Positions 1-48,730 of a stretch of 48,730 bases of DNA are shown here, one piece after another. The notes beneath the pieces are model-generated. The model ran no database searches. It was not told where the DNA came from and was given only the letters and a program-made list of their open reading frames with translations. Source of the DNA: Candidatus Saccharibacteria bacterium RIFCSPHIGHO2_12_FULL_44_22 (GTDB lineage Bacteria; Patescibacteriota; Saccharimonadia; Saccharimonadales; Saccharimonadaceae); the NCBI GenBank assembly GCA_001790515.1, contig MGCS01000012.1, forward strand, positions 77,543 to 126,272. Direction: 5' to 3'. The position numbers and the translations under genes are program-made. How positions within the stretch are numbered: the first letter of the stretch is position 1; the number at the start of each line of letters is the position of its first letter.

Positions 1-1
1 T

Positions 2-739
2 CCCACAACGACAACGACCGTGCCGCCGACGACCACCACCACGGTGCCGCCGACGACCACGACACTGACGCCGAAAGATGAGGAGGAAGATCCAGAAAAC
101 CAGGGCAATAACCAGCCCGGTCACGGAGGTCAGAACGACGCGCCGGATCTGACACCGTCGGATCCAGCTGGAGGAACAGCGCCAGCAACGTACACCTCGG
201 AGCCGGCTCCCATGCCGACAACCGAAGTTCGTCCCGATCCCATCCCGACGAGCAACCAGGGGGCACCCACCGACGCACCTGCGCCGACCGCTCCCGCCCC
301 GGGTGCAGAACCCTGCAACCCGGCCATCTGCAACGAAGATGGCGTCGACCATGCAGCGGACGCCGCAGCGCAAGCTGCAGCTGCCGCAGCAGAAGTTGCA
401 TCAGCTCCAATCGCCCCGGTTGCTCCAGCGGCTACAGAAGCAGTGGCTCCGGCCCCAGCTCCCGCAGTTGTCGATGTACCGGCAGTAGTCGTCGCAGATC
501 CCACCGTGGATTCGCAGCCGACCGCTGACACGGCAGGTGCAGATGTTGGCGATGCGTCCGACCCCGTGTCGGATGTCTCTGTCGCCGAAGTTGGACTCAC
601 GTCCAGCGCAACGGCAGAGATTCCTTCGATCGCTCTTTGGGCAATCGGCGGAATCATCGCAATCATGTTCGCCGGCGCATTTGCGGCGAACCGCAACAAG
701 CCCGAAGAGGAGACCAAAACCGTCATCACGATGGTCTAG
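2..739 (+). CDS. Thr/Pro/Ala-rich surface stalk protein, C-terminal membrane anchor (partial, 5' end outside window)
   Basis: The reading frame is open from base 2 with no stop upstream, so the true start lies left of the window; the GTG at 20 only repeats a Val inside the PTTTTTVPP-type repeats and is not a convincing start. The visible part begins with Thr/Pro repeats, continues through a low-complexity Pro/Ala/Thr/Asp linker with two cysteines (CNPAIC), and ends with one hydrophobic segment (about 20 residues, IALWAIGGIIAIMFAG) followed by a short basic/acidic tail. This is the plan of a cell-wall-spanning stalk or adhesin held by a C-terminal membrane helix. GC content is visibly higher than in the following genes. 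No enzymatic domain is visible; the head domain would be in the missing N-terminus. The product family is not recognised. Confidence 0.7.
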   Translation, partial: PTTTTTVPPTTTTTVPPTTTTLTPKDEEEDPENQGNNQPGHGGQNDAPDLTPSDPAGGTAPATYTSEPAPMPTTEVRPDPIPTSNQGAPTDAPAPTAPAPGAEPCNPAICNEDGVDHAADAAAQAAAAAAEVASAPIAPVAPAATEAVAPAPAPAVVDVPAVVVADPTVDSQPTADTAGADVGDASDPVSDVSVAEVGLTSSATAEIPSIALWAIGGIIAIMFAGAFAANRNKPEEETKTVITMV

Positions 740-840
740 GTCACTCTGGCGGGTGGCGACCTGACATCCAATCAGACTCGTCACCCGCAATAGGGTGCTT
801 CATCAGTTCATGTTTTCTTGTTTTATGCAGTAGGTGCCTC

Positions 841-891
841 GGAGCCCATACCTTCTACTTGAGTTTTTAGCTCGTAGATAGGTATGGCTCC
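841..891 (+). terminator. Long imperfect hairpin in the 740-1056 intergenic gap
   Basis: GGAGCCCATACCT (841-853) pairs with AGGTATGGCTCC (880-891) with one bulged base, and the interior CTAC...GTAG and GAG...CTC can continue the helix. It lies about 100 bases after the stop of the stalk gene. The T-run is weak, so it may be a terminator or mRNA-end structure. The rest of the 317-base gap holds only the promoter of the next gene. Confidence 0.45.
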
Positions 892-975
892 GGTCACACC
901 ATGTTTTGTAACGATCTGATTTGTGTTCATATACATTAACAATTGAGTAAACATAAGTGTTTTTATAAAATATAG

Positions 976-1004
976 TTTACATTAACATAAAATTGTGATA
1001 TAAT
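976..1004 (+). promoter_or_regulatory. Sigma70-type promoter for the LPETG protein gene
   Basis: TTTACA (976-981), a 17-base spacer, then TATAAT (999-1004) with an extended TG at 996-997. This near-consensus promoter overlaps the upstream ATG at 1003 and therefore supports the start at 1057. Confidence 0.75.
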
Positions 1005-1056
1005 GTATTTAAATCCAACTAAATCTGGCTCGTGGAGTGCCAGAAAGGAGTGTCAA

Positions 1057-2403
1057 ATGAATAAGTTTTTCGCCGCTATCAAGCGAGCGCCAAAACGAAC
1101 TGCAGTACTTTCTGCAGTCGTCGCCGCGGTACTTGTACCTGCAGGCCTATTAGCATGGGGACCAAGCCGGACTACCTTTACAAAGGCAAATCCAGCACCA
1201 TATGTCACCTTTAACTCGATTACCGATAACACAGTTGTCGGTGACGAACGCCAATTCGTTGGTGCTCGTGATGCATCGATCACCCAGGACAGTAACTGGG
1301 GCAAAGACGTTACTGTGCAACCAGGCAAAGAATATAAAGTTCGCGTCTATGTTCACAACAACGCAGCAAGCAACCTTAACCTTAAGGCAATTAACACTCG
1401 TGTAAGTGCTAGCGTTCCTACTACAACAGGAACAAATGTCGGCATCAGTACATTTGTGAGTGCAGATAATGCACAACCACAAAAAGTATGGGCAGACGTA
1501 AACTTCAAGAGCGCGAATGGACAGAAGTTTAACCTAGCATACGTTCCAGGATCTGCAGAGATCTACAACAACGGCTATGCAAAGGGTGGCAACGGCCAAC
1601 CTCTTCCAGATAGCATAGTCACTGCAGCCGGTGCACAAATCGGCTACGAATCAGCAAACGGTGAAGTACCTGGCTGTTTCGAATATGCAAACTACGTCTA
1701 CTTTACTGTCAAACCACAGTTTGAAAAATCACCTAGCTTTGAAGTCAACAAGACTGCCAGCAAAAGTGGTGAAAACAAATGGTCAGAAAACGTTCAAATG
1801 AACGCAGGTGACAAAGTAGATTACCGAATTCAGTACAAAAATACTGGCGACATCCAGAACGATAACGTTGTTATCAAAGACGTACTACCAAAAGGTGTTA
1901 CATACGTAGCTGGTTCTACCAAGCTATATAGCAATGCTCCAGGTTACGCAAATGGTAAAACATTGAATGATGACATCACAAAAGCAGGCGGTATCAATAT
2001 TGGTAGCTTCTCTGCTGGTGCATCAGGATTCGTCGTCTTTACGGCAACTGTCGGTAAAGAAAACCTGATCTGTGGCACGAATACCTTGGTCAACAAAGCC
2101 ATGGCAACAACAGATTATGGTACAAAAGAAGATACTGCAAACGTGACAGTCAACAAAGAATGTGCCCCAGGTACAATCAACGTGTGTGACCTAACAACAA
2201 AGCAGATCATTAGCATCGAAGAAAGCAAATTTGATAGCACTAAGCATTCAAAGAACACTGCTGATTGTGTAGAGACACCTGTCACTGCCCTACCAGAAAC
2301 TGGTATCAGTGGTACAGCACTCTTCGCAGGCCTTGGCCTTGCAACTGCCGGACTTGGATACGCTGTCACCAGCGCCCGAATCCGCAAACTGTTCATCGGC
2401 TAG
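1057..2403 (+). CDS. LPETG-anchored DUF11-domain surface protein
   Basis: The product is 448 aa. ATG 1057 is chosen over ATG 1003 because AAAGGAG (1044-1050) sits 6 bases upstream and the promoter -10 covers the earlier ATG. The N-terminus is basic followed by a hydrophobic stretch (TAVLSAVVAAVLVPAGLLAW), a signal peptide. The middle carries a DUF11-type repeat (VDYRIQYKNTGDIQNDNVVI ... VLPKGVTYV), an Ig-like fold common in surface proteins. The C-terminus has LPETG, a hydrophobic helix and a basic end (RIRK), a complete sortase sorting signal. The mature protein is thus expected to be linked to the cell wall by a sortase, which is not encoded in this window. A terminator hairpin follows 48 bases after the stop. 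Likely role: surface adhesion or host contact (inferred). Confidence 0.85.
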   Translation: MNKFFAAIKRAPKRTAVLSAVVAAVLVPAGLLAWGPSRTTFTKANPAPYVTFNSITDNTVVGDERQFVGARDASITQDSNWGKDVTVQPGKEYKVRVYVHNNAASNLNLKAINTRVSASVPTTTGTNVGISTFVSADNAQPQKVWADVNFKSANGQKFNLAYVPGSAEIYNNGYAKGGNGQPLPDSIVTAAGAQIGYESANGEVPGCFEYANYVYFTVKPQFEKSPSFEVNKTASKSGENKWSENVQMNAGDKVDYRIQYKNTGDIQNDNVVIKDVLPKGVTYVAGSTKLYSNAPGYANGKTLNDDITKAGGINIGSFSAGASGFVVFTATVGKENLICGTNTLVNKAMATTDYGTKEDTANVTVNKECAPGTINVCDLTTKQIISIEESKFDSTKHSKNTADCVETPVTALPETGISGTALFAGLGLATAGLGYAVTSARIRKLFIG

Positions 2404-2450
2404 AGTCTGACCGCTCCACACTTTCTGAAGCATCAGCCTCAGCACAACAA

Positions 2451-2476
2451 TAACCCCCGTTACAAGACGGGGGTTA
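2451..2476 (+). terminator. Perfect 10-bp terminator hairpin
   Basis: TAACCCCCGT (2451-2460) and ACGGGGGTTA (2467-2476) form a perfect stem around a 6-base loop, after the LPETG gene. The next promoter -10 begins 6 bases later. Confidence 0.75.
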
Positions 2477-2481
2477 TTTGC

Positions 2482-2487
2482 TATAAT
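2482..2487 (+). promoter_or_regulatory. TATAAT -10, 9 bases before start of the 73-aa gene
   Basis: TATAAT at 2482-2487 and ATG at 2497 leave no room for a ribosome binding site, indicating a leaderless or nearly leaderless mRNA. Confidence 0.6.
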
Positions 2488-2496
2488 AACAACACT

Positions 2497-2718
2497 ATGG
2501 CAAAGCAGAAGAAAAAACGAGACAAATCATACAAAGGTAGTAATGCAGCGGTAGCTCGCCCAAGCGTGACGCGTATTAGCGCCGTCCACCGCAACCCGGC
2601 ACACCAATGGTGGTTTGACCACAAACGTGTCGCAAAGCCCGTCCTGATCGCGACAGGCGTCATTGCCGTGATAGTTATTTGTATCGTTCAGTTGATCCAG
2701 CTTGCTACTGGCGTCTAG
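2497..2718 (+). CDS. Small basic single-pass membrane protein, unknown
   Basis: A 73-aa protein with a strongly basic N-terminal half (MAKQKKKRDKSYKGS, then RISAVHRNPAHQWWFDHKR) and one C-terminal transmembrane helix (PVLIATGVIAVIVICIVQLI). The basic part would face the cytoplasm. It has its own -10 box directly upstream and sits between a terminator and the convergent histidine kinase gene, so it is a monocistronic unit. No family is recognised; the protein may be a conserved lineage-specific membrane protein. Confidence 0.65.
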   Translation: MAKQKKKRDKSYKGSNAAVARPSVTRISAVHRNPAHQWWFDHKRVAKPVLIATGVIAVIVICIVQLIQLATGV

Positions 2719-2726
2719 CCGTAGCC

Positions 2727-4901
2727 TTACTGTGTTAATACGTCGGTCTTTGTTCCCTGTTTGACCGGAATACTAAATCCAAATGTACTTCCCTCGCCCG
2801 CGTTTGACGCAAATATCATTTTGCCGTCATGCGCCGTGATCACCTTTTTAGCCAGATACAATCCGACACCAGTACCGTCGGGACGTTGTTTGCGAGCGTT
2901 TTTGGCACGGAAGAATTTGTTGAATAACATTACTTGTTCTTCGGGTGGCACACCAATACCGGCATCGACAACTGTAAAGTTGACTGCACTGTCTTTTGAC
3001 TCTACATTTACCGTTATCGTACTATTGGCGCGTGAGTAATAAATGGCGTTGTCGATGAAGTTCATGATCACCTGGCGAATCTTCGCTTCGTCGATTGCGA
3101 TTATAATCGGTGTTTTGGGCGCATGAAATACAAGCTTCATATCGTGCGATTTTGCAATCATCTGCAAACTACTTACCTCTCCACTGACGACACTCACAAT
3201 ATCAACGGGGTTTTTTTCGATGATAAATTTGCCAGTCTGCAGTCGTGACACGTTCAAAAAGTCTGCGATCAACCGCACCATACGTTCACTGCTGTTAAAC
3301 GCTTCTGTCAGCACAACATGTTGCTGCGGCGTAATCTTTCCCATATCACCCTCTAGTACCATGCTCATATAACCCTTAATACTCGTCAGCGGCGTGCGTA
3401 GCTGGTGCGATGCCATACTGATAAACTCATCTTTCACTTCGTCCAGATGGCGAAGCTGTGAATTGGACGAACGAAGCTCTTTTGTTGCGACATCGATGCG
3501 TTGCTGTAGAGTTGCGTTGATTTCTTTTATCTCATGCACCGACAATGCGTTTTGAATCGCAATAATCAATTCGTCCGCGACAGTTGTTAGAACTTTCAAG
3601 TCGCGCTTTGTATACGACCCACTGCGCAGTTCGCCTAAAAACACATACCCGATACCGTTGCCGGCGTGAACAAGCGGCATAACCAGAGTGATTTTGTGGC
3701 TGACTAGCATTCGCCGTAAACTAGACTGTTCAGGAAGTATGTGCGTCATGATAATCTCGTCACCATTCATTGCCACAGTTTGATCAAGCAGTAACGCATC
3801 AGCCATTGGCAATCTACTGTGTTTGGTAGTGCCAGCCGACATATGGTGCCGCTTACCGTTCGTATAATAAAGCAAAAAGAACGCCTGTTCTGTTTTGAAT
3901 GTTGCAGCGATTTGCTGCGATGCCCGTTCCAACAACCCTCGCAGATCTGTCGTTGAAGCTAGCAACTCGCTAAACTCCGCAAAGAAATCATCCGTCTGGT
4001 AGCGATCTTTGTAGAATATACTGTCGGTTAATTTGTCAAAGAACTGTTTTATCGGCTGAAACGCAAATGCCAAAATGAGCGCCAGCAATATGTTGATTGG
4101 ACTGACGCTGACGGATGAGGTTGTCTGACCTTGAAAGATCGTTATAGATACAGCATAAGCCAACATGTAATAAATTATCCCCAGTGATGCCAACGAGAAC
4201 ACATACGCAGCACTTCGTACGGCGGCAAGCTTGACGTCTAGTAGTCTATGCTTAAAAATCGCATAACCCACACATGCCACAAAGAAAAACGAGTACAAAG
4301 GCGCAATAACAATAAACTGCGTATAAGAAAAAACAAGTGGCAATATAATTCCCGTTATAGGTGAAATGATAAATGTCGGTATTATACCTAGAATCACCAA
4401 CCTTAATTGTCGCTGCTTTTCTTCTGTAGAATTACGAAGTGCTCTACTAAGAGAAAAAAGCATTAACCCTAGCAGAATAATGAAATGTAGGATGTACACC
4501 AGCATGCCCACGCCTGCAACTGGCTGGGGTGGTGGCCCACTGCTTGCAATTCCAGAAAAGAGAAGCGGTGAAATATCTACAATAATCACCAGTACGGTAG
4601 CAATAGCAATTACTCCGACATTGGAACGAGACAGAGAATACTTTTTGCTAGTCACAGCATTTATGAAAATATAAGCAAAAGCAGCAATTAATGTAGATAA
4701 AACCATCACTGCACGCATGTAAAAGAGTTGATCCCCTTCTACGTCTAACGACAAATGATTTACAAGAGCAAATAAGACAAACAATAATGTCAGTATGGCA
4801 TAAATACGATTAACTGAGCTTTTAACATTGTTGAGGAAGACAAGTACTCCAACAGATATACTCGCAAAAATACTCAACACTAGAACATAAAAGCTCAACA
4901 T
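2727..4901 (-). CDS. Sensor histidine kinase (7TM + GAF + HisKA + HATPase_c)
   Basis: A 724-aa protein. Residues 1-270 hold seven or more hydrophobic helices of the histidine-kinase N-terminal 7TM type. A GAF-like domain follows (about 300-455), then a helical linker and a HisKA dimerisation/phosphoacceptor domain with SHQLRTPLTSIKGY (His499). The ATPase domain has an N-box (NFIDNAIYYSR), G1 (VVDAGIGVPPEE) and G2 (DGTGVGLYLAKKVI), so the kinase should be active. No response regulator is adjacent; the single-domain receiver at 7135 is a candidate partner but lies two genes away. The signal is unknown; the 7TM region suggests a membrane or small-molecule input. Confidence 0.9.
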   Translation of the reverse strand: MLSFYVLVLSIFASISVGVLVFLNNVKSSVNRIYAILTLLFVLFALVNHLSLDVEGDQLFYMRAVMVLSTLIAAFAYIFINAVTSKKYSLSRSNVGVIAIATVLVIIVDISPLLFSGIASSGPPPQPVAGVGMLVYILHFIILLGLMLFSLSRALRNSTEEKQRQLRLVILGIIPTFIISPITGIILPLVFSYTQFIVIAPLYSFFFVACVGYAIFKHRLLDVKLAAVRSAAYVFSLASLGIIYYMLAYAVSITIFQGQTTSSVSVSPINILLALILAFAFQPIKQFFDKLTDSIFYKDRYQTDDFFAEFSELLASTTDLRGLLERASQQIAATFKTEQAFFLLYYTNGKRHHMSAGTTKHSRLPMADALLLDQTVAMNGDEIIMTHILPEQSSLRRMLVSHKITLVMPLVHAGNGIGYVFLGELRSGSYTKRDLKVLTTVADELIIAIQNALSVHEIKEINATLQQRIDVATKELRSSNSQLRHLDEVKDEFISMASHQLRTPLTSIKGYMSMVLEGDMGKITPQQHVVLTEAFNSSERMVRLIADFLNVSRLQTGKFIIEKNPVDIVSVVSGEVSSLQMIAKSHDMKLVFHAPKTPIIIAIDEAKIRQVIMNFIDNAIYYSRANSTITVNVESKDSAVNFTVVDAGIGVPPEEQVMLFNKFFRAKNARKQRPDGTGVGLYLAKKVITAHDGKMIFASNAGEGSTFGFSIPVKQGTKTDVLTQ

Positions 4902-4954
4902 TACAGATTAAGCATACCGTATATGCTTAATAAAAACTAGTTATTAAATGAGTA

Positions 4955-6130
4955 CTACTTACTAGATTTTAGCGCTTTATGTACCTTCCTAAATATGTCA
5001 ATTTTTTCACTTAGCGTCGTGACAGATTCAGACTCAAGAACACTACGGGGATTAAAAACATAAGATCCAGTTTCCATACGTCGTCCGGCAAGTATCTCTT
5101 GCGCTGCAAATGTAGTCAATGCGCCACTCATAACCACGGTAGTCCCCGGCTGAGGAAATCCGCTCAGCTCCTTGTCGATCAACAAGGCCGTAGAAAGTAA
5201 ACGCGGAGATAAATTTTGAATGCGATTTAATCGCATGAGTGCAGACTGCTTTTCGGCTACGGATAACTCTTCCCCATCGAGTAACTTCTTCAAAAGGTCG
5301 TTCTTACCCGACAAGCGTCCGTGGAAGGCTTTCGTATTTGGATTCAAATCATATCGTTCAACGTCTATAATTGAACGCTCGCCGATATCCCCTCCCATAA
5401 CAAGTGCTGCGCGGAGTTTCTGAGCATCTCGGCGAATGATAGTCTTGGCGTGAAAGTCGTCCGCTTCTTCGATAACCAGACTAGGTTCAAATGCTTGAAG
5501 CACATCGAACGAGTCTTCTCGATAACCCTGATCAAGATGTATCTGTTCAATATATGGGTCGACTTCACTCAAATAACGCCCTGCATCAACTATTTTTCTC
5601 GTGCCCACCCTACTCATTGTTGCAGGGATTCGGTTGAGGTTTGACGGACTAATCGCGTCAAAGTCAGCTAAGAGAAACTTTTTTCCGATACCAGCTAACG
5701 CAAATGATCCAAGAACACTGCGTCCAACACTTAGTCCGGCTATAAATACATTTGCATCTTGAAATTTCTTCTGCTCTTCAGATGTGATAATATTTCTATT
5801 ACGACTTGTCCTTAAATCGTAATGATCTTGCCTGTCAGGATATCTTACAAGATCTCCAGACCAAGGAAATTGGAACCAAGTACCGTATTTTTCTTTGTCG
5901 CCGTTCGCCCCCTGCAGATATGCCGCTTTAAAAACTTTATCGTCTTTTTTATCTGGATGAGCGTATTCATATATATCATCGACGATTGCATCAAATGGAT
6001 CAATAATTCGAGTAATCTCGCCATCGTGAACAAGTTGATCGACCGCCTCTCTATCTTTGTAAGTAAAGCCGACAGGCGCAGACCATGTATCATCTTGAGG
6101 ATTATGTAATAAGTTATTATGGTGGATCAT
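4955..6130 (-). CDS. ThiF/E1-like adenylyltransferase, cysteine-free
   Basis: A 391-aa protein. Residues 1-120 form an unassigned N-terminal region. The E1-like Rossmann fold follows: nucleotide loop AGLSVGRSVLG (131-141), acidic pair DFD (156-158) and the SNLNR motif (163-167) that supplies the phosphate-binding Asn/Arg in ThiF, MoeB and E1 enzymes. The family adenylates a C-terminal carboxylate of a small protein or peptide. There is no cysteine anywhere in the sequence, so neither a thioester cysteine nor a zinc knuckle is present; the enzyme can at most adenylate. No ubiquitin-like or ThiS-like gene is nearby. It starts 2 bases after the stop of the upstream 6133-6987 gene, so the two are translationally coupled and probably act together. 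Confidence 0.8.
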   Translation of the reverse strand: MIHHNNLLHNPQDDTWSAPVGFTYKDREAVDQLVHDGEITRIIDPFDAIVDDIYEYAHPDKKDDKVFKAAYLQGANGDKEKYGTWFQFPWSGDLVRYPDRQDHYDLRTSRNRNIITSEEQKKFQDANVFIAGLSVGRSVLGSFALAGIGKKFLLADFDAISPSNLNRIPATMSRVGTRKIVDAGRYLSEVDPYIEQIHLDQGYREDSFDVLQAFEPSLVIEEADDFHAKTIIRRDAQKLRAALVMGGDIGERSIIDVERYDLNPNTKAFHGRLSGKNDLLKKLLDGEELSVAEKQSALMRLNRIQNLSPRLLSTALLIDKELSGFPQPGTTVVMSGALTTFAAQEILAGRRMETGSYVFNPRSVLESESVTTLSEKIDIFRKVHKALKSSK

Positions 6131-6132
6131 TT

Positions 6133-6987
6133 TTAACCTCTAGTGGGCAGCACTAATCCAAAGTTCGTACTAATATACTCGTTCACCTCGTCGCTGACTT
6201 CACTTTTATAAAGGCCATCCATCAAGAACATTAGCGACTGCGTTAATTTTCCGCGAATCTTTTCGTCAGTCTCAGGTTGCTTAATCTCTGCAAGCAGATT
6301 ATCGAGGCTTTTCGTTGCTTCTGCGAATACTGGAGTTAGCTCAACAGTCATATCTTCGCCAGCCTGTAGAACACTACCCGTACCGATCGTTTTCACAGCA
6401 ATACTACCAAACATTGCCCTAAAACCGTTCAGGGCATGCTGGGTCTGTCTACCTATTAATACTTCACTACGATCATTACGAATCGCATCTTGCACGACAT
6501 CACGAACAATAGAGAATGTTGCGATAGAAGATGTTCCTTTTGTGAGCGCAACAGCACCGACTTCACGAAAAGTCATACCGTCTTCTGCCATATCATTAAG
6601 GACATCTTTATATTCAGGATAAATTGTGTCTAAGCATCCAGTGTAAGCAGGGAGTGACGTAATAGCACCATTAATTACTCTTGCAGATGCCTCGCCTAAT
6701 ATACCTGGAATATTCGGTGTTGCGTGGTAGTATGTAACATGTTCACCGCGGGCGTGATCAAGATCCTTCGATAATGTTCCATCAGGCTCAACAGCACTTT
6801 GTGGCGCAATATTAAAACGGACATAGCTTTCAGCTTGCATCTGTTGCATTCTAAGAGCAGCTTCAGGATCACCCGACTCATTAAAAATTCTAATAGCAAA
6901 TGGTTCGACTAATTTCGGAGCTTTACTATCTACATCGCTTGCGCTATAATTAATTCCTGTGCCGTGCTCTTGTGAATGAATCGACAT
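6133..6987 (-). CDS. Unknown partner of the E1-like enzyme, possibly GNAT/acyl-synthase-like fold
   Basis: A 284-aa protein from the ATG at 6987, which has AAAAGG 9 bases upstream; in-frame ATGs at 7020 and 7029 are alternatives. No catalytic motif can be named with confidence. The central part (REVGAVALTKG ... VLIGRQTQHALNGFRAMFG) resembles the core of GNAT-like or autoinducer-synthase-like acyltransferases, a weak inference from pattern only. It is the first gene of a two-gene operon with the ThiF-like enzyme (2-base gap). Overlapping TATAAT boxes at 7055-7067 (minus strand) lie upstream in the short divergent region shared with the receiver gene at 7135. A joint role in making or modifying a peptide or small molecule is plausible but unproven. 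Confidence 0.6.
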   Translation of the reverse strand: MSIHSQEHGTGINYSASDVDSKAPKLVEPFAIRIFNESGDPEAALRMQQMQAESYVRFNIAPQSAVEPDGTLSKDLDHARGEHVTYYHATPNIPGILGEASARVINGAITSLPAYTGCLDTIYPEYKDVLNDMAEDGMTFREVGAVALTKGTSSIATFSIVRDVVQDAIRNDRSEVLIGRQTQHALNGFRAMFGSIAVKTIGTGSVLQAGEDMTVELTPVFAEATKSLDNLLAEIKQPETDEKIRGKLTQSLMFLMDGLYKSEVSDEVNEYISTNFGLVLPTRG

Positions 6988-7121
6988 TTCATTTATCCTT
7001 TTATACTTGTTGTTATTCATACTCTTCATTGCATAATTCTTACAAATTAATGCAATTATACATTATATTCAAAAATAATGCAAATATTTCGAGCTAAATA
7101 TACTTCATTATAGTACTATGT

Positions 7122-7127
7122 TAGACT
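7122..7127 (+). promoter_or_regulatory. -10 box TAGACT 7 bases before the receiver gene
   Basis: TAGACT ends 7 bases before ATG 7135 and no ribosome binding site is present, matching the leaderless pattern seen across the window. Confidence 0.45.
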
Positions 7128-7134
7128 TAATAAC

Positions 7135-7506
7135 ATGACTAGAATTGCAATAATTGAAGATGATTCTGTGATTAATCAGATGTATCGAATGAAATTCGAA
7201 GCCGACGGCTTTGACGTGCAGGTGGCCGACAATGGTAGGGATGGCGTAGAGTTGGTAGAAAAATTCTTGCCTGACCTGATTTTGATGGACTTGCAGATGC
7301 CTGAAATGACCGGGGATGAAGCACTGGCGCATATCCGATCAAAAGAGTGGGGAAAGAATATTCCAACGATCATTCTGACAAACCTCGGTGCGGAAGAATC
7401 ACCAAAGGAACTGAAAAATCTGAATATTCATAGTTATATCGTAAAGGCAGAACTGACGCCCAGCCAAGTTGTGACTCGCGTCAAGGAAGCGTTACACATC
7501 GATTAA
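7135..7506 (+). CDS. Single-domain response regulator (receiver only)
   Basis: A 123-aa CheY-like receiver. The acidic pocket (Glu8, Asp9, Asp10), phosphoacceptor Asp52 (LILMDLQMPEM), switch Thr82 (IILTN) and Lys104 (YIVKAELTP) are all present, so phosphorylation is expected. There is no output domain, so it acts by protein contact or in a phosphorelay. It is transcribed divergently from the E1-like operon and converges on folD: the sequence TTAA at 7503-7506 supplies the stop codons of both genes. The nearest kinase is the 7TM histidine kinase ending at 2727. Confidence 0.9.
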   Translation: MTRIAIIEDDSVINQMYRMKFEADGFDVQVADNGRDGVELVEKFLPDLILMDLQMPEMTGDEALAHIRSKEWGKNIPTIILTNLGAEESPKELKNLNIHSYIVKAELTPSQVVTRVKEALHID

Positions 7507-8309
7507 TCTTTTTGTGTTGCTTCGGCAGCGCGAATAACATTGTCAAAAAGTGCGGTGACGGTCAATGGACCGACGCCGCCTTTTTTTGGTGTAATGGTCA
7601 GGTCGTCGCGTTCGCGAACGTCGTCAGTAATATCACCGATGATTTTGCCGTGTTCTGCTGCAGTGCCAGCATCGATAACAACAGCAGCCGATTTGATATG
7701 GTCACTTGTAATTAATCCTGGCGCGCCAGTTGCAGTGACGATAACGTCATAGTCGGGTAATGTCGCCAAATCACCCTGGTCTTTGTCGAACACCGTAATA
7801 TCGTAGCCGCTTTCACGCCAGATCTTGGCTAGTGGAGCACCGACTAGCCTACCTTGTCCAATGATTGCTACTTCTTTGCCAACCAAATTGATATTGTATC
7901 CAGCAACTAGCCAGTTAATGGCCATCGGTGTTGCGGGATCGAGCACTGCGTTGGCGCCTAGTCCATCGACGTCTTTTGCAGGCAGCACACTGTCGACAGC
8001 CGACTGCGTTGATGATTCATCTTCAAGTGGCAATTGCACGATGATTCCATGAACACTCTCGTCTGCGTTTAGCTGTTGGATTGTCTGCAGCAAATCATTC
8101 TGCGCTACTTTGTGCGCGTCGACATCAACCAATATATCGGCACCGTAGCGTTTTTTGAGTCCAACATAGGCATCGATGACTGGATTGTCAATCGTTTGAA
8201 CGATCGCAAGTTTCGGATAGACATGGTGCGCCTGGCGAAGTGCACGCACTTGCCTAGCCTGCCGTTCTTTGATGTAGTCGGCCAACTCGCTACCATTTAA
8301 TAATTTCAC
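7503..8309 (-). CDS. folD: Bifunctional methylene-THF dehydrogenase / methenyl-THF cyclohydrolase
   Basis: FolD interconverts 5,10-methylene-, 5,10-methenyl- and 10-formyl-tetrahydrofolate with NADP. Recognised by the substrate-site lysine region (DAYVGLKKRYGADI), QLPLE, KDVDGLGANAVL, the nucleotide-binding IGQGRLVGAPLAKIW and the C-terminal GGVGPLTVTALFDN. The frame is open to a TTG at 8345, but the GTG at 8309 gives the usual FolD start (VKLLNGSELADYI), 269 codons including stop, and has TATTCT (8322-8317) 7 bases upstream, a leaderless arrangement; the TTG has no support. It shares its stop region with the convergent receiver gene. With GlyA (15471-16748) it forms the one-carbon core of this small genome. 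Confidence 0.93.
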   Translation of the reverse strand: MKLLNGSELADYIKERQARQVRALRQAHHVYPKLAIVQTIDNPVIDAYVGLKKRYGADILVDVDAHKVAQNDLLQTIQQLNADESVHGIIVQLPLEDESSTQSAVDSVLPAKDVDGLGANAVLDPATPMAINWLVAGYNINLVGKEVAIIGQGRLVGAPLAKIWRESGYDITVFDKDQGDLATLPDYDVIVTATGAPGLITSDHIKSAAVVIDAGTAAEHGKIIGDITDDVRERDDLTITPKKGGVGPLTVTALFDNVIRAAEATQKD

Positions 8310-8340
8310 ATCTCCTAGAATACCAGATGACAGATTATGA

Positions 8341-8346
8341 TACAAT
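8341..8346 (+). promoter_or_regulatory. TACAAT -10 for the DUF5684-like gene
   Basis: TACAAT at 8341-8346 precedes ATG 8377 by 30 bases, leaving a short leader that carries the ribosome binding site GGAGGTGAT (8364-8372). Confidence 0.5.
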
Positions 8347-8376
8347 TAACGCAACACTAGTAATGGAGGTGATACG

Positions 8377-8886
8377 ATGAACGTATTAACACAATTTGCA
8401 CAGTCTATATATGGTAACGATTACAGTAATTATGATAGTAGCTCGATAAGCAATGAAGATGCGGCTACTGCGCTTGCGATCGGAGGAACATTATTCATTG
8501 TCACCATGGTTATCGCGGTAATCATCTACGTTGTTCACGCGTTCCTACTTAGTCGTATATTCAAAAAAGCGGGTACGCCTGAATGGATTGCATGGGTGCC
8601 ATTCTATAACAGCTGGAAATTGCTTGAACTAGGTAATCAGCCGGGTTTTTGGGCAGTGCTTGCGATCATCCCGATCGTTAATATTGCATCGGCTGTCTTT
8701 ATGTATATAGCAATGTATCATATCGGACTAAAGCTACAGAAAGAAGGTTGGTTCGTGCTGCTAGCTATCTTTGTACCACTTGTGTGGCTAATCTGGCTTG
8801 GATTTGATAGTTCGAAATGGAACGATACTCCAGATCAAGTTACACCAACCACTCCGCCACAAACACCTGTGCAGCCTACTGTTTAG
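8377..8886 (+). CDS. DUF5684-like integral membrane protein
   Basis: A 169-aa protein with a short polar N-terminus, about four transmembrane helices and a Thr/Pro-rich tail. The segment FKKAGTPEWIAWVPFYNSWKL, followed by GNQPGFWAVLAIIPIVN, matches the family of small membrane proteins with a KAG.P.W...P.YN signature (DUF5684). Function unknown. A strong Shine-Dalgarno (GGAGGTGAT) lies just before the ATG, unlike most genes in this window. The stop codon TAG (8884-8886) overlaps the stop of the convergent photolyase gene in the four bases TTAG. Confidence 0.7.
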   Translation: MNVLTQFAQSIYGNDYSNYDSSSISNEDAATALAIGGTLFIVTMVIAVIIYVVHAFLLSRIFKKAGTPEWIAWVPFYNSWKLLELGNQPGFWAVLAIIPIVNIASAVFMYIAMYHIGLKLQKEGWFVLLAIFVPLVWLIWLGFDSSKWNDTPDQVTPTTPPQTPVQPTV

Positions 8887-10256
8887 ATTTGACGATACCG
8901 TTCAAGCGCCGCTGCGCGGGCTTGTTTGTGATCGACAATAGGCGCAGGATAATCAGTACCAATGACGCAATTATATTCGTGCTGCTGATCTACGGTCATC
9001 GTCCACGGCTCTGGTAAATAGTTCAGCGGAACATCCTTCAGCTCTGGAACGTAGCGATGCACATACTCGCCATCCGGATCATAATTCTTTTGCTGCGAAG
9101 ATGGATTATATAATCGCCGAAAAACAGGTGCTGGGTCGACACCGACGCTGGCAATCCATTGCCAGTTACCATTATTATTCGCCGTGTCGCCGTCGATCAG
9201 CATTTTCATAAAGTACGCTTCACCCAGGCGCCAATCGATCCACAGATCCTTTGTCAAAAATGACCCGACAATTAATCGCGCTCGGTTGTGCATCCAGCCT
9301 TCTTGGTTGAGTTGCCGCATTGCGGCATCAACTACTGGATAGCCTGTTTTTCCTTGTTGCCATGCTTTTAATAGCGTCTGATCATCACCCCACTTCATGC
9401 CACGGTACCGTTCCTGGAATTCTTGGTTTTTGCGCGGATGATGGAACAAAACGTAATGATAAAAATCGCGCCAACACAATTGCCGGTGCCACGCCGCCGC
9501 GCCTTTGTTGTCAGGGAGCAGCGTTTCAATCTCGCGGGGACTAATGCAGCCAAAGTGCAGATACGAACTAAGCCGTGATGTTGCATCAGCTGCCATATTG
9601 TTGCTGTTGTCGTGGTAGTCCATGATGTCATTATTTAAAAAATCATGCAATCGTTTACGACCAGCGGTCTCGCCACCTTTCAAAACATCTGGTGATAGAT
9701 CTTTTTGCATTGTCACGTCAGGAATATTGCCCTCAGGAATGGCTGACGGTATTGTAATGGCAGTCGGTGTTTGCGCGATAGATCGACGCTGAATCGTTTG
9801 CCAATTGCGCCAAAACGGCGTGAATACTTTGTGCGGCGTGCCGGCTTTTGTATTTAATGTATCGATCGAACTGACGATTAATCGGCCTGTAAATCCTCGC
9901 ACAGTCACATTCGAATCTTTGAATGCATCTTCGATCGCTTTGTCGCGTTTGATTGAATATGGCGTATAGTCTGCGGTGTAGTAAATCGCATCGACGGTAT
10001 GATCTTTGACCAGCAACCGCAAAACATCGAGTGCGTCACCCTCCCTAACAATCAAATTGCCACCTCGCTCGCGAAGCGATTGACGTAGGTCTGCTAACGA
10101 TTCGATCAAGAACCTATGACGGTTTGCTCCATTCATCAGGGCATTGTCGATAATAAAAAGCGGAATAATCACATCGCTGCCACTGATTGCCTTTGCAAGT
10201 GCAGGATGATCATGAACACGCAGGTCATTACGGAACCAAACGATTGTTGTTTTCAT
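8883..10256 (-). CDS. phrB: Deoxyribodipyrimidine photo-lyase (class I photolyase/cryptochrome family)
   Basis: A 457-aa protein, the usual length for class I CPD photolyases, which use FAD and blue light to split cyclobutane pyrimidine dimers. The N-terminal antenna domain opens with TTIVWFRNDLRVHDHPAL; the FAD domain has SRLSSYLHFGCISPRE, LCWRDFYHYVLFHHP and GNWQWIASVGVDPAPVFRRLYNP, with the conserved Trp/Asn residues of the active site. ATG 10256 is chosen because it begins the family-typical MKTTIVWFR and has TATACT (10268-10263) 6 bases upstream; the open frame to 10367 is unsupported. The gene converges on the DUF5684-like gene with overlapping stops. DNA photorepair suggests at least occasional light exposure. 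Confidence 0.93.
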   Translation of the reverse strand: MKTTIVWFRNDLRVHDHPALAKAISGSDVIIPLFIIDNALMNGANRHRFLIESLADLRQSLRERGGNLIVREGDALDVLRLLVKDHTVDAIYYTADYTPYSIKRDKAIEDAFKDSNVTVRGFTGRLIVSSIDTLNTKAGTPHKVFTPFWRNWQTIQRRSIAQTPTAITIPSAIPEGNIPDVTMQKDLSPDVLKGGETAGRKRLHDFLNNDIMDYHDNSNNMAADATSRLSSYLHFGCISPREIETLLPDNKGAAAWHRQLCWRDFYHYVLFHHPRKNQEFQERYRGMKWGDDQTLLKAWQQGKTGYPVVDAAMRQLNQEGWMHNRARLIVGSFLTKDLWIDWRLGEAYFMKMLIDGDTANNNGNWQWIASVGVDPAPVFRRLYNPSSQQKNYDPDGEYVHRYVPELKDVPLNYLPEPWTMTVDQQHEYNCVIGTDYPAPIVDHKQARAAALERYRQI

Positions 10257-10262
10257 AGTAAT

Positions 10263-10268
10263 AGTATA
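10263..10268 (-). promoter_or_regulatory. TATACT -10, 6 bases before the photolyase start
   Basis: Minus-strand TATACT at 10268-10263 ends 6 bases before ATG 10256; no ribosome binding site fits, so the mRNA is probably leaderless. Confidence 0.6.
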
Positions 10269-10305
10269 GATGGTTGCAGTCGTTTTGCTGTGAAATAAAT
10301 AACGA

Positions 10306-10665
10306 CTATGCACCCTTTGCGTATGTAGTTGCTTCGTCGACAAGCTGCTGCAGTTTTGGCCAGTCAATCACTTCACCGGTACTCGTGTTTATCGAACGGT
10401 GTTGCTTGGAATCAAGCCCGCTGTTGAACAGACCCGCCTGGTCGTGCAATGACGCACCCTGAAAAAAGTTAAATTTGATGTGATCTTTGAACGTCGACAT
10501 GGCGCATACTAACTTGCCTTCAACCAAAAACACCGGAACACTCCATTTCCATGCTTCTTGGACTGCATCATTTGACAATACAAGTTTGCGAAACTCGGCT
10601 AACTGTTCGGATTGCCATGTATTTTGTTTTGCAATGTAATCGTCAATTGTCTCGGCTATAGTCAT
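10306..10665 (-). CDS. DUF1801 (YdhG-like) domain protein 1
   Basis: A 119-aa single-domain protein. The pattern EFRKLVLSNDAVQEAWKWSVPVFLVEGKLVCAMSTFKDHIKFNFFQGASLHD is that of the DUF1801/YdhG fold, with the variable helix at both ends. Some family members have been proposed as iron chaperones, but the biochemical role is generally unknown. Its ATG immediately follows the TAA of the next gene upstream (sequence TAAATG), so the two are co-translated. It is one of three tandem DUF1801 paralogues (10306-11501). Confidence 0.75.
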   Translation of the reverse strand: MTIAETIDDYIAKQNTWQSEQLAEFRKLVLSNDAVQEAWKWSVPVFLVEGKLVCAMSTFKDHIKFNFFQGASLHDQAGLFNSGLDSKQHRSINTSTGEVIDWPKLQQLVDEATTYAKGA

Positions 10666-11025
10666 TTATTTCGCCCCTTTGGTGATCGCATCAATACTCT
10701 TTATGCGATGACTGATAATCTTTTTTAAAAGCGACGTCGGGATTTTGTTTTGCAAGCTGAATTGAATCGTGCCTTTTGACACAGTAAAGTTCGTCAGATC
10801 GTCTTCGAACACTTCGATTGGTTCTGATGACGGAAATAAACTTATGTGTTTTTTGTATATAGCAAATCCGATCATGTATTTGCCTTTGTATTTAAACGCG
10901 GGGATTCCGTATTCAATAAGCTCCTCTACATCTGGTGCGGCTGCCTTGACGAGCGCACGAATACGCTCCAATTCCGCCGCCTGGTCGGGTGTAATTGTCT
11001 GAAAATAATCGTCGATAGCTGACAT
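10666..11025 (-). CDS. DUF1801 (YdhG-like) domain protein 2
   Basis: A 119-aa single-domain protein: SAIDDYFQTITPDQAAELERI, then VEELIEYGIPAFKYKGKYMIGFAIYKKHISLFPSS, the classic DUF1801 core with aromatic/Gly strand (YKGKYMIGFA). It is the clearest family member of the three and closest to the iron-chaperone-annotated type. It is coupled to the downstream paralogue by TAAATG and lies 29 bases downstream of the third paralogue. Function unknown. Confidence 0.8.
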   Translation of the reverse strand: MSAIDDYFQTITPDQAAELERIRALVKAAAPDVEELIEYGIPAFKYKGKYMIGFAIYKKHISLFPSSEPIEVFEDDLTNFTVSKGTIQFSLQNKIPTSLLKKIISHRIKSIDAITKGAK

Positions 11026-11054
11026 AGTGATATTGTAGCAAAATACTCGTGCTT

Positions 11055-11501
11055 TTATTTGTTCTCGTTATTTTGATTATCAATCTCTATCACGTTCGTC
11101 ATTCGTTGCGCCGCATCAGTAATAATTTTGGCAAGTATATCGATATTGACATCGCTAAGTTTTCGAATATACAAACACGATACACTGGTTTTGTATTTAC
11201 CAAGCTGCGCTAACAGATCTGCATAGGTATCAAACCCAGGCATAATATAGAGTGTGATGTTTTGTTTGCGTGGCGAAAATCCTGTTAGCAGCCAGTCCCC
11301 TTCTTGGGTGCTGCGCTGCGATTTGTAATGATAACTGCCGTAGCCAACAATACTCTCACCCCACATTGCAGGCACTTCGCCCGTACAATCTTGGAATAAT
11401 TTTAATAGTGTGTGACAATCGTCACGCTTTTGCTTGTCAGCGACAGCATCGATAAATTCCGTGACACTTGCGTCGTTTCTGAGTGTTTTGATTGCTGCCA
11501 T
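11055..11501 (-). CDS. DUF1801 (YdhG-like) domain protein 3
   Basis: A 148-aa protein. ATG 11501 (MAAIKTLRNDASVTEFIDAV) is preferred because -10-like TACTAT/TATAGT lies directly upstream; the open frame to 11582 runs into tRNA-Lys and is rejected. Motifs DDCHTLLKLFQDCTGEVPAMWGESIVGYGSYHYK and DWLLTGFSPRKQNITLYIMPGF fit the DUF1801 subfamily. First gene of the tandem set. The low mutual similarity of the three copies suggests old duplication or separate acquisition. Confidence 0.78.
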   Translation of the reverse strand: MAAIKTLRNDASVTEFIDAVADKQKRDDCHTLLKLFQDCTGEVPAMWGESIVGYGSYHYKSQRSTQEGDWLLTGFSPRKQNITLYIMPGFDTYADLLAQLGKYKTSVSCLYIRKLSDVNIDILAKIITDAAQRMTNVIEIDNQNNENK

Positions 11502-11581
11502 ATCACTATAGTAACAATTGGCTTGAACATTCACCAAACAAAAAACGCCGACCGGTAGCGAAAATGTCGACGTTCTTTGCA

Positions 11582-11658
11582 TGGAGGGCCAGCGGGGACT
11601 TGAACCCCGGACACCCTGCTTAAGAGGCAGGTGCTCTAACCAGCTGAGCTACTGGCCC
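11582..11658 (-). tRNA. tRNA-Lys(CTT)
   Basis: A 77-base cloverleaf with GGGCCAG/CTGGCCC acceptor, D-arm GCTCAGCTGGTTAGAGC, anticodon stem CCTGC/GCAGG with loop CTCTTAA (anticodon CTT), T-arm GGGGTTCAAGTCCCC and encoded CCA. The discriminator base is U73, unusual for lysine tRNAs, which normally have A or G. A roughly 145-base tRNA-like leader lies upstream. Confidence 0.95.
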
Positions 11659-11805
11659 AAATATGGTTACGTGAAAGGTACACAATCGTAGATTCGACAG
11701 TCCTATCCTTTTTACAGGTTAGAGCACTGTGCTCTGTTGATGATTTAGTCTGAACGTTTACGTTCATCCGAGCTGAGCTACAAAGCAACATCTCGCAAGA
11801 GTAAC
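11659..11805 (-). ncRNA. tRNA-like structured leader of tRNA-Lys
   Basis: The transcript from the promoter at 11812-11840 should start near 11805. The leader has GGTTAC (11806-11801) and GTAACC (11670-11665) as a closing stem, a copy of the tRNA 5' D-arm strand (GTAGCTCAGCT, 11781-11771, identical to tRNA-Lys 11652-11642), a TGAACGT/ACGTTCA hairpin, and GTGCTCTAACC (11727-11717 on the minus strand), which is the exact 11-base complement of the D-arm strand of the downstream tRNA (11641-11631). A T-loop-like GTCGAATC is also present. Whether it is a decayed tRNA or a regulatory leader is open. This accounts for the 11659-11844 gap. Confidence 0.5.
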
Positions 11806-11811
11806 CTACAC

Positions 11812-11840
11812 ATATTAACAGATACGGCGCCCCCTGTAAA
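11812..11840 (-). promoter_or_regulatory. Promoter of the tRNA-Lys transcript
   Basis: Minus strand TTTACA (11840-11835), a 17-base spacer and TAATAT (11817-11812). The position implies a leader of about 145 bases before the tRNA. Confidence 0.6.
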
Positions 11841-11844
11841 GCAA

Positions 11845-13410
11845 TTATAGTTCGTCTTTTTTGCTACTGATGAACTTGCCCCATTGCTGCACTAGACGAA
11901 TGACCGTCTTGAGGGGCAGTTCGATGACCATATCCAGGATCATAGCAATGATATTTACTTTGGAATACTTTTCACTGATCCAGCGGCCGACAACCACGAA
12001 TGGCAAATAGAGGAAATCGCGAATCATAGACACACCATTTTGCTCGGCATCAACCGTTTCGATCTCGCGAACCATGCGCGACAAACGGAATCCTAGGAAA
12101 CTAGCCGTCGACAAGAATATAAAGAATATCGCAAGATGCAGCACTCCAAATCCAAGCAGCCATAGCCCCCAACCAGCTGCACCAAATACCGCGACGATCA
12201 ACACAGCATACAGTACATTGAATGCCGTTGAATAGTTGTTGACGGTTGATTCGCTTGACGTGATAGACAATGTCGGTCGCTGTGCATACAATAGCGCATC
12301 CATACGATCAACGAGCGCAGTCGTGTTGACGCGATTCGGCAATACCAATGTTAAACGAAGAAGGATCATATAGACAGGCGGGAAGAGTAGGTTGATCAAC
12401 AGTGGCAACCAAATAATCGCGCCGTGAACGACGTAATCGTATGGCACCTCTAGCCCGATACCAATGACAAATTTCGTGATAATGAGGAATACGACACTTT
12501 TAACAATACCGCGATTGATGCGCGTATTCATTTCGCGATATTCTGCTTCGATCTGCGATTCGTACGCCGACAAGAACTTTTCGCGGTTCTGCAAGATCGT
12601 TGGTAGTTCTGGTACTTCGGCAACCATACGCCACAATATACGTAGTGGTGCGCCGCGGCGGTTAACGATGCGGCCGATCTTTTCAACAGTGTCTGATTCG
12701 ATCAATGCGTCTAACTGTTGGTTAATCTGTTGATACTGAACAATATTGACAGGTGACGCTTGGTATCGTTCTAATAACGCGTGTCGGATGGTTGCATTGT
12801 CAGATTTGAGAAGCATGCGGTGAACAGCAATGAACACAGATGCATCGTAATTATCTGGTTTGCCAGATTTGAACACTCTGTCAACAACAATTGAATCTAT
12901 AAAAAATTGATACGCGAACTGAACGAATGCCGAACGACGTGTGTGATCGGTCAACATGCTTTCTACTTGCACGGCAAGCGGCGCGACCGCCCAGTTGTCG
13001 GATTTTTCTGACCCTAGTTGGCCGATATATTGTTCATATGCAGCAAAGTACACGGCAGCCTCACCACCAATCTTCTGCACGACGGTAATCGGAATATGAT
13101 CATTCGCCATATACCCCGCTAGCGTCAGTTCGACAGCCAGTTCTTCGCCACAATTTGCGATTCGCGCCTTGTCTCGGGTCGAAAACAATCGTTTAAAGAA
13201 CCGCTGGATTGCTCGCTGCAATAATAAATGCTCTTCGGTATATTCAGCGGCATTGCGTAATTGTTCGTAGGCGGCCGTAATTGTACCCCCGGCACCGACG
13301 ATGTGTACTTTTTCGATAGGTTTCAGATATTCCTGGCGCTGTTTGGCATGAGCATCTACACGTTCAAGCGTGTCAACAAACTGCTGTCCAAGTGGTGTAA
13401 TCGTATTCAT
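11845..13410 (-). CDS. Large conserved integral membrane protein, unknown
   Basis: A 521-aa protein. The N-terminal 290 residues are soluble and helical; then come about five hydrophobic helices (SVVFLIITKFVIGIGLEV, AIIWLPLLINLLFPPVYMILL, NVLYAVLIVAVFGAAGWGLWLL, VLHLAIFFIFLSTASFLGF) and a C-terminal segment with amphipathic membrane stretches. No catalytic motif is recognised. It is monocistronic between tRNA-Lys and tRNA-Arg(TCG), with the start at ATG 13410 and -10-like TAAAAT just upstream. It is probably a lineage-specific membrane protein; function cannot be stated. Confidence 0.7.
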   Translation of the reverse strand: MNTITPLGQQFVDTLERVDAHAKQRQEYLKPIEKVHIVGAGGTITAAYEQLRNAAEYTEEHLLLQRAIQRFFKRLFSTRDKARIANCGEELAVELTLAGYMANDHIPITVVQKIGGEAAVYFAAYEQYIGQLGSEKSDNWAVAPLAVQVESMLTDHTRRSAFVQFAYQFFIDSIVVDRVFKSGKPDNYDASVFIAVHRMLLKSDNATIRHALLERYQASPVNIVQYQQINQQLDALIESDTVEKIGRIVNRRGAPLRILWRMVAEVPELPTILQNREKFLSAYESQIEAEYREMNTRINRGIVKSVVFLIITKFVIGIGLEVPYDYVVHGAIIWLPLLINLLFPPVYMILLRLTLVLPNRVNTTALVDRMDALLYAQRPTLSITSSESTVNNYSTAFNVLYAVLIVAVFGAAGWGLWLLGFGVLHLAIFFIFLSTASFLGFRLSRMVREIETVDAEQNGVSMIRDFLYLPFVVVGRWISEKYSKVNIIAMILDMVIELPLKTVIRLVQQWGKFISSKKDEL

Positions 13411-13531
13411 AGAGTGATAATTTTACTCACACAATTATACCATGTTCCATCCGTTCTGCATGCTGTATGTTTGTTTGAACAATAATTACTTGGTCAACCG
13501 GGGTCAGGCGTGCTACAATGGACTACGTTAT

Positions 13532-13608
13532 GCACCCGTAGCTCAGTGGATTAGAGCATCTGTCTTCGGAACAGAGGGTCGTACGTTCGAATCGTACCGG
13601 GTGTACCA
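13532..13608 (+). tRNA. tRNA-Arg(TCG)
   Basis: A 77-base cloverleaf, acceptor GCACCCG/CGGGTGT, anticodon loop CTTCGGA (anticodon TCG), T-arm TACGTTCGAATCGTA, encoded CCA. Promoter elements TTGGTC and TACAAT (13514-13519) lie directly upstream; there is no tRNA-like leader, unlike tRNA-Lys and tRNA-Arg(TCT). Confidence 0.95.
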
Positions 13609-13643
13609 TAGAAAAAGAGTCAGTTCGCTGGCTCTTTTTCTAT
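13608..13643 (+). terminator. Terminator of tRNA-Arg(TCG)
   Basis: ATAGAAAAAGAG (13608-13619) pairs perfectly with CTCTTTTTCTAT (13632-13643); the A-rich arm begins at the CCA end of the tRNA. Confidence 0.85.
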
Positions 13644-13721
13644 GGCCACGGTAGATTTAAAATCTTTATAAAAATAAATATAGCCATAAACATTACCCTA
13701 CTCAGCTACAATCTAGTTTGC

Positions 13722-13727
13722 TATACT
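13722..13727 (+). promoter_or_regulatory. TATACT -10, 7 bases before murB
   Basis: TATACT ends 7 bases before ATG 13735, consistent with a leaderless murB mRNA. Confidence 0.6.
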
Positions 13728-13734
13728 TCATACA

Positions 13735-14754
13735 ATGGACATTAAAACAAATATACCGCTATCGACACTTACCACTATGCGTCTGGGTGGGCCAGCGCGG
13801 TTTTTTGCCGAAGCATCGACGGTTGAACAGCTTGTCAACCTATACCGTAATGCCAAAAAACTACAGCAACCTGTAACCATCATTGGTGGTGGCAGCAATA
13901 TCATTGCGCATGACGAAGGGTTTAACGGCCTAATCATTCGCAATGGCATAAAAGGGTTTGAAGTAGTTGCCGACGATGGCGACACGACAACATTCAAAAT
14001 CGGCGGCGGCGAGAACTGGGATAACGTTGTACAGCGAACTGTCAAACAGGGATTGAGCGGCATCGAAACATTGTCTGCGATCCCAGGTACTACTGGTGCG
14101 GCACCAGTACAAAATATCGGAGCGTACGGACAAGAAATTGCCGATACATTCATTAGCCTTGAAGCATATGACAGCGAAAACGACACATTAGTAGAACTCG
14201 ACTGGCAAGACTGTAGCTTTTCGTATCGCCACAGTATTTTCCGTGGTAGTTCACAGGGTCGTTACGCGATTACATCAATTACATTGAAATTGTATAAAAA
14301 GAACTTAAAACCACCGTTTTACAGTGGACTGCAACGATACCTCGACGAGAATAACATCAGTGAATACACACCGCAGGCAATTCGTACCGCAATTATCGCT
14401 ATTCGTGGCGACAAGTTACCTGATCCACAATTCGTTGCCAACAGTGGTTCGTTCTTTAAAAATGCCATCGTTGAAACATGGCAATACACAAAGTTACAGG
14501 AACAGTATGACGACATTCCAGGGTTCAAGATGGACGACAATCATTATAAAATACCGACCGGATGGCTGATCGAAGAGGCTGGACTAAAGGGTGATGTAAT
14601 CAACGGCATAAAGATTCATACTGGCAATGCGCTTGTACTGATCAACGAATCCGCCAGTTCGTATGCAGACCTTGCCAATGCACGCGATTCGATAATTTCG
14701 GCTGTTCGTGACAAGTTTCAAGTTGTCATCGAACAAGAACCGCTGGAAATTTAG
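13735..14754 (+). CDS. murB: UDP-N-acetylenolpyruvoylglucosamine reductase
   Basis: MurB reduces UDP-GlcNAc-enolpyruvate to UDP-MurNAc with NADPH and FAD, the second committed step of peptidoglycan synthesis. The 339-aa protein starts NIPLSTLTTMRLGGPARFF, has the FAD phosphate loop IGGGSNII (50-57), the type I YRHSIF motif (164-169), SGSFFKN with the catalytic Ser239, and the terminal Glu in QEP. The type I length and motifs are complete. It lies about 3 kb from murA (16822) but is separately transcribed, from a -10 box directly before the start. tRNA-Arg(TCG) and its terminator precede it. Confidence 0.95.
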   Translation: MDIKTNIPLSTLTTMRLGGPARFFAEASTVEQLVNLYRNAKKLQQPVTIIGGGSNIIAHDEGFNGLIIRNGIKGFEVVADDGDTTTFKIGGGENWDNVVQRTVKQGLSGIETLSAIPGTTGAAPVQNIGAYGQEIADTFISLEAYDSENDTLVELDWQDCSFSYRHSIFRGSSQGRYAITSITLKLYKKNLKPPFYSGLQRYLDENNISEYTPQAIRTAIIAIRGDKLPDPQFVANSGSFFKNAIVETWQYTKLQEQYDDIPGFKMDDNHYKIPTGWLIEEAGLKGDVINGIKIHTGNALVLINESASSYADLANARDSIISAVRDKFQVVIEQEPLEI

Positions 14755-14863
14755 TTTTCACTTAACAAACAGGGGCGATTATATCAACAAAGCACTTGCA
14801 CCACCAAAACGCTAGTGCTATAGTACTAGCATAACTACAATTTAATTAGGGGGCATTCATAGA

Positions 14864-15364
14864 ATGAATCTTCAGAACATAAAAAAGCTAAAGAACGAAA
14901 AGGGTTTCACAATTGTTGAGCTCTTGATCGTGATCGTAGTGATCGGTATCTTGGCAGCAATCGTCATCGTTGCTTACCAGGGTGTTACGGCGCGTGCGAA
15001 TACATCAACAGCACAATCAACGGCAACTTCTGTCATGAAAAAGATTGAAGCATACGCAGCCGAAGAAGGTGCGTATCCAGCAACAGTATCTGCACTTACG
15101 GGAGCAGCGGCGACAAAAAGCTATACACTGCAAGGTGCGGGAATTACATTTACTGCAGCTGCCTCACCTTTGACAGCTAAGCCGGCAGGAACTACAGCAG
15201 ATCCTAACGACAAAGTTACTTTCTACACCTGTAGCTCAGGTACGCCATCAGTACAAGTAGGCAATAAGGTACGATACTGGAATTTTACCGACAAGAACTT
15301 TGCTGAAGTGTATGCAGGTGCTTGCGCTTCAACTGGACAAACATATACAGCTGTTGGACCCTAA
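14864..15364 (+). CDS. Type IV pilin-like protein 1
   Basis: A 166-aa prepilin with a short basic leader (MNLQNIKKLKNEKG) cut after Gly before FTIVELLIVIVVIGILAAI, the class III signal with Phe+1 and Glu+5 that prepilin peptidase recognises. The following 120 residues form the pilin head, with two cysteines (YTCSSG and GACAS) that could bridge. The ribosome binding site AGGGGG lies 10 bases upstream; -10 candidates are TATAGT and TACAAT. The helix is nearly identical to that of the pilin at 47701-48225, while the heads differ. Type IV pili in this lineage are thought to serve adhesion and motility on host cells. The assembly ATPases are not in the window. Confidence 0.92.
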   Translation: MNLQNIKKLKNEKGFTIVELLIVIVVIGILAAIVIVAYQGVTARANTSTAQSTATSVMKKIEAYAAEEGAYPATVSALTGAAATKSYTLQGAGITFTAAASPLTAKPAGTTADPNDKVTFYTCSSGTPSVQVGNKVRYWNFTDKNFAEVYAGACASTGQTYTAVGP

Positions 15365-15376
15365 CTAGTCCACTAA

Positions 15377-15414
15377 ATAATATAAATAGCTCCCTTGGGA
15401 GCTATTTATATTAT
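15377..15414. terminator. 18-bp perfect bidirectional terminator between pilin and glyA
   Basis: ATAATATAAATAGCTCCC (15377-15394) and its exact complement (15397-15414) form a very long stem; A/T-rich flanks on both sides suit termination of both the pilin and the convergent glyA transcript. Confidence 0.85.
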
Positions 15415-15470
15415 GACGCAAGAGTAGCAAATAAACATGAGATCATAACTACTACCATATCACCGAAAAA

Positions 15471-16748
15471 CTATAGTTCGTTAGGTAGCTTGAACTCAGC
15501 AGTAAACAATTTCACTTCTACTGCAAGACGGTCGAGCTGAGCAATATCATCATGCGCATCAATCGCCTGCTTCATCCACTCTGCTATTTGCGCCATATGC
15601 TGTTCGCGTAGTCCACGCGTCGTCATAGCTGGCGTACCGAGGCGAATGCCGCTCGGGCGGAATGGAGGCAATGGATCGTCGGCAATACTATTTGCATTCA
15701 ATGTCAGTCCAATCTTGTCCATAGCCTGTTCTGCCACTTTGCCGTCAATACCAAACGATGAATACACATCAGCGAGTATTAAATGGTTGCTTGTCCCACC
15801 AGTTACCAATTTGAACCCACGCTTTTGCAACTCATCAGCAAGTACTGCGGCATTTTTAACAACTTGCGCTGCATACTCTTTGAATTCTGGTTGCAATGCC
15901 TCGCCAAAGGCAACTGCTTTTGCCGCAATCACATGCATATGCGGCCCACCCTGCGTACCTGGAAAGATAGAACGGTCAATGAGCGTCGGAATATTTTGTA
16001 TAGTCTTTTCGGGTGCCTTGAGAGGGTTGCCAACCGTCCCCATAGATAATATCAACCCGCCGCGTGGACCGCGAAGTGTTTTGTGTGTCGTGGTCGTAAT
16101 GACATGGAATCCGTAGTCGAAAGGGTTTTTGGCGACGCCGCCAGCAATCAGACCGGCGATATGCGCCATGTCTGCCATCAACAGCGCGCCTACTTCGTTA
16201 CCTATTGCTGCAAACTTCGCATAATCTAATTCGCGTGGATAGGCACTGAATCCTGCAATAATTAGTTTTGGTTTGTGCTCAAGCGCTAGTTCACGTAGTT
16301 CGTCGTAGTCGATCTCGCCTGTCGTGACGTCTTTCATTTTGTAGCGAATAAAATTATATAGCTGAGCACTGCGCGTAACTGGCGCACCGTGCGTCAAATG
16401 ACCACCATGTGACAAATCCATCGCAAGCACCGTATCGCCTGGCTGCAGCCACGCATTATATACCGCCTCGTTAGCTGGAGCTCCGGAATGTGGCTGGACA
16501 TTGGCATGATCGGCACCGAATAGCTGTTTTGCACGATCGATCGCCAGCTGCTCTACTTGGTCTGTGTATTCTTGCCCGCCATAATAGCGACGACCTGGAT
16601 AGCCTTCAGAATATTTGTTCGTAAAGACACTTCCGAGTGCCGTCAATACATCACTCGATACATAATTTTCACTTGGAATTAATTCTAAACCTTCACGTTC
16701 GCGCTTTTCTTCGTGCGCAATCAAATCAGCAATTATTGTGTCTTTCAT
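15471..16748 (-). CDS. glyA: Serine hydroxymethyltransferase
   Basis: GlyA converts serine and THF to glycine and 5,10-methylene-THF with PLP, feeding FolD and thymidylate synthesis. The 425-aa protein has [11 protein letters not shown], the [15 protein letters not shown] motif, the PLP-lysine region [14 protein letters not shown] (Lys223), and SNHLILADV near the C-terminus; length and motifs are complete. ATG 16748 has AGGGGAG 9 bases upstream and a TATAAT at 16780-16775, so this gene has a normal leader. It is divergent from murA and converges with the pilin gene across a long terminator. Confidence 0.96.
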
Positions 16749-16785
16749 AGCCTATACTCCCCTTGTTATACACCATTATACAGCA

Positions 16786-16814
16786 TTGACTGTATATCAT
16801 GGATGATATAAGAT
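16786..16814 (+). promoter_or_regulatory. Promoter of HTH-murA, leaderless arrangement
   Basis: TTGACT (16786-16791), a 17-base spacer, TAAGAT (16809-16814), then 7 bases to ATG 16822. The ATG coincides with the expected transcription start. The divergent glyA -10 (16775-16780) lies just beside the -35. Confidence 0.65.
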
Positions 16815-16821
16815 AGTCTTT

Positions 16822-18351
16822 ATGGAAACAGAAGATTACAAAGTAAAGATCGGCAACTTGATACAAGAAAGCCGACTTCACAGAGGCTATACACAAGCGC
16901 AACTAGCAGAGGCGTTAAGTACCAGTCAGAGTGCAATCAACCGCATAGAAAAAGGCGGACAAAACATCAGCCTAGAAATGATCGCACGCATTAGTGATGT
17001 GCTTTCTCATGATATAATGACCCTCAATCGTTCAGGTAAAATTAACTTTCGTGTCAACGGCGGCAAAAAACTGTCTGGCGAAATAGAAGTAAAGACCAGC
17101 AAAAACGCTGCCGTCGCCCTATTGTGTGCGAGTTTGCTAAACAGGGGCAAAACGACTCTACGTAAAGTAGCCCGCATCGAAGAAGTAAACAGAATCATCG
17201 AGGTGTTATTGAGTGTTGGCGTAAAAGTCCGCTGGATTAATGATGATAAAGACCTAGAAATCGTCCCACCCGCAAAACTGCTGTTAGAAAACATGGATAT
17301 CGAAGCAGCAAAGCGCACACGAACCATCATCATGTTTCTTGGGCCGCTACTGCATCAGTATAACGACTTCAAGTTGCCGTTTGCTGGCGGGTGTAACCTA
17401 GGTAAACGAACAGTCGAACCACACCTGACCGGACTGCGGGCTTTTGGCCTAGATGTAGAAGCAACGACTGACTACTATCATGCCATTACTCACAAACAGA
17501 CAGTCGATCGGGCGATCGTACTAACCGAACGCGGCGACACTGTCACAGAAAACGTCATCATGGGTGCTGCGCTCTACGACGGCACAACTATCATTCGCAA
17601 TGCCAGCGCCAACTATATGGTGCAGGATCTGTGTTTCTTTTTGCAAAAACTGGGTGTTGATATTCAGGGTATCGGATCGACGACGTTAACAATACGTGGA
17701 CGCAAATCTATTCAGCAAGATGTTGAGTTTTTCCCTAGCGAAGATCCTATCGAAGCGATGAGCTTTATTGCCGCTGGCGTTGTAACTGATTCTGAAATTA
17801 CTATTACAAGGGCACCGATTGAATTTTTAGAGATTGAACTAGCAATCCTTGGTGAAATGGGCTTGCAATACGAACTAAGCGACGAATATCCAGCGCGTAA
17901 CGGATCGACACGGCTAGTTGATATCCATCTAAAGCATTCAGAAATGACAGCAGCCAAAGACAAGCTACACGCACAATCGTTCCCAGCCGTAAATATGGAT
18001 AACCTACCGTTCATGGGGTTGATTGCGACGCGCGCCGAAGGTCGCACACTGGTTCATGACTGGTCATATGAAAACCGCGCGATTTACTTTACCGAACTAA
18101 GCAAACTCAATACCCAGATAGAGTTACTCGATCCGCACCGCGTTTACATTACCGGTCCTACAAAGTGGAAACCAGCAGACGTCATTGCACCGCCTGCGCT
18201 ACGACCATCCGTTGTGGTGTTGCTGGCAATGCTCGCCGCACCAGGCCACTCGATATTGCGCGATGTCTATTCGATCAATCGCGGTTATGAAGATTTTGCC
18301 AACCGGCTGAATGGACTTGGCGCTGAAATCGAAACAATTCGAGAAATCTAA
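16822..18351 (+). CDS. murA: UDP-GlcNAc 1-carboxyvinyltransferase with N-terminal XRE helix-turn-helix
   Basis: A 509-aa fusion. Residues 8-65 are an XRE/Cro-type helix-turn-helix (IGNLIQESRLHRGYTQAQLAEA, STSQSAINRIEKG). Residues 73-509 are MurA, which transfers enolpyruvate from PEP to UDP-GlcNAc, the first committed step of peptidoglycan synthesis. Lys94-Asn95 (SKNAA) correspond to the conserved KN pair, and GGCNLG places the catalytic cysteine at 191, so the enzyme should be active and of the fosfomycin-sensitive Cys type. MurA is normally about 420 aa; the extra N-terminus accounts for the difference. The domain may let the enzyme bind DNA and regulate its own promoter or cell-wall genes (inference). 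A 14-bp terminator follows. Confidence 0.93.
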   Translation: METEDYKVKIGNLIQESRLHRGYTQAQLAEALSTSQSAINRIEKGGQNISLEMIARISDVLSHDIMTLNRSGKINFRVNGGKKLSGEIEVKTSKNAAVALLCASLLNRGKTTLRKVARIEEVNRIIEVLLSVGVKVRWINDDKDLEIVPPAKLLLENMDIEAAKRTRTIIMFLGPLLHQYNDFKLPFAGGCNLGKRTVEPHLTGLRAFGLDVEATTDYYHAITHKQTVDRAIVLTERGDTVTENVIMGAALYDGTTIIRNASANYMVQDLCFFLQKLGVDIQGIGSTTLTIRGRKSIQQDVEFFPSEDPIEAMSFIAAGVVTDSEITITRAPIEFLEIELAILGEMGLQYELSDEYPARNGSTRLVDIHLKHSEMTAAKDKLHAQSFPAVNMDNLPFMGLIATRAEGRTLVHDWSYENRAIYFTELSKLNTQIELLDPHRVYITGPTKWKPADVIAPPALRPSVVVLLAMLAAPGHSILRDVYSINRGYEDFANRLNGLGAEIETIREI

Positions 18352-18373
18352 ACCACCCGAACAGCAGCAAAAC

Positions 18374-18404
18374 AAAAAGATCTCTTATATTAAGAGATCT
18401 TTTT
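18374..18404. terminator. 14-bp bidirectional terminator between murA and tRNA-His
   Basis: AAAAAGATCTCTTA (18374-18387) pairs exactly with TAAGAGATCTTTTT (18391-18404). The T-run serves murA; the A-run on the other side serves the convergent tRNA-His transcript. Confidence 0.85.
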
Positions 18405-18413
18405 ATAATTTCT

Positions 18414-18491
18414 TGGGGCGAATAATGGGAATTGAACCCACGACCTCCGGAACCACAACCCGGCGCTCTAACCAACTGAGCTATATCCGCC
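18414..18491 (-). tRNA. tRNA-His(GTG)
   Basis: Encoded G-1 (18491) opposite C73, acceptor GCGGATA/TATTCGC, anticodon loop TTGTGGT (anticodon GTG), T-arm TGGGTTCAATTCCCA and encoded CCA. The G-1:C73 pair is the histidine identity element. -10-like TATTAT/TATAGT lies just upstream; no leader. Confidence 0.95.
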
Positions 18492-18537
18492 ATGTATCGT
18501 AGACTATAATAGCACGATTAACAGATGAAATCTAGAT

Positions 18538-18921
18538 TTATCCGAATGGATTGTAGTTGCGCGTCGGTGGTTCAATATACGCTTGGCGGCGATTAATCGA
18601 CGGTGTGTCTACCTTTGTTGCATCGACAGCTTTTGCTCGTCGATTACCAACCCCTGCCTTGTCATCGAATTTGTCTGCACTGGCATCGTATACACGACCT
18701 TTTTTCTGATCAGCCGTTCTTGCTTTCATGGATCCATAGCGACGTCCTAATTGTGACTGAGCATACGATCCCACCATTTGACGACCGTACATCATTTTGC
18801 GGCGCTGTTCCATCGATAGCCCACCTGCACTTGCACCGCCAGCCGCCTGCGCATAGCCGCTACTGTGCAGTACGTCATTTGTCGTTAGGTCTGGGTCTAT
18901 AAAATCATTGAGTGATGCCAT
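18538..18921 (-). CDS. Small basic hypothetical protein
   Basis: A 127-aa soluble, mostly polar protein with an acidic N-terminus (ASLNDFIDPDLTTNDVL), a Gly/Ala stretch (YAQAAGGASAGGLS) and a basic middle (RRKMMYGRQMVGSYAQSQLGRRYGSMKAR), ending in NYNPFG. No transmembrane helix or enzymatic motif is visible. A good promoter (TATAAT) and AAGGA ribosome binding site precede ATG 18921, so the gene is real. It is monocistronic between tRNA-His and tRNA-Gly. It could be a nucleic-acid-binding or assembly protein by composition, but the family is not recognised. Confidence 0.65.
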   Translation of the reverse strand: MASLNDFIDPDLTTNDVLHSSGYAQAAGGASAGGLSMEQRRKMMYGRQMVGSYAQSQLGRRYGSMKARTADQKKGRVYDASADKFDDKAGVGNRRAKAVDATKVDTPSINRRQAYIEPPTRNYNPFG

Positions 18922-18985
18922 AATTCTTCCTTATGCTTTTTATTATAGCAAGTTTTCTGATACAATACATAGGTCGTAACGATAC

Positions 18986-19060
18986 GCGGGTGTAGTACAG
19001 TGGCTAGTATGTAAGCCTTCCAAGCTCGAGACGGGAGTTCGATTCTCCCCACCCGCACCA
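18986..19060 (+). tRNA. tRNA-Gly(TCC), insertion site of the recombinase element
   Basis: A 75-base cloverleaf: acceptor GCGGGTG/CACCCGC, anticodon loop CTTCCAA (anticodon TCC), T-arm GGGAGTTCGATTCTCCC, encoded CCA. Upstream TACAAT (18961-18966) is the likely -10. The antisense strand of the 3' two-thirds is the last coding part of the adjacent serine recombinase, whose stop lies in the tRNA (19004-19006). Confidence 0.95.
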
Positions 19061-20548
19061 ATTTTGAGTTTTAGACATATTGATAACATCTTCGAACGGT
19101 TCCTTAAGGGTAAAATGCAGTTTTTCGCCTTCAAGAGTCATGTTCGAAAGTATGAAACTGAGTAAGTACCGTTTTTGCTCTAGTTTCGAAGTTTCTGCAT
19201 CAAACAATTTAACTGCACGGCTACATACATCAATTAAGTAACTTGCGCCAATAACGAACGCTTTATCGCCATCGCTATGGTCTTGTATCTCGCCTAAGAT
19301 TTCTTTTTGACGTATTTCGATTTTCTTTACCATACGTTCGAACATCTCATGGTGTGAGGCGAATTGTTGGCGATCTCTAAAAAGTCCTTCAAGTTCTTCA
19401 TCGAGTGTGTCGTACTCTTTTTGAAGGCCTGTTTTCATTGACGTGTAGTATTCCTGTTCGCTTGCGTAGTTCTTTTGAACTTCTGCAACAAGTGTCGGCA
19501 ACTCACTTTCAGGTAGGTGAATTGAGCGCAAAAGTTCGCGTACTTGTTCGTACAACTTGTCTTCATTGACCCACTGCGCACCGTGCTTACCGCCGAACTC
19601 TGTACATTTTCCATAAATATATTTACCGTTGCGCTTAGGTCCATCGAAAGTAACTGAATAGCCACAAGTATGACATTTCAACTGCTTAAATAGATATGGC
19701 TTGCTTGCGTATTTTGTTTTGTTCTGACCCCTTGAAAGGTTTGCATCCTGTACTTTATCCCAAAGCCAAGGCTCGATAATCGTGTCATATTTATGATCGT
19801 ACTCTTTGCCCATATAGCGCATACGGCCAACGTAAAAAGGATTCTCAAAAATCTTTGCCCATTGTGCGAGTGTGATCGGATTCCGATGTATTGTGTTGCT
19901 GACTAATCCGCGGGCCTTCATTATTTTCGTAATTTCTTTATATGGCAGTCCTGTTGACCTTAGTTTAAATGCTTTCAAGATGTGGGGCGCTCGCACATCA
20001 TCAACTCGAATACCTTTTAGCATTTTGCCATCTGGTTGTTGTTCTTGAAAGTTGGCATAGCCAATAGGGGCTTTCCCTGTCCATATACCGTCGTTAATCA
20101 TTTGATCAAATCGGCGTTTTACATTGTCCCTAATTGCGCTTGAATAATAGCCTGCTAATGCGATGCCAATGTCGAGTCGAAATAGGTCGGCAGCTGGGGA
20201 GTCACGGTTAATATATAAATTGTCTGATGGGAAGTGCATTTCGATTTTGCCCGTCTTCCACATTTGAGTTAACGCTGCCTTTTCTTCTGATGAGCTATCG
20301 CGTGTATAACGGTCGATTTTATCGAAGACGACAATCGCTGTATCTTTCTGTTTTTTAAGCGGTTCGATAACAAGTGCACGAAAGTCTCTGCGATTTTCCT
20401 TAAATGCAGTTTCATCAAACTCGATATATTTGAAATCTATTTCGTCCTTCCATCGAAGGCGCTCTGCGTAATCGTAGAGTTTTTTCTTTTGTGCAGGCAA
20501 CGCTTTTCGTTGCTCTTTATCTGATACTCGTGCTACTAAATAGTTCAT
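19004..20548 (-). CDS. Large serine recombinase (site-specific integrase)
   Basis: A 514-aa protein. The N-terminal resolvase domain has the nucleophile in NYLVARVSDKEQR (Ser9) and the arginine-rich DKIDRYTRDSSSEEK segment. A recombinase domain follows (GYANFQEQQPDGKML ... RGLVSNTIHRNPIT), then a zinc ribbon (KCHTCGYSV ... GKC) and a coiled coil (about 360-430). This is the plan of phage and ICE large serine integrases. The last 18 codons are the antisense strand of tRNA-Gly, giving the tell-tale WCGWGESNSRLELGRL tail; in the excised circle the C-terminus would be different. A ribosome binding site AAGG precedes ATG 20548, with TATAAT further upstream. Confidence 0.92.
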   Translation of the reverse strand: MNYLVARVSDKEQRKALPAQKKKLYDYAERLRWKDEIDFKYIEFDETAFKENRRDFRALVIEPLKKQKDTAIVVFDKIDRYTRDSSSEEKAALTQMWKTGKIEMHFPSDNLYINRDSPAADLFRLDIGIALAGYYSSAIRDNVKRRFDQMINDGIWTGKAPIGYANFQEQQPDGKMLKGIRVDDVRAPHILKAFKLRSTGLPYKEITKIMKARGLVSNTIHRNPITLAQWAKIFENPFYVGRMRYMGKEYDHKYDTIIEPWLWDKVQDANLSRGQNKTKYASKPYLFKQLKCHTCGYSVTFDGPKRNGKYIYGKCTEFGGKHGAQWVNEDKLYEQVRELLRSIHLPESELPTLVAEVQKNYASEQEYYTSMKTGLQKEYDTLDEELEGLFRDRQQFASHHEMFERMVKKIEIRQKEILGEIQDHSDGDKAFVIGASYLIDVCSRAVKLFDAETSKLEQKRYLLSFILSNMTLEGEKLHFTLKEPFEDVINMSKTQNWCGWGESNSRLELGRLTY

Positions 20549-20862
20549 GTCTTAGCCTTTACATATATTATAAATGTTTTATTGTATTATTTCTAGTGGC
20601 TGAGGGTACTTCCTCTTCTACCTCACGATCTTCCCCTTGGGAAAGTCGGGTGAATGCGATTTAGATCCCCGTCACTATGAGTTGAGAGGGGCATAGCTGC
20701 CCCTCTCGTTGTTGTTATTTGTTCGTTTATTTAGCCTTGTGCTGTCGATCCATTTCGATCAATGTCACGATGAACTTCACGAGGTCGTCGCGAGTCCCAA
20801 CAGCTGCTTTATTTTGTGTATCTTCGAAACCGAGAAAACTACTGCTACTAATAGGTTGTCGT
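20549..20862 (+). other. 314-base gap: possible small RNA ending in a strong hairpin
   Basis: A weak promoter (TTTACA near 20558, A/T-rich -10 near 20582-20588) could start a plus-strand transcript that ends at the perfect stem GAGAGGGGCA (20684-20693)/TGCCCCTCTC (20698-20707), followed by a T-rich stretch. No protein frame in it is convincing. Otherwise only the end of the RepA-like gene's downstream region is present. Confidence 0.3.
20684..20707. terminator. Perfect 10-bp hairpin downstream of RepA-like gene
   Basis: GAGAGGGGCA and TGCCCCTCTC with loop TAGC. It can terminate either the minus-strand RepA-like transcript or a plus-strand RNA from the gap; the T-rich side is on the plus strand. 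Confidence 0.65.
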
Positions 20863-21846
20863 TTATTCGTTTTCATCGTTCGTGCCCTCTAAGTGATAGA
20901 GCTTCGATTTGCCCGTCCCTTTGTTTGGTTTAGGTATCGCGCCCTCGTTAACCCAACGCTTCAGTAGTTCACGTAGTTCATGCTCATTTGTATCTATCTT
21001 ACTTTCTGTTAATTGCTCAAGTAGTTCACGTTGCATTAGCTGCCCATGTTCTTTTAGTATTTCAACCACCGCACTAAGCAGGACGGCTGATTTATCTGGC
21101 TGATTGCGAAAAGTTCCTAAGTACTCAAACTTAAAAATTGGATCTGTGGTATTAAACTTCATCTGGAAAGGATCAAGCTCGACATCGTAACGCTGCTTCT
21201 CTTGAGTAAATGTTAAGTAAAATCGGTCTTTACTATCACGTTTCACTCCGATATGACTGTCAACCGCAGCTAGTATGTCTGATGAACCTCTCATCTCGCT
21301 CGCCCCGCCAGTGCTATGCTGTGTAGCCTTGCGATTGTGCTGAGTAACTAGTACGGCAATTTCAGCCTTGGTGAATCTGCGCAGTTTGGCGAATACTTTC
21401 GACATTTCTCTGGCGCTGTTTTCGTCGGCATTATGCACTCGAATAAGTGAGTCGATGATTACCAAAGTAATCTCATTGTCCTTACAGAACTGAATTGTCT
21501 TATCAACCTGTTCATCTTCGAGCTTGAAGTCGGTTAAGGCGGATATGTGAATCGGTAGACCCGTATCCTTTTCTATTCCAAGCTGCCTGAATCGCTGTTG
21601 TAATAGCCTTTCACCGTCCTCTTCATTGATAATTAACACGTTCGCTTGAGTGGTATTGAAGTGCTCAAATAGTGGTTTTTGGCTTGCGACCGCAATCGCA
21701 ATATCCAGTAGGGTGTACGTTTTGTATGATCTACTAGCCCCTGACAAAATAGTAATTGACTCTGTTGGGATTAGGCGATCTACAAGGTAAGTTGCTGGTG
21801 GGTATTTGTGTGCCATAAGCACGTCTATTGTTTTTGAATTGTTCAT
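20863..21846 (-). CDS. RepA-like RecA-fold ATPase (AAA_25 type)
   Basis: A 327-aa protein from ATG 21846, which has AGGAG 7 bases upstream; the frame open to 21921 is not supported. The core is a RecA/DnaB-type ATPase: P-loop SGASRSYKT, in which the usual Gly before Lys is Tyr as in many AAA_25 proteins, then VLIINEEDGERLLQQRF, Walker B LVIIDSL, and VLVTQHNRKA with GSSDILAAVDSHIGV. The C-terminal 90 residues look like a winged helix (LLEQLTESKIDTNEHELRELLKRWVNEG). Related proteins act as replicative helicases or helicase-loading ATPases of plasmids and phages, so the element could replicate after excision (inference). Confidence 0.82.
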   Translation of the reverse strand: MNNSKTIDVLMAHKYPPATYLVDRLIPTESITILSGASRSYKTYTLLDIAIAVASQKPLFEHFNTTQANVLIINEEDGERLLQQRFRQLGIEKDTGLPIHISALTDFKLEDEQVDKTIQFCKDNEITLVIIDSLIRVHNADENSAREMSKVFAKLRRFTKAEIAVLVTQHNRKATQHSTGGASEMRGSSDILAAVDSHIGVKRDSKDRFYLTFTQEKQRYDVELDPFQMKFNTTDPIFKFEYLGTFRNQPDKSAVLLSAVVEILKEHGQLMQRELLEQLTESKIDTNEHELRELLKRWVNEGAIPKPNKGTGKSKLYHLEGTNDENE

Positions 21847-21925
21847 TCGTTTGCTCCTGAAAGTTAGTGAGCCAACCGCGCGACGACTTAGTGGTTGGCG
21901 TGTCGTCGCACTATTATTCAAACAA

Positions 21926-21953
21926 AAATAGAGTCTTTAATCAGACCCTATTT
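21926..21953 (-). terminator. Terminator of the 213-aa gene
   Basis: On the minus strand AAATAGGGTCT pairs with AGACTCTATTT (one mismatch) and is followed by TTTTGTTT, a normal rho-independent terminator between the 213-aa gene and the RepA-like gene. Confidence 0.6.
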
Positions 21954-21975
21954 AAGGAGGTAGTTAAGTGTCCGG

Positions 21976-22617
21976 TTACGGAATGTACTTTCTGTAGTAA
22001 CGCTCTAAGCTATCCTCAGACTTAAATTGGTTCGAAGGTACGTCTTTATAGCCGATTAATGTGCCGTCTTGATACTGACGAAAAATGGTACGAAAAATAT
22101 CACCCTCTAAGCGAGCTTTGAATACTGCATAGATGAGCTTCGGATCTTCAGGGTGACGGTTTCTGCTGGGTGGTATGCCACGTGATGCTTTTGCAAGAGC
22201 GGACATTTTCCAGAGGGCGTCATAGTCTGACTTCTTAATGTTTACCAAGTCGATTTCAATGGTTACTATTCTTTGTGTTTTGAACGCATCGACATCAACT
22301 GTATAGGACTGCTCACCTAGATCGCGTGGTACGCTTCCGTCAATCTCACCACCCTCGTACGCAGAATAAACCTTGTCCGTAGCGATGCGCCATTTATCAG
22401 CGAGCGGTTCAAAGTAGCTTTGCTTTTTAGCGGTATCGGTTGCTGTTGCTATGTCGCTCTCATGTTCATTTCTAAGTTCGGCTAAGTCTTTCTTGAACTC
22501 TGAGTCGTTATAAACGAGCGAGTAATGAACATCGCTATACGTTTTAATGTCGTCTTTATTCAACGGGACTTCTTTGATCTCGCCACCATTCCATAAATAT
22601 CTAAAAACCTTGTACAT
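21976..22617 (-). CDS. Unknown 213-aa protein of the mobile element
   Basis: A soluble, mixed-charge 213-aa protein without transmembrane helices. The N-terminal half has long charged helices (FKKDLAELRNEHESDIATATD), the C-terminal half has RIVTIEIDLVNIKKSDYDALWKMSALAKASRGIPPS and a Tyr-rich end. No domain is recognised. TAGAAT (22629-22624) ends 6 bases before ATG 22617, a leaderless-type promoter like those of host genes. It is followed by a terminator, so it is expressed alone. A role in replication or control of the element is possible only from position. Confidence 0.6.
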   Translation of the reverse strand: MYKVFRYLWNGGEIKEVPLNKDDIKTYSDVHYSLVYNDSEFKKDLAELRNEHESDIATATDTAKKQSYFEPLADKWRIATDKVYSAYEGGEIDGSVPRDLGEQSYTVDVDAFKTQRIVTIEIDLVNIKKSDYDALWKMSALAKASRGIPPSRNRHPEDPKLIYAVFKARLEGDIFRTIFRQYQDGTLIGYKDVPSNQFKSEDSLERYYRKYIP

Positions 22618-22855
22618 ACGTACATTCTAACAGCTAGGCAGCTACTTAAATATAGGCTCTGACGTGTCTGGAGCGTTGTGGCCGTGCGCCACGAGTCATT
22701 CTGAGGGTTTATACTCGTTCATCTTTTGAGTCGCAAACATCGTAAGTAGGCGTGCGTGAGATTTTTCCATGAAGAATACCATGTAGTTGTTCGTGAAATT
22801 GACCTGTTTTCTGACATGCCTTCATGGTGAAATACCAAGTAAAAGCAGCAGAATA

Positions 22856-23086
22856 CTAGAAAAGTGTCATAAAAGATACGAGCCTGTATTGGTTTGCTTT
22901 GGCAGTTTCCATCCTCTCTTTGAATACTGGTTCGCTGTTTAGGTAGCGGTAGTATGTGTCACGGCTGATATTTGCGTGCCTACATGCGTCACTTACGGTG
23001 GAACTGTGTTGCAGTGCGTCAGCCAACTTATAGATAGTTTTCATATCAACTTTAGGTGGTCTACCTATGGCTTTTTTTATTGTCAT
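22856..23086 (-). CDS. Small HTH protein (terminase-small/phBC6A51-like), possibly truncated
   Basis: A 76-aa protein. GRPPKVDMKTIYKLADALQHSSTVSDACRHANISRDTYYRYLNSEPVFKERMETAKANQ is a helix-turn-helix of the kind found in phage small terminase-like and phBC6A51-type proteins. AAGGAG lies 3 bases before ATG 23086. In relatives the helix after the HTH usually continues; here the frame ends quickly in RLVSFMTLF, which suggests a frameshift or truncation. It is divergent from the chaperone operon and could be its repressor or a relic of the backbone. The 238 bases beyond its 3' end (22618-22855) show no gene. Confidence 0.6.
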   Translation of the reverse strand: MTIKKAIGRPPKVDMKTIYKLADALQHSSTVSDACRHANISRDTYYRYLNSEPVFKERMETAKANQYRLVSFMTLF

Positions 23087-23224
23087 AAACTCCTTAATGC
23101 TCGTACAAGCGTTCTCTAATAAGTATGACAGGCATCTCCGTATTCAAATTGCATCAGCGTTAATATCTAAGAACCTGTATTTACTAGTGTTTTTAAGGTA
23201 GAATATGGATAAAACTATCTATAA

Positions 23225-23608
23225 ATGAGAAAAAGCATCGTGCAAAATAATTTTCCTGGTATTAACACTGCATCACTAATAGTACAAACACAAGATTTAA
23301 TTGATTTGGCGGTTGAGTTTTGGCGGCTTGAAAAACGATTCAAAAAGATTGAAGACAAGTTGTCGGAAGACGAAAACAAGGCTTTTCGTAACTCAGTTGA
23401 AAAGCTGGGACGCTTTGTGAAGAAAAACCATCTTGAGGTGATTGACTACACAGGGCAAACATATAACGATGGTATGAACCTAGATATACTTGCCAGTGAA
23501 AAAGATTCTCAGCTGGAGCAGGACATTATTTTTGAAACCCATGAGCCAGCAGTGTCTCATAATGGCGTATTGATTAGAAAGGCAAAGGTGATCATCCATG
23601 AAAAATAG
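23225..23608 (+). CDS. GrpE-like nucleotide exchange factor
   Basis: A 127-aa protein. The first half is helical and charged (LAVEFWRLEKRFKKIEDKLSED). The second half has GRFVKKNHLEVIDYTGQTYNDGMNLDIL and ends ETHEPAVSHNGVLIRKAKVIIHEK, which corresponds to the GrpE wing domain ending (HEAV ... GRVLRPAKVIV). It is shorter than normal GrpE because the long N-terminal coiled coil is reduced. It overlaps the Hsp70 gene by 11 bases, so the two are co-translated, which supports a nucleotide-exchange role for that Hsp70. TAGAAT (23199-23204) is the likely -10; no ribosome binding site is visible. Confidence 0.65.
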   Translation: MRKSIVQNNFPGINTASLIVQTQDLIDLAVEFWRLEKRFKKIEDKLSEDENKAFRNSVEKLGRFVKKNHLEVIDYTGQTYNDGMNLDILASEKDSQLEQDIIFETHEPAVSHNGVLIRKAKVIIHEK

Positions 23609-26132
23609 CTCAGCACCCAAAACAGATAACAGTGTGATTAGCATTGGTATTGATCTAGGTACAACTAACTCAGCAATCGCAATCAGCCAGAAGGGCGTGA
23701 TTGAGCATATCAAGAGCGGTCCAGGACAGCCCGAGTATACACCTTCTGTTTTTGGTGTAGATAAATCAGGAAATAAAATTGTTGGGCAGAAGGCTTATGA
23801 TAAGTTATTCAAGAGTGCATCAGATGAAGAGTTTGCCAATAATAAGGCAGAAGTAAAGCGTTTGATGGGCACGTCCGAGACGATACCCTTTGAGCGTCTT
23901 GGAGAATCAATGACGCCTGAACAGGTATCATCTGAGATACTCAAGAGTCTCGTTGAAGATGTTACTCGTAAATACTCTGACTTTTCAACACTTGCTGCGG
24001 TGATTACTATTCCTGCGTATTTTTCTTCTCTACAGTCTGAAGCTACGAAACGTGCTGGTGAGCTAGCGGGATTCAAGCAAGTAGTACTTTTGCAAGAGCC
24101 AATCGCAGCAGCTATGGCGTATGGGTTTGAGAATACTAAAGACCAGAACTGGATTGTATACGATCTCGGTGGTGGTACTTTCGATGTAGCATTGATCTCT
24201 TCGAAGGACGGAATTCTTTCGGTATTGGGTCATAATGGCGATAACTTTTTAGGCGGTAAGGACTTTGACCTTAAAATCGTAGACGAAATAATCAAACCTG
24301 CCATTCTTGAAAAATATATTTTGAAAGATTTTGATAGGAGTAATAATAAATACAAAGCTGTATTTGCCCGACTTAAGGCAATTGCCGAAGAGAAGAAAAT
24401 TGAGCTCTCGCAATACGACAAGGTCACTCTTGAAGTTGAAGATGTATTCAAGGATGACGACGGTAAGGACGTCTATGTATCAATTGATTTCACTCGTGCG
24501 CAATTTGAGGAATTAATAAGCCCACTTGTTAGTAAAACCGTTGATCTAACAAAGAAAACACTTGAAGACTCGGGTGTTCAGTTGCCTGCTGTTTCAAGAA
24601 TTGTTCTTGTAGGCGGACCAACTCAGATACCTTACGTGCGCGAATCCCTAAAGAACGAGTTCAAACTTGATATTGATTCTTCTGTTGATCCCCTTACTGT
24701 AGTTGCGAGAGGTGCTTGTGTTTACGGCCTCAGCCAACGCGTGTCACTGGATTTACTTGAACAGAGTAGCGGAGTTAGTAAAGAGACTTTGAAACTTGAA
24801 TTGCATTATGATTCAATGACTGCCGATGATGAGACAACAGTAGCAGGTAAGATCGCGGGGCTAGCTGATGTTGAGGATGATTACTTCGTACAGATTCAGT
24901 CGGATAGTGGTACATACAGCAGTTCAAAGATTCGTCTAAAGAATGGTAAGTTCTCTGATACAGTAGCTGTTGAAAAAGGTAAGACAGGTACATTCTGGAT
25001 TTATTTATTCGACGAGGATAGTAACGTTGTCCCAGTATTTCCCGAGTCGTTTTCAATAACACACGGGCTCACGGTATCAGGCGCGCCTATTCCGCATGGA
25101 ATCGGTGTAGTGTATGCAAAAAGAGGTTTTGATAACGACTTCCAGTTTAAAGAGGCGTGCGATCTTTACTTTGATAAAGACAGTAAGCTCCCTCTGAAGG
25201 ATACAAGGTCATATAAAACAGCATGGAAATTGCACAAAAACCAAGACAATAGCCTCCCTATCAAGATTTACGAAGGCGAATCATCAAACCCAGAGCATAA
25301 TGATGTAATTAGCACGCTTCACATTAAAGGCGATGAGTTGCCTTATGATTTGCCTGAAGGAACGGACGTTGATATTACAATCATGGTTGATGAATCGAGG
25401 GCGGTAAAGATTGAGGCGTACATACCGAGCATTGATAAGACTCTGGACGTTCGTGCTGACAGGTATGCTCAGCCAGTCGATACGAAGAAGTTGGCGGTTG
25501 ATCTTGAGACTCAGAGGAGTCGACTCAAGAAAGTGGCGAGCGGTATACCTGAAGATGAACAGTCTAAACTTGAAAATCAGATCGACTCTCTCGAAACAAA
25601 CATCAAGAACTCAGAGAATGACACGGATGATCGTCAAAAAGCCGAACGTGACATGCGTGAATTGAAGTCAGATTTGGAAAAGATTGAGCAAGACAGGTCT
25701 ATACCTCAACTTAGTGATGACTTCCATGAGAAACTTCAATCTCTAAGGGGTGTACTGGATGCCGTAGACGATCAAATTGAACGTACGAGGATTGCGGATG
25801 TATTGAGTTCTATTGAAGCAGAGGGTGAAAGGGCAATTGCCGATAAGGATAAAGAGCTTCTCGTGAGACTCAACGAGCAGCTTCAGGGCTTGATTATGGC
25901 GATACTAATGGAAGACCCTGCTCTATGGGTTGGCTGGCTTAACAACATAAAGGCACGAAAAGATGAGCTTACGAACAAGACAGTGGCCGAGCATCTTATC
26001 GCAAAGGCTGATGAAGCGGTGGCGAACGGTGATGTTCAGTCATTAAAGCAACATGTGCGTGAGTTGATTGAACTACTTCCGGACGATACTGAAGACGAAA
26101 TCAGACAGGGAATGTCGGGAATTACTCGATAA
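23598..26132 (+). CDS. Atypical Hsp70 with inserted beta-domain and long coiled-coil tail
   Basis: An 844-aa protein. Residues 14-385 are an intact Hsp70 nucleotide-binding domain: IGIDLGTTNSAIA (phosphate 1), VITIPAYFSS, YDLGGGTFDVALIS (phosphate 2), VLVGGPTQIPYVRESL (adenosine). Instead of the usual linker and substrate domain, about 90 residues of a beta-rich domain follow (about 395-490, FVQIQSDSGTYSSSKIRLKNG, TGTFWIYLFDED). Then comes a recognisable substrate-binding beta-domain (PIPHGIGVVYAKRG ... LPIKIYEGE ... VKIEAYIP), and from 625 a long helical, partly coiled-coil region. DnaK is about 630 aa, so this is a derived chaperone. It overlaps the GrpE-like gene and the J-like gene (TAATG), in a tight four-gene operon. 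Confidence 0.9.
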   Translation: MKNSSAPKTDNSVISIGIDLGTTNSAIAISQKGVIEHIKSGPGQPEYTPSVFGVDKSGNKIVGQKAYDKLFKSASDEEFANNKAEVKRLMGTSETIPFERLGESMTPEQVSSEILKSLVEDVTRKYSDFSTLAAVITIPAYFSSLQSEATKRAGELAGFKQVVLLQEPIAAAMAYGFENTKDQNWIVYDLGGGTFDVALISSKDGILSVLGHNGDNFLGGKDFDLKIVDEIIKPAILEKYILKDFDRSNNKYKAVFARLKAIAEEKKIELSQYDKVTLEVEDVFKDDDGKDVYVSIDFTRAQFEELISPLVSKTVDLTKKTLEDSGVQLPAVSRIVLVGGPTQIPYVRESLKNEFKLDIDSSVDPLTVVARGACVYGLSQRVSLDLLEQSSGVSKETLKLELHYDSMTADDETTVAGKIAGLADVEDDYFVQIQSDSGTYSSSKIRLKNGKFSDTVAVEKGKTGTFWIYLFDEDSNVVPVFPESFSITHGLTVSGAPIPHGIGVVYAKRGFDNDFQFKEACDLYFDKDSKLPLKDTRSYKTAWKLHKNQDNSLPIKIYEGESSNPEHNDVISTLHIKGDELPYDLPEGTDVDITIMVDESRAVKIEAYIPSIDKTLDVRADRYAQPVDTKKLAVDLETQRSRLKKVASGIPEDEQSKLENQIDSLETNIKNSENDTDDRQKAERDMRELKSDLEKIEQDRSIPQLSDDFHEKLQSLRGVLDAVDDQIERTRIADVLSSIEAEGERAIADKDKELLVRLNEQLQGLIMAILMEDPALWVGWLNNIKARKDELTNKTVAEHLIAKADEAVANGDVQSLKQHVRELIELLPDDTEDEIRQGMSGITR

Positions 26133-27955
26133 TGTCAAAGTTATTTTCTGAAAATGCGTACAGTATACTCGGGCTTGATACGAGTGCATCTCAGAAGAAT
26201 ATAACTAAACGATCAAAGGAGATTCTTCATCAGCTGTTTATGGATGATAGTCCAGAATACGAGACCGACATATCTTCAATTAACCAGTCGCTACGCAGTG
26301 AGGCATCGGTAAATGATGCGGTACAGCGTTTAAGCTCGCCCGTGAAGCGTATTCAGGAGTATTTCTTCTGGTTCGAAATTGAAGGTGGCGATGATGAGAA
26401 GAATCTGGCACTGCTACGAGATGATCAGTATGACGAAGCCCTCGATAACTGGAAAGATCGTTCAGAGAAGAGCTACACGGCAAAGAGGAACCTTGCAATC
26501 TCTAGTTCGTTGCTAGCAAGTAAGACAGGCTATAAGAAGCACCTCAAGCTCTCGTTAGACGCCTGGAAAGAAGTTGTTGAATCGGATAAGTTTTGGTCTC
26601 ATTTTGAGAAAGTTTATGCGTTGAATGATGAGATAGGTACGAGCAGCACGGCGCTGAATGAGTTTCGTAAAAAAGTAACTGATTACTTGTCGGACTTCTA
26701 TACTGACGTAAGTCGTGCGAAGCAGGATAATAGCATTTTCGCCGCATTTAGTGCAGCCTTCGGCGTAAAGGGTCAAAAGGTACAAGATGAAGTTCTTGCA
26801 CCTATCTTTGATCAGATAAATAGCGCGGCTGAACAACTTAGAGGTCTCGATGCAAGTGCAGATGGCAAACTCTCACCTCAAGAGTCTATGACTATCAAGC
26901 GCCTTACGAAGAAGATTCAGGATTTATTTCAGGAGATTAAAGACCTTGGGCTTTACGAAGACTCTCAAAGCAAGGCGATGCGTGACAAGGCTGCGGACGC
27001 TCTCAATATAGTAGGTGTCGATTTGTTTAACAATTTAGATGAAGACGCAAAAGCTCTTGTTCTGATAAAGCTCGCGAAGTCTCTTGCTATAGGCCCGGCG
27101 GTTATTAGTCAGATTAATAAAAACGCTGACTACATTCGCGAAGTTACATCTCACAAGAAGGTAATTACGCCTATCAATGACCTTATTGAGAAAAACGAAT
27201 ATGATGATGCGCTCGTATTGCTTGATCAGGCTCAAAAGGCTAATAAGGGTGACGATACGTTACAAAAGTATTTCACGATGCGTATACGCTGGTGTGTAAC
27301 CGCTGTTGCTGATCGGGATTTTGAAGAGGCTCAAAGACTATTCAAGGCCGAACGCTACGAAGAGGCATTTGAGAAGTTCAAAGAGGTGTATGAGTTTATA
27401 TATTCCTACATTGTAGACTTCGATATTGATGTGAAGGCCTTGGATAATGTACTAAACACGTTGTGGCGCAAGCTAGAAAACCTCGATTCTAATAGTGTGA
27501 ACGACGCCGAGAGTTACAGGACTCAGGTTATTGAAAATAGTAATTATGATGAAGAGGAAAGTTTCGAGCGCCCTGTAATATCTTTGTTAATGAACTCCGC
27601 TATATTCCAAAGAATGGCTGAGCAAATCCCAGAAATTAAGAAGCAGAACAAGGCGAACGGAGTCAAGAAAGTAATCTGGAATCTCGTTATATGGGGTGCG
27701 ATCATAGGTTTTATCGCTATTGTAGGCTCTAATAATGGAGGTTCAGATTCGAGCAGTTCATCATCTAACTCGGCTTGGCAAACTTGCTCAGACGAGTACG
27801 ATGCACTGAGCAGCCAGCTCACTTCTGTCGAGTCTCAAATGGATAGTTACGACGCGTCTGGTGATACCGAAAGCTACAATAGCCTTGTACCACAGCAGAA
27901 CGAACTTGTTGCTGATGTAAACGCTAAATCTACTGAATGTAATGGATTGAGGTAA
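26132..27955 (+). CDS. Membrane-anchored J-like protein lacking HPD
   Basis: A 607-aa protein. Residues 7-80 resemble a J-domain (ENAYSILGLDTSASQKNITKRSKEILHQLF ... VNDAVQRLSSPVKRIQEYF), but the His-Pro-Asp loop needed to stimulate Hsp70 is replaced by FMDDSP. A long helical region follows with TPR-like repeats (RDFEEAQRLFKAERYEEAFEKFKEVYEF). A single transmembrane helix lies at about 514-534 (VIWNLVIWGAIIGFIAIVGS), then a Ser-rich linker and an extracytoplasmic helical tail with two cysteines. It starts one base before the end of the Hsp70 gene. It probably tethers the chaperone system to the membrane and recruits Hsp70 in an HPD-independent way (inference). Confidence 0.75.
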   Translation: MSKLFSENAYSILGLDTSASQKNITKRSKEILHQLFMDDSPEYETDISSINQSLRSEASVNDAVQRLSSPVKRIQEYFFWFEIEGGDDEKNLALLRDDQYDEALDNWKDRSEKSYTAKRNLAISSSLLASKTGYKKHLKLSLDAWKEVVESDKFWSHFEKVYALNDEIGTSSTALNEFRKKVTDYLSDFYTDVSRAKQDNSIFAAFSAAFGVKGQKVQDEVLAPIFDQINSAAEQLRGLDASADGKLSPQESMTIKRLTKKIQDLFQEIKDLGLYEDSQSKAMRDKAADALNIVGVDLFNNLDEDAKALVLIKLAKSLAIGPAVISQINKNADYIREVTSHKKVITPINDLIEKNEYDDALVLLDQAQKANKGDDTLQKYFTMRIRWCVTAVADRDFEEAQRLFKAERYEEAFEKFKEVYEFIYSYIVDFDIDVKALDNVLNTLWRKLENLDSNSVNDAESYRTQVIENSNYDEEESFERPVISLLMNSAIFQRMAEQIPEIKKQNKANGVKKVIWNLVIWGAIIGFIAIVGSNNGGSDSSSSSSNSAWQTCSDEYDALSSQLTSVESQMDSYDASGDTESYNSLVPQQNELVADVNAKSTECNGLR

Positions 27956-27958
27956 GGA

Positions 27959-29029
27959 ATGAGTACACTAACGAAGCCGCTTCTATATAACGGATATAAA
28001 ATTAACGACAAGTTAAGCGTAACTGGACGTATCGAAAAAGTTTTCTTTACGGAGGTTTATAACCTATCTGATGGCAGGTTTCTGTATCTATTCACCAATA
28101 TCAAGTCAAATGAAGTTAGGGGCGATAATGACCAACTTATTAGAATTGAGGCTAGTGGTAGTGAGTACCTCGGGTTGATTACAGATTCATACTCTCAAGA
28201 GCAGGTTACGAAAATTATAGACAGTCTAACTGAACTCAAGGGCTTTGATGCAGTTGCTGGTATGCGTGAACTAAAGCAGGTGCTTGTAGAAGATGTGATT
28301 AACCCACTACAAAATCCAGAAAAGTATGAGAAGTTTAAGCTCTCAATCCCGAATGGCGTAATCTTATTTGGGCCTCCAGGATGCGGTAAAACCTATATCA
28401 TTAGAAAGTTGGCCGAGGAGATTAATTACAACTTTGTAGAGATTAAGCACTCTGATATTGCCTCGTCATATATTCATGGAACCGTTGGTAAAGTCGGGCG
28501 TTTGTTCGATGCCGCGAGGTCTAAAGCTCCCTCGATTGTTTTCATTGATGAAATCGAAGGCATTGTACCTAAGCGCGACAGTCTAGGTGAAAGCTCGCAA
28601 CATAAACAGGAAGAGATAAATGAGTTTTTGATGCAATTAAATGATGCTGCGAAGGATAAAATCCTCGTAGTAGCTGCAACTAACCGACCGCAGCTTATTG
28701 ACCCTGCATTATTAAGGGCGGGTCGAATGGACAAGCGTATCTTCGTGGGTCCACCAGATGAAACGGCGCGCCAAGAGCTGTTCAAATTGTTTCTCTCTGA
28801 TAGGCCAACAAGTGAAATAGACTACGCGAAGCTCGCAAGTCTTACTGCCAACTATGTAAGCGCAGACATTGAATATATGGCAACAGAAGCTGCTAGAGAA
28901 GCCGTTGCACGTGACCTTGATACTGTTGATCAATCTACCATCGAGAACGTCATTAGCGTTACTCAGCCTTCTATTAGTGAAGAAGAGCTGGCGATGTATG
29001 AAGATTTCAGGAAGCTACAGAGGTGGTAG
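27959..29029 (+). CDS. AAA+ ATPase, Cdc48/FtsH-like single ring
   Basis: A 356-aa protein with a 90-residue N-domain and one classical AAA module: FDAVAGMRELKQVLVEDVINPL, Walker A GPPGCGKT (138-145), Walker B IVFIDEIEG (Asp197, Glu198), the second region of homology with AATNRPQLIDPALLRAGRMDKRI including arginine fingers, and a C-terminal helical lid. There is no protease domain and no FtsH-type transmembrane segment. It lies 3 bases after the J-like gene and closes the operon. With GrpE-like, Hsp70 and J-like proteins it forms a disaggregase-like set in which a Cdc48-type ring replaces ClpB (inference). Confidence 0.92.
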   Translation: MSTLTKPLLYNGYKINDKLSVTGRIEKVFFTEVYNLSDGRFLYLFTNIKSNEVRGDNDQLIRIEASGSEYLGLITDSYSQEQVTKIIDSLTELKGFDAVAGMRELKQVLVEDVINPLQNPEKYEKFKLSIPNGVILFGPPGCGKTYIIRKLAEEINYNFVEIKHSDIASSYIHGTVGKVGRLFDAARSKAPSIVFIDEIEGIVPKRDSLGESSQHKQEEINEFLMQLNDAAKDKILVVAATNRPQLIDPALLRAGRMDKRIFVGPPDETARQELFKLFLSDRPTSEIDYAKLASLTANYVSADIEYMATEAAREAVARDLDTVDQSTIENVISVTQPSISEEELAMYEDFRKLQRW

Positions 29030-29107
29030 TCATGGTCAAAGCCGTTGAATGTATCATTACACGATTGTTGCGCTAAGGTATTGCTGGGATAGTTTTACCT
29101 CTTTTGC

Positions 29108-29163
29108 TATACTTACGATAGCTTGGTAGTATTTTGTTCTGAATACTTCAACTAGGGTGCACC
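29108..29163 (+). pseudogene. Decayed tRNA gene with promoter and CCA end
   Basis: TATACT (29108-29113) precedes GATAGCTTGGTAGTA, which looks like a D-arm, then a 5-bp arm GTATT...AATAC and an end CTAGGGTGCACCA. Acceptor 5' strand and T-arm are missing. The terminator starts at the CCA. It may be expressed as a roughly 80-base RNA. Confidence 0.45.
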
Positions 29164-29202
29164 AAAGAAAAAAGACTAATCTATTTAGTCTTTTTTCTTT
29201 GG
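29162..29202 (+). terminator. 18-bp perfect terminator after the decayed tRNA
   Basis: CCAAAGAAAAAAGACTAA (29162-29179) pairs exactly with 29185-29202 around a 5-base loop. It has the same style as the terminators of tRNA-Arg(TCG) and tRNA-Pro, whose stems also start at the CCA end. Confidence 0.8.
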
Positions 29203-29217
29203 CATGCGCGCTGGCGA

Positions 29218-29320
29218 AGAATCGAACTCCCGAAAATGTGCTTGCACGTTTTGACGGGAAGTTCGGCACAGTGAATGAAGTAAGAGAAAGCGCGTAGCAT
29301 TTTCTCTTACAAATGAACGA
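29218..29320. repeat. Structured element A: two hairpins with a tRNA T-arm-like sequence
   Basis: Hairpin 1 spans 29223-29265 (CGAACTCCCG...CGGGAAGTTCG outside, GAAAATGTGC/GCACGTTTT inside); the outer left arm is the complement of a tRNA T-arm. Then comes GCACAGTGAATGAA, hairpin 2 (GTAAGAGAAA 29280-29289 with TTTCTCTTAC 29301-29310), and AAATGAACGACGGA. The same order occurs at 32830-32924 with different paired sequences. The 29030-29352 gap contains only this, the decayed tRNA and its terminator. Confidence 0.5.
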
Positions 29321-29352
29321 CGGAGCGAAACAAAGTGAAGCGCATTCCCCAC

Positions 29353-30135
29353 TTACTCCGCCATCATTATCCTCATAATATCTCCATATACCCGGCGGGC
29401 TGTAGCATAGTTCTGTTCAGAGACCCTGGCATAATGCTCCATCATAATCCCATCATTTACTTCCAAAACCATACTTTGACCATCTTGCAGAATGATAATA
29501 TCCACGGCAGCCAAATGTAACCCCAAGGCCTGTCGCGCAGACAATGCTAATTTTACGATCGCGCTATCCGGAACAATATTGCGTGGTACCGCTCCCTTGC
29601 CCAAATTAAACATCAGTAGTTCACTACTGGGTATTGGTAACTTTTCGTACGACAATAACACCTTGTCGTCTAATACAATCAGTCGTATTTCTTGTTGAAT
29701 GTTGTAATACGGAGAAACAGCCCACGCCTCAATACCAGATTGCTCTATCCATTCTTCGGCTGACTGTCGGGATTTTAGCCGTCTGACTCCATGGCCGCTT
29801 GTGCCAGCCAGCGGCTTTACGACAATATCTTGCCAATTGTCATTAAACGAAGCACCGCCGACACCCACCTTTGTTCGCAGTAACGTATGTTCAACCGCAG
29901 CGACATCATTTGCACGAAGTATTTGATATGCAGCAACTTTATCGGAAGCGATCATGGATGCAACACTATTATTAATATCAAACTTATAGCCGATGATTCG
30001 CCGAACAGTATCTGTGGATTCCAATTCAATTACCCAATCATCAGAATAAGTACGTAAAGTGCATCCTATATCACTCGCAATCTGTCGTACGATCTTTGGC
30101 AGCCACCTATCGATAATATATTCACCTGTTTGCAT
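29353..30135 (-). CDS. ATP-grasp ligase, RimK-like
   Basis: A 260-aa protein. ATP-grasp features: VVKPLAGTSGHGVRRLKS (the Lys/Gly-rich ATP loop), WAVSPYYNIQQEIRLIVLDDKVLLSYEKL, GAVPRNIVPDSAIVKLALSARQALGLHLAAVDIIILQDGQSMVLEVNDG, where the final Glu-x-Asn binds Mg-ATP. The N-terminal 90 residues are the pre-ATP-grasp domain (YKFDINNSVASMIASDKVAAYQILRANDV). RimK-type enzymes ligate amino acids to proteins or peptides; the substrate here is unknown. TATAAT (30147-30142) ends 6 bases before ATG 30135. It is divergent from tRNA-Arg(TCT). Confidence 0.85.
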   Translation of the reverse strand: MQTGEYIIDRWLPKIVRQIASDIGCTLRTYSDDWVIELESTDTVRRIIGYKFDINNSVASMIASDKVAAYQILRANDVAAVEHTLLRTKVGVGGASFNDNWQDIVVKPLAGTSGHGVRRLKSRQSAEEWIEQSGIEAWAVSPYYNIQQEIRLIVLDDKVLLSYEKLPIPSSELLMFNLGKGAVPRNIVPDSAIVKLALSARQALGLHLAAVDIIILQDGQSMVLEVNDGIMMEHYARVSEQNYATARRVYGDIMRIMMAE

Positions 30136-30159
30136 TCCCTCATTATAGCCGTACTTTGC

Positions 30160-30165
30160 TATAAT
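30160..30165 (+). promoter_or_regulatory. TATAAT -10 of the tRNA-Arg(TCT) transcript
   Basis: TATAAT on the plus strand, back to back with the ATP-grasp -10 (30142-30147, minus). The transcript should start near 30172, about 110 bases before the mature tRNA. Confidence 0.6.
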
Positions 30166-30171
30166 GTTACC

Positions 30172-30280
30172 TAATGCTCCGGTAGCTCAGTGCGTAAGCC
30201 TGCGAACTAATTTATATTTAGCAAGCTCTATCCACTGATTTTTAACAACGGACGCAGGATTCTGTACATATTTTACTTAC
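30172..30280 (+). ncRNA. tRNA-like structured leader of tRNA-Arg(TCT)
   Basis: The leader begins with GCTCCGGTAGCTCAGTG (30176-30192), 16 of 17 bases identical to the 5' end of tRNA-Arg(TCT) itself. It then has GCGTAAG-CCTGCG (30192-30204), which can pair with CGCAGG (30253-30258) and CTTACGC (30276-30282), and GCTCTATCCACTGA (30225-30238), the exact complement of TCAGTGGATAGAGC in the mature tRNA (30292-30305). The two pairings are alternative folds that either sequester or free the tRNA D-arm. The plan parallels the tRNA-Lys leader. Confidence 0.5.
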
Positions 30281-30356
30281 GCCCCGGTAGCTCAGTGGAT
30301 AGAGCAAGAGACTTCTAAGCTTTTGGCCGTTGGTTCGATTCCAACCCGGGGTACCA
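30281..30356 (+). tRNA. tRNA-Arg(TCT)
   Basis: A 76-base cloverleaf: acceptor GCCCCGG/CCGGGGT, D-arm GCTCAGTGGATAGAGC, anticodon loop CTTCTAA (anticodon TCT), T-arm GTTGGTTCGATTCCAAC, encoded CCA. The anticodon stem has a mismatch (A31/G39) and a wobble pair. Its last 15 bases (CAACCCGGGGTACCA) are repeated exactly at 32953-32967. Confidence 0.92.
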
Positions 30357-30434
30357 TTTCTCGTTAACAGATGTAATTTAGTTCGAACCTTATAGACCGT
30401 TTTATCGCTCTATCTGTTACCCAGTTCTAACTTA
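30351..30434 (+). repeat. Direct repeat R1 (tRNA-Arg 3' end plus flank)
   Basis: Begins with the GTACCA of tRNA-Arg(TCT) and continues TAACAGAT, TTTAGTTC, TAGACCGTT, ATC.GTTA, AGTTCTA. It aligns with R2 at 31645-31726 over its whole length at roughly three quarters identity by eye. TAACAGAT and ATCTGTTA inside it are an inverted pair. Confidence 0.7.
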
Positions 30435-30444
30435 AACATTGTTA

Positions 30445-30855
30445 TTAGCTTAAATACTCAAGTCTCTTAAGAAGAGTCTTTGTCGGTGGGTTAAGATCAT
30501 AATTCTCCAGCTCGCCCGGTACTGCCCATTCTAAAGTCTCATTTTCATTAACAGGTTTCGGTTCACCAGTGTCAATCTCACAAATTGCATCAATATATAC
30601 AAATCGCTTCTCTTCACCATCATGATCGACTTTTAACTCTTCATCCCACCAAAGCTTCTCACTAATGCGAACTTTAAAATTCCATCGTGTCTCTAATTCT
30701 TTATTTAGAAGATCTTGCACCGAACCTTCACCGTCGATTCTTCCCCCGAATAAAGCCCATAATTCCTTATACGGACTTTTTGCTGAATCCATTTTACGAA
30801 GAAGTATTTTATCTTCGGAGTTTACAACTGCAACTGCCATTAATACTGTTTTCAT
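30445..30855 (-). CDS. Nudix-fold protein with degenerate Nudix box
   Basis: A 136-aa protein with the Nudix fold: MKTVLMAVAVVNSEDKILLRKM, WALFGGRIDGEGSVQDLLNKELETRW, and a C-terminal helix. In the Nudix box the consensus REUXEE is KELETR, so the two metal-binding glutamates are replaced by Thr and Arg; hydrolase activity is doubtful. It may be a binding or regulatory protein instead. The start ATG 30855 has -10-like TAAGAT 8 bases upstream. The gene is the first cassette next to tRNA-Arg(TCT), transcribed toward the tRNA. Confidence 0.85.
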   Translation of the reverse strand: MKTVLMAVAVVNSEDKILLRKMDSAKSPYKELWALFGGRIDGEGSVQDLLNKELETRWNFKVRISEKLWWDEELKVDHDGEEKRFVYIDAICEIDTGEPKPVNENETLEWAVPGELENYDLNPPTKTLLKRLEYLS

Positions 30856-30883
30856 ATATTCTTATCTTAACACCATGGCTTTA

Positions 30884-30913
30884 ATTTCATACAACACGCT
30901 GCACCAAATCTGA
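30884..30913 (+). repeat. tRNA-end-like boundary site S1
   Basis: Contains CACGCTGCACCAAATCTGA and matches S2 (31628-31657) at 24 of 30 positions without gaps. S1 and S2 flank the CPBP-like gene as direct repeats. Confidence 0.6.
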
Positions 30914-31008
30914 AAAATATTTACATACATTCCTGAAACTTGTTCAAAGTAGATGATTTGACCTTTAGGCTTAGTTTCATAGCTCGCTATCATGTTTATG
31001 TTAAGATA

Positions 31009-31617
31009 ATGGCAACGATGAAACCACGAATCAATACAGTTCTTCTTACTTTAATACTTTCATCACTATGGTTGCTCGTGTGGTCGTTGACTCATGGCTT
31101 TTTCATGAACGACAACTTAATGAGCCTACTGCCTGGTGATTTTAATCAGAAATATATTACTGCAAGTCTCTATATCCTTATAGTCATAATTGGTTCATTC
31201 TTTATTCTTCCAAAAATTCGTAAGAAGAATCTAACTAAATCAAAGCTTATTTATCTGTATCTGATTCCTCTGTCTCTAATTGCCGCTCTGCCTATCCACT
31301 ATAGTCTCACGCTCAATCCAGCTGTATACATACTCATGATTCTCATATCTTGCTTCTGGCAAGATTACTTAACCTTTGGCATTTACCAGACAGAGCTAAG
31401 TAAGAGGCTGAGACCCTTGGCGACCATTCTTACGGTTGCGACAGTCTTTTTCTTAGGCCATTTCATCTTTTACTTAGATATCTTAAATCAACAATCAATA
31501 TTTAGCTGGTTGATGATTGCAATTGCAGGACTAGCACTTGCTACGATTCGATATAAAACAAATAATGTCTACACCTCTAATGTAATACACCTTAGTTTTT
31601 TGCTATTAGTTGTATAG
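31009..31617 (+). CDS. CPBP-like intramembrane protein with altered first motif
   Basis: A 202-aa protein with about six transmembrane helices. The segment CFWQDYLTFGIYQTELSKRL sits where CPBP (CAAX/bacteriocin-processing) proteases have EExxxR, but the two glutamates are Gln-Asp. The second motif FxxxH is present (FFLGHFIFY) and the third is weak (NVIHLSF). It is therefore a CPBP relative of doubtful protease activity. ATG 31009 or 31018 is the likely start (TAAGAT at 31002-31007); the frame open to TTG 30940 is unsupported. Bounded by S1 and S2 as a single-gene cassette. CPBP members often act in immunity or peptide processing. Confidence 0.65.
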   Translation: MATMKPRINTVLLTLILSSLWLLVWSLTHGFFMNDNLMSLLPGDFNQKYITASLYILIVIIGSFFILPKIRKKNLTKSKLIYLYLIPLSLIAALPIHYSLTLNPAVYILMILISCFWQDYLTFGIYQTELSKRLRPLATILTVATVFFLGHFIFYLDILNQQSIFSWLMIAIAGLALATIRYKTNNVYTSNVIHLSFLLLVV

Positions 31618-31627
31618 GTTAGTTCTT

Positions 31628-31657
31628 ATTTCAGATATAACGTTGTACCAAATCTGA
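31628..31657 (+). repeat. tRNA-end-like boundary site S2
   Basis: Contains AACGTTGTACCAAATCTGA. Its right half starts repeat R2, so S2 corresponds to the tRNA-Arg 3' end in R1. Confidence 0.6.
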
Positions 31658-31726
31658 GCTAACAGATACAGTTTAGTTCCAACTTTTAGACCGTTCTAAT
31701 GCCCCATCCGTTATTAAGTTCTACTT
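31645..31726 (+). repeat. Direct repeat R2
   Basis: Starts GTACCAAATCT and follows R1 (30351-30434) block by block: TAACAGAT, TTTAGTTC, TAGACCGTT, ATCCGTTA, AGTTCTA. R1 and R2 enclose the Nudix and CPBP-like genes. Confidence 0.7.
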
Positions 31727-31781
31727 TTAATTTGAGTAATATACCTATAGAAACCCCCGTGAGTTTGTTATAGTGAATAAA

Positions 31782-32744
31782 ATGCTTAAAAAAAATAATG
31801 CACCACCAAAACCACTCTCTGTTAAACGGTTGTTCATTTGGATTTTACTATTTCTAGTCGTCACTATATTGGCATTAATTATTATTGAAAGAAAAAAAGA
31901 AATAGACGAACTTCGCACTCTTCCTGTTCCTGGTAGATTAGTTACAATAAACGGTAATCAAAAAGTACACATAAACTGTACGGGCGAGGGGAAGCAAACT
32001 GTCATTCTCGAATCTGGCATGGGTGGAACTTCTCTAGATTGGGTAAGGGTGCAGCCAGAATTAGCAAAGAAAACAAAAGTATGCTCTTATGACCGGCCAG
32101 GATATGGCTGGAGCGACGAAGCTAAGTCGGAAAGGAATGCAAGTGTCTCAGCAGACGACTTATACGCAATTCTTCAAGCAAGTGACGCACGACCGCCTTA
32201 TGTTATTGTAGGTGGTTCGTATGGAGGTCTCATATCACGGCTATTTACTCAGAGACATATAAAGCAGGTTGATGCACTCATTCAGATAGATCCGTCGCAC
32301 GAGTCAGACCTAAAGCTTCCTAACGATTCTCCTGAACAACTTAGTAAGACTGATTTTTCTACCAGTACCTATCTGGCGTTAGATGTCATTAGTTCATACC
32401 TTGGGATAATTCGGGCGAATAGCATGAATAGTTACTCGAAGGATGACTTTCGAACGAAGGAACAGCTAGCGATGCTATCAAGCCCTAAAAATTTTAGAAC
32501 CATGCTACGTGAATATAACTCCCTGACTAAAAGCACTACTTTAGTTCGTGATAATGCGAGTTCGTTCAATTCTCTAAAAGTAGACTATCTTTTAACGTCG
32601 AATAGGTACATAAGAAAAGCCGATTTCTGTCATATTTCTATCAAATGCACTGTCAAAAGCTCGGGTAATGAAGATCACTTAATACCACAGAACAACCCCA
32701 GCTTAATATACTCAGTTGTTACAGAAGCCTTACAAAGCAACTAA
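31782..32744 (+). CDS. Alpha/beta hydrolase with N-terminal membrane anchor
   Basis: A 320-aa protein. One N-terminal transmembrane helix (LFIWILLFLVVTILALIII) leads into an alpha/beta hydrolase: LESGMGGTSLDWVRVQPELA (oxyanion region), YDRPGYGWSD, nucleophile elbow VGGSYGGLISRLF, QIDPS, and a C-terminal NEDHLIPQNNP with the likely catalytic His. ATG 31782 is chosen because TATAGT (31769-31774) ends 7 bases upstream and covers the alternative GTG 31773. Substrate unknown; such membrane-tethered lipase/esterase-like enzymes face outward. It is the third accessory gene of the tRNA-Arg segment. Confidence 0.85.
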   Translation: MLKKNNAPPKPLSVKRLFIWILLFLVVTILALIIIERKKEIDELRTLPVPGRLVTINGNQKVHINCTGEGKQTVILESGMGGTSLDWVRVQPELAKKTKVCSYDRPGYGWSDEAKSERNASVSADDLYAILQASDARPPYVIVGGSYGGLISRLFTQRHIKQVDALIQIDPSHESDLKLPNDSPEQLSKTDFSTSTYLALDVISSYLGIIRANSMNSYSKDDFRTKEQLAMLSSPKNFRTMLREYNSLTKSTTLVRDNASSFNSLKVDYLLTSNRYIRKADFCHISIKCTVKSSGNEDHLIPQNNPSLIYSVVTEALQSN

Positions 32745-32762
32745 ATTGGTTATAACTTCACT

Positions 32763-32814
32763 CACAGCGCTGTACCATGAAAAATAGTCGTCCATCTGGA
32801 TGACTATTTTTCAT
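32763..32814 (+). terminator. tRNA-end-like site S3 followed by a 13-bp terminator
   Basis: CACAGCGCTGTACCA (32763-32777) is followed at once by ATGAAAAATAGTC (32777-32789), pairing exactly with GACTATTTTTCAT (32802-32814). The terminator serves the hydrolase gene and again begins at a CCA. Confidence 0.7.
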
Positions 32815-32829
32815 ATTCCTCGGATGGTT

Positions 32830-32967
32830 CGAGCTAACGGCGTTTTGCAAAGCAAAACGTAGCCGTTGGTTCGTGTAGTGACGAGAGATAAAAATGTATT
32901 TACATATTTTTATGAACGAACGGATATAGAGAGGCCTTGGCCGACCGCCGGACAACCCGGGGTACCA
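32830..32967. repeat. Structured element B ending in a decayed tRNA-Arg 3' end
   Basis: Hairpin 1: AACGG-CGTTTTGC (32836-32848) with GCAAAACG...GCCGTT (32852-32867), whose right arm GCCGTTGGTTCG matches tRNA-Arg(TCT). Then comes TGTAGTGACGAGAGA, hairpin 2 TAAAAATGTA/TACATATTTTTA (32889-32912), then TGAACGAACGGA and TTGGCCG...CAACCCGGGGTACCA. The order matches element A. It fills the 32745-33070 gap together with S3 and the next promoter. Confidence 0.5.
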
Positions 32968-33058
32968 AATTTAGAAATTATTTATATTTATCTGCTTTCT
33001 GTGGTTACAATACGGCTCCATCTTTAATAGACCCGCCTGCAAATGAATGTTTTACTGC

Positions 33059-33064
33059 TAAAAT
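33059..33064 (+). promoter_or_regulatory. TAAAAT -10, 6 bases before the hydrolase gene at 33071
   Basis: TAAAAT ends exactly 6 bases before ATG 33071, with no ribosome binding site: leaderless arrangement. Confidence 0.5.
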
Positions 33065-33070
33065 AGCAAT

Positions 33071-33652
33071 ATGACGACCGTCCTATTTGTTCCTGGATTT
33101 CGAGAAGATAAAAAATCACGCAATTACACAGCGATGATCGATGCTATCGAGAAAGCTGGCTATAATGTCGTATTTGCTGATATAAAATGGAAACGCACAA
33201 CCATTAAAGATTGGACTGCTCAGCTTGATCTTATATACAAAGAATACAATCCAAACGATACTATATTAGCTGGCTTCTCTTTCGGCGCAATGACAGTATT
33301 TACCGTTGCAGCTAAACAGAATCCGAGTGAGCTATGGTTATTTTCTCTATCACCTTATTTCAAAGAAGACATTGAAAGTGACGATATGCAAGATGTTTGG
33401 TTGAAAAATATAGGAAAAAACCGGACGACTGCTTTTAGCGAATTACATTTTAGCAAAATGGCAAAAAGCATTAGATGCAAAACTCTTATCTTTGTCGGCC
33501 AAATGGAGCTTGATATGTGGCCTGACATGAAAAACCGTACTAATGAAGCAAAGCGGATAATCGAGAATTCTCACTTATCCATCATCGCAGACACGGGTCA
33601 CGATGTAGCTGATTCAAAATATATTGATGCCCTTGTTAATGTGCTTAGTTGA
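33071..33652 (+). CDS. Small alpha/beta hydrolase
   Basis: A 193-aa minimal alpha/beta hydrolase: VLFVPGFREDKKSRNYTAM (oxyanion loop), nucleophile elbow AGFSFGAMTVF, a short cap, LIFVGQMELDMWPDM with the likely acid, and ADTGHDVAD with the catalytic His. No signal peptide, so cytoplasmic. The size and GxSxG are those of RBBP9/dienelactone-type esterases; the substrate is unknown. It ends with TGA, one of few in the window, which argues against UGA recoding. It lies just right of the tRNA-Arg segment with a leaderless-type promoter. Confidence 0.82.
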   Translation: MTTVLFVPGFREDKKSRNYTAMIDAIEKAGYNVVFADIKWKRTTIKDWTAQLDLIYKEYNPNDTILAGFSFGAMTVFTVAAKQNPSELWLFSLSPYFKEDIESDDMQDVWLKNIGKNRTTAFSELHFSKMAKSIRCKTLIFVGQMELDMWPDMKNRTNEAKRIIENSHLSIIADTGHDVADSKYIDALVNVLS

Positions 33653-33725
33653 TACGAATCCTAGCACCAAGCCTGCTGTCATATTAATATTATGCTAGAA
33701 AAAGTCGAATATAATCTTCGTTTGT

Positions 33726-33731
33726 TACAAT
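33726..33731 (+). promoter_or_regulatory. TACAAT -10, 6 bases before the VOC gene
   Basis: TACAAT ends 6 bases before ATG 33738. Confidence 0.5.
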
Positions 33732-33737
33732 AGGTAT

Positions 33738-34082
33738 ATGGTAAAACATAATCAAATAGATCTCATTGAATTCCCCGTAAAATCTGCAGAGCAACTTAAC
33801 TCGACGAAAAACTTTTTTACAAATGTTTTTGACTGGAAGTATACGGAGTGGGGTGAAACATATAGTGATACAACCGACAGTGGCACAAGTAACGGCATTA
33901 ATAGTGATCAGGGTCAATCTATGCCGCTTACTGTTATTTATTCCGAGGATCTGGAATCAACAAAAGAAAAGGTCGTTCAAAACGGCGGCACGATCATACT
34001 CGACACATATACATTTCCAGGTGGACGACGATTTCATTTCACGGAACCAAATGGGAACGAACTAGCCGTTTGGTCTGAATAA
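33738..34082 (+). CDS. VOC-superfamily (glyoxalase/bleomycin resistance-like) protein
   Basis: A 114-aa protein with the paired beta-alpha-beta-beta-beta units of the vicinal oxygen chelate fold: IDLIEFPVKSAEQLNSTKNFFTNVFDWKYTEWG, then LTVIYSEDLESTKEKVVQNGGTIILDTYTFPGGRRFHFTEPNGNELAVWSE. The end FTEPNGNELAVW is the classical VOC signature with a metal-ligand Glu; the first ligand is at the usual N-terminal position only weakly (IDLIEF). A cytoplasmic dimeric enzyme or binding protein; substrate not predictable. Monocistronic. Confidence 0.82.
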   Translation: MVKHNQIDLIEFPVKSAEQLNSTKNFFTNVFDWKYTEWGETYSDTTDSGTSNGINSDQGQSMPLTVIYSEDLESTKEKVVQNGGTIILDTYTFPGGRRFHFTEPNGNELAVWSE

Positions 34083-34116
34083 CCGTACACTGCTTTGGGT
34101 CAATTTATATCTCTGC

Positions 34117-34122
34117 TATACT
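34117..34122 (+). promoter_or_regulatory. TATACT -10, 7 bases before the redoxin gene
   Basis: TATACT ends 7 bases before ATG 34130. Confidence 0.55.
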
Positions 34123-34129
34123 AGTCGAA

Positions 34130-34711
34130 ATGTCATCACATCTTACAGTCGGCCAGAAAGCACCGCAATTTACCCGCCTAGATACAAGTGGGCGGTCAAT
34201 AGCATTGTCTGATTATTCAAAATCATTTGTACTAGTTGCCTTTTTGCGATATTCGGGCTGCCCATGGTGCAACCTGGCCGTTCATCGATTAGCTATGGAG
34301 TATCCACTACTTAAAGAAAGTAAGTGCGAAGTAATCACGTTTATTCAATCATCAAAAGAATCAATCCAAGAAAACATATTTGATCGTCATAACGTCACGC
34401 CACTTTTCCCAATCATTGCAGACGCGAGTATGGAAATGTATGCAGTGTACGACGTCACAGGCTCGGCGATTCGCGGCCTTCGTCATCATATCAAAAATAT
34501 ACCGTCATGGGTCAAAGCCGTCAGCAAGGAAGGATTTGCCCAAACATCGATTGACGGACATTTCTTTCTAGCGCCAGCGACTTTTTTGTTGTCACCAGGC
34601 GAACAACAGATTATTCGAATAGATTATGACGCAGATTTATATAAACATGAATCATTTACAAATATTTACGATGCTATTTCTAGCTATAATCTGTATGGAC
34701 TTAATACTTAA
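34130..34711 (+). CDS. Peroxiredoxin-like redoxin (AhpC/TSA_2 type)
   Basis: A 193-aa thioredoxin-fold protein: LTVGQKAPQFTRLDTSGRSIALSDY, then VLVAFLRYSGCPWCNLAVHRL with a CxxC active site, FIQSSKESIQENIFDRH, and a C-terminal ATFLLSPGEQQIIRIDYDADL. The combination of CPWC with the AhpC-TSA_2 layout is that of SelL/PrxL2-like redoxins rather than typical peroxiredoxins. It probably reduces peroxides or disulfides in the cytoplasm. The stop TAA (34709-34711) directly abuts the stop of the convergent tspO gene (34712). Confidence 0.82.
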   Translation: MSSHLTVGQKAPQFTRLDTSGRSIALSDYSKSFVLVAFLRYSGCPWCNLAVHRLAMEYPLLKESKCEVITFIQSSKESIQENIFDRHNVTPLFPIIADASMEMYAVYDVTGSAIRGLRHHIKNIPSWVKAVSKEGFAQTSIDGHFFLAPATFLLSPGEQQIIRIDYDADLYKHESFTNIYDAISSYNLYGLNT

Positions 34712-35107
34712 CTAATTCGCCAGCACGATTGCTATTTGTAAACATGTCGCAAAACTGACCCATAGTAAATATGGTATTTGAGCAAGACTGACCCATCGTT
34801 TAAGCGGCCAGAATACAACCATTATCCATATAATCGTCGCTAGCACGATTACTATATCGATGGTTGCCAAAAGTGGCAGCTGCAAGTTAAAAAAGAGGGG
34901 TGTATAGAGTGCGTTTGCTAGTAGGTTAATACCAATCGGCAGCAATAAACGACTTCTCCATTGCTTTTTGATTGATATTTTGTAAACAGCATAACCAAAA
35001 CTAATTGCGATAAGTATATATAGTACAGGCCAGACAATACCAAATATATCACTTGGTGGTGCCCACGAGGGAAGCACTAAAGATGTATAATATGATCGAT
35101 AATCCAT
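34712..35107 (-). CDS. tspO: TspO/MBR family protein
   Basis: A 131-aa five-helix membrane protein. YYTSLVLPSWAPPSDIFGIVWPVLYILIAISFGYAV is the family signature (PxWxPP, FG.VW..LY), followed by NLLANALYTPLFFNLQLPLLA and a Trp-rich fourth and fifth helix (WPLKRWVSLAQIPYLLWVSFATCLQ). TspO proteins bind porphyrins and act in tetrapyrrole and stress control; since this small genome is unlikely to make heme, a sensing or scavenging role is possible (inference). It begins 3 bases after the stop of the ClpC-like gene, probably as the last gene of that operon. Confidence 0.9.
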   Translation of the reverse strand: MDYRSYYTSLVLPSWAPPSDIFGIVWPVLYILIAISFGYAVYKISIKKQWRSRLLLPIGINLLANALYTPLFFNLQLPLLATIDIVIVLATIIWIMVVFWPLKRWVSLAQIPYLLWVSFATCLQIAIVLAN

Positions 35108-35110
35108 ACT

Positions 35111-37561
35111 CTAACCTCCATTTACTGGTGGTAGCGGCGGAGCAATAGGCTGCGACACTGATTCACCTAGCATTTGCTGCACTTGTTCAAGTGTTATCTC
35201 TATTATACTCCCCGGCGCGACTGATCCAGATAGCATTTGCTTTGCGACGGTGTTTTCAACGGCACGCTGAACAACTCGACGCATCGGTCGTGCACCCAAC
35301 CGAGGATCATACCCTTTGTCGACAAGATACAATTTTGCGTCATTTGTCACGTTAACAGTTATTTTTTGAAGTGCCATCTGTTTGTTAATCCCAGCTAGGA
35401 TAAGATCGATGACCTGTACCAATTCTGGTTTTTCTAATGGTCGGAATATCACCATTTCGTCAAAGCGGTTCAGGAATTCTGGACGGAATTGATTACTACT
35501 AATGAGCTCGTCCATAAATGGTTGTTCAAAGTCCTGCAATTTATAGCCACGATCAATATACTCACGAATCCGATCAGCACCAGCATTTGACGTTGCAATA
35601 ATGATTGCATCCCGAAAACTCACTTCACGGTTTTTGATATCGCGCAGGATACCTTCATCAAGTAGCTGCAGCAATGTCGTCAAGACTTGCGGATGTGCTT
35701 TTTCTATCTCGTCTAGCAATACAACACTAAATGGCTGTTTCATTGCCTGTGCGGTCAAACTCGTGGGATCATCTGCACCATCAGCAATCAATCGACTGAC
35801 ATCTTCGGGTCGTACGTATTCATTCAAATCCAAACGGATCATACGCTGTTCACCGCCAAAATAGACATCAGCTAGCGCTTTGGCGAGTTCTGTTTTGCCA
35901 ACCCCAGTTGGACCAAGGAACAAAAATGTTCCAATTGGACGATTTTCATTGCGAACGCCAGCGCGCGCGCGGCGAAGTGCGTCACTGACTACCTGGACCG
36001 CACGGGTCTGATTAATCATTCGTTTATGAATCAGATCTTCTAGGTTCAAGAGTTTTTCGCGCTCGTCTTCACCACTTGCGACACCTACTTTGATATCCAT
36101 TGTTTGTTCAATTGCTGCCTGGACAGAATTTGCCGTAATAATCCCGCCGTCACCATAACTTGCCGCACTTTCGAGTAGCTTTAGTGCACGCCCCGGCATA
36201 GCCAGGTCATGAATATAGCGTTCACTTAGACGATACGATTCTGCCAGTGCCTGATACATATAACTGACTTTTCGTTGAAATTCAGTAATGATCAGTTGAT
36301 CCTGCATAACGGCAATAGTCTCGTCGCGAGTTGCAGGTGCAATCGTAATACGGTTCAGTGCGTTAATCAGCGATGGGTTTCGTTGTCCGATCTGTAAATA
36401 ACGCTGTTCATCCATTGTCAAAATTACTCGTAAATTACCCGCTTCTAGAATCGGTAATAGTACATTCGTTAAATCAACCGAGCCCACACCTTCTTCGAAG
36501 AACAGCTGCGCATTATCTAAACAGATGATGATATTTTTTGCACTATATGCCTCACCCAATACCTGCATTATTAGGCCTTCTAATTCACCACGACCCGGGG
36601 CAGCCGCAATCAATGCGGATGAGTCTAGAATAAATACCTGACGAAATCGTAAGCTATCTGGCACACTTGCTTTTGCATCAAGTATGCGTTCTGCAAATGC
36701 ATGCACGATTGTTGTTTTGCCTACGCCAGCAGCACCAACCAGTGCAGCGTTTTGTCGACCGCCAGTGCCAAATGTTTCTAGCAATTGGTCGAGGGCTTTT
36801 GTATGAGCTTCTAGTTTGACATTAAATCCGCCTGCCGACTGCTCGCTCAGATTTTGCCCAAATCGACGAAGGAGCGGAATGTAGCCAAACGAAAAATCAC
36901 GTGCGATTCCACCCGTGCGACGTGGCTTTTTGACATCAGCAATTAATTCGCGGAGGTGTTCATACCAGCGGATGCCATTGTATAAATGTTCCATCTCTAA
37001 ATGCATGTGCGCCAGCAGTGATTCGTAATCAGAAAAACTCCGCAAGATCGCAACCGACAGCACCGCACCTGAAATATGCTCTGATCCCGTTTGTTCACGA
37101 ATGGCAACCGCATGTCGCCATATCTGCTCGGTTTGCGACGCATCATCGGTCGTAACGTTTAGCAAAAAGTTGGCAGTGATCCCAAAACGGAGTGCAAAGA
37201 ATTGACCACCCTGGACACGACCAATCGCCTCGGCAAGCTGCTTTGGTGTTGGCTGATCTTTGAGTTGCCCCAAGACATCACCAGATAGTATAGCGTCAAT
37301 ATCAGCACTTCCCTTTGTCGTTGCGATATGATGCAGGTCACCGTTCCACCATTCACCAATCATTAATGGAATTGCCGCAAGGCCAATAAGCACCCAACCT
37401 ATTGCATAATCAACAAAAATAAGCGCTGCCCCGCCTGCGACAAAAATAATAACCGTCAACAGCAAAATAGCGCGGAGCGTTTTACCGATTTGACGCCCAA
37501 GCCGAGCTTTTGCAGACCGAATGCTTTTTGCATTAAAAACAATTGGAGTTTGTGGATCCAT
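35111..37561 (-). CDS. Membrane-anchored ClpC/ClpA-like AAA+ ATPase
   Basis: An 816-aa protein from ATG 37561. Two transmembrane helices (IGKTLRAILLLTVIIFVAGG and VLIGLAAIPLMIGEWW) precede a Clp-N-like helical region. D1 has Walker A GAAGVGKT, but its Walker B is IIICLDNAQ, with Asn in place of the catalytic Glu. D2 has GPTGVGKT, VVLLDEIEKAHP, arginine-finger region and the ClpB-type D2 small domain (DPRLGARPMRRVVQRAVENTVAKQML). No middle domain of ClpB length is seen, so it is closer to ClpC/ClpA. The product is a membrane-tethered unfoldase; ClpP is not encoded here. Its start overlaps the stop of the upstream membrane-protein gene (TAATG). Confidence 0.9.
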   Translation of the reverse strand: MDPQTPIVFNAKSIRSAKARLGRQIGKTLRAILLLTVIIFVAGGAALIFVDYAIGWVLIGLAAIPLMIGEWWNGDLHHIATTKGSADIDAILSGDVLGQLKDQPTPKQLAEAIGRVQGGQFFALRFGITANFLLNVTTDDASQTEQIWRHAVAIREQTGSEHISGAVLSVAILRSFSDYESLLAHMHLEMEHLYNGIRWYEHLRELIADVKKPRRTGGIARDFSFGYIPLLRRFGQNLSEQSAGGFNVKLEAHTKALDQLLETFGTGGRQNAALVGAAGVGKTTIVHAFAERILDAKASVPDSLRFRQVFILDSSALIAAAPGRGELEGLIMQVLGEAYSAKNIIICLDNAQLFFEEGVGSVDLTNVLLPILEAGNLRVILTMDEQRYLQIGQRNPSLINALNRITIAPATRDETIAVMQDQLIITEFQRKVSYMYQALAESYRLSERYIHDLAMPGRALKLLESAASYGDGGIITANSVQAAIEQTMDIKVGVASGEDEREKLLNLEDLIHKRMINQTRAVQVVSDALRRARAGVRNENRPIGTFLFLGPTGVGKTELAKALADVYFGGEQRMIRLDLNEYVRPEDVSRLIADGADDPTSLTAQAMKQPFSVVLLDEIEKAHPQVLTTLLQLLDEGILRDIKNREVSFRDAIIIATSNAGADRIREYIDRGYKLQDFEQPFMDELISSNQFRPEFLNRFDEMVIFRPLEKPELVQVIDLILAGINKQMALQKITVNVTNDAKLYLVDKGYDPRLGARPMRRVVQRAVENTVAKQMLSGSVAPGSIIEITLEQVQQMLGESVSQPIAPPLPPVNGG

Positions 37562-37935
37562 TAAAATGCATACCCCATGCCAGCGAGAATAATGCCAACC
37601 AGCGGCAACACCGGAACAATCGCCCAAATGATTAAAATGACCATACCAAACAGCGCAGTTAACGCGATAGTTATCATGCCAGCTATCAACAGTACAGTAC
37701 GGATCATTGCACCGATTACACGTGAGATAAGCTTATCCGCAAACGCTCGAAGCTGCACGCCAAGCGGTCCGTCGATTTTGCCGGCAGATATTTGACGAAA
37801 TGGAGAAAAGAGGGTTTTTGCCAGTAGATCAATCGAGAAATAATCGATCATACCATCTATTTGCGCACTGACAATCTTCGCACGCCTGCGCCACCCGTCG
37901 CTATACCACCACTGAAGAAGACTGACAAAAAGCAT
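37561..37935 (-). CDS. Conserved membrane protein upstream of the ClpC-like gene
   Basis: A 124-aa protein. An N-terminal region (MLFVSLLQWWYSDGWRRRAKIVSAQIDGMIDYFSIDLLAKTLFSPFRQI) is followed by two long hydrophobic helices (RTVLLIAGMITIALTALFGMVILIIWAIVPVLPLVGIILAG). ATG 37935 is preferred to ATG 37941 because TACAAT (37947-37942) ends 6 bases before it. It is coupled to the ClpC-like gene by TAATG, which suggests a membrane partner or adaptor of that ATPase. Family not recognised. Divergent from murT, with back-to-back -10 boxes. Confidence 0.72.
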   Translation of the reverse strand: MLFVSLLQWWYSDGWRRRAKIVSAQIDGMIDYFSIDLLAKTLFSPFRQISAGKIDGPLGVQLRAFADKLISRVIGAMIRTVLLIAGMITIALTALFGMVILIIWAIVPVLPLVGIILAGMGYAF

Positions 37936-37941
37936 AATCAT

Positions 37942-37969
37942 ATTGTACCACTATCAGGTGCGCTATAAT
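37942..37969. promoter_or_regulatory. Back-to-back -10 boxes between clpC-like operon and murT
   Basis: TACAAT on the minus strand (37947-37942) and TATAAT on the plus strand (37964-37969) lie only 16 bases apart, so polymerases compete for this 42-base gap. They end 6 and 8 bases before the respective starts. Confidence 0.6.
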
Positions 37970-37977
37970 AGAGACAC

Positions 37978-39246
37978 ATGCCAAAACCCTACACCATCCT
38001 CCTAGGAAAAACAGTCCGTTATATCGCCCGCTTGCGTGGTGGTGGATCTGCGCTACCAGGCCTATTCGTCGAACGTATCGATCCTCAATTTGTAGCAGAG
38101 ACTCTCGCACAACTTCCCCAGGGTGTCGTCTTGATCAGTGGTACAAATGGCAAAACAACAACGACAAAAATGGTCGTTCAATTGCTTGAATCGCAAGGTA
38201 TGAAAGTATTCACCAATAGAACCGGTAGCAACTTTGTGCGTGGCGTGGCTGCGGCGTTACTTGGTGAAGTTGACAGTCACGGAAAGATTGATGCCGATAT
38301 TGCCGTTCTGGAGCTGGATGAAGCGCACGCCGTTCATTTTGTCAATCAGATCAAACCACGACACAGTTTACTACTGAATGTCATGCGCGATCAGTTGGAT
38401 CGTTTTGGTGAAATTGATGCAACAGCTCGTATGCTAGAACATATAGCAAAAGCAACGACAGACAGTGTTACGCTGAACCGCGAAGATCCACGCGTTGCGG
38501 CCATTGCTGAGAAAATTGAAACGGCATCAGTGAACTATTTTGGCCTTGGTCAGGCACTACGTACGCAGTTTCCAAGTGATGATGATATGCACGGAATCTC
38601 TCAAAAACTAACAACACCGCCCGATGCAGACGTCACGCTTAGTTCGTTCAAAGATGACATCGCCACCTTTACGATCGACGGCAAACATATAACGACACCC
38701 CTGAAACTGCAAGGTATCTATAATATCTACAACGCCGCAGCCGCACTTGCGCTGGTGCGCTCTATCAGTAGCGATATCGACGAACCAGTACTGATCAGTA
38801 CACTCGCAGCTATCACTCCAGCATTTGGACGTGGCGAAGCATTGGTCGTCAATGGCCATCCACTCGAACTTGTACTAGTAAAGAACCCGAGCGGATTTCG
38901 TTTGGGACTACAGTCATTTTCGCCAGACGGTTACGCAACTATGATTGCGATCAATGACAATTACGCCGATGGTCGCGACATGAGTTGGCTATGGGATGTT
39001 GATTTTGATAGCCTACGAGAAGCGGGCGTGTCAGAATTATCAGGAAGTCGTGCCTACGACATGGCGCTACGCATGCAATATGACGAGGTCACCGTGTCGC
39101 ATGTCGAAACAAACCTTTCTACAGCCCTTCGCCATTTCATTGCCGCCAATCCCACCATTCCAAAGCGAATTTACTGCACCTACACAGCAATGATGACTCT
39201 ACGACGAGAGTTGGCAAAGATAACAGACGTGGAGGTGATATCATGA
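37978..39246 (+). CDS. murT: Lipid II isoglutaminyl synthase subunit MurT (Mur ligase-like)
   Basis: MurT with GatD amidates the D-Glu of lipid II to D-isoglutamine. The 422-aa protein has the Mur ligase P-loop LISGTNGKTTTTKM (54-65), the TNRTGSNFVRGVAAALLG and ELDEAHAVHFV segments of the central domain, and the C-terminal DUF1727 part (RGEALVVNGHPLELVLVKNPSGFRLGLQSF). Classical MurT carries a four-cysteine zinc ribbon in the central domain; here no cysteine occurs in that region, so the ribbon is missing. It overlaps gatD by 4 bases (ATGA). TATAAT lies 8 bases before the ATG. Confidence 0.92.
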   Translation: MPKPYTILLGKTVRYIARLRGGGSALPGLFVERIDPQFVAETLAQLPQGVVLISGTNGKTTTTKMVVQLLESQGMKVFTNRTGSNFVRGVAAALLGEVDSHGKIDADIAVLELDEAHAVHFVNQIKPRHSLLLNVMRDQLDRFGEIDATARMLEHIAKATTDSVTLNREDPRVAAIAEKIETASVNYFGLGQALRTQFPSDDDMHGISQKLTTPPDADVTLSSFKDDIATFTIDGKHITTPLKLQGIYNIYNAAAALALVRSISSDIDEPVLISTLAAITPAFGRGEALVVNGHPLELVLVKNPSGFRLGLQSFSPDGYATMIAINDNYADGRDMSWLWDVDFDSLREAGVSELSGSRAYDMALRMQYDEVTVSHVETNLSTALRHFIAANPTIPKRIYCTYTAMMTLRRELAKITDVEVIS

Positions 39247-39965
39247 ACAAAAAACCGCTAAACATTCTTCAGCTATACCCCCAAGACATGAACATCTATG
39301 GTGATCATGGCAACACACTTGTTATATCGCAACGCGCAAAGTGGCATGGATACACACCAAACCTACTAACCTACAATCCTGGTGATATATTTCCAGATAC
39401 TGTTGATATCATTGTCGGTGGTGGCGGACAAGATAGCGGACAAGATAAGATTCAGGAGGATCTGCTGTCTATCAAAGAACGTTTAAGCACCTTGGCTGAT
39501 AATGGCACGCCAATGCTGATGATCTGTGGGCTATATCAGCTATTTGGAAAATTCTTCAAAACACAGGACGGTCATATTATTCAGGGTATCGAGATTCTTG
39601 ATATTGAAACTCATGCCGGGACAGAGCGATTAATTGGTAACATAACAACACACAGTAGCCAATTTGGTGACATTATCGGGTATGAAAATCACAGTGGCCA
39701 AACATTCTTAGGATCAAGCGTTCGTCCGCTCGCAACAATCATAAAAGGCGCAGGAAATAATGGGCAAGACGACACCGAAGGCGCTGTATACAAAAATGTC
39801 ATCGGCAGCTACATACATGGATCACTGCTACCGAAAAACCCTGCCATCGCAGATTTTTTGATCGAGCAAGCAGCGATCGCAAAGTTTGGAGAATTTACTC
39901 CAACTGTCATCGATGATCGTTTCGCAGAACTCGCTCGTGAACACGCGTTAAAACGCCCTCGATAA
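39243..39965 (+). CDS. gatD: Lipid II isoglutaminyl synthase glutaminase subunit GatD
   Basis: A 240-aa class I glutamine amidotransferase of the CobB/CobQ type that releases ammonia from glutamine for MurT. It starts LNILQLYPQDMNIYGDHGN, a GatD hallmark; the nucleophile is Cys95 in MLMICGLYQLFG and the catalytic His192 lies in GSYIHGSLLPKNP. YENHSGQT is also conserved. The 4-base overlap with murT ensures equimolar synthesis. Lipid II amidation matters for cross-linking and lysozyme resistance in Gram-positive-type walls, and implies a Gram-positive-like envelope. Confidence 0.95.
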   Translation: MNKKPLNILQLYPQDMNIYGDHGNTLVISQRAKWHGYTPNLLTYNPGDIFPDTVDIIVGGGGQDSGQDKIQEDLLSIKERLSTLADNGTPMLMICGLYQLFGKFFKTQDGHIIQGIEILDIETHAGTERLIGNITTHSSQFGDIIGYENHSGQTFLGSSVRPLATIIKGAGNNGQDDTEGAVYKNVIGSYIHGSLLPKNPAIADFLIEQAAIAKFGEFTPTVIDDRFAELAREHALKRPR

Positions 39966-40000
39966 TTTATCCGCAGTCCTACTGCGTAATTATTGCTACG

Positions 40001-40483
40001 CTAAATAACCTCTGGCTGAATTGCCTGCAATCGCCTCAACTCTTCAACAACTTGATCACCATGCCCAACCGGCGTCACGCGACCATACACTTTTCGAACC
40101 ATACTATCGGGGTCAATAATATACGTCCGACGCAAAATTCCTTCGCGACCGAATTGCTTTGGACCCCATGCTCCGTACGCGTCAATCGTGACACCATTTT
40201 CATCTGTCAAAAGAGTAAAATTAAGATTGTGCTTGGCCTTGAATTTCTCATGACTAGCAGCATCATCTTTACTAATACCAATGACCTCTGCACCAAGATC
40301 GGTCAATTCATCGCGTGCATCACGCATCGCGCATGCTTCTGTCGTACATCCCGGGGTGTCGTCTTTTGGATAAAAGTACAACACGACCCATTTACCTGCA
40401 TAATTTCCCAGCATATGTAGATTACCGTTTTCGTCGGGTAGTGTGAATTGCGGTGCGGGATAGGGCGTGGGTTTCATTGTCAT
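40001..40483 (-). CDS. bcp: Peroxiredoxin of the Bcp/PrxQ type
   Basis: A thiol peroxidase reducing hydrogen and alkyl peroxides. The 160-aa protein has VVLYFYPKDDTPGCTTEACAMRD with peroxidatic Cys46 and resolving Cys51 five residues later, the standard PrxQ pair, then EVIGISKDDAASHEKFKAKHNLNFTLLTDENG and the C-terminal FGREGILRRTYIIDPDSMVRKVYG. Complete length. TATAAT (40495-40490) ends 6 bases before ATG 40483, a leaderless arrangement; an ATG two codons later is an alternative. Confidence 0.93.
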   Translation of the reverse strand: MTMKPTPYPAPQFTLPDENGNLHMLGNYAGKWVVLYFYPKDDTPGCTTEACAMRDARDELTDLGAEVIGISKDDAASHEKFKAKHNLNFTLLTDENGVTIDAYGAWGPKQFGREGILRRTYIIDPDSMVRKVYGRVTPVGHGDQVVEELRRLQAIQPEVI

Positions 40484-40528
40484 ATATCTATTATAGCGCG
40501 TATACAGCCGACCGTCAGCAAAGCACGG

Positions 40529-40534
40529 TATAAT
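40529..40534 (+). promoter_or_regulatory. TATAAT -10, 7 bases before the OpgC-like gene
   Basis: TATAAT ends 7 bases before ATG 40542. It is divergent from bcp, whose own TATAAT (40490-40495, minus strand) lies 33 bases away. Confidence 0.6.
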
Positions 40535-40541
40535 AGAGTCA

Positions 40542-41603
40542 ATGATTCAGAAAACCTCACGGCTATTGTCACTCGATTATTTGCGAGGTTTTTTTATTGT
40601 TGTGATTATCATTGATCACTTGTATCGATTCCCGAGTCTTTATGCCGCTATAACAGGCGAGGGAAGATTATGGGTGACCGCCGCAGAAGGTTTCGTTATT
40701 ATATCGGGACTACTGATCGGCTACGTACGAGGCTATAAAAACAAACAGCTTCCACTTCTGGAAGTGAGCAAAAAAATCTGGATGCGAGCATTACTGCTCT
40801 ACATATGGCTGATCATCGCAACGTTCGTGTACACTCTTCTTATCTGGTATATCCCAACCTCCAGTGGCACAGCCTGGGTGCCAATTGCGGCCGGTGACTG
40901 GGGCATGTTATTTGCTGAAACACTGACAATGTCGACCACACATGTTTGGGTATATTTCCTTCATATCTACGCATTACTGCTAGCATTTACCCCCCTAGTC
41001 ATTTGGCTACTGCGACGCGACAATGTTGTTGGCATCCTCCTCTTCACTGCCGCTGGCTACATACTTGGGCGAGTTATTTCTGTCGAATGGCTGCAGTGGA
41101 TGCCGCTCTTTTATATTCCTGCAATCGCTGGATATTACCTACCAGCTATCCAGCAGTCATGGCAATCACTTACCCCTAAAAAGCGTACAATCTATCGATC
41201 AACGGTGTTCGTGGTATCAGGTTTGACATTGGTTGCGTCAATTATTTGTATATTCGTACTCAATAATTCAACTGCGGGGATGTTCTTTAATGACCTGTTT
41301 ACAAAACAGTATACGTTCAATAGCGCCCGTGTTCTTATCTCACTCCTTTGGTTCATTGCCCTTGCGTTGCTATTTGAACGATACAAAGATTGGATTGGAC
41401 GCTACCTAGGATGGCTACTACTGCCATTTGGTATTCGATCGCTAACAGCGTATATCACCCACGGCATTGTATTATTTATCTTGGCCTATATTTTTATTGA
41501 CCTCGACAACATCTGGTATAATACCGCTATCGGCAGCCTCGCAATCTTGCTTGCATGGGTGCTTGTGAAACAAAAGATCGTCCAACGTTATATTCCGCAA
41601 TAA
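40542..41603 (+). CDS. OpgC-like integral membrane acyltransferase
   Basis: A 353-aa protein with about ten transmembrane helices. The start RLLSLDYLRGFFIVVIIIDH carries the conserved Arg/His of membrane acyltransferases, and AAEGFVIISGLLIGYVRG matches the OpgC family, which succinylates periplasmic glucans. Here it more likely transfers an acyl group to a surface glycan or lipid (inference). The next gene starts 2 bases after its stop, so both form an operon with the GT39-like transferase, suggesting joint modification of cell-surface polysaccharide. Confidence 0.78.
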   Translation: MIQKTSRLLSLDYLRGFFIVVIIIDHLYRFPSLYAAITGEGRLWVTAAEGFVIISGLLIGYVRGYKNKQLPLLEVSKKIWMRALLLYIWLIIATFVYTLLIWYIPTSSGTAWVPIAAGDWGMLFAETLTMSTTHVWVYFLHIYALLLAFTPLVIWLLRRDNVVGILLFTAAGYILGRVISVEWLQWMPLFYIPAIAGYYLPAIQQSWQSLTPKKRTIYRSTVFVVSGLTLVASIICIFVLNNSTAGMFFNDLFTKQYTFNSARVLISLLWFIALALLFERYKDWIGRYLGWLLLPFGIRSLTAYITHGIVLFILAYIFIDLDNIWYNTAIGSLAILLAWVLVKQKIVQRYIPQ

Positions 41604-41605
41604 TT

Positions 41606-42958
41606 ATGAAATTAACAGTATTTACTCGTTTGCTACCAACAGATCGCTTCTCCCTACTTTTGATTGTCGGCATTGTTTTGCTAGTCATCGCACGACTCAT
41701 TAGTGTTGTCACGTCGCCTCCAGGGTTCTTTTTAGATGAGGCTGCTGGCGCTGCGCATGCTATCTCGCTACTTCATACAGGTGCAAATGCCCATGACGTC
41801 GCACTCCCGCTCTATTCCGAATCGCTCGGCGGCGGCTATACAACACCAATATACCTGTACCCGCTCGTGTCATGGATTGCCGTATTCGGAACCAGTGAAC
41901 TAGCGATTCGTTATTTCTCGGTGATATGCGGGTTATTAGCAATCGCTCTTATGAGTTTTGCGATCAATATATGGCTGACAAAGCGCGACGCACTTATTGC
42001 TGCGGTGGTTGCACTGGCTCTACCGTGGGGATGGCTACAAAGCAACCTCGCCTGGGATCCAGCACTCGTTCCGCTCTTTGTTGCTGGTGCATTTGCGGCA
42101 TTTACCGTCGCACTTCATGACACATCAAAAACAACGCGTAGTGTGATGCTGGTCATGCTGTCGTTATTCTTGATTGGCCTAGCCTACCTCTATCCTCCCG
42201 CACGAGTCACTGCCCCGCTTTTGTTCATCGGGGGATACGCGGTACTATGGAAGCAAAGTACCGTATCGGCTCGGACTGTATTCATTACTTGTCTTGTCAG
42301 TATCGTCATCGCTCTTCCACTTGCACAATTCATGCTACAGCCAGAAGCTCTCGAACGCTCTGCTGCGCTTAGCGTATTTCATGACACCTCAATCTTGAAC
42401 GGCCTACTACTATTTGCGGTAAATATACTACAATTACTCAATCCAGCTTTTTTGTTTGTTACCGGAGACCCAAATCTTCGACACGCAACTGGCAGCCAAG
42501 GAGTGTTGGGCATTGCAGCAATTCCGGCCGTCATTGCGTTAATTACCGCATTTATCTATTGGCTGCGGCATCGAAAGACTTCAACACTATTCAGTGGCAA
42601 GGAACGTGCCCTTTTGGCTATTAGTGGGTTTGGGATACTCGCTGCATTCATCGGATCGGCGCTCACCAACGAGGGACAGCCGCATTCACTCAGGGCGTGT
42701 GCCGCATGGCTATTTATCGTTATCCTGTTGACGATAGGATGGCGTTTAATCATGGCACGATCTACCCGACGACTAGTTCGATGGGTAGCAGTCGGTATCG
42801 CAATCGTTGCAACATGCGCATACGTCGCAGACCTTGTATTGTTCTATCCCGATCGCAGTGCTTCATCATTCGACGTATCACAACGTCAACGTATCAATGA
42901 CAATCAGCCGACTCCTGGGTATCCAGATCTTGCCCGTAAATACTACGAAATTCGCTAG
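41606..42958 (+). CDS. GT39/PMT-family membrane glycosyltransferase 1
   Basis: A 450-aa protein from ATG 41606 (2 bases after the upstream stop; the frame open to 41555 overlaps that gene and is rejected). About 11 transmembrane helices. The first external loop has PPGFFLDEAAGAAHAISLLHTGAN, with the acidic Asp-Glu of the GT-C fold, and LGGGYTTPIYLYPLVSWIAVFG. GT39/ArnT-like enzymes move a sugar from a polyprenyl phosphate to protein or lipid outside the membrane. The stop (42956-42958) abuts the stop of the second GT39-like gene on the other strand. Confidence 0.85.
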   Translation: MKLTVFTRLLPTDRFSLLLIVGIVLLVIARLISVVTSPPGFFLDEAAGAAHAISLLHTGANAHDVALPLYSESLGGGYTTPIYLYPLVSWIAVFGTSELAIRYFSVICGLLAIALMSFAINIWLTKRDALIAAVVALALPWGWLQSNLAWDPALVPLFVAGAFAAFTVALHDTSKTTRSVMLVMLSLFLIGLAYLYPPARVTAPLLFIGGYAVLWKQSTVSARTVFITCLVSIVIALPLAQFMLQPEALERSAALSVFHDTSILNGLLLFAVNILQLLNPAFLFVTGDPNLRHATGSQGVLGIAAIPAVIALITAFIYWLRHRKTSTLFSGKERALLAISGFGILAAFIGSALTNEGQPHSLRACAAWLFIVILLTIGWRLIMARSTRRLVRWVAVGIAIVATCAYVADLVLFYPDRSASSFDVSQRQRINDNQPTPGYPDLARKYYEIR

Positions 42959-44467
42959 TTATTGTCGTTCGTAAATTGTCAGATGTGTATTGTCGATACT
43001 TCGTTCACCTACCTTTTGATACCGAGCATCCGGAACTAGGGTATCGGTGCTATCATCAAAATACACAAACACAATTCGCCGGGAATCAATATCGTCAGTC
43101 GTTGATATCAACTGCGAACTACCATTCATAGGCGCATATCCACCTGCGTATGTTACCGGAATCGGTTGATACGAACGGATATCGCAACCCTGAAAGTCAT
43201 ACCACATGTCAATATAACCATACGGATCGGCCGTGACGAATGTTGTCTGTTCACAGCCTATCTGCGCTCGTACTTCTTTTGCTTGCACTTTTTGGACGCG
43301 TTGAAAATTATAATTACCTACTTGGTCAAGCTTGGTGACGCCACCAACAAGCAACACGCCACATACCAAAGCGAATATCCCTACCTTGCCATGCTTCCCG
43401 ATTCGCCACCCGAGCGCAACCACGACACCTAGCAGTGCATACATAAACACGATCGTATGAGCCATGTATCGTTCCATAAAGCGTGGCGGATTGGGTGGAA
43501 GCGAGATAAGTGTATAAAACACAATACTCACGATGAACCCTAAAAGCAGCAGCAATAGTCCGCTTTTATACTTTGTCGATGCGACGATCCATATATCTCT
43601 GAAGAGAATAATAAATAGAGTAAGCGCAACAACTATCCCAACCGATATCCATGCACCGATTTGCCATATAATCGTATAGCTGACGCTCATGCTAATAATA
43701 TTCATGAGTGCAGTGGCCGTCATTGCAGACATATATGGTGGCAGCGCAGAGCTTGTCAGCTGGCTAATAACTGTCGGAACCCATGGCAAAAATGCGACTG
43801 CCGCGGCAGAATACGCTAGTATGTATGGTTCGCGAACAATCCGCCCAATGTCTTTATTCTCCGATTTTGACCGCCAAACTAACCAGATTAAATGAGCCAG
43901 CCAGATAACGACCGACATGTACAGCGTATACATCCCAATAGCGACAAGCGCAGCGTACCCGACCCACCATTTCTTGGAATGAATCGACGCGTCTGACGCA
44001 CGCAGCATCACCCATGTAGCGATCATGCCAATACATGTGACGAGGGCATACATACGAATTTCATAATCATAGCGCAGCAAAAATGGTGCCGCAACAACAA
44101 AGAAGCATGTTACAAGTGCCGTTTTTGTTGAAAACAATTTACGCACAATAAGTAGCATAAAGAATACGGCAATCGCACCCACGATCGCACTGCTGGCACG
44201 TAATGACAGTTCTGACCAGCCAAATACGCTAGCCCACACTTTCAAGTACATATAATAAAGTGGCGGATGGGCATCGACTGCAGTCAAGCCGATCAATTCA
44301 TGGACGGGTCGTTGTGCCACCATGATCGAATAGCCTTCGTCGAACCAGACACTCCATCCAATACTCAAACTCATCGCCAGCGCAAATGTCGCCAAACCAG
44401 CAATACCAAACAATAGCATCCAATTTCGCAGTAAAAGACTGACTACCGATTCAAACCTCTTTTTCAT
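42959..44467 (-). CDS. GT39/PMT-family membrane glycosyltransferase 2
   Basis: A 502-aa protein with about 10-12 transmembrane helices. GT-C motif WFDEGYSIMVAQRPVHELIGLTAVDAHPPLYYMYLKVWASVFG (Asp-Glu and HPPLYY) and FLLRYDYEIRMYALVT are typical of PMT_2-type transferases using polyprenyl-phosphate sugars; a C-terminal extracytoplasmic domain of about 110 residues follows the last helix. It overlaps the upstream gtrA-like gene by 4 bases (ATGA), and GtrA proteins are thought to flip polyprenyl-linked sugars, so the pair would supply and use the same donor. The acceptor is unknown; pilins or LPxTG proteins are candidates (inference). Confidence 0.88.
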   Translation of the reverse strand: MKKRFESVVSLLLRNWMLLFGIAGLATFALAMSLSIGWSVWFDEGYSIMVAQRPVHELIGLTAVDAHPPLYYMYLKVWASVFGWSELSLRASSAIVGAIAVFFMLLIVRKLFSTKTALVTCFFVVAAPFLLRYDYEIRMYALVTCIGMIATWVMLRASDASIHSKKWWVGYAALVAIGMYTLYMSVVIWLAHLIWLVWRSKSENKDIGRIVREPYILAYSAAAVAFLPWVPTVISQLTSSALPPYMSAMTATALMNIISMSVSYTIIWQIGAWISVGIVVALTLFIILFRDIWIVASTKYKSGLLLLLLGFIVSIVFYTLISLPPNPPRFMERYMAHTIVFMYALLGVVVALGWRIGKHGKVGIFALVCGVLLVGGVTKLDQVGNYNFQRVQKVQAKEVRAQIGCEQTTFVTADPYGYIDMWYDFQGCDIRSYQPIPVTYAGGYAPMNGSSQLISTTDDIDSRRIVFVYFDDSTDTLVPDARYQKVGERSIDNTHLTIYERQ

Positions 44468-44952
44468 GTAGACTGTTTTTTAAATACCACCCGGCTATAC
44501 CACATGTAATTCCACACCGATCCAGCGGCGATACCCATCACCTTTGCAAACAACAGAATACCCACCGCCGCAATGCCACCTTTTATGTTCAGTACATCGA
44601 TCAGAGCATTATTCAACTGCACCATAATCACCGTCTGCACCAGCCAAATACCTGCAAGCGTCACAATAATAAAAATTGCAATCTGGCGAAACTTCATGCC
44701 TTCTTCACCCTGAAAAACGGCTTTTTTGTTTAGCAAAAAACTAACAATTAGTGCACATGTTGTCGATGCGATATTCGACATACCAGACGGTACACCGAAC
44801 ACTACAACCAATGAAAGCAACACAACAAAGTCAGTGACGGTATTCGCTACACCAACCAGTATAAAGCGAGCCTTCTCGAATTGGGTGACTTGCTTGGTTT
44901 TTCGACGCGTCGCATGATACGCACGCTTTGCCGTTTTGATTGTTTTTTCCAT
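44464..44952 (-). CDS. GtrA-family membrane protein
   Basis: A 162-aa protein with a basic N-terminus and four transmembrane helices: KARFILVGVANTVTDFVVLLSLVVVFGVP, IASTTCALIVSFLLNKKAVFQ (the FLLN+.VF signature), two further helices, and GSVWNYMWYSRVVFK. GtrA proteins take part in glucosylation of surface polymers, probably translocating undecaprenyl-phosphate-linked sugar. First gene of a two-gene operon with GT39-like transferase 2. TATAGT lies 14 bases upstream of ATG 44952. Confidence 0.88.
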   Translation of the reverse strand: MEKTIKTAKRAYHATRRKTKQVTQFEKARFILVGVANTVTDFVVLLSLVVVFGVPSGMSNIASTTCALIVSFLLNKKAVFQGEEGMKFRQIAIFIIVTLAGIWLVQTVIMVQLNNALIDVLNIKGGIAAVGILLFAKVMGIAAGSVWNYMWYSRVVFKKQST

Positions 44953-45069
44953 AAACTACTTATCTCACTATAGCGGACAAACATGGTAAATACTACTGGA
45001 AATCACAGCAACAATAGGTTATAATCTATCAATGCACATCTCTATTCCTAAAGAGTGCACCGATACTAT

Positions 45070-45145
45070 CGGGGTGTGGCGCAGTTGATAGCGCGCTCGG
45101 TTTGGGACCGAGAGGTCGAAGGTTTGAGTCCTTTCACCCCGACCA
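45070..45145 (+). tRNA. tRNA-Pro(TGG)
   Basis: A 76-base cloverleaf: acceptor CGGGGTG/CACCCCG, anticodon stem CTCGG/CCGAG with loop TTTGGGA (anticodon TGG), T-arm AAGGTTTGAGTCCTT, encoded CCA. TATAAT near 45021-45026 leads a 40-base leader containing a small TGCAC...GTGCA hairpin. Confidence 0.95.
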
Positions 45146-45183
45146 TAGAAAAAATCCGGCATAAGTGTCGGATTTTTTCTATG
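45144..45183 (+). terminator. 15-bp terminator of tRNA-Pro
   Basis: CATAGAAAAAATCCG (45144-45158) pairs exactly with 45169-45183. The stem takes in the last two bases of the CCA end. Confidence 0.85.
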
Positions 45184-45325
45184 TCGCCATGTTAAGTTCC
45201 GACCTTTCAACCTCTTCCAGAACACAAGACAGGTCAAGGTCTGGCGCAGTAAGTGCAGTCCGAAAACGCAAGCTATAATTCAGAAAATGTGAGATGCCAA
45301 CTAAACAGGAGTGATTATTTCTATT

Positions 45326-46741
45326 TTACGTACGAGCATTCGAATTTTTCGATGGAGGTGCCATAGATTCATCGTCGACATCATAAAGATCGGCGTCGCT
45401 ACTCATCGACGAACCAGATAAATCCTGAAATTGGTCGGCGATTTTATCAATCTCTCCCTGAAGTTCTTTGAGACTCATTGCATCAGAAGGTGCAGCAATC
45501 GTCACTGGCTGATTGAACACTAGCTGGCCGTTCAAAACCATACTCCAATCACCAGATCCGTCACTATCACTACCAGCAGTCACCCTAAAATCAGTTAATG
45601 CATGGCTCCATCTATCTGCCCACACTTTTACTTCTGTTTTGATGTTACTATCAGTGCTCGAGCTATTACTGTCGCCGTCATCGGATAATGAAGATTTCGT
45701 ACACTCGTTCACTGTTTTAATAGCAGGAAGGTTTGCAGCCGCGTCATTAAACGCTTTACTGGTATTTTTGTTTTCTTTGATGATATAGGCGATGCTATTT
45801 CCTTTTGTCTCTTGCGTTTTGTCGACAAGCAATGGTTTATGCTTTTGATATAACTCACGGAACTGTTTTGCGAATTCTTTGTCGGTTGTTAGTTTTTCTA
45901 GTGCATTCTGTACACATTCATATTCTTCACCAACATTTTCGTTTGTTTGCTTGATATCATCTGCGGATATTTTGATCCAGCGATTATCAATTTTCGTTAA
46001 CAATGGTCGATAAAGAGAATCGATTTCGGTTTTGTATTGTTCCGAATTAGCATCAGATAGACTATCGCCGTATTCTGCGTACATTTTTTTGTAGCTCGCC
46101 ACCGCCTCGTCAAGATATGAATCATATACTTTTATGATATCTTTGGCCTTGATGTAGGCATCGCCCGCACTTGTATACATTGCCTCGCCACTCAGCTTCA
46201 TCTCTGCGGCGTCATCCATTTTTATCGACAACGTTGCTGCACCCGCAGATCCAGCCTCATAACTAGTCCTCGTATCATACGTTACCTTTACGGCATATGA
46301 ATCGCCATTCAACTCAAACTCTCCAGCCGCGATTGTCGATTTTGCTTGAATAGCCCCGACAATACCATCAGTGACGACCTTTTCAGGATTTTGGTACCAT
46401 GCATATGCCGTAAACCCCCCACCGCCCAGTACTAGCACGACCAGAGTAGAAATAATCGCAATCAACAGGCCTTTTCTGCTCTTTTTTGTAGACTGTTCGG
46501 CTGTTTGAATAGCGACATGGGGACTACGAGACTGCTGAACGACTTCGCGATCGGGAGCTGAGTCCGCGTTTGTTACATTCGTATCTTCGATGCCACCCGA
46601 TTCCGCTTCAATGGCAGCTAGCGAAACATGTTCAGCTGTAATATCCTGATCGACTGGTCTATACTCGTAATCTGCTGCCGGTTTTTCTTGATGGTCATCG
46701 AGGTGTTTGTCTTTTGGTGTTTGCGACGTGTCGTCCGGCAC
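45326..46741 (-). CDS. Large single-pass membrane protein with extracytoplasmic domain, unknown
   Basis: A 471-aa protein from GTG 46741, which has GGAG 7 bases upstream. Residues 1-90 are acidic and cytoplasmic (DDHQEKPAADYEYRPVDQ), followed by one transmembrane helix (RKGLLIAIISTLVVLVLGGGGFTAYAW) and a 350-residue outer domain with alternating beta-strands and helices (TIAAGEFELNGDSYAVKVTYDTR). The layout recalls LppX/LprG-type lipid carriers or DUF6612-like domains, but no motif proves this. A Ser/Asp-rich stretch (SSLSDDGDSNSSSTDSN) and an acidic C-terminus are present. Two cysteines of the outer domain could form a disulfide. Family not recognised. Confidence 0.72.
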   Translation of the reverse strand: MPDDTSQTPKDKHLDDHQEKPAADYEYRPVDQDITAEHVSLAAIEAESGGIEDTNVTNADSAPDREVVQQSRSPHVAIQTAEQSTKKSRKGLLIAIISTLVVLVLGGGGFTAYAWYQNPEKVVTDGIVGAIQAKSTIAAGEFELNGDSYAVKVTYDTRTSYEAGSAGAATLSIKMDDAAEMKLSGEAMYTSAGDAYIKAKDIIKVYDSYLDEAVASYKKMYAEYGDSLSDANSEQYKTEIDSLYRPLLTKIDNRWIKISADDIKQTNENVGEEYECVQNALEKLTTDKEFAKQFRELYQKHKPLLVDKTQETKGNSIAYIIKENKNTSKAFNDAAANLPAIKTVNECTKSSLSDDGDSNSSSTDSNIKTEVKVWADRWSHALTDFRVTAGSDSDGSGDWSMVLNGQLVFNQPVTIAAPSDAMSLKELQGEIDKIADQFQDLSGSSMSSDADLYDVDDESMAPPSKNSNART

Positions 46742-46889
46742 GGTGTTTCTCCATTAATAGTTATGTTTAATGTAGCACAAATTTAATAATTAGAGTAATT
46801 TTCTATATTCTAATCAGCATAATCTCATAATTTCGTGGATTATTTTAACGACACCGCACAGTACTGCATCGCAAATAGCCAGTCCTTGC

Positions 46890-46895
46890 TATACT
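46890..46895 (+). promoter_or_regulatory. TATACT -10, 8 bases before the EEP gene
   Basis: TATACT ends 8 bases before ATG 46904. Confidence 0.5.
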
Positions 46896-46903
46896 CATTA
46901 CAT

Positions 46904-47590
46904 ATGAAGCTTACGACGCTCAACCTCCAAGGCTTTACAGGCTGGCAACAGCAAGAACCAAGAATTGTTGCATATTTACAGCAAGAAGACCCTGATTTGA
47001 TATTTTTCCAGGAAGTTGTTTATGTCCCCGAAGTTTCTGCATATAACCAAGTTCAGCTCCTCAATACAACGATGAGCTATCTATTCGAGCATAGTTCGAC
47101 AACTCGTCTGCAAGTTGGACTGGAATATCCGACTTACCGTGAGGGATTATCTGTACTCAGCAAAACACCGGTCGTCAAAACCGACACGATCATTCTTAAA
47201 AAGGCTCCTAACGACGAGCATAACCGTATCGTTCAGTTGATCGATGTATTCATAGGCGGTCAGGTCGTGAAATTTGCAAACGTTCATTTCTCTATTACTG
47301 ATGTGACTGATTTTGCAACTGCGCATCTGGTCGAGACTCTCTCTATCCTTCGCGCCCGTGGTGAACAAAGAATTATTGCAGGTGACTTTAATCTAAGTAA
47401 TCTAGATGATTCTCGACATATTTGGGAAAGCGAATACCTGTCATCCGAATCAACAACCTACATCTCGTTCCCGTCAGAAAATAAACGTATTGACTATGTG
47501 CTTATTCCAAAACACTATTCGTTCACAAGCATCCGCACTTCGGACACTCCATTGTCTGATCACCGCGCAGTGACTGTCGTAATTAGCTAA
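46904..47590 (+). CDS. Endonuclease/exonuclease/phosphatase-family hydrolase
   Basis: A 228-aa protein from ATG 46904, placed directly behind a -10 box; the frame open to 46835 is unsupported. EEP-fold motifs: LTTLNLQGFTGW (metal Asn), DLIFFQEVVYV (metal Glu), FANVHFSI, IIAGDFNLSNLDDS (catalytic Asp/Asn) and the final LSDHRAVTVVI (Asp-His). All catalytic residues of the DNase I/exonuclease III-like family are present. No signal peptide is visible, so it is cytoplasmic unless exported otherwise. Substrate could be DNA, RNA, a phospholipid or a phosphoinositide-like ester; it cannot be decided from sequence. Confidence 0.88.
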   Translation: MKLTTLNLQGFTGWQQQEPRIVAYLQQEDPDLIFFQEVVYVPEVSAYNQVQLLNTTMSYLFEHSSTTRLQVGLEYPTYREGLSVLSKTPVVKTDTIILKKAPNDEHNRIVQLIDVFIGGQVVKFANVHFSITDVTDFATAHLVETLSILRARGEQRIIAGDFNLSNLDDSRHIWESEYLSSESTTYISFPSENKRIDYVLIPKHYSFTSIRTSDTPLSDHRAVTVVIS

Positions 47591-47700
47591 TATCGCGAGA
47601 GACAGAGAGTATTGCTGCTTGACGTATATTTAAAGCAATAACAGTCTTTCGACTTGGACCCTACTTAAATGACACCCAAAAGCGATCTGCCCACTTTACT

Positions 47701-48225
47701 CTATAAGCCTGTCGCCCAATTGCCGTTACTAAATGTCCAATATGCTCCAGAGTTAGTCACCCCTTGATCAGGGCAACTCTGAGCGGCAGTTGTTAGCGCT
47801 ATACCCGCCTCGCGTACCGCACCGTTACTTTTTATTGCAAATGTATTGCCAGACTTACTCCTTGCTATGAGAGCAAACTCAGACGCGGTACTGTCTTTAC
47901 AATATAGGAGATTGTAGCCATTTGACCCCGATGGTGTGTAATTATTGCCATAAGCGCCTTTACTCACGGCGATATCCACACCTGTCGTAATAAGATTTGG
48001 CGGATACGCATCTGTAGTGCTTGTGATTTTATAGGCGTTTAATTTCTTGGCAATCGCGGTGAGGTCGGACTGCACTGAACTATCGTTCGCCCGATTGGTG
48101 ACGCCTTGATACGCCACAATGACGATTGCCGCCAGTATACCAATGACGACAATCACAATAAGCAGCTCGACTATCGTAAAGCCGCGTGCGTTTGGACTAG
48201 AATTCAATAACAACTTGATCTCCAT
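47701..48225 (-). CDS. Type IV pilin-like protein 2
   Basis: A 174-aa prepilin with leader MEIKLLLNSSPNARG, cleavage before FTIVELLIVIVVIGILAAI (Glu+5 present) and a roughly 120-residue head with two cysteines (LLYCKDS, QSCPDQG). The N-terminal helix is essentially identical to that of pilin 1 (14864), while the heads differ, as expected for paralogous major and minor pilins. The start lies 29 bases inside the end of the upstream gene, so it is translationally coupled to that partial gene. It ends SGAYWTFSNGNWATG, similar to the YWNFTDKNFAE end of pilin 1. Confidence 0.9.
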   Translation of the reverse strand: MEIKLLLNSSPNARGFTIVELLIVIVVIGILAAIVIVAYQGVTNRANDSSVQSDLTAIAKKLNAYKITSTTDAYPPNLITTGVDIAVSKGAYGNNYTPSGSNGYNLLYCKDSTASEFALIARSKSGNTFAIKSNGAVREAGIALTTAAQSCPDQGVTNSGAYWTFSNGNWATGL

Positions 48226-48730
48226 AAAAGTTCAAGAAAGAAGTTGGGTCATAATAATGGTACTCTCCGAATGTGACAATATTTGGAATAATAGCATTGT
48301 TGTTGTTGCAATCAATCGGAACCCTTGGTCGACCAAGTGCGACGATACCGGCCGGAGCGGTGTATAGCACCCTGTCTAGCGCCCATGTGCCTGTCGAAAA
48401 ATCAGATCCTGTTCGTACCCATCGTTCAAGTGTTTTTACCCCTCCAGATCGGTTGATGATGATCAATAACGAACCGTCAGCGGCAAAATTTCCTCCACCG
48501 ACGTACCCAGATGGACCAAATGACGGGCCTGAAACCGTTACATCTTCTGTTGCCCACGTGTTTGTCGTATCCGACGTCTGGCGCGACAGTACTTTGTATG
48601 AACAGCCGACGTCGAGAGCGTTTTTGTCGGCATAGACACCGATCAAAATATAGCGTGCATTTCGCGTCATATCAAATGCACGCTGACTTTGCCCTGCTGG
48701 CGCTGACCTTACTAGGTCGGTAGAATTGGT
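48197..48730 (-). CDS. Partial extracellular-type beta-rich protein, cut by the right edge
   Basis: The frame stays open from the stop at 48197 to the window end, so the N-terminus is missing; the ATG at 48670 is internal. The visible 177 residues are rich in Ser, Thr, Gly and Trp, with repeating strand-turn units (TTNTWATEDVTVSG ... STGTWALDRVLYTAPAGIVALGRPRVP), reminiscent of BNR/beta-propeller-like repeats (weak inference). Two cysteines are present. It overlaps the start of pilin 2 by 29 bases, so it is probably part of the same pilus or surface-adhesion operon. The family is not established. Confidence 0.6.
   Translation of the reverse strand, partial: TNSTDLVRSAPAGQSQRAFDMTRNARYILIGVYADKNALDVGCSYKVLSRQTSDTTNTWATEDVTVSGPSFGPSGYVGGGNFAADGSLLIIINRSGGVKTLERWVRTGSDFSTGTWALDRVLYTAPAGIVALGRPRVPIDCNNNNAIIPNIVTFGEYHYYDPTSFLNFYGDQVVIEF

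Follow-up and report, generated by a model that had tools for sequence, protein, structure and literature searches.

Four chaperone-type genes lie together at 23225-29029 of the DNA stretch analysed here (the window, 48730 nucleotides), and the question is whether they are the housekeeping Hsp70 system of the genome or a machine of another kind. ORF calling placed all four on the + strand: a GrpE-like protein (23225-23608, 127 aa), an Hsp70 (23598-26132, 844 aa), an HPD-less J-like protein with one transmembrane (TM) helix (26132-27955, 607 aa) and a Cdc48-type AAA+ ATPase (27959-29029, 356 aa). The ORF coordinates bear out what a previous sequence-only reading described: overlaps of 11 bases and 1 base, and a 3-base gap. 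That reading had named two outcomes that would speak against it, namely that this is the only dnaK/grpE/dnaJ set of the genome or that the neighbourhood is not conserved elsewhere, and neither came true. The genome's own grpE, dnaK and dnaJ were found on another contig, distinct from this operon, which is a second Hsp70 set apart from the housekeeping DnaK. The same gene order was kept in about ten other loci, mostly in Patescibacteria, and the operon is therefore more than a chance arrangement.

Components of the operon

The atypical Hsp70 ends in GITR (GIT plus one residue in its Patescibacteria-clade relatives) and matches PF00012 (HSP70) with an E-value of 1.2e-83. Its nucleotide-binding domain (NBD; residues 16-377, 23643-24728) has kept the phosphate-loop motifs DLGTTNS and GGGTFD, which are present with minor variants in 19/19 intact family members. 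With this actin-fold NBD carrying both phosphate loops, and a model fold at Z ~33 against Hsp70 NBDs, the protein belongs to the Hsp70 superfamily. When it was compared with the DnaK equivalog TIGR02350, it reached 261.8 bits against a cut-off of 822.55, and the best stretch covered the NBD only. An extra beta domain (about residues 395-510, 24780-25127; model confidence low to moderate) sits between the NBD and the substrate-binding beta domain (about residues 515-620, 25140-25457), in place of the usual DVLLLDV linker, and a long helical lid or tail is modelled at residues 629-841 (25482-26120). Residues 6-624 of the model align to full DnaK and mortalin chains, at a mean pLDDT of only 70.

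The positions of R167 and N170 (DnaK numbering) are V and Q in the window Hsp70. Among the aligned intact family Hsp70s, the N170 position is Q and the R167 position is non-basic in 19/19, while the host DnaK retains both residues. The contact between D35 of the HPD motif and R167 is critical for J action (PMC13012618; PMC8215388), and the loss of R167/N170 matches the loss of HPD in the J-like partner. The change of K70 to Y was also considered as a sign of a dead or altered ATPase; since Q occupies this position in the DnaK of the host itself, the idea was dropped.

The J-like protein consists of an HPD-less J-like domain (residues 8-81, NAYSILGL...EYFFWF; 26153-26374), a helical solenoid, a single hydrophobic TM helix (residues 514-532, 27671-27727), which bears out the predicted membrane tether, and an outer tail. 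No HPD motif was found between helices II and III in any of the J-like members examined. Their likeness to a J domain lies in the helix pattern only, as the Hsp40 family PF00226 was not matched significantly by the window protein (E-value 0.089) and matched one of 11 members (E-value 0.011). A Foldseek/VIA search with the model returned generic helical repeats only, with the J domain not listed, and no convincing relatives by sequence were found in PDB for either the J-like or the GrpE-like protein. Scans for close relatives with the J-like protein alone gave no match in the genome, viral and plasmid collections; relatives were retrieved using profiles and the C-terminal half of the Hsp70. Homology of the J-like proteins between the patescibacterial and proteobacterial lineages is moderate only (E-value 7e-5, probability 63%).

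Judged by its sequence, the C-terminal part of this protein is a fifth component, X, made up of one TM helix and an outer helical hairpin with two Cys (Cys552 and Cys603; 27770-27949). X is fused to the J-like protein in the window's own order of Patescibacteria (the window, L028, L029) and in Alphaproteobacteria (L059, L060), and is a separate protein in most relatives. The Cys pair occurs in every patescibacterial X and in 5/6 proteobacterial X parts examined, and a PG_binding_1 domain was found in some X proteins.

The GrpE-like nucleotide exchange factor appears to have kept the GrpE beta-wing, with a short helical stalk. Its match to PF01025 is below cut-off (E-value 0.01), 9/10 family members match (best 9.9e-7), and profile-profile comparison with the small proteobacterial gene gave an E-value of 1.4e-15. 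The window protein has no N-terminal TM helix, while most relatives have one.

The AAA+ ATPase (Walker A GPPGCGKT, Walker B FIDE, pore loop Y-I-H) matches AAA with an E-value of 2.5e-36, is nearest to Cdc48/VCP (D2-like) and contains no protease domain. Its family-specific N-terminal domain (residues 1-95, 27959-28243) is replaced by a kinase domain in a Bacteroidota relative. With a single AAA module plus lid and 185/802 bits for CDC48, it is classed from these matches as Cdc48-like, not Cdc48. In several copies (Sinorhizobium, Aminobacter, P. hygromyciniae) the family AAA+ gene is not adjacent. The domains proposed earlier were recovered: the Hsp70 with extra beta domain and helical tail (in the predicted model), a probable GrpE wing, the HPD-less J-like protein with its TM helix and the protease-less AAA+.

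Relatives, carriers and neighbouring genes

The order GrpE-Hsp70-J-(X)-AAA is conserved in Patescibacteria, where it is very sparse (~1% of genomes). Distant relatives, supported by AAA and Hsp70 profile matches (E-value < 1e-50), were found in E. coli HeN100, as a five-gene operon at about 4115.5-4122.4 kb of NZ_CP044443.1, and on plasmids from Bacteroidota and from Alpha-, Beta- and Gammaproteobacteria; the spread is wide but sparse. The gammaproteobacterial MAG contig L020 was left out as evidence for that phylum, as it may be a binning error. INPHARED phages contained no Hsp70 relative.

The operon had been regarded as cargo of an element inserted at tRNA-Gly. A large serine recombinase gene (19004-20548, -) has its stop inside the tRNA-Gly(tcc) gene (18986-19060, +), the likely left attachment region, and this position of the recombinase stop makes such an element plausible; its AAA_25 (RepA/DnaB-like) ATPase lies at 20863-21921 (-). 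A search for attL/attR direct repeats gave a chance 14-mer and no attR repeat. Synteny with three genomes (G008, G096 and G016) did not fix the element borders; it showed the homologue of 29353-30135 next to that of 35111-39246 in two relatives. Across the family, a large serine recombinase lies 0.8-15 kb from the operon in 7/7 genomes whose flanks were long enough (p ~2e-4 by Fisher's combined test under random placement). One copy sits on a contig that looks phage-like and carries terminase-like and portal-like genes, and the carriers as a whole are unrelated (serine-recombinase elements, Tn7-like transposons, conjugative plasmids and an E. coli tRNA-Phe island).

No defence genes were recognised in the window's own element. 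Many family copies adjoin Gabija, BREX, Zorya, RADAR, DndC-like or restriction genes: type III R-M and AbiU (L012), GajA/GajB and type IIG (L023/L036), Gabija, Zorya and BREX-2 (Polaromonas), Gabija and type IIG (Sinorhizobium), BREX (Haliscomenobacter) and RADAR (E. coli HeN100). When system windows were compared with diametrically opposite windows of the same plasmids, named defence genes were present in 6/8 and 3/8, respectively, a difference that is not significant (one-sided Fisher p ~0.16, by hand; controls without a PADLOC scan). Neither PADLOC 2.0.0 nor NCBIfam 20.0 contains a named system that the operon matches. A literature search, with most subscription papers outside its scope, found no named Hsp70/GrpE/J/AAA defence system.

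The sequence-only reading therefore stands in part, for its separate set, membrane tether, conservation elsewhere, integrative-element linkage, frequent defence neighbours and unnamed system; its tRNA-Gly cargo claim is plausible, with the attR repeat not found, and the disaggregase or defence role that it put forward stays putative. Component X, the occurrence in E. coli and in further phyla, and the loss of J-contact residues matching that of HPD are added here.

Possible function of the system

We give about even odds (0.5) to what appears from sequence to be the best explanation, a mobile, self-contained Hsp70/AAA+ remodelling machine held on the cytoplasmic side of the cell membrane that most likely acts as an anti-phage (conflict) system; the gene neighbourhood is the one thing that points to defence. 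The physical complex, its orientation, its clients and its defence function are what we infer as follows. X, which in the window forms the C-terminal end of the J-like protein, would cross the membrane once, with the Cys-bearing hairpin outside and in some relatives a peptidoglycan-binding domain, so as to anchor the machine and perhaps sense envelope damage or phage entry. The HPD-less J-like solenoid would recruit its dedicated Hsp70 by way of an altered interface, to which the R167/N170 loss corresponds, and the GrpE-like protein would recycle nucleotide. The Cdc48-type AAA+ would then thread or extract the Hsp70 client, which might be phage proteins of entry or assembly, or else a membrane complex that has been damaged. 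Points that tell against this explanation are the non-significant plasmid comparison, the lack of recognised defence genes in the window's element, the copies with no family AAA+ next to them, the moderate J homology between the lineages and the precedent of mobile islands that carry stress chaperones, such as tLST. A tentative fuller version, which we hold somewhat short of even, is an undescribed and widely transferred anti-phage system in which a rewired HPD-independent J-like protein, the Hsp70 and a Cdc48-like unfoldase, peptidoglycan-anchored through the membrane, would dismantle or trap phage proteins at entry.

A stress-chaperone role in heat or oxidative survival and aggregate clearance is rather unlikely, though it deserves serious weight. 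The set of Hsp70, GrpE and J-like proteins is complete and is joined by a threading-type AAA+; tLST is a precedent for chaperone islands on mobile DNA (PMC8290217), and HscC with tail-anchored DjlB/DjlC for a membrane Hsp70 (PMC8215388). However, genes of the tLST kind (sHsp, ClpB/ClpG, FtsH and others) were not seen alongside, where defence genes often are, and the distribution is very sparse. Ordinary client loading is also unlikely since HPD is missing.

The operon might instead help its carrying element or prophage, for example by assembling or inserting membrane proteins needed for transfer or by the phage. Some phages, lambda among them, make use of the host's DnaK, and the usual nearness of recombinases and the copy on the phage-like contig fit this idea; the same system is nevertheless found on unrelated carriers, and no single transfer or phage module goes with it, which makes such a role improbable. 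It is highly improbable that the Hsp70 set is a decayed or neutral passenger: insertion sequences interrupt or truncate some copies (L058, L072) and the HPD and DnaK J-contacts are gone, but across phyla Hsp70 and AAA+ retain their ATP-binding motifs and the gene order is preserved in full.

If the remodelling-machine reading is true, a dedicated mobile machine would be built around Hsp70, which would then not only be a host factor exploited by phages, and Patescibacteria, where few defence systems have been characterised, would gain another candidate. The paired loss of HPD and R167/N170 would offer a natural case of an Hsp70 driven without the canonical J-domain trigger, and the E. coli copies make the system testable in laboratory strains.

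Comparison with known systems

DnaK-DnaJ-GrpE with ClpB shares with this operon an Hsp70 with intact ATP motifs, a GrpE-like factor, a J-like partner and a threading-type AAA+. In contrast, the J-like protein here is HPD-less, the Hsp70 carries an additional beta domain and is without R167/N170, the AAA+ is Cdc48-like rather than ClpB, and the system is membrane-anchored and mobile. HscC of E. coli is likewise a dedicated Hsp70 with membrane-anchored J partners, but it is thought to be GrpE-independent and has no AAA+ partner, and DjlB/DjlC are true J-domain proteins. No outer peptidoglycan-binding part is known in HscC/DjlB/DjlC. tLST also places chaperones on a mobile island; its ClpG, sHsp and FtsH were not observed beside this operon.

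Among conflict systems, the predicted GAP1-N2 GTPase-centred loci (Kaur et al. 2020, PMC7159879) encode HSP70 and GrpE together with either a DnaJ or a TPR partner, and CoCoNuT CnuD proteins (PMC11090510) have an Hsp70 NBD/SBD in a defence setting. Domain searches of the operon genes found no GAP1-N2 GTPase or McrB-like GTPase domain. Unlike the GAP1-N2 systems, the operon has an HPD-less J-like protein, a Cdc48-like AAA+ and a membrane X; unlike CoCoNuT, it has no McrB/McrC or coiled-coil nucleases, and its Hsp70 ATP motifs are intact where those of CnuD are degenerate. In the case of the Iet anti-phage ATPase, IetA is the top PADLOC match of the AAA+ (E-value 5e-38), but the NCBIfam score of 122.9 bits is far under the cut-off of 510 and the operon has no IetS serine protease, which sets it apart from IetAS. 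Zorya (ZorAB) shares no homologous proteins with the operon, ZorA/B being MotAB-like, but it is also an inner-membrane machine with a peptidoglycan-binding outer part, and it is encoded near the system on pPNAP01.

The operon and the housekeeping chaperones

When open reading frames were called, the four genes proposed by the sequence-only reading (window positions 23225-29029, plus strand) were reproduced, as were the gene overlaps (11 bases and 1 base) and the gap of 3 bases. Family searches gave a weak GrpE match for the first gene, a clear Hsp70 for the second and, for the fourth, a classical AAA ATPase that belongs to the Cdc48/FtsH/PAN group and has no protease. The third protein has no accepted family in these searches, and its J-like assignment comes from helix pattern and position, with no family match behind it.

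The host genome (1.23 Mb in 16 contigs, completeness 99 %) contains one further Hsp70: contig C4 encodes a full DnaK, together with a GrpE and a DnaJ; one extra J-domain gene is located on contig C13. Thus, the operon is a second chaperone set and not the housekeeping one, as the sequence-only reading had held. The housekeeping DnaK (G000:C4, L014:5710-7623) has Q in place of K at the K70 position of DnaK numbering.

Interface, domains and membrane anchoring

In DnaK-type Hsp70s the J-domain HPD motif acts as the trigger, with D35 touching R167 (PMC13012618; PMC8215388). HPD is absent from the loop of the J-like protein in every member examined. Among the intact Hsp70s aligned (19/19), V, A, E or S stands in place of R167 and Q in place of N170; the host DnaK has R and N at these positions in the same alignment. 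Because HPD is missing on one side and R167 and N170 are replaced on the other, the Hsp70/J-like pair would have a dedicated, altered interface. The ATP-binding motifs of the system Hsp70s are retained. The predicted Hsp70 model, of moderate confidence only, superposes on complete DnaK chains across the NBD and SBDbeta and places an additional beta domain between them.

A fifth component, X, is a separate gene adjoining the J-like gene in most relatives. X opens with a short conserved peptide in the cytoplasm, followed by a linker and a single hydrophobic helix, and closes with an outer helical hairpin that bears two cysteines. In the window, as in two patescibacterial loci (L028 and L029), the J-like protein itself carries this tail as a fusion; a similar tail is likewise fused in Sinorhizobium and Aminobacter. 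Peptidoglycan-binding domains are present in Vibrio and Shewanella X, the latter additionally with EGF-like repeats. Most patescibacterial GrpE-like proteins have an N-terminal transmembrane helix, which is absent from the window copy.

The N-terminal motif of X is LxFDxDFLD-like in Patescibacteria and GFAGLSS..SxxD-like in Proteobacteria (L013:3971-4453, L017:5625-6236, L023:12312-12920 and L071:22281-22967) and could be a docking peptide for Hsp70 or AAA+. The outer tail of the window J-like protein is 35-44 % similar to parts of proteins (open frames of 313-341 aa) at loci L005, L006 and L007, in related genomes without other match to the tail. In Haliscomenobacter a protein-kinase domain is fused N-terminally to the AAA+ (L052:11362-13176); the small N-domain of the window AAA+ (residues 1-95) may be what is left of a kinase N-lobe.

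Distribution, mobile carriers and defence neighbours

Relatives were found using the C-terminal half of Hsp70, not the J-like protein, as the query. In a phylum-wide sample of 380 genomes this search placed the system in 3, with a marginal fourth match, and a J-profile search placed it in 4 of 393 genomes of the class. Scans of the genome and viral collections gave six loci and one locus, respectively, one of which (L022) is the locus of genome G264. Some of the loci come from contigs named as Falkowbacteria, Harrisonbacteria and Berkelbacteria. In complete patescibacterial loci the proposed gene order recurs (GrpE-like, Hsp70, J-like, X where present, AAA+), usually with few bases between genes, and several have an XRE-type regulator immediately 5' of the operon. 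Long plasmid relatives (~24 % identity, tblastn against plasmids) were observed in Bacteroidota and Proteobacteria, where the small gene preceding each Hsp70 encodes a GrpE-like protein (profile-profile E-value 1.4e-15).

In the window, a serine recombinase gene ends within tRNA-Gly, 2.7 kb ahead of the operon. In 7/7 genomes with flanks long enough, the distance between the system and a large serine recombinase is 0.8-15 kb (combined p ~2e-4 under random placement), and the suspected link to integrative elements was borne out. Carriers of the proteobacterial copies are plasmids (several conjugative), Tn7-like transposons and, in E. coli, a tRNA-Phe island. Terminase-like genes on G198 (a genome with the system) and the IMG/VR viral contig, and a portal-like gene on the latter, were recognized by eye from translations, not by family search.

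The host genome has seven large serine recombinase matches, which suggests many integrated elements. In the window, a second variable stretch (30281-34711) lies beside tRNA-Arg, and homologues of window positions 29353-30135 and 35111-39246 are nearly adjacent in relatives G008 and G016. In E. coli NH-21 (L072:17566-21237) only the AAA+, X and J-like genes remain, flanked by IS1 copies. The 62 kb phage-like contig IMGVR_UViG_3300037483_001825 (L023, L036, L037) carries the chaperone operon and a defence island (Gabija-like, type IIG, HKD+Snf2).

Enrichment near defence genes had also been suspected, and such neighbours are frequent: BREX in Haliscomenobacter; Zorya, Gabija and BREX-2 in Polaromonas; Gabija and type IIG in Sinorhizobium and on the IMG/VR viral contig; a partial Gabija in Aminobacter; DndC-like in P. 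hygromyciniae; RADAR and a DptF remnant in E. coli HeN100; and type III R-M and AbiU in G198. However, named defence genes were also found in 3/8 control windows (taken from the same eight plasmids, opposite the system), and the association is suggestive but statistically not established.

Overall reading and named systems

The operon is best read as an envelope-tethered Hsp70/AAA+ remodelling machine, probably used in defence. The sequence gives good support for a membrane helix, a dedicated Hsp70 and a link to mobile elements; the clients and function of the machine are inferred. No operon protein scores high enough for a named model in NCBIfam 20.0 and there is no full match in PADLOC 2.0.0, in agreement with the earlier failure to recognize a named anti-phage system; the nearest named match, IetA/IteA, is well under the NCBIfam cut-off. 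In the 2026 annotation of the E. coli genome the neighbour is named rdrB and the system genes are left generic. HSP70, GrpE and DnaJ occur in GAP1-N2 conflict loci (PMC7159879) and CoCoNuTs include the Hsp70-like CnuD (PMC11090510), but the gene set of the operon differs from both.
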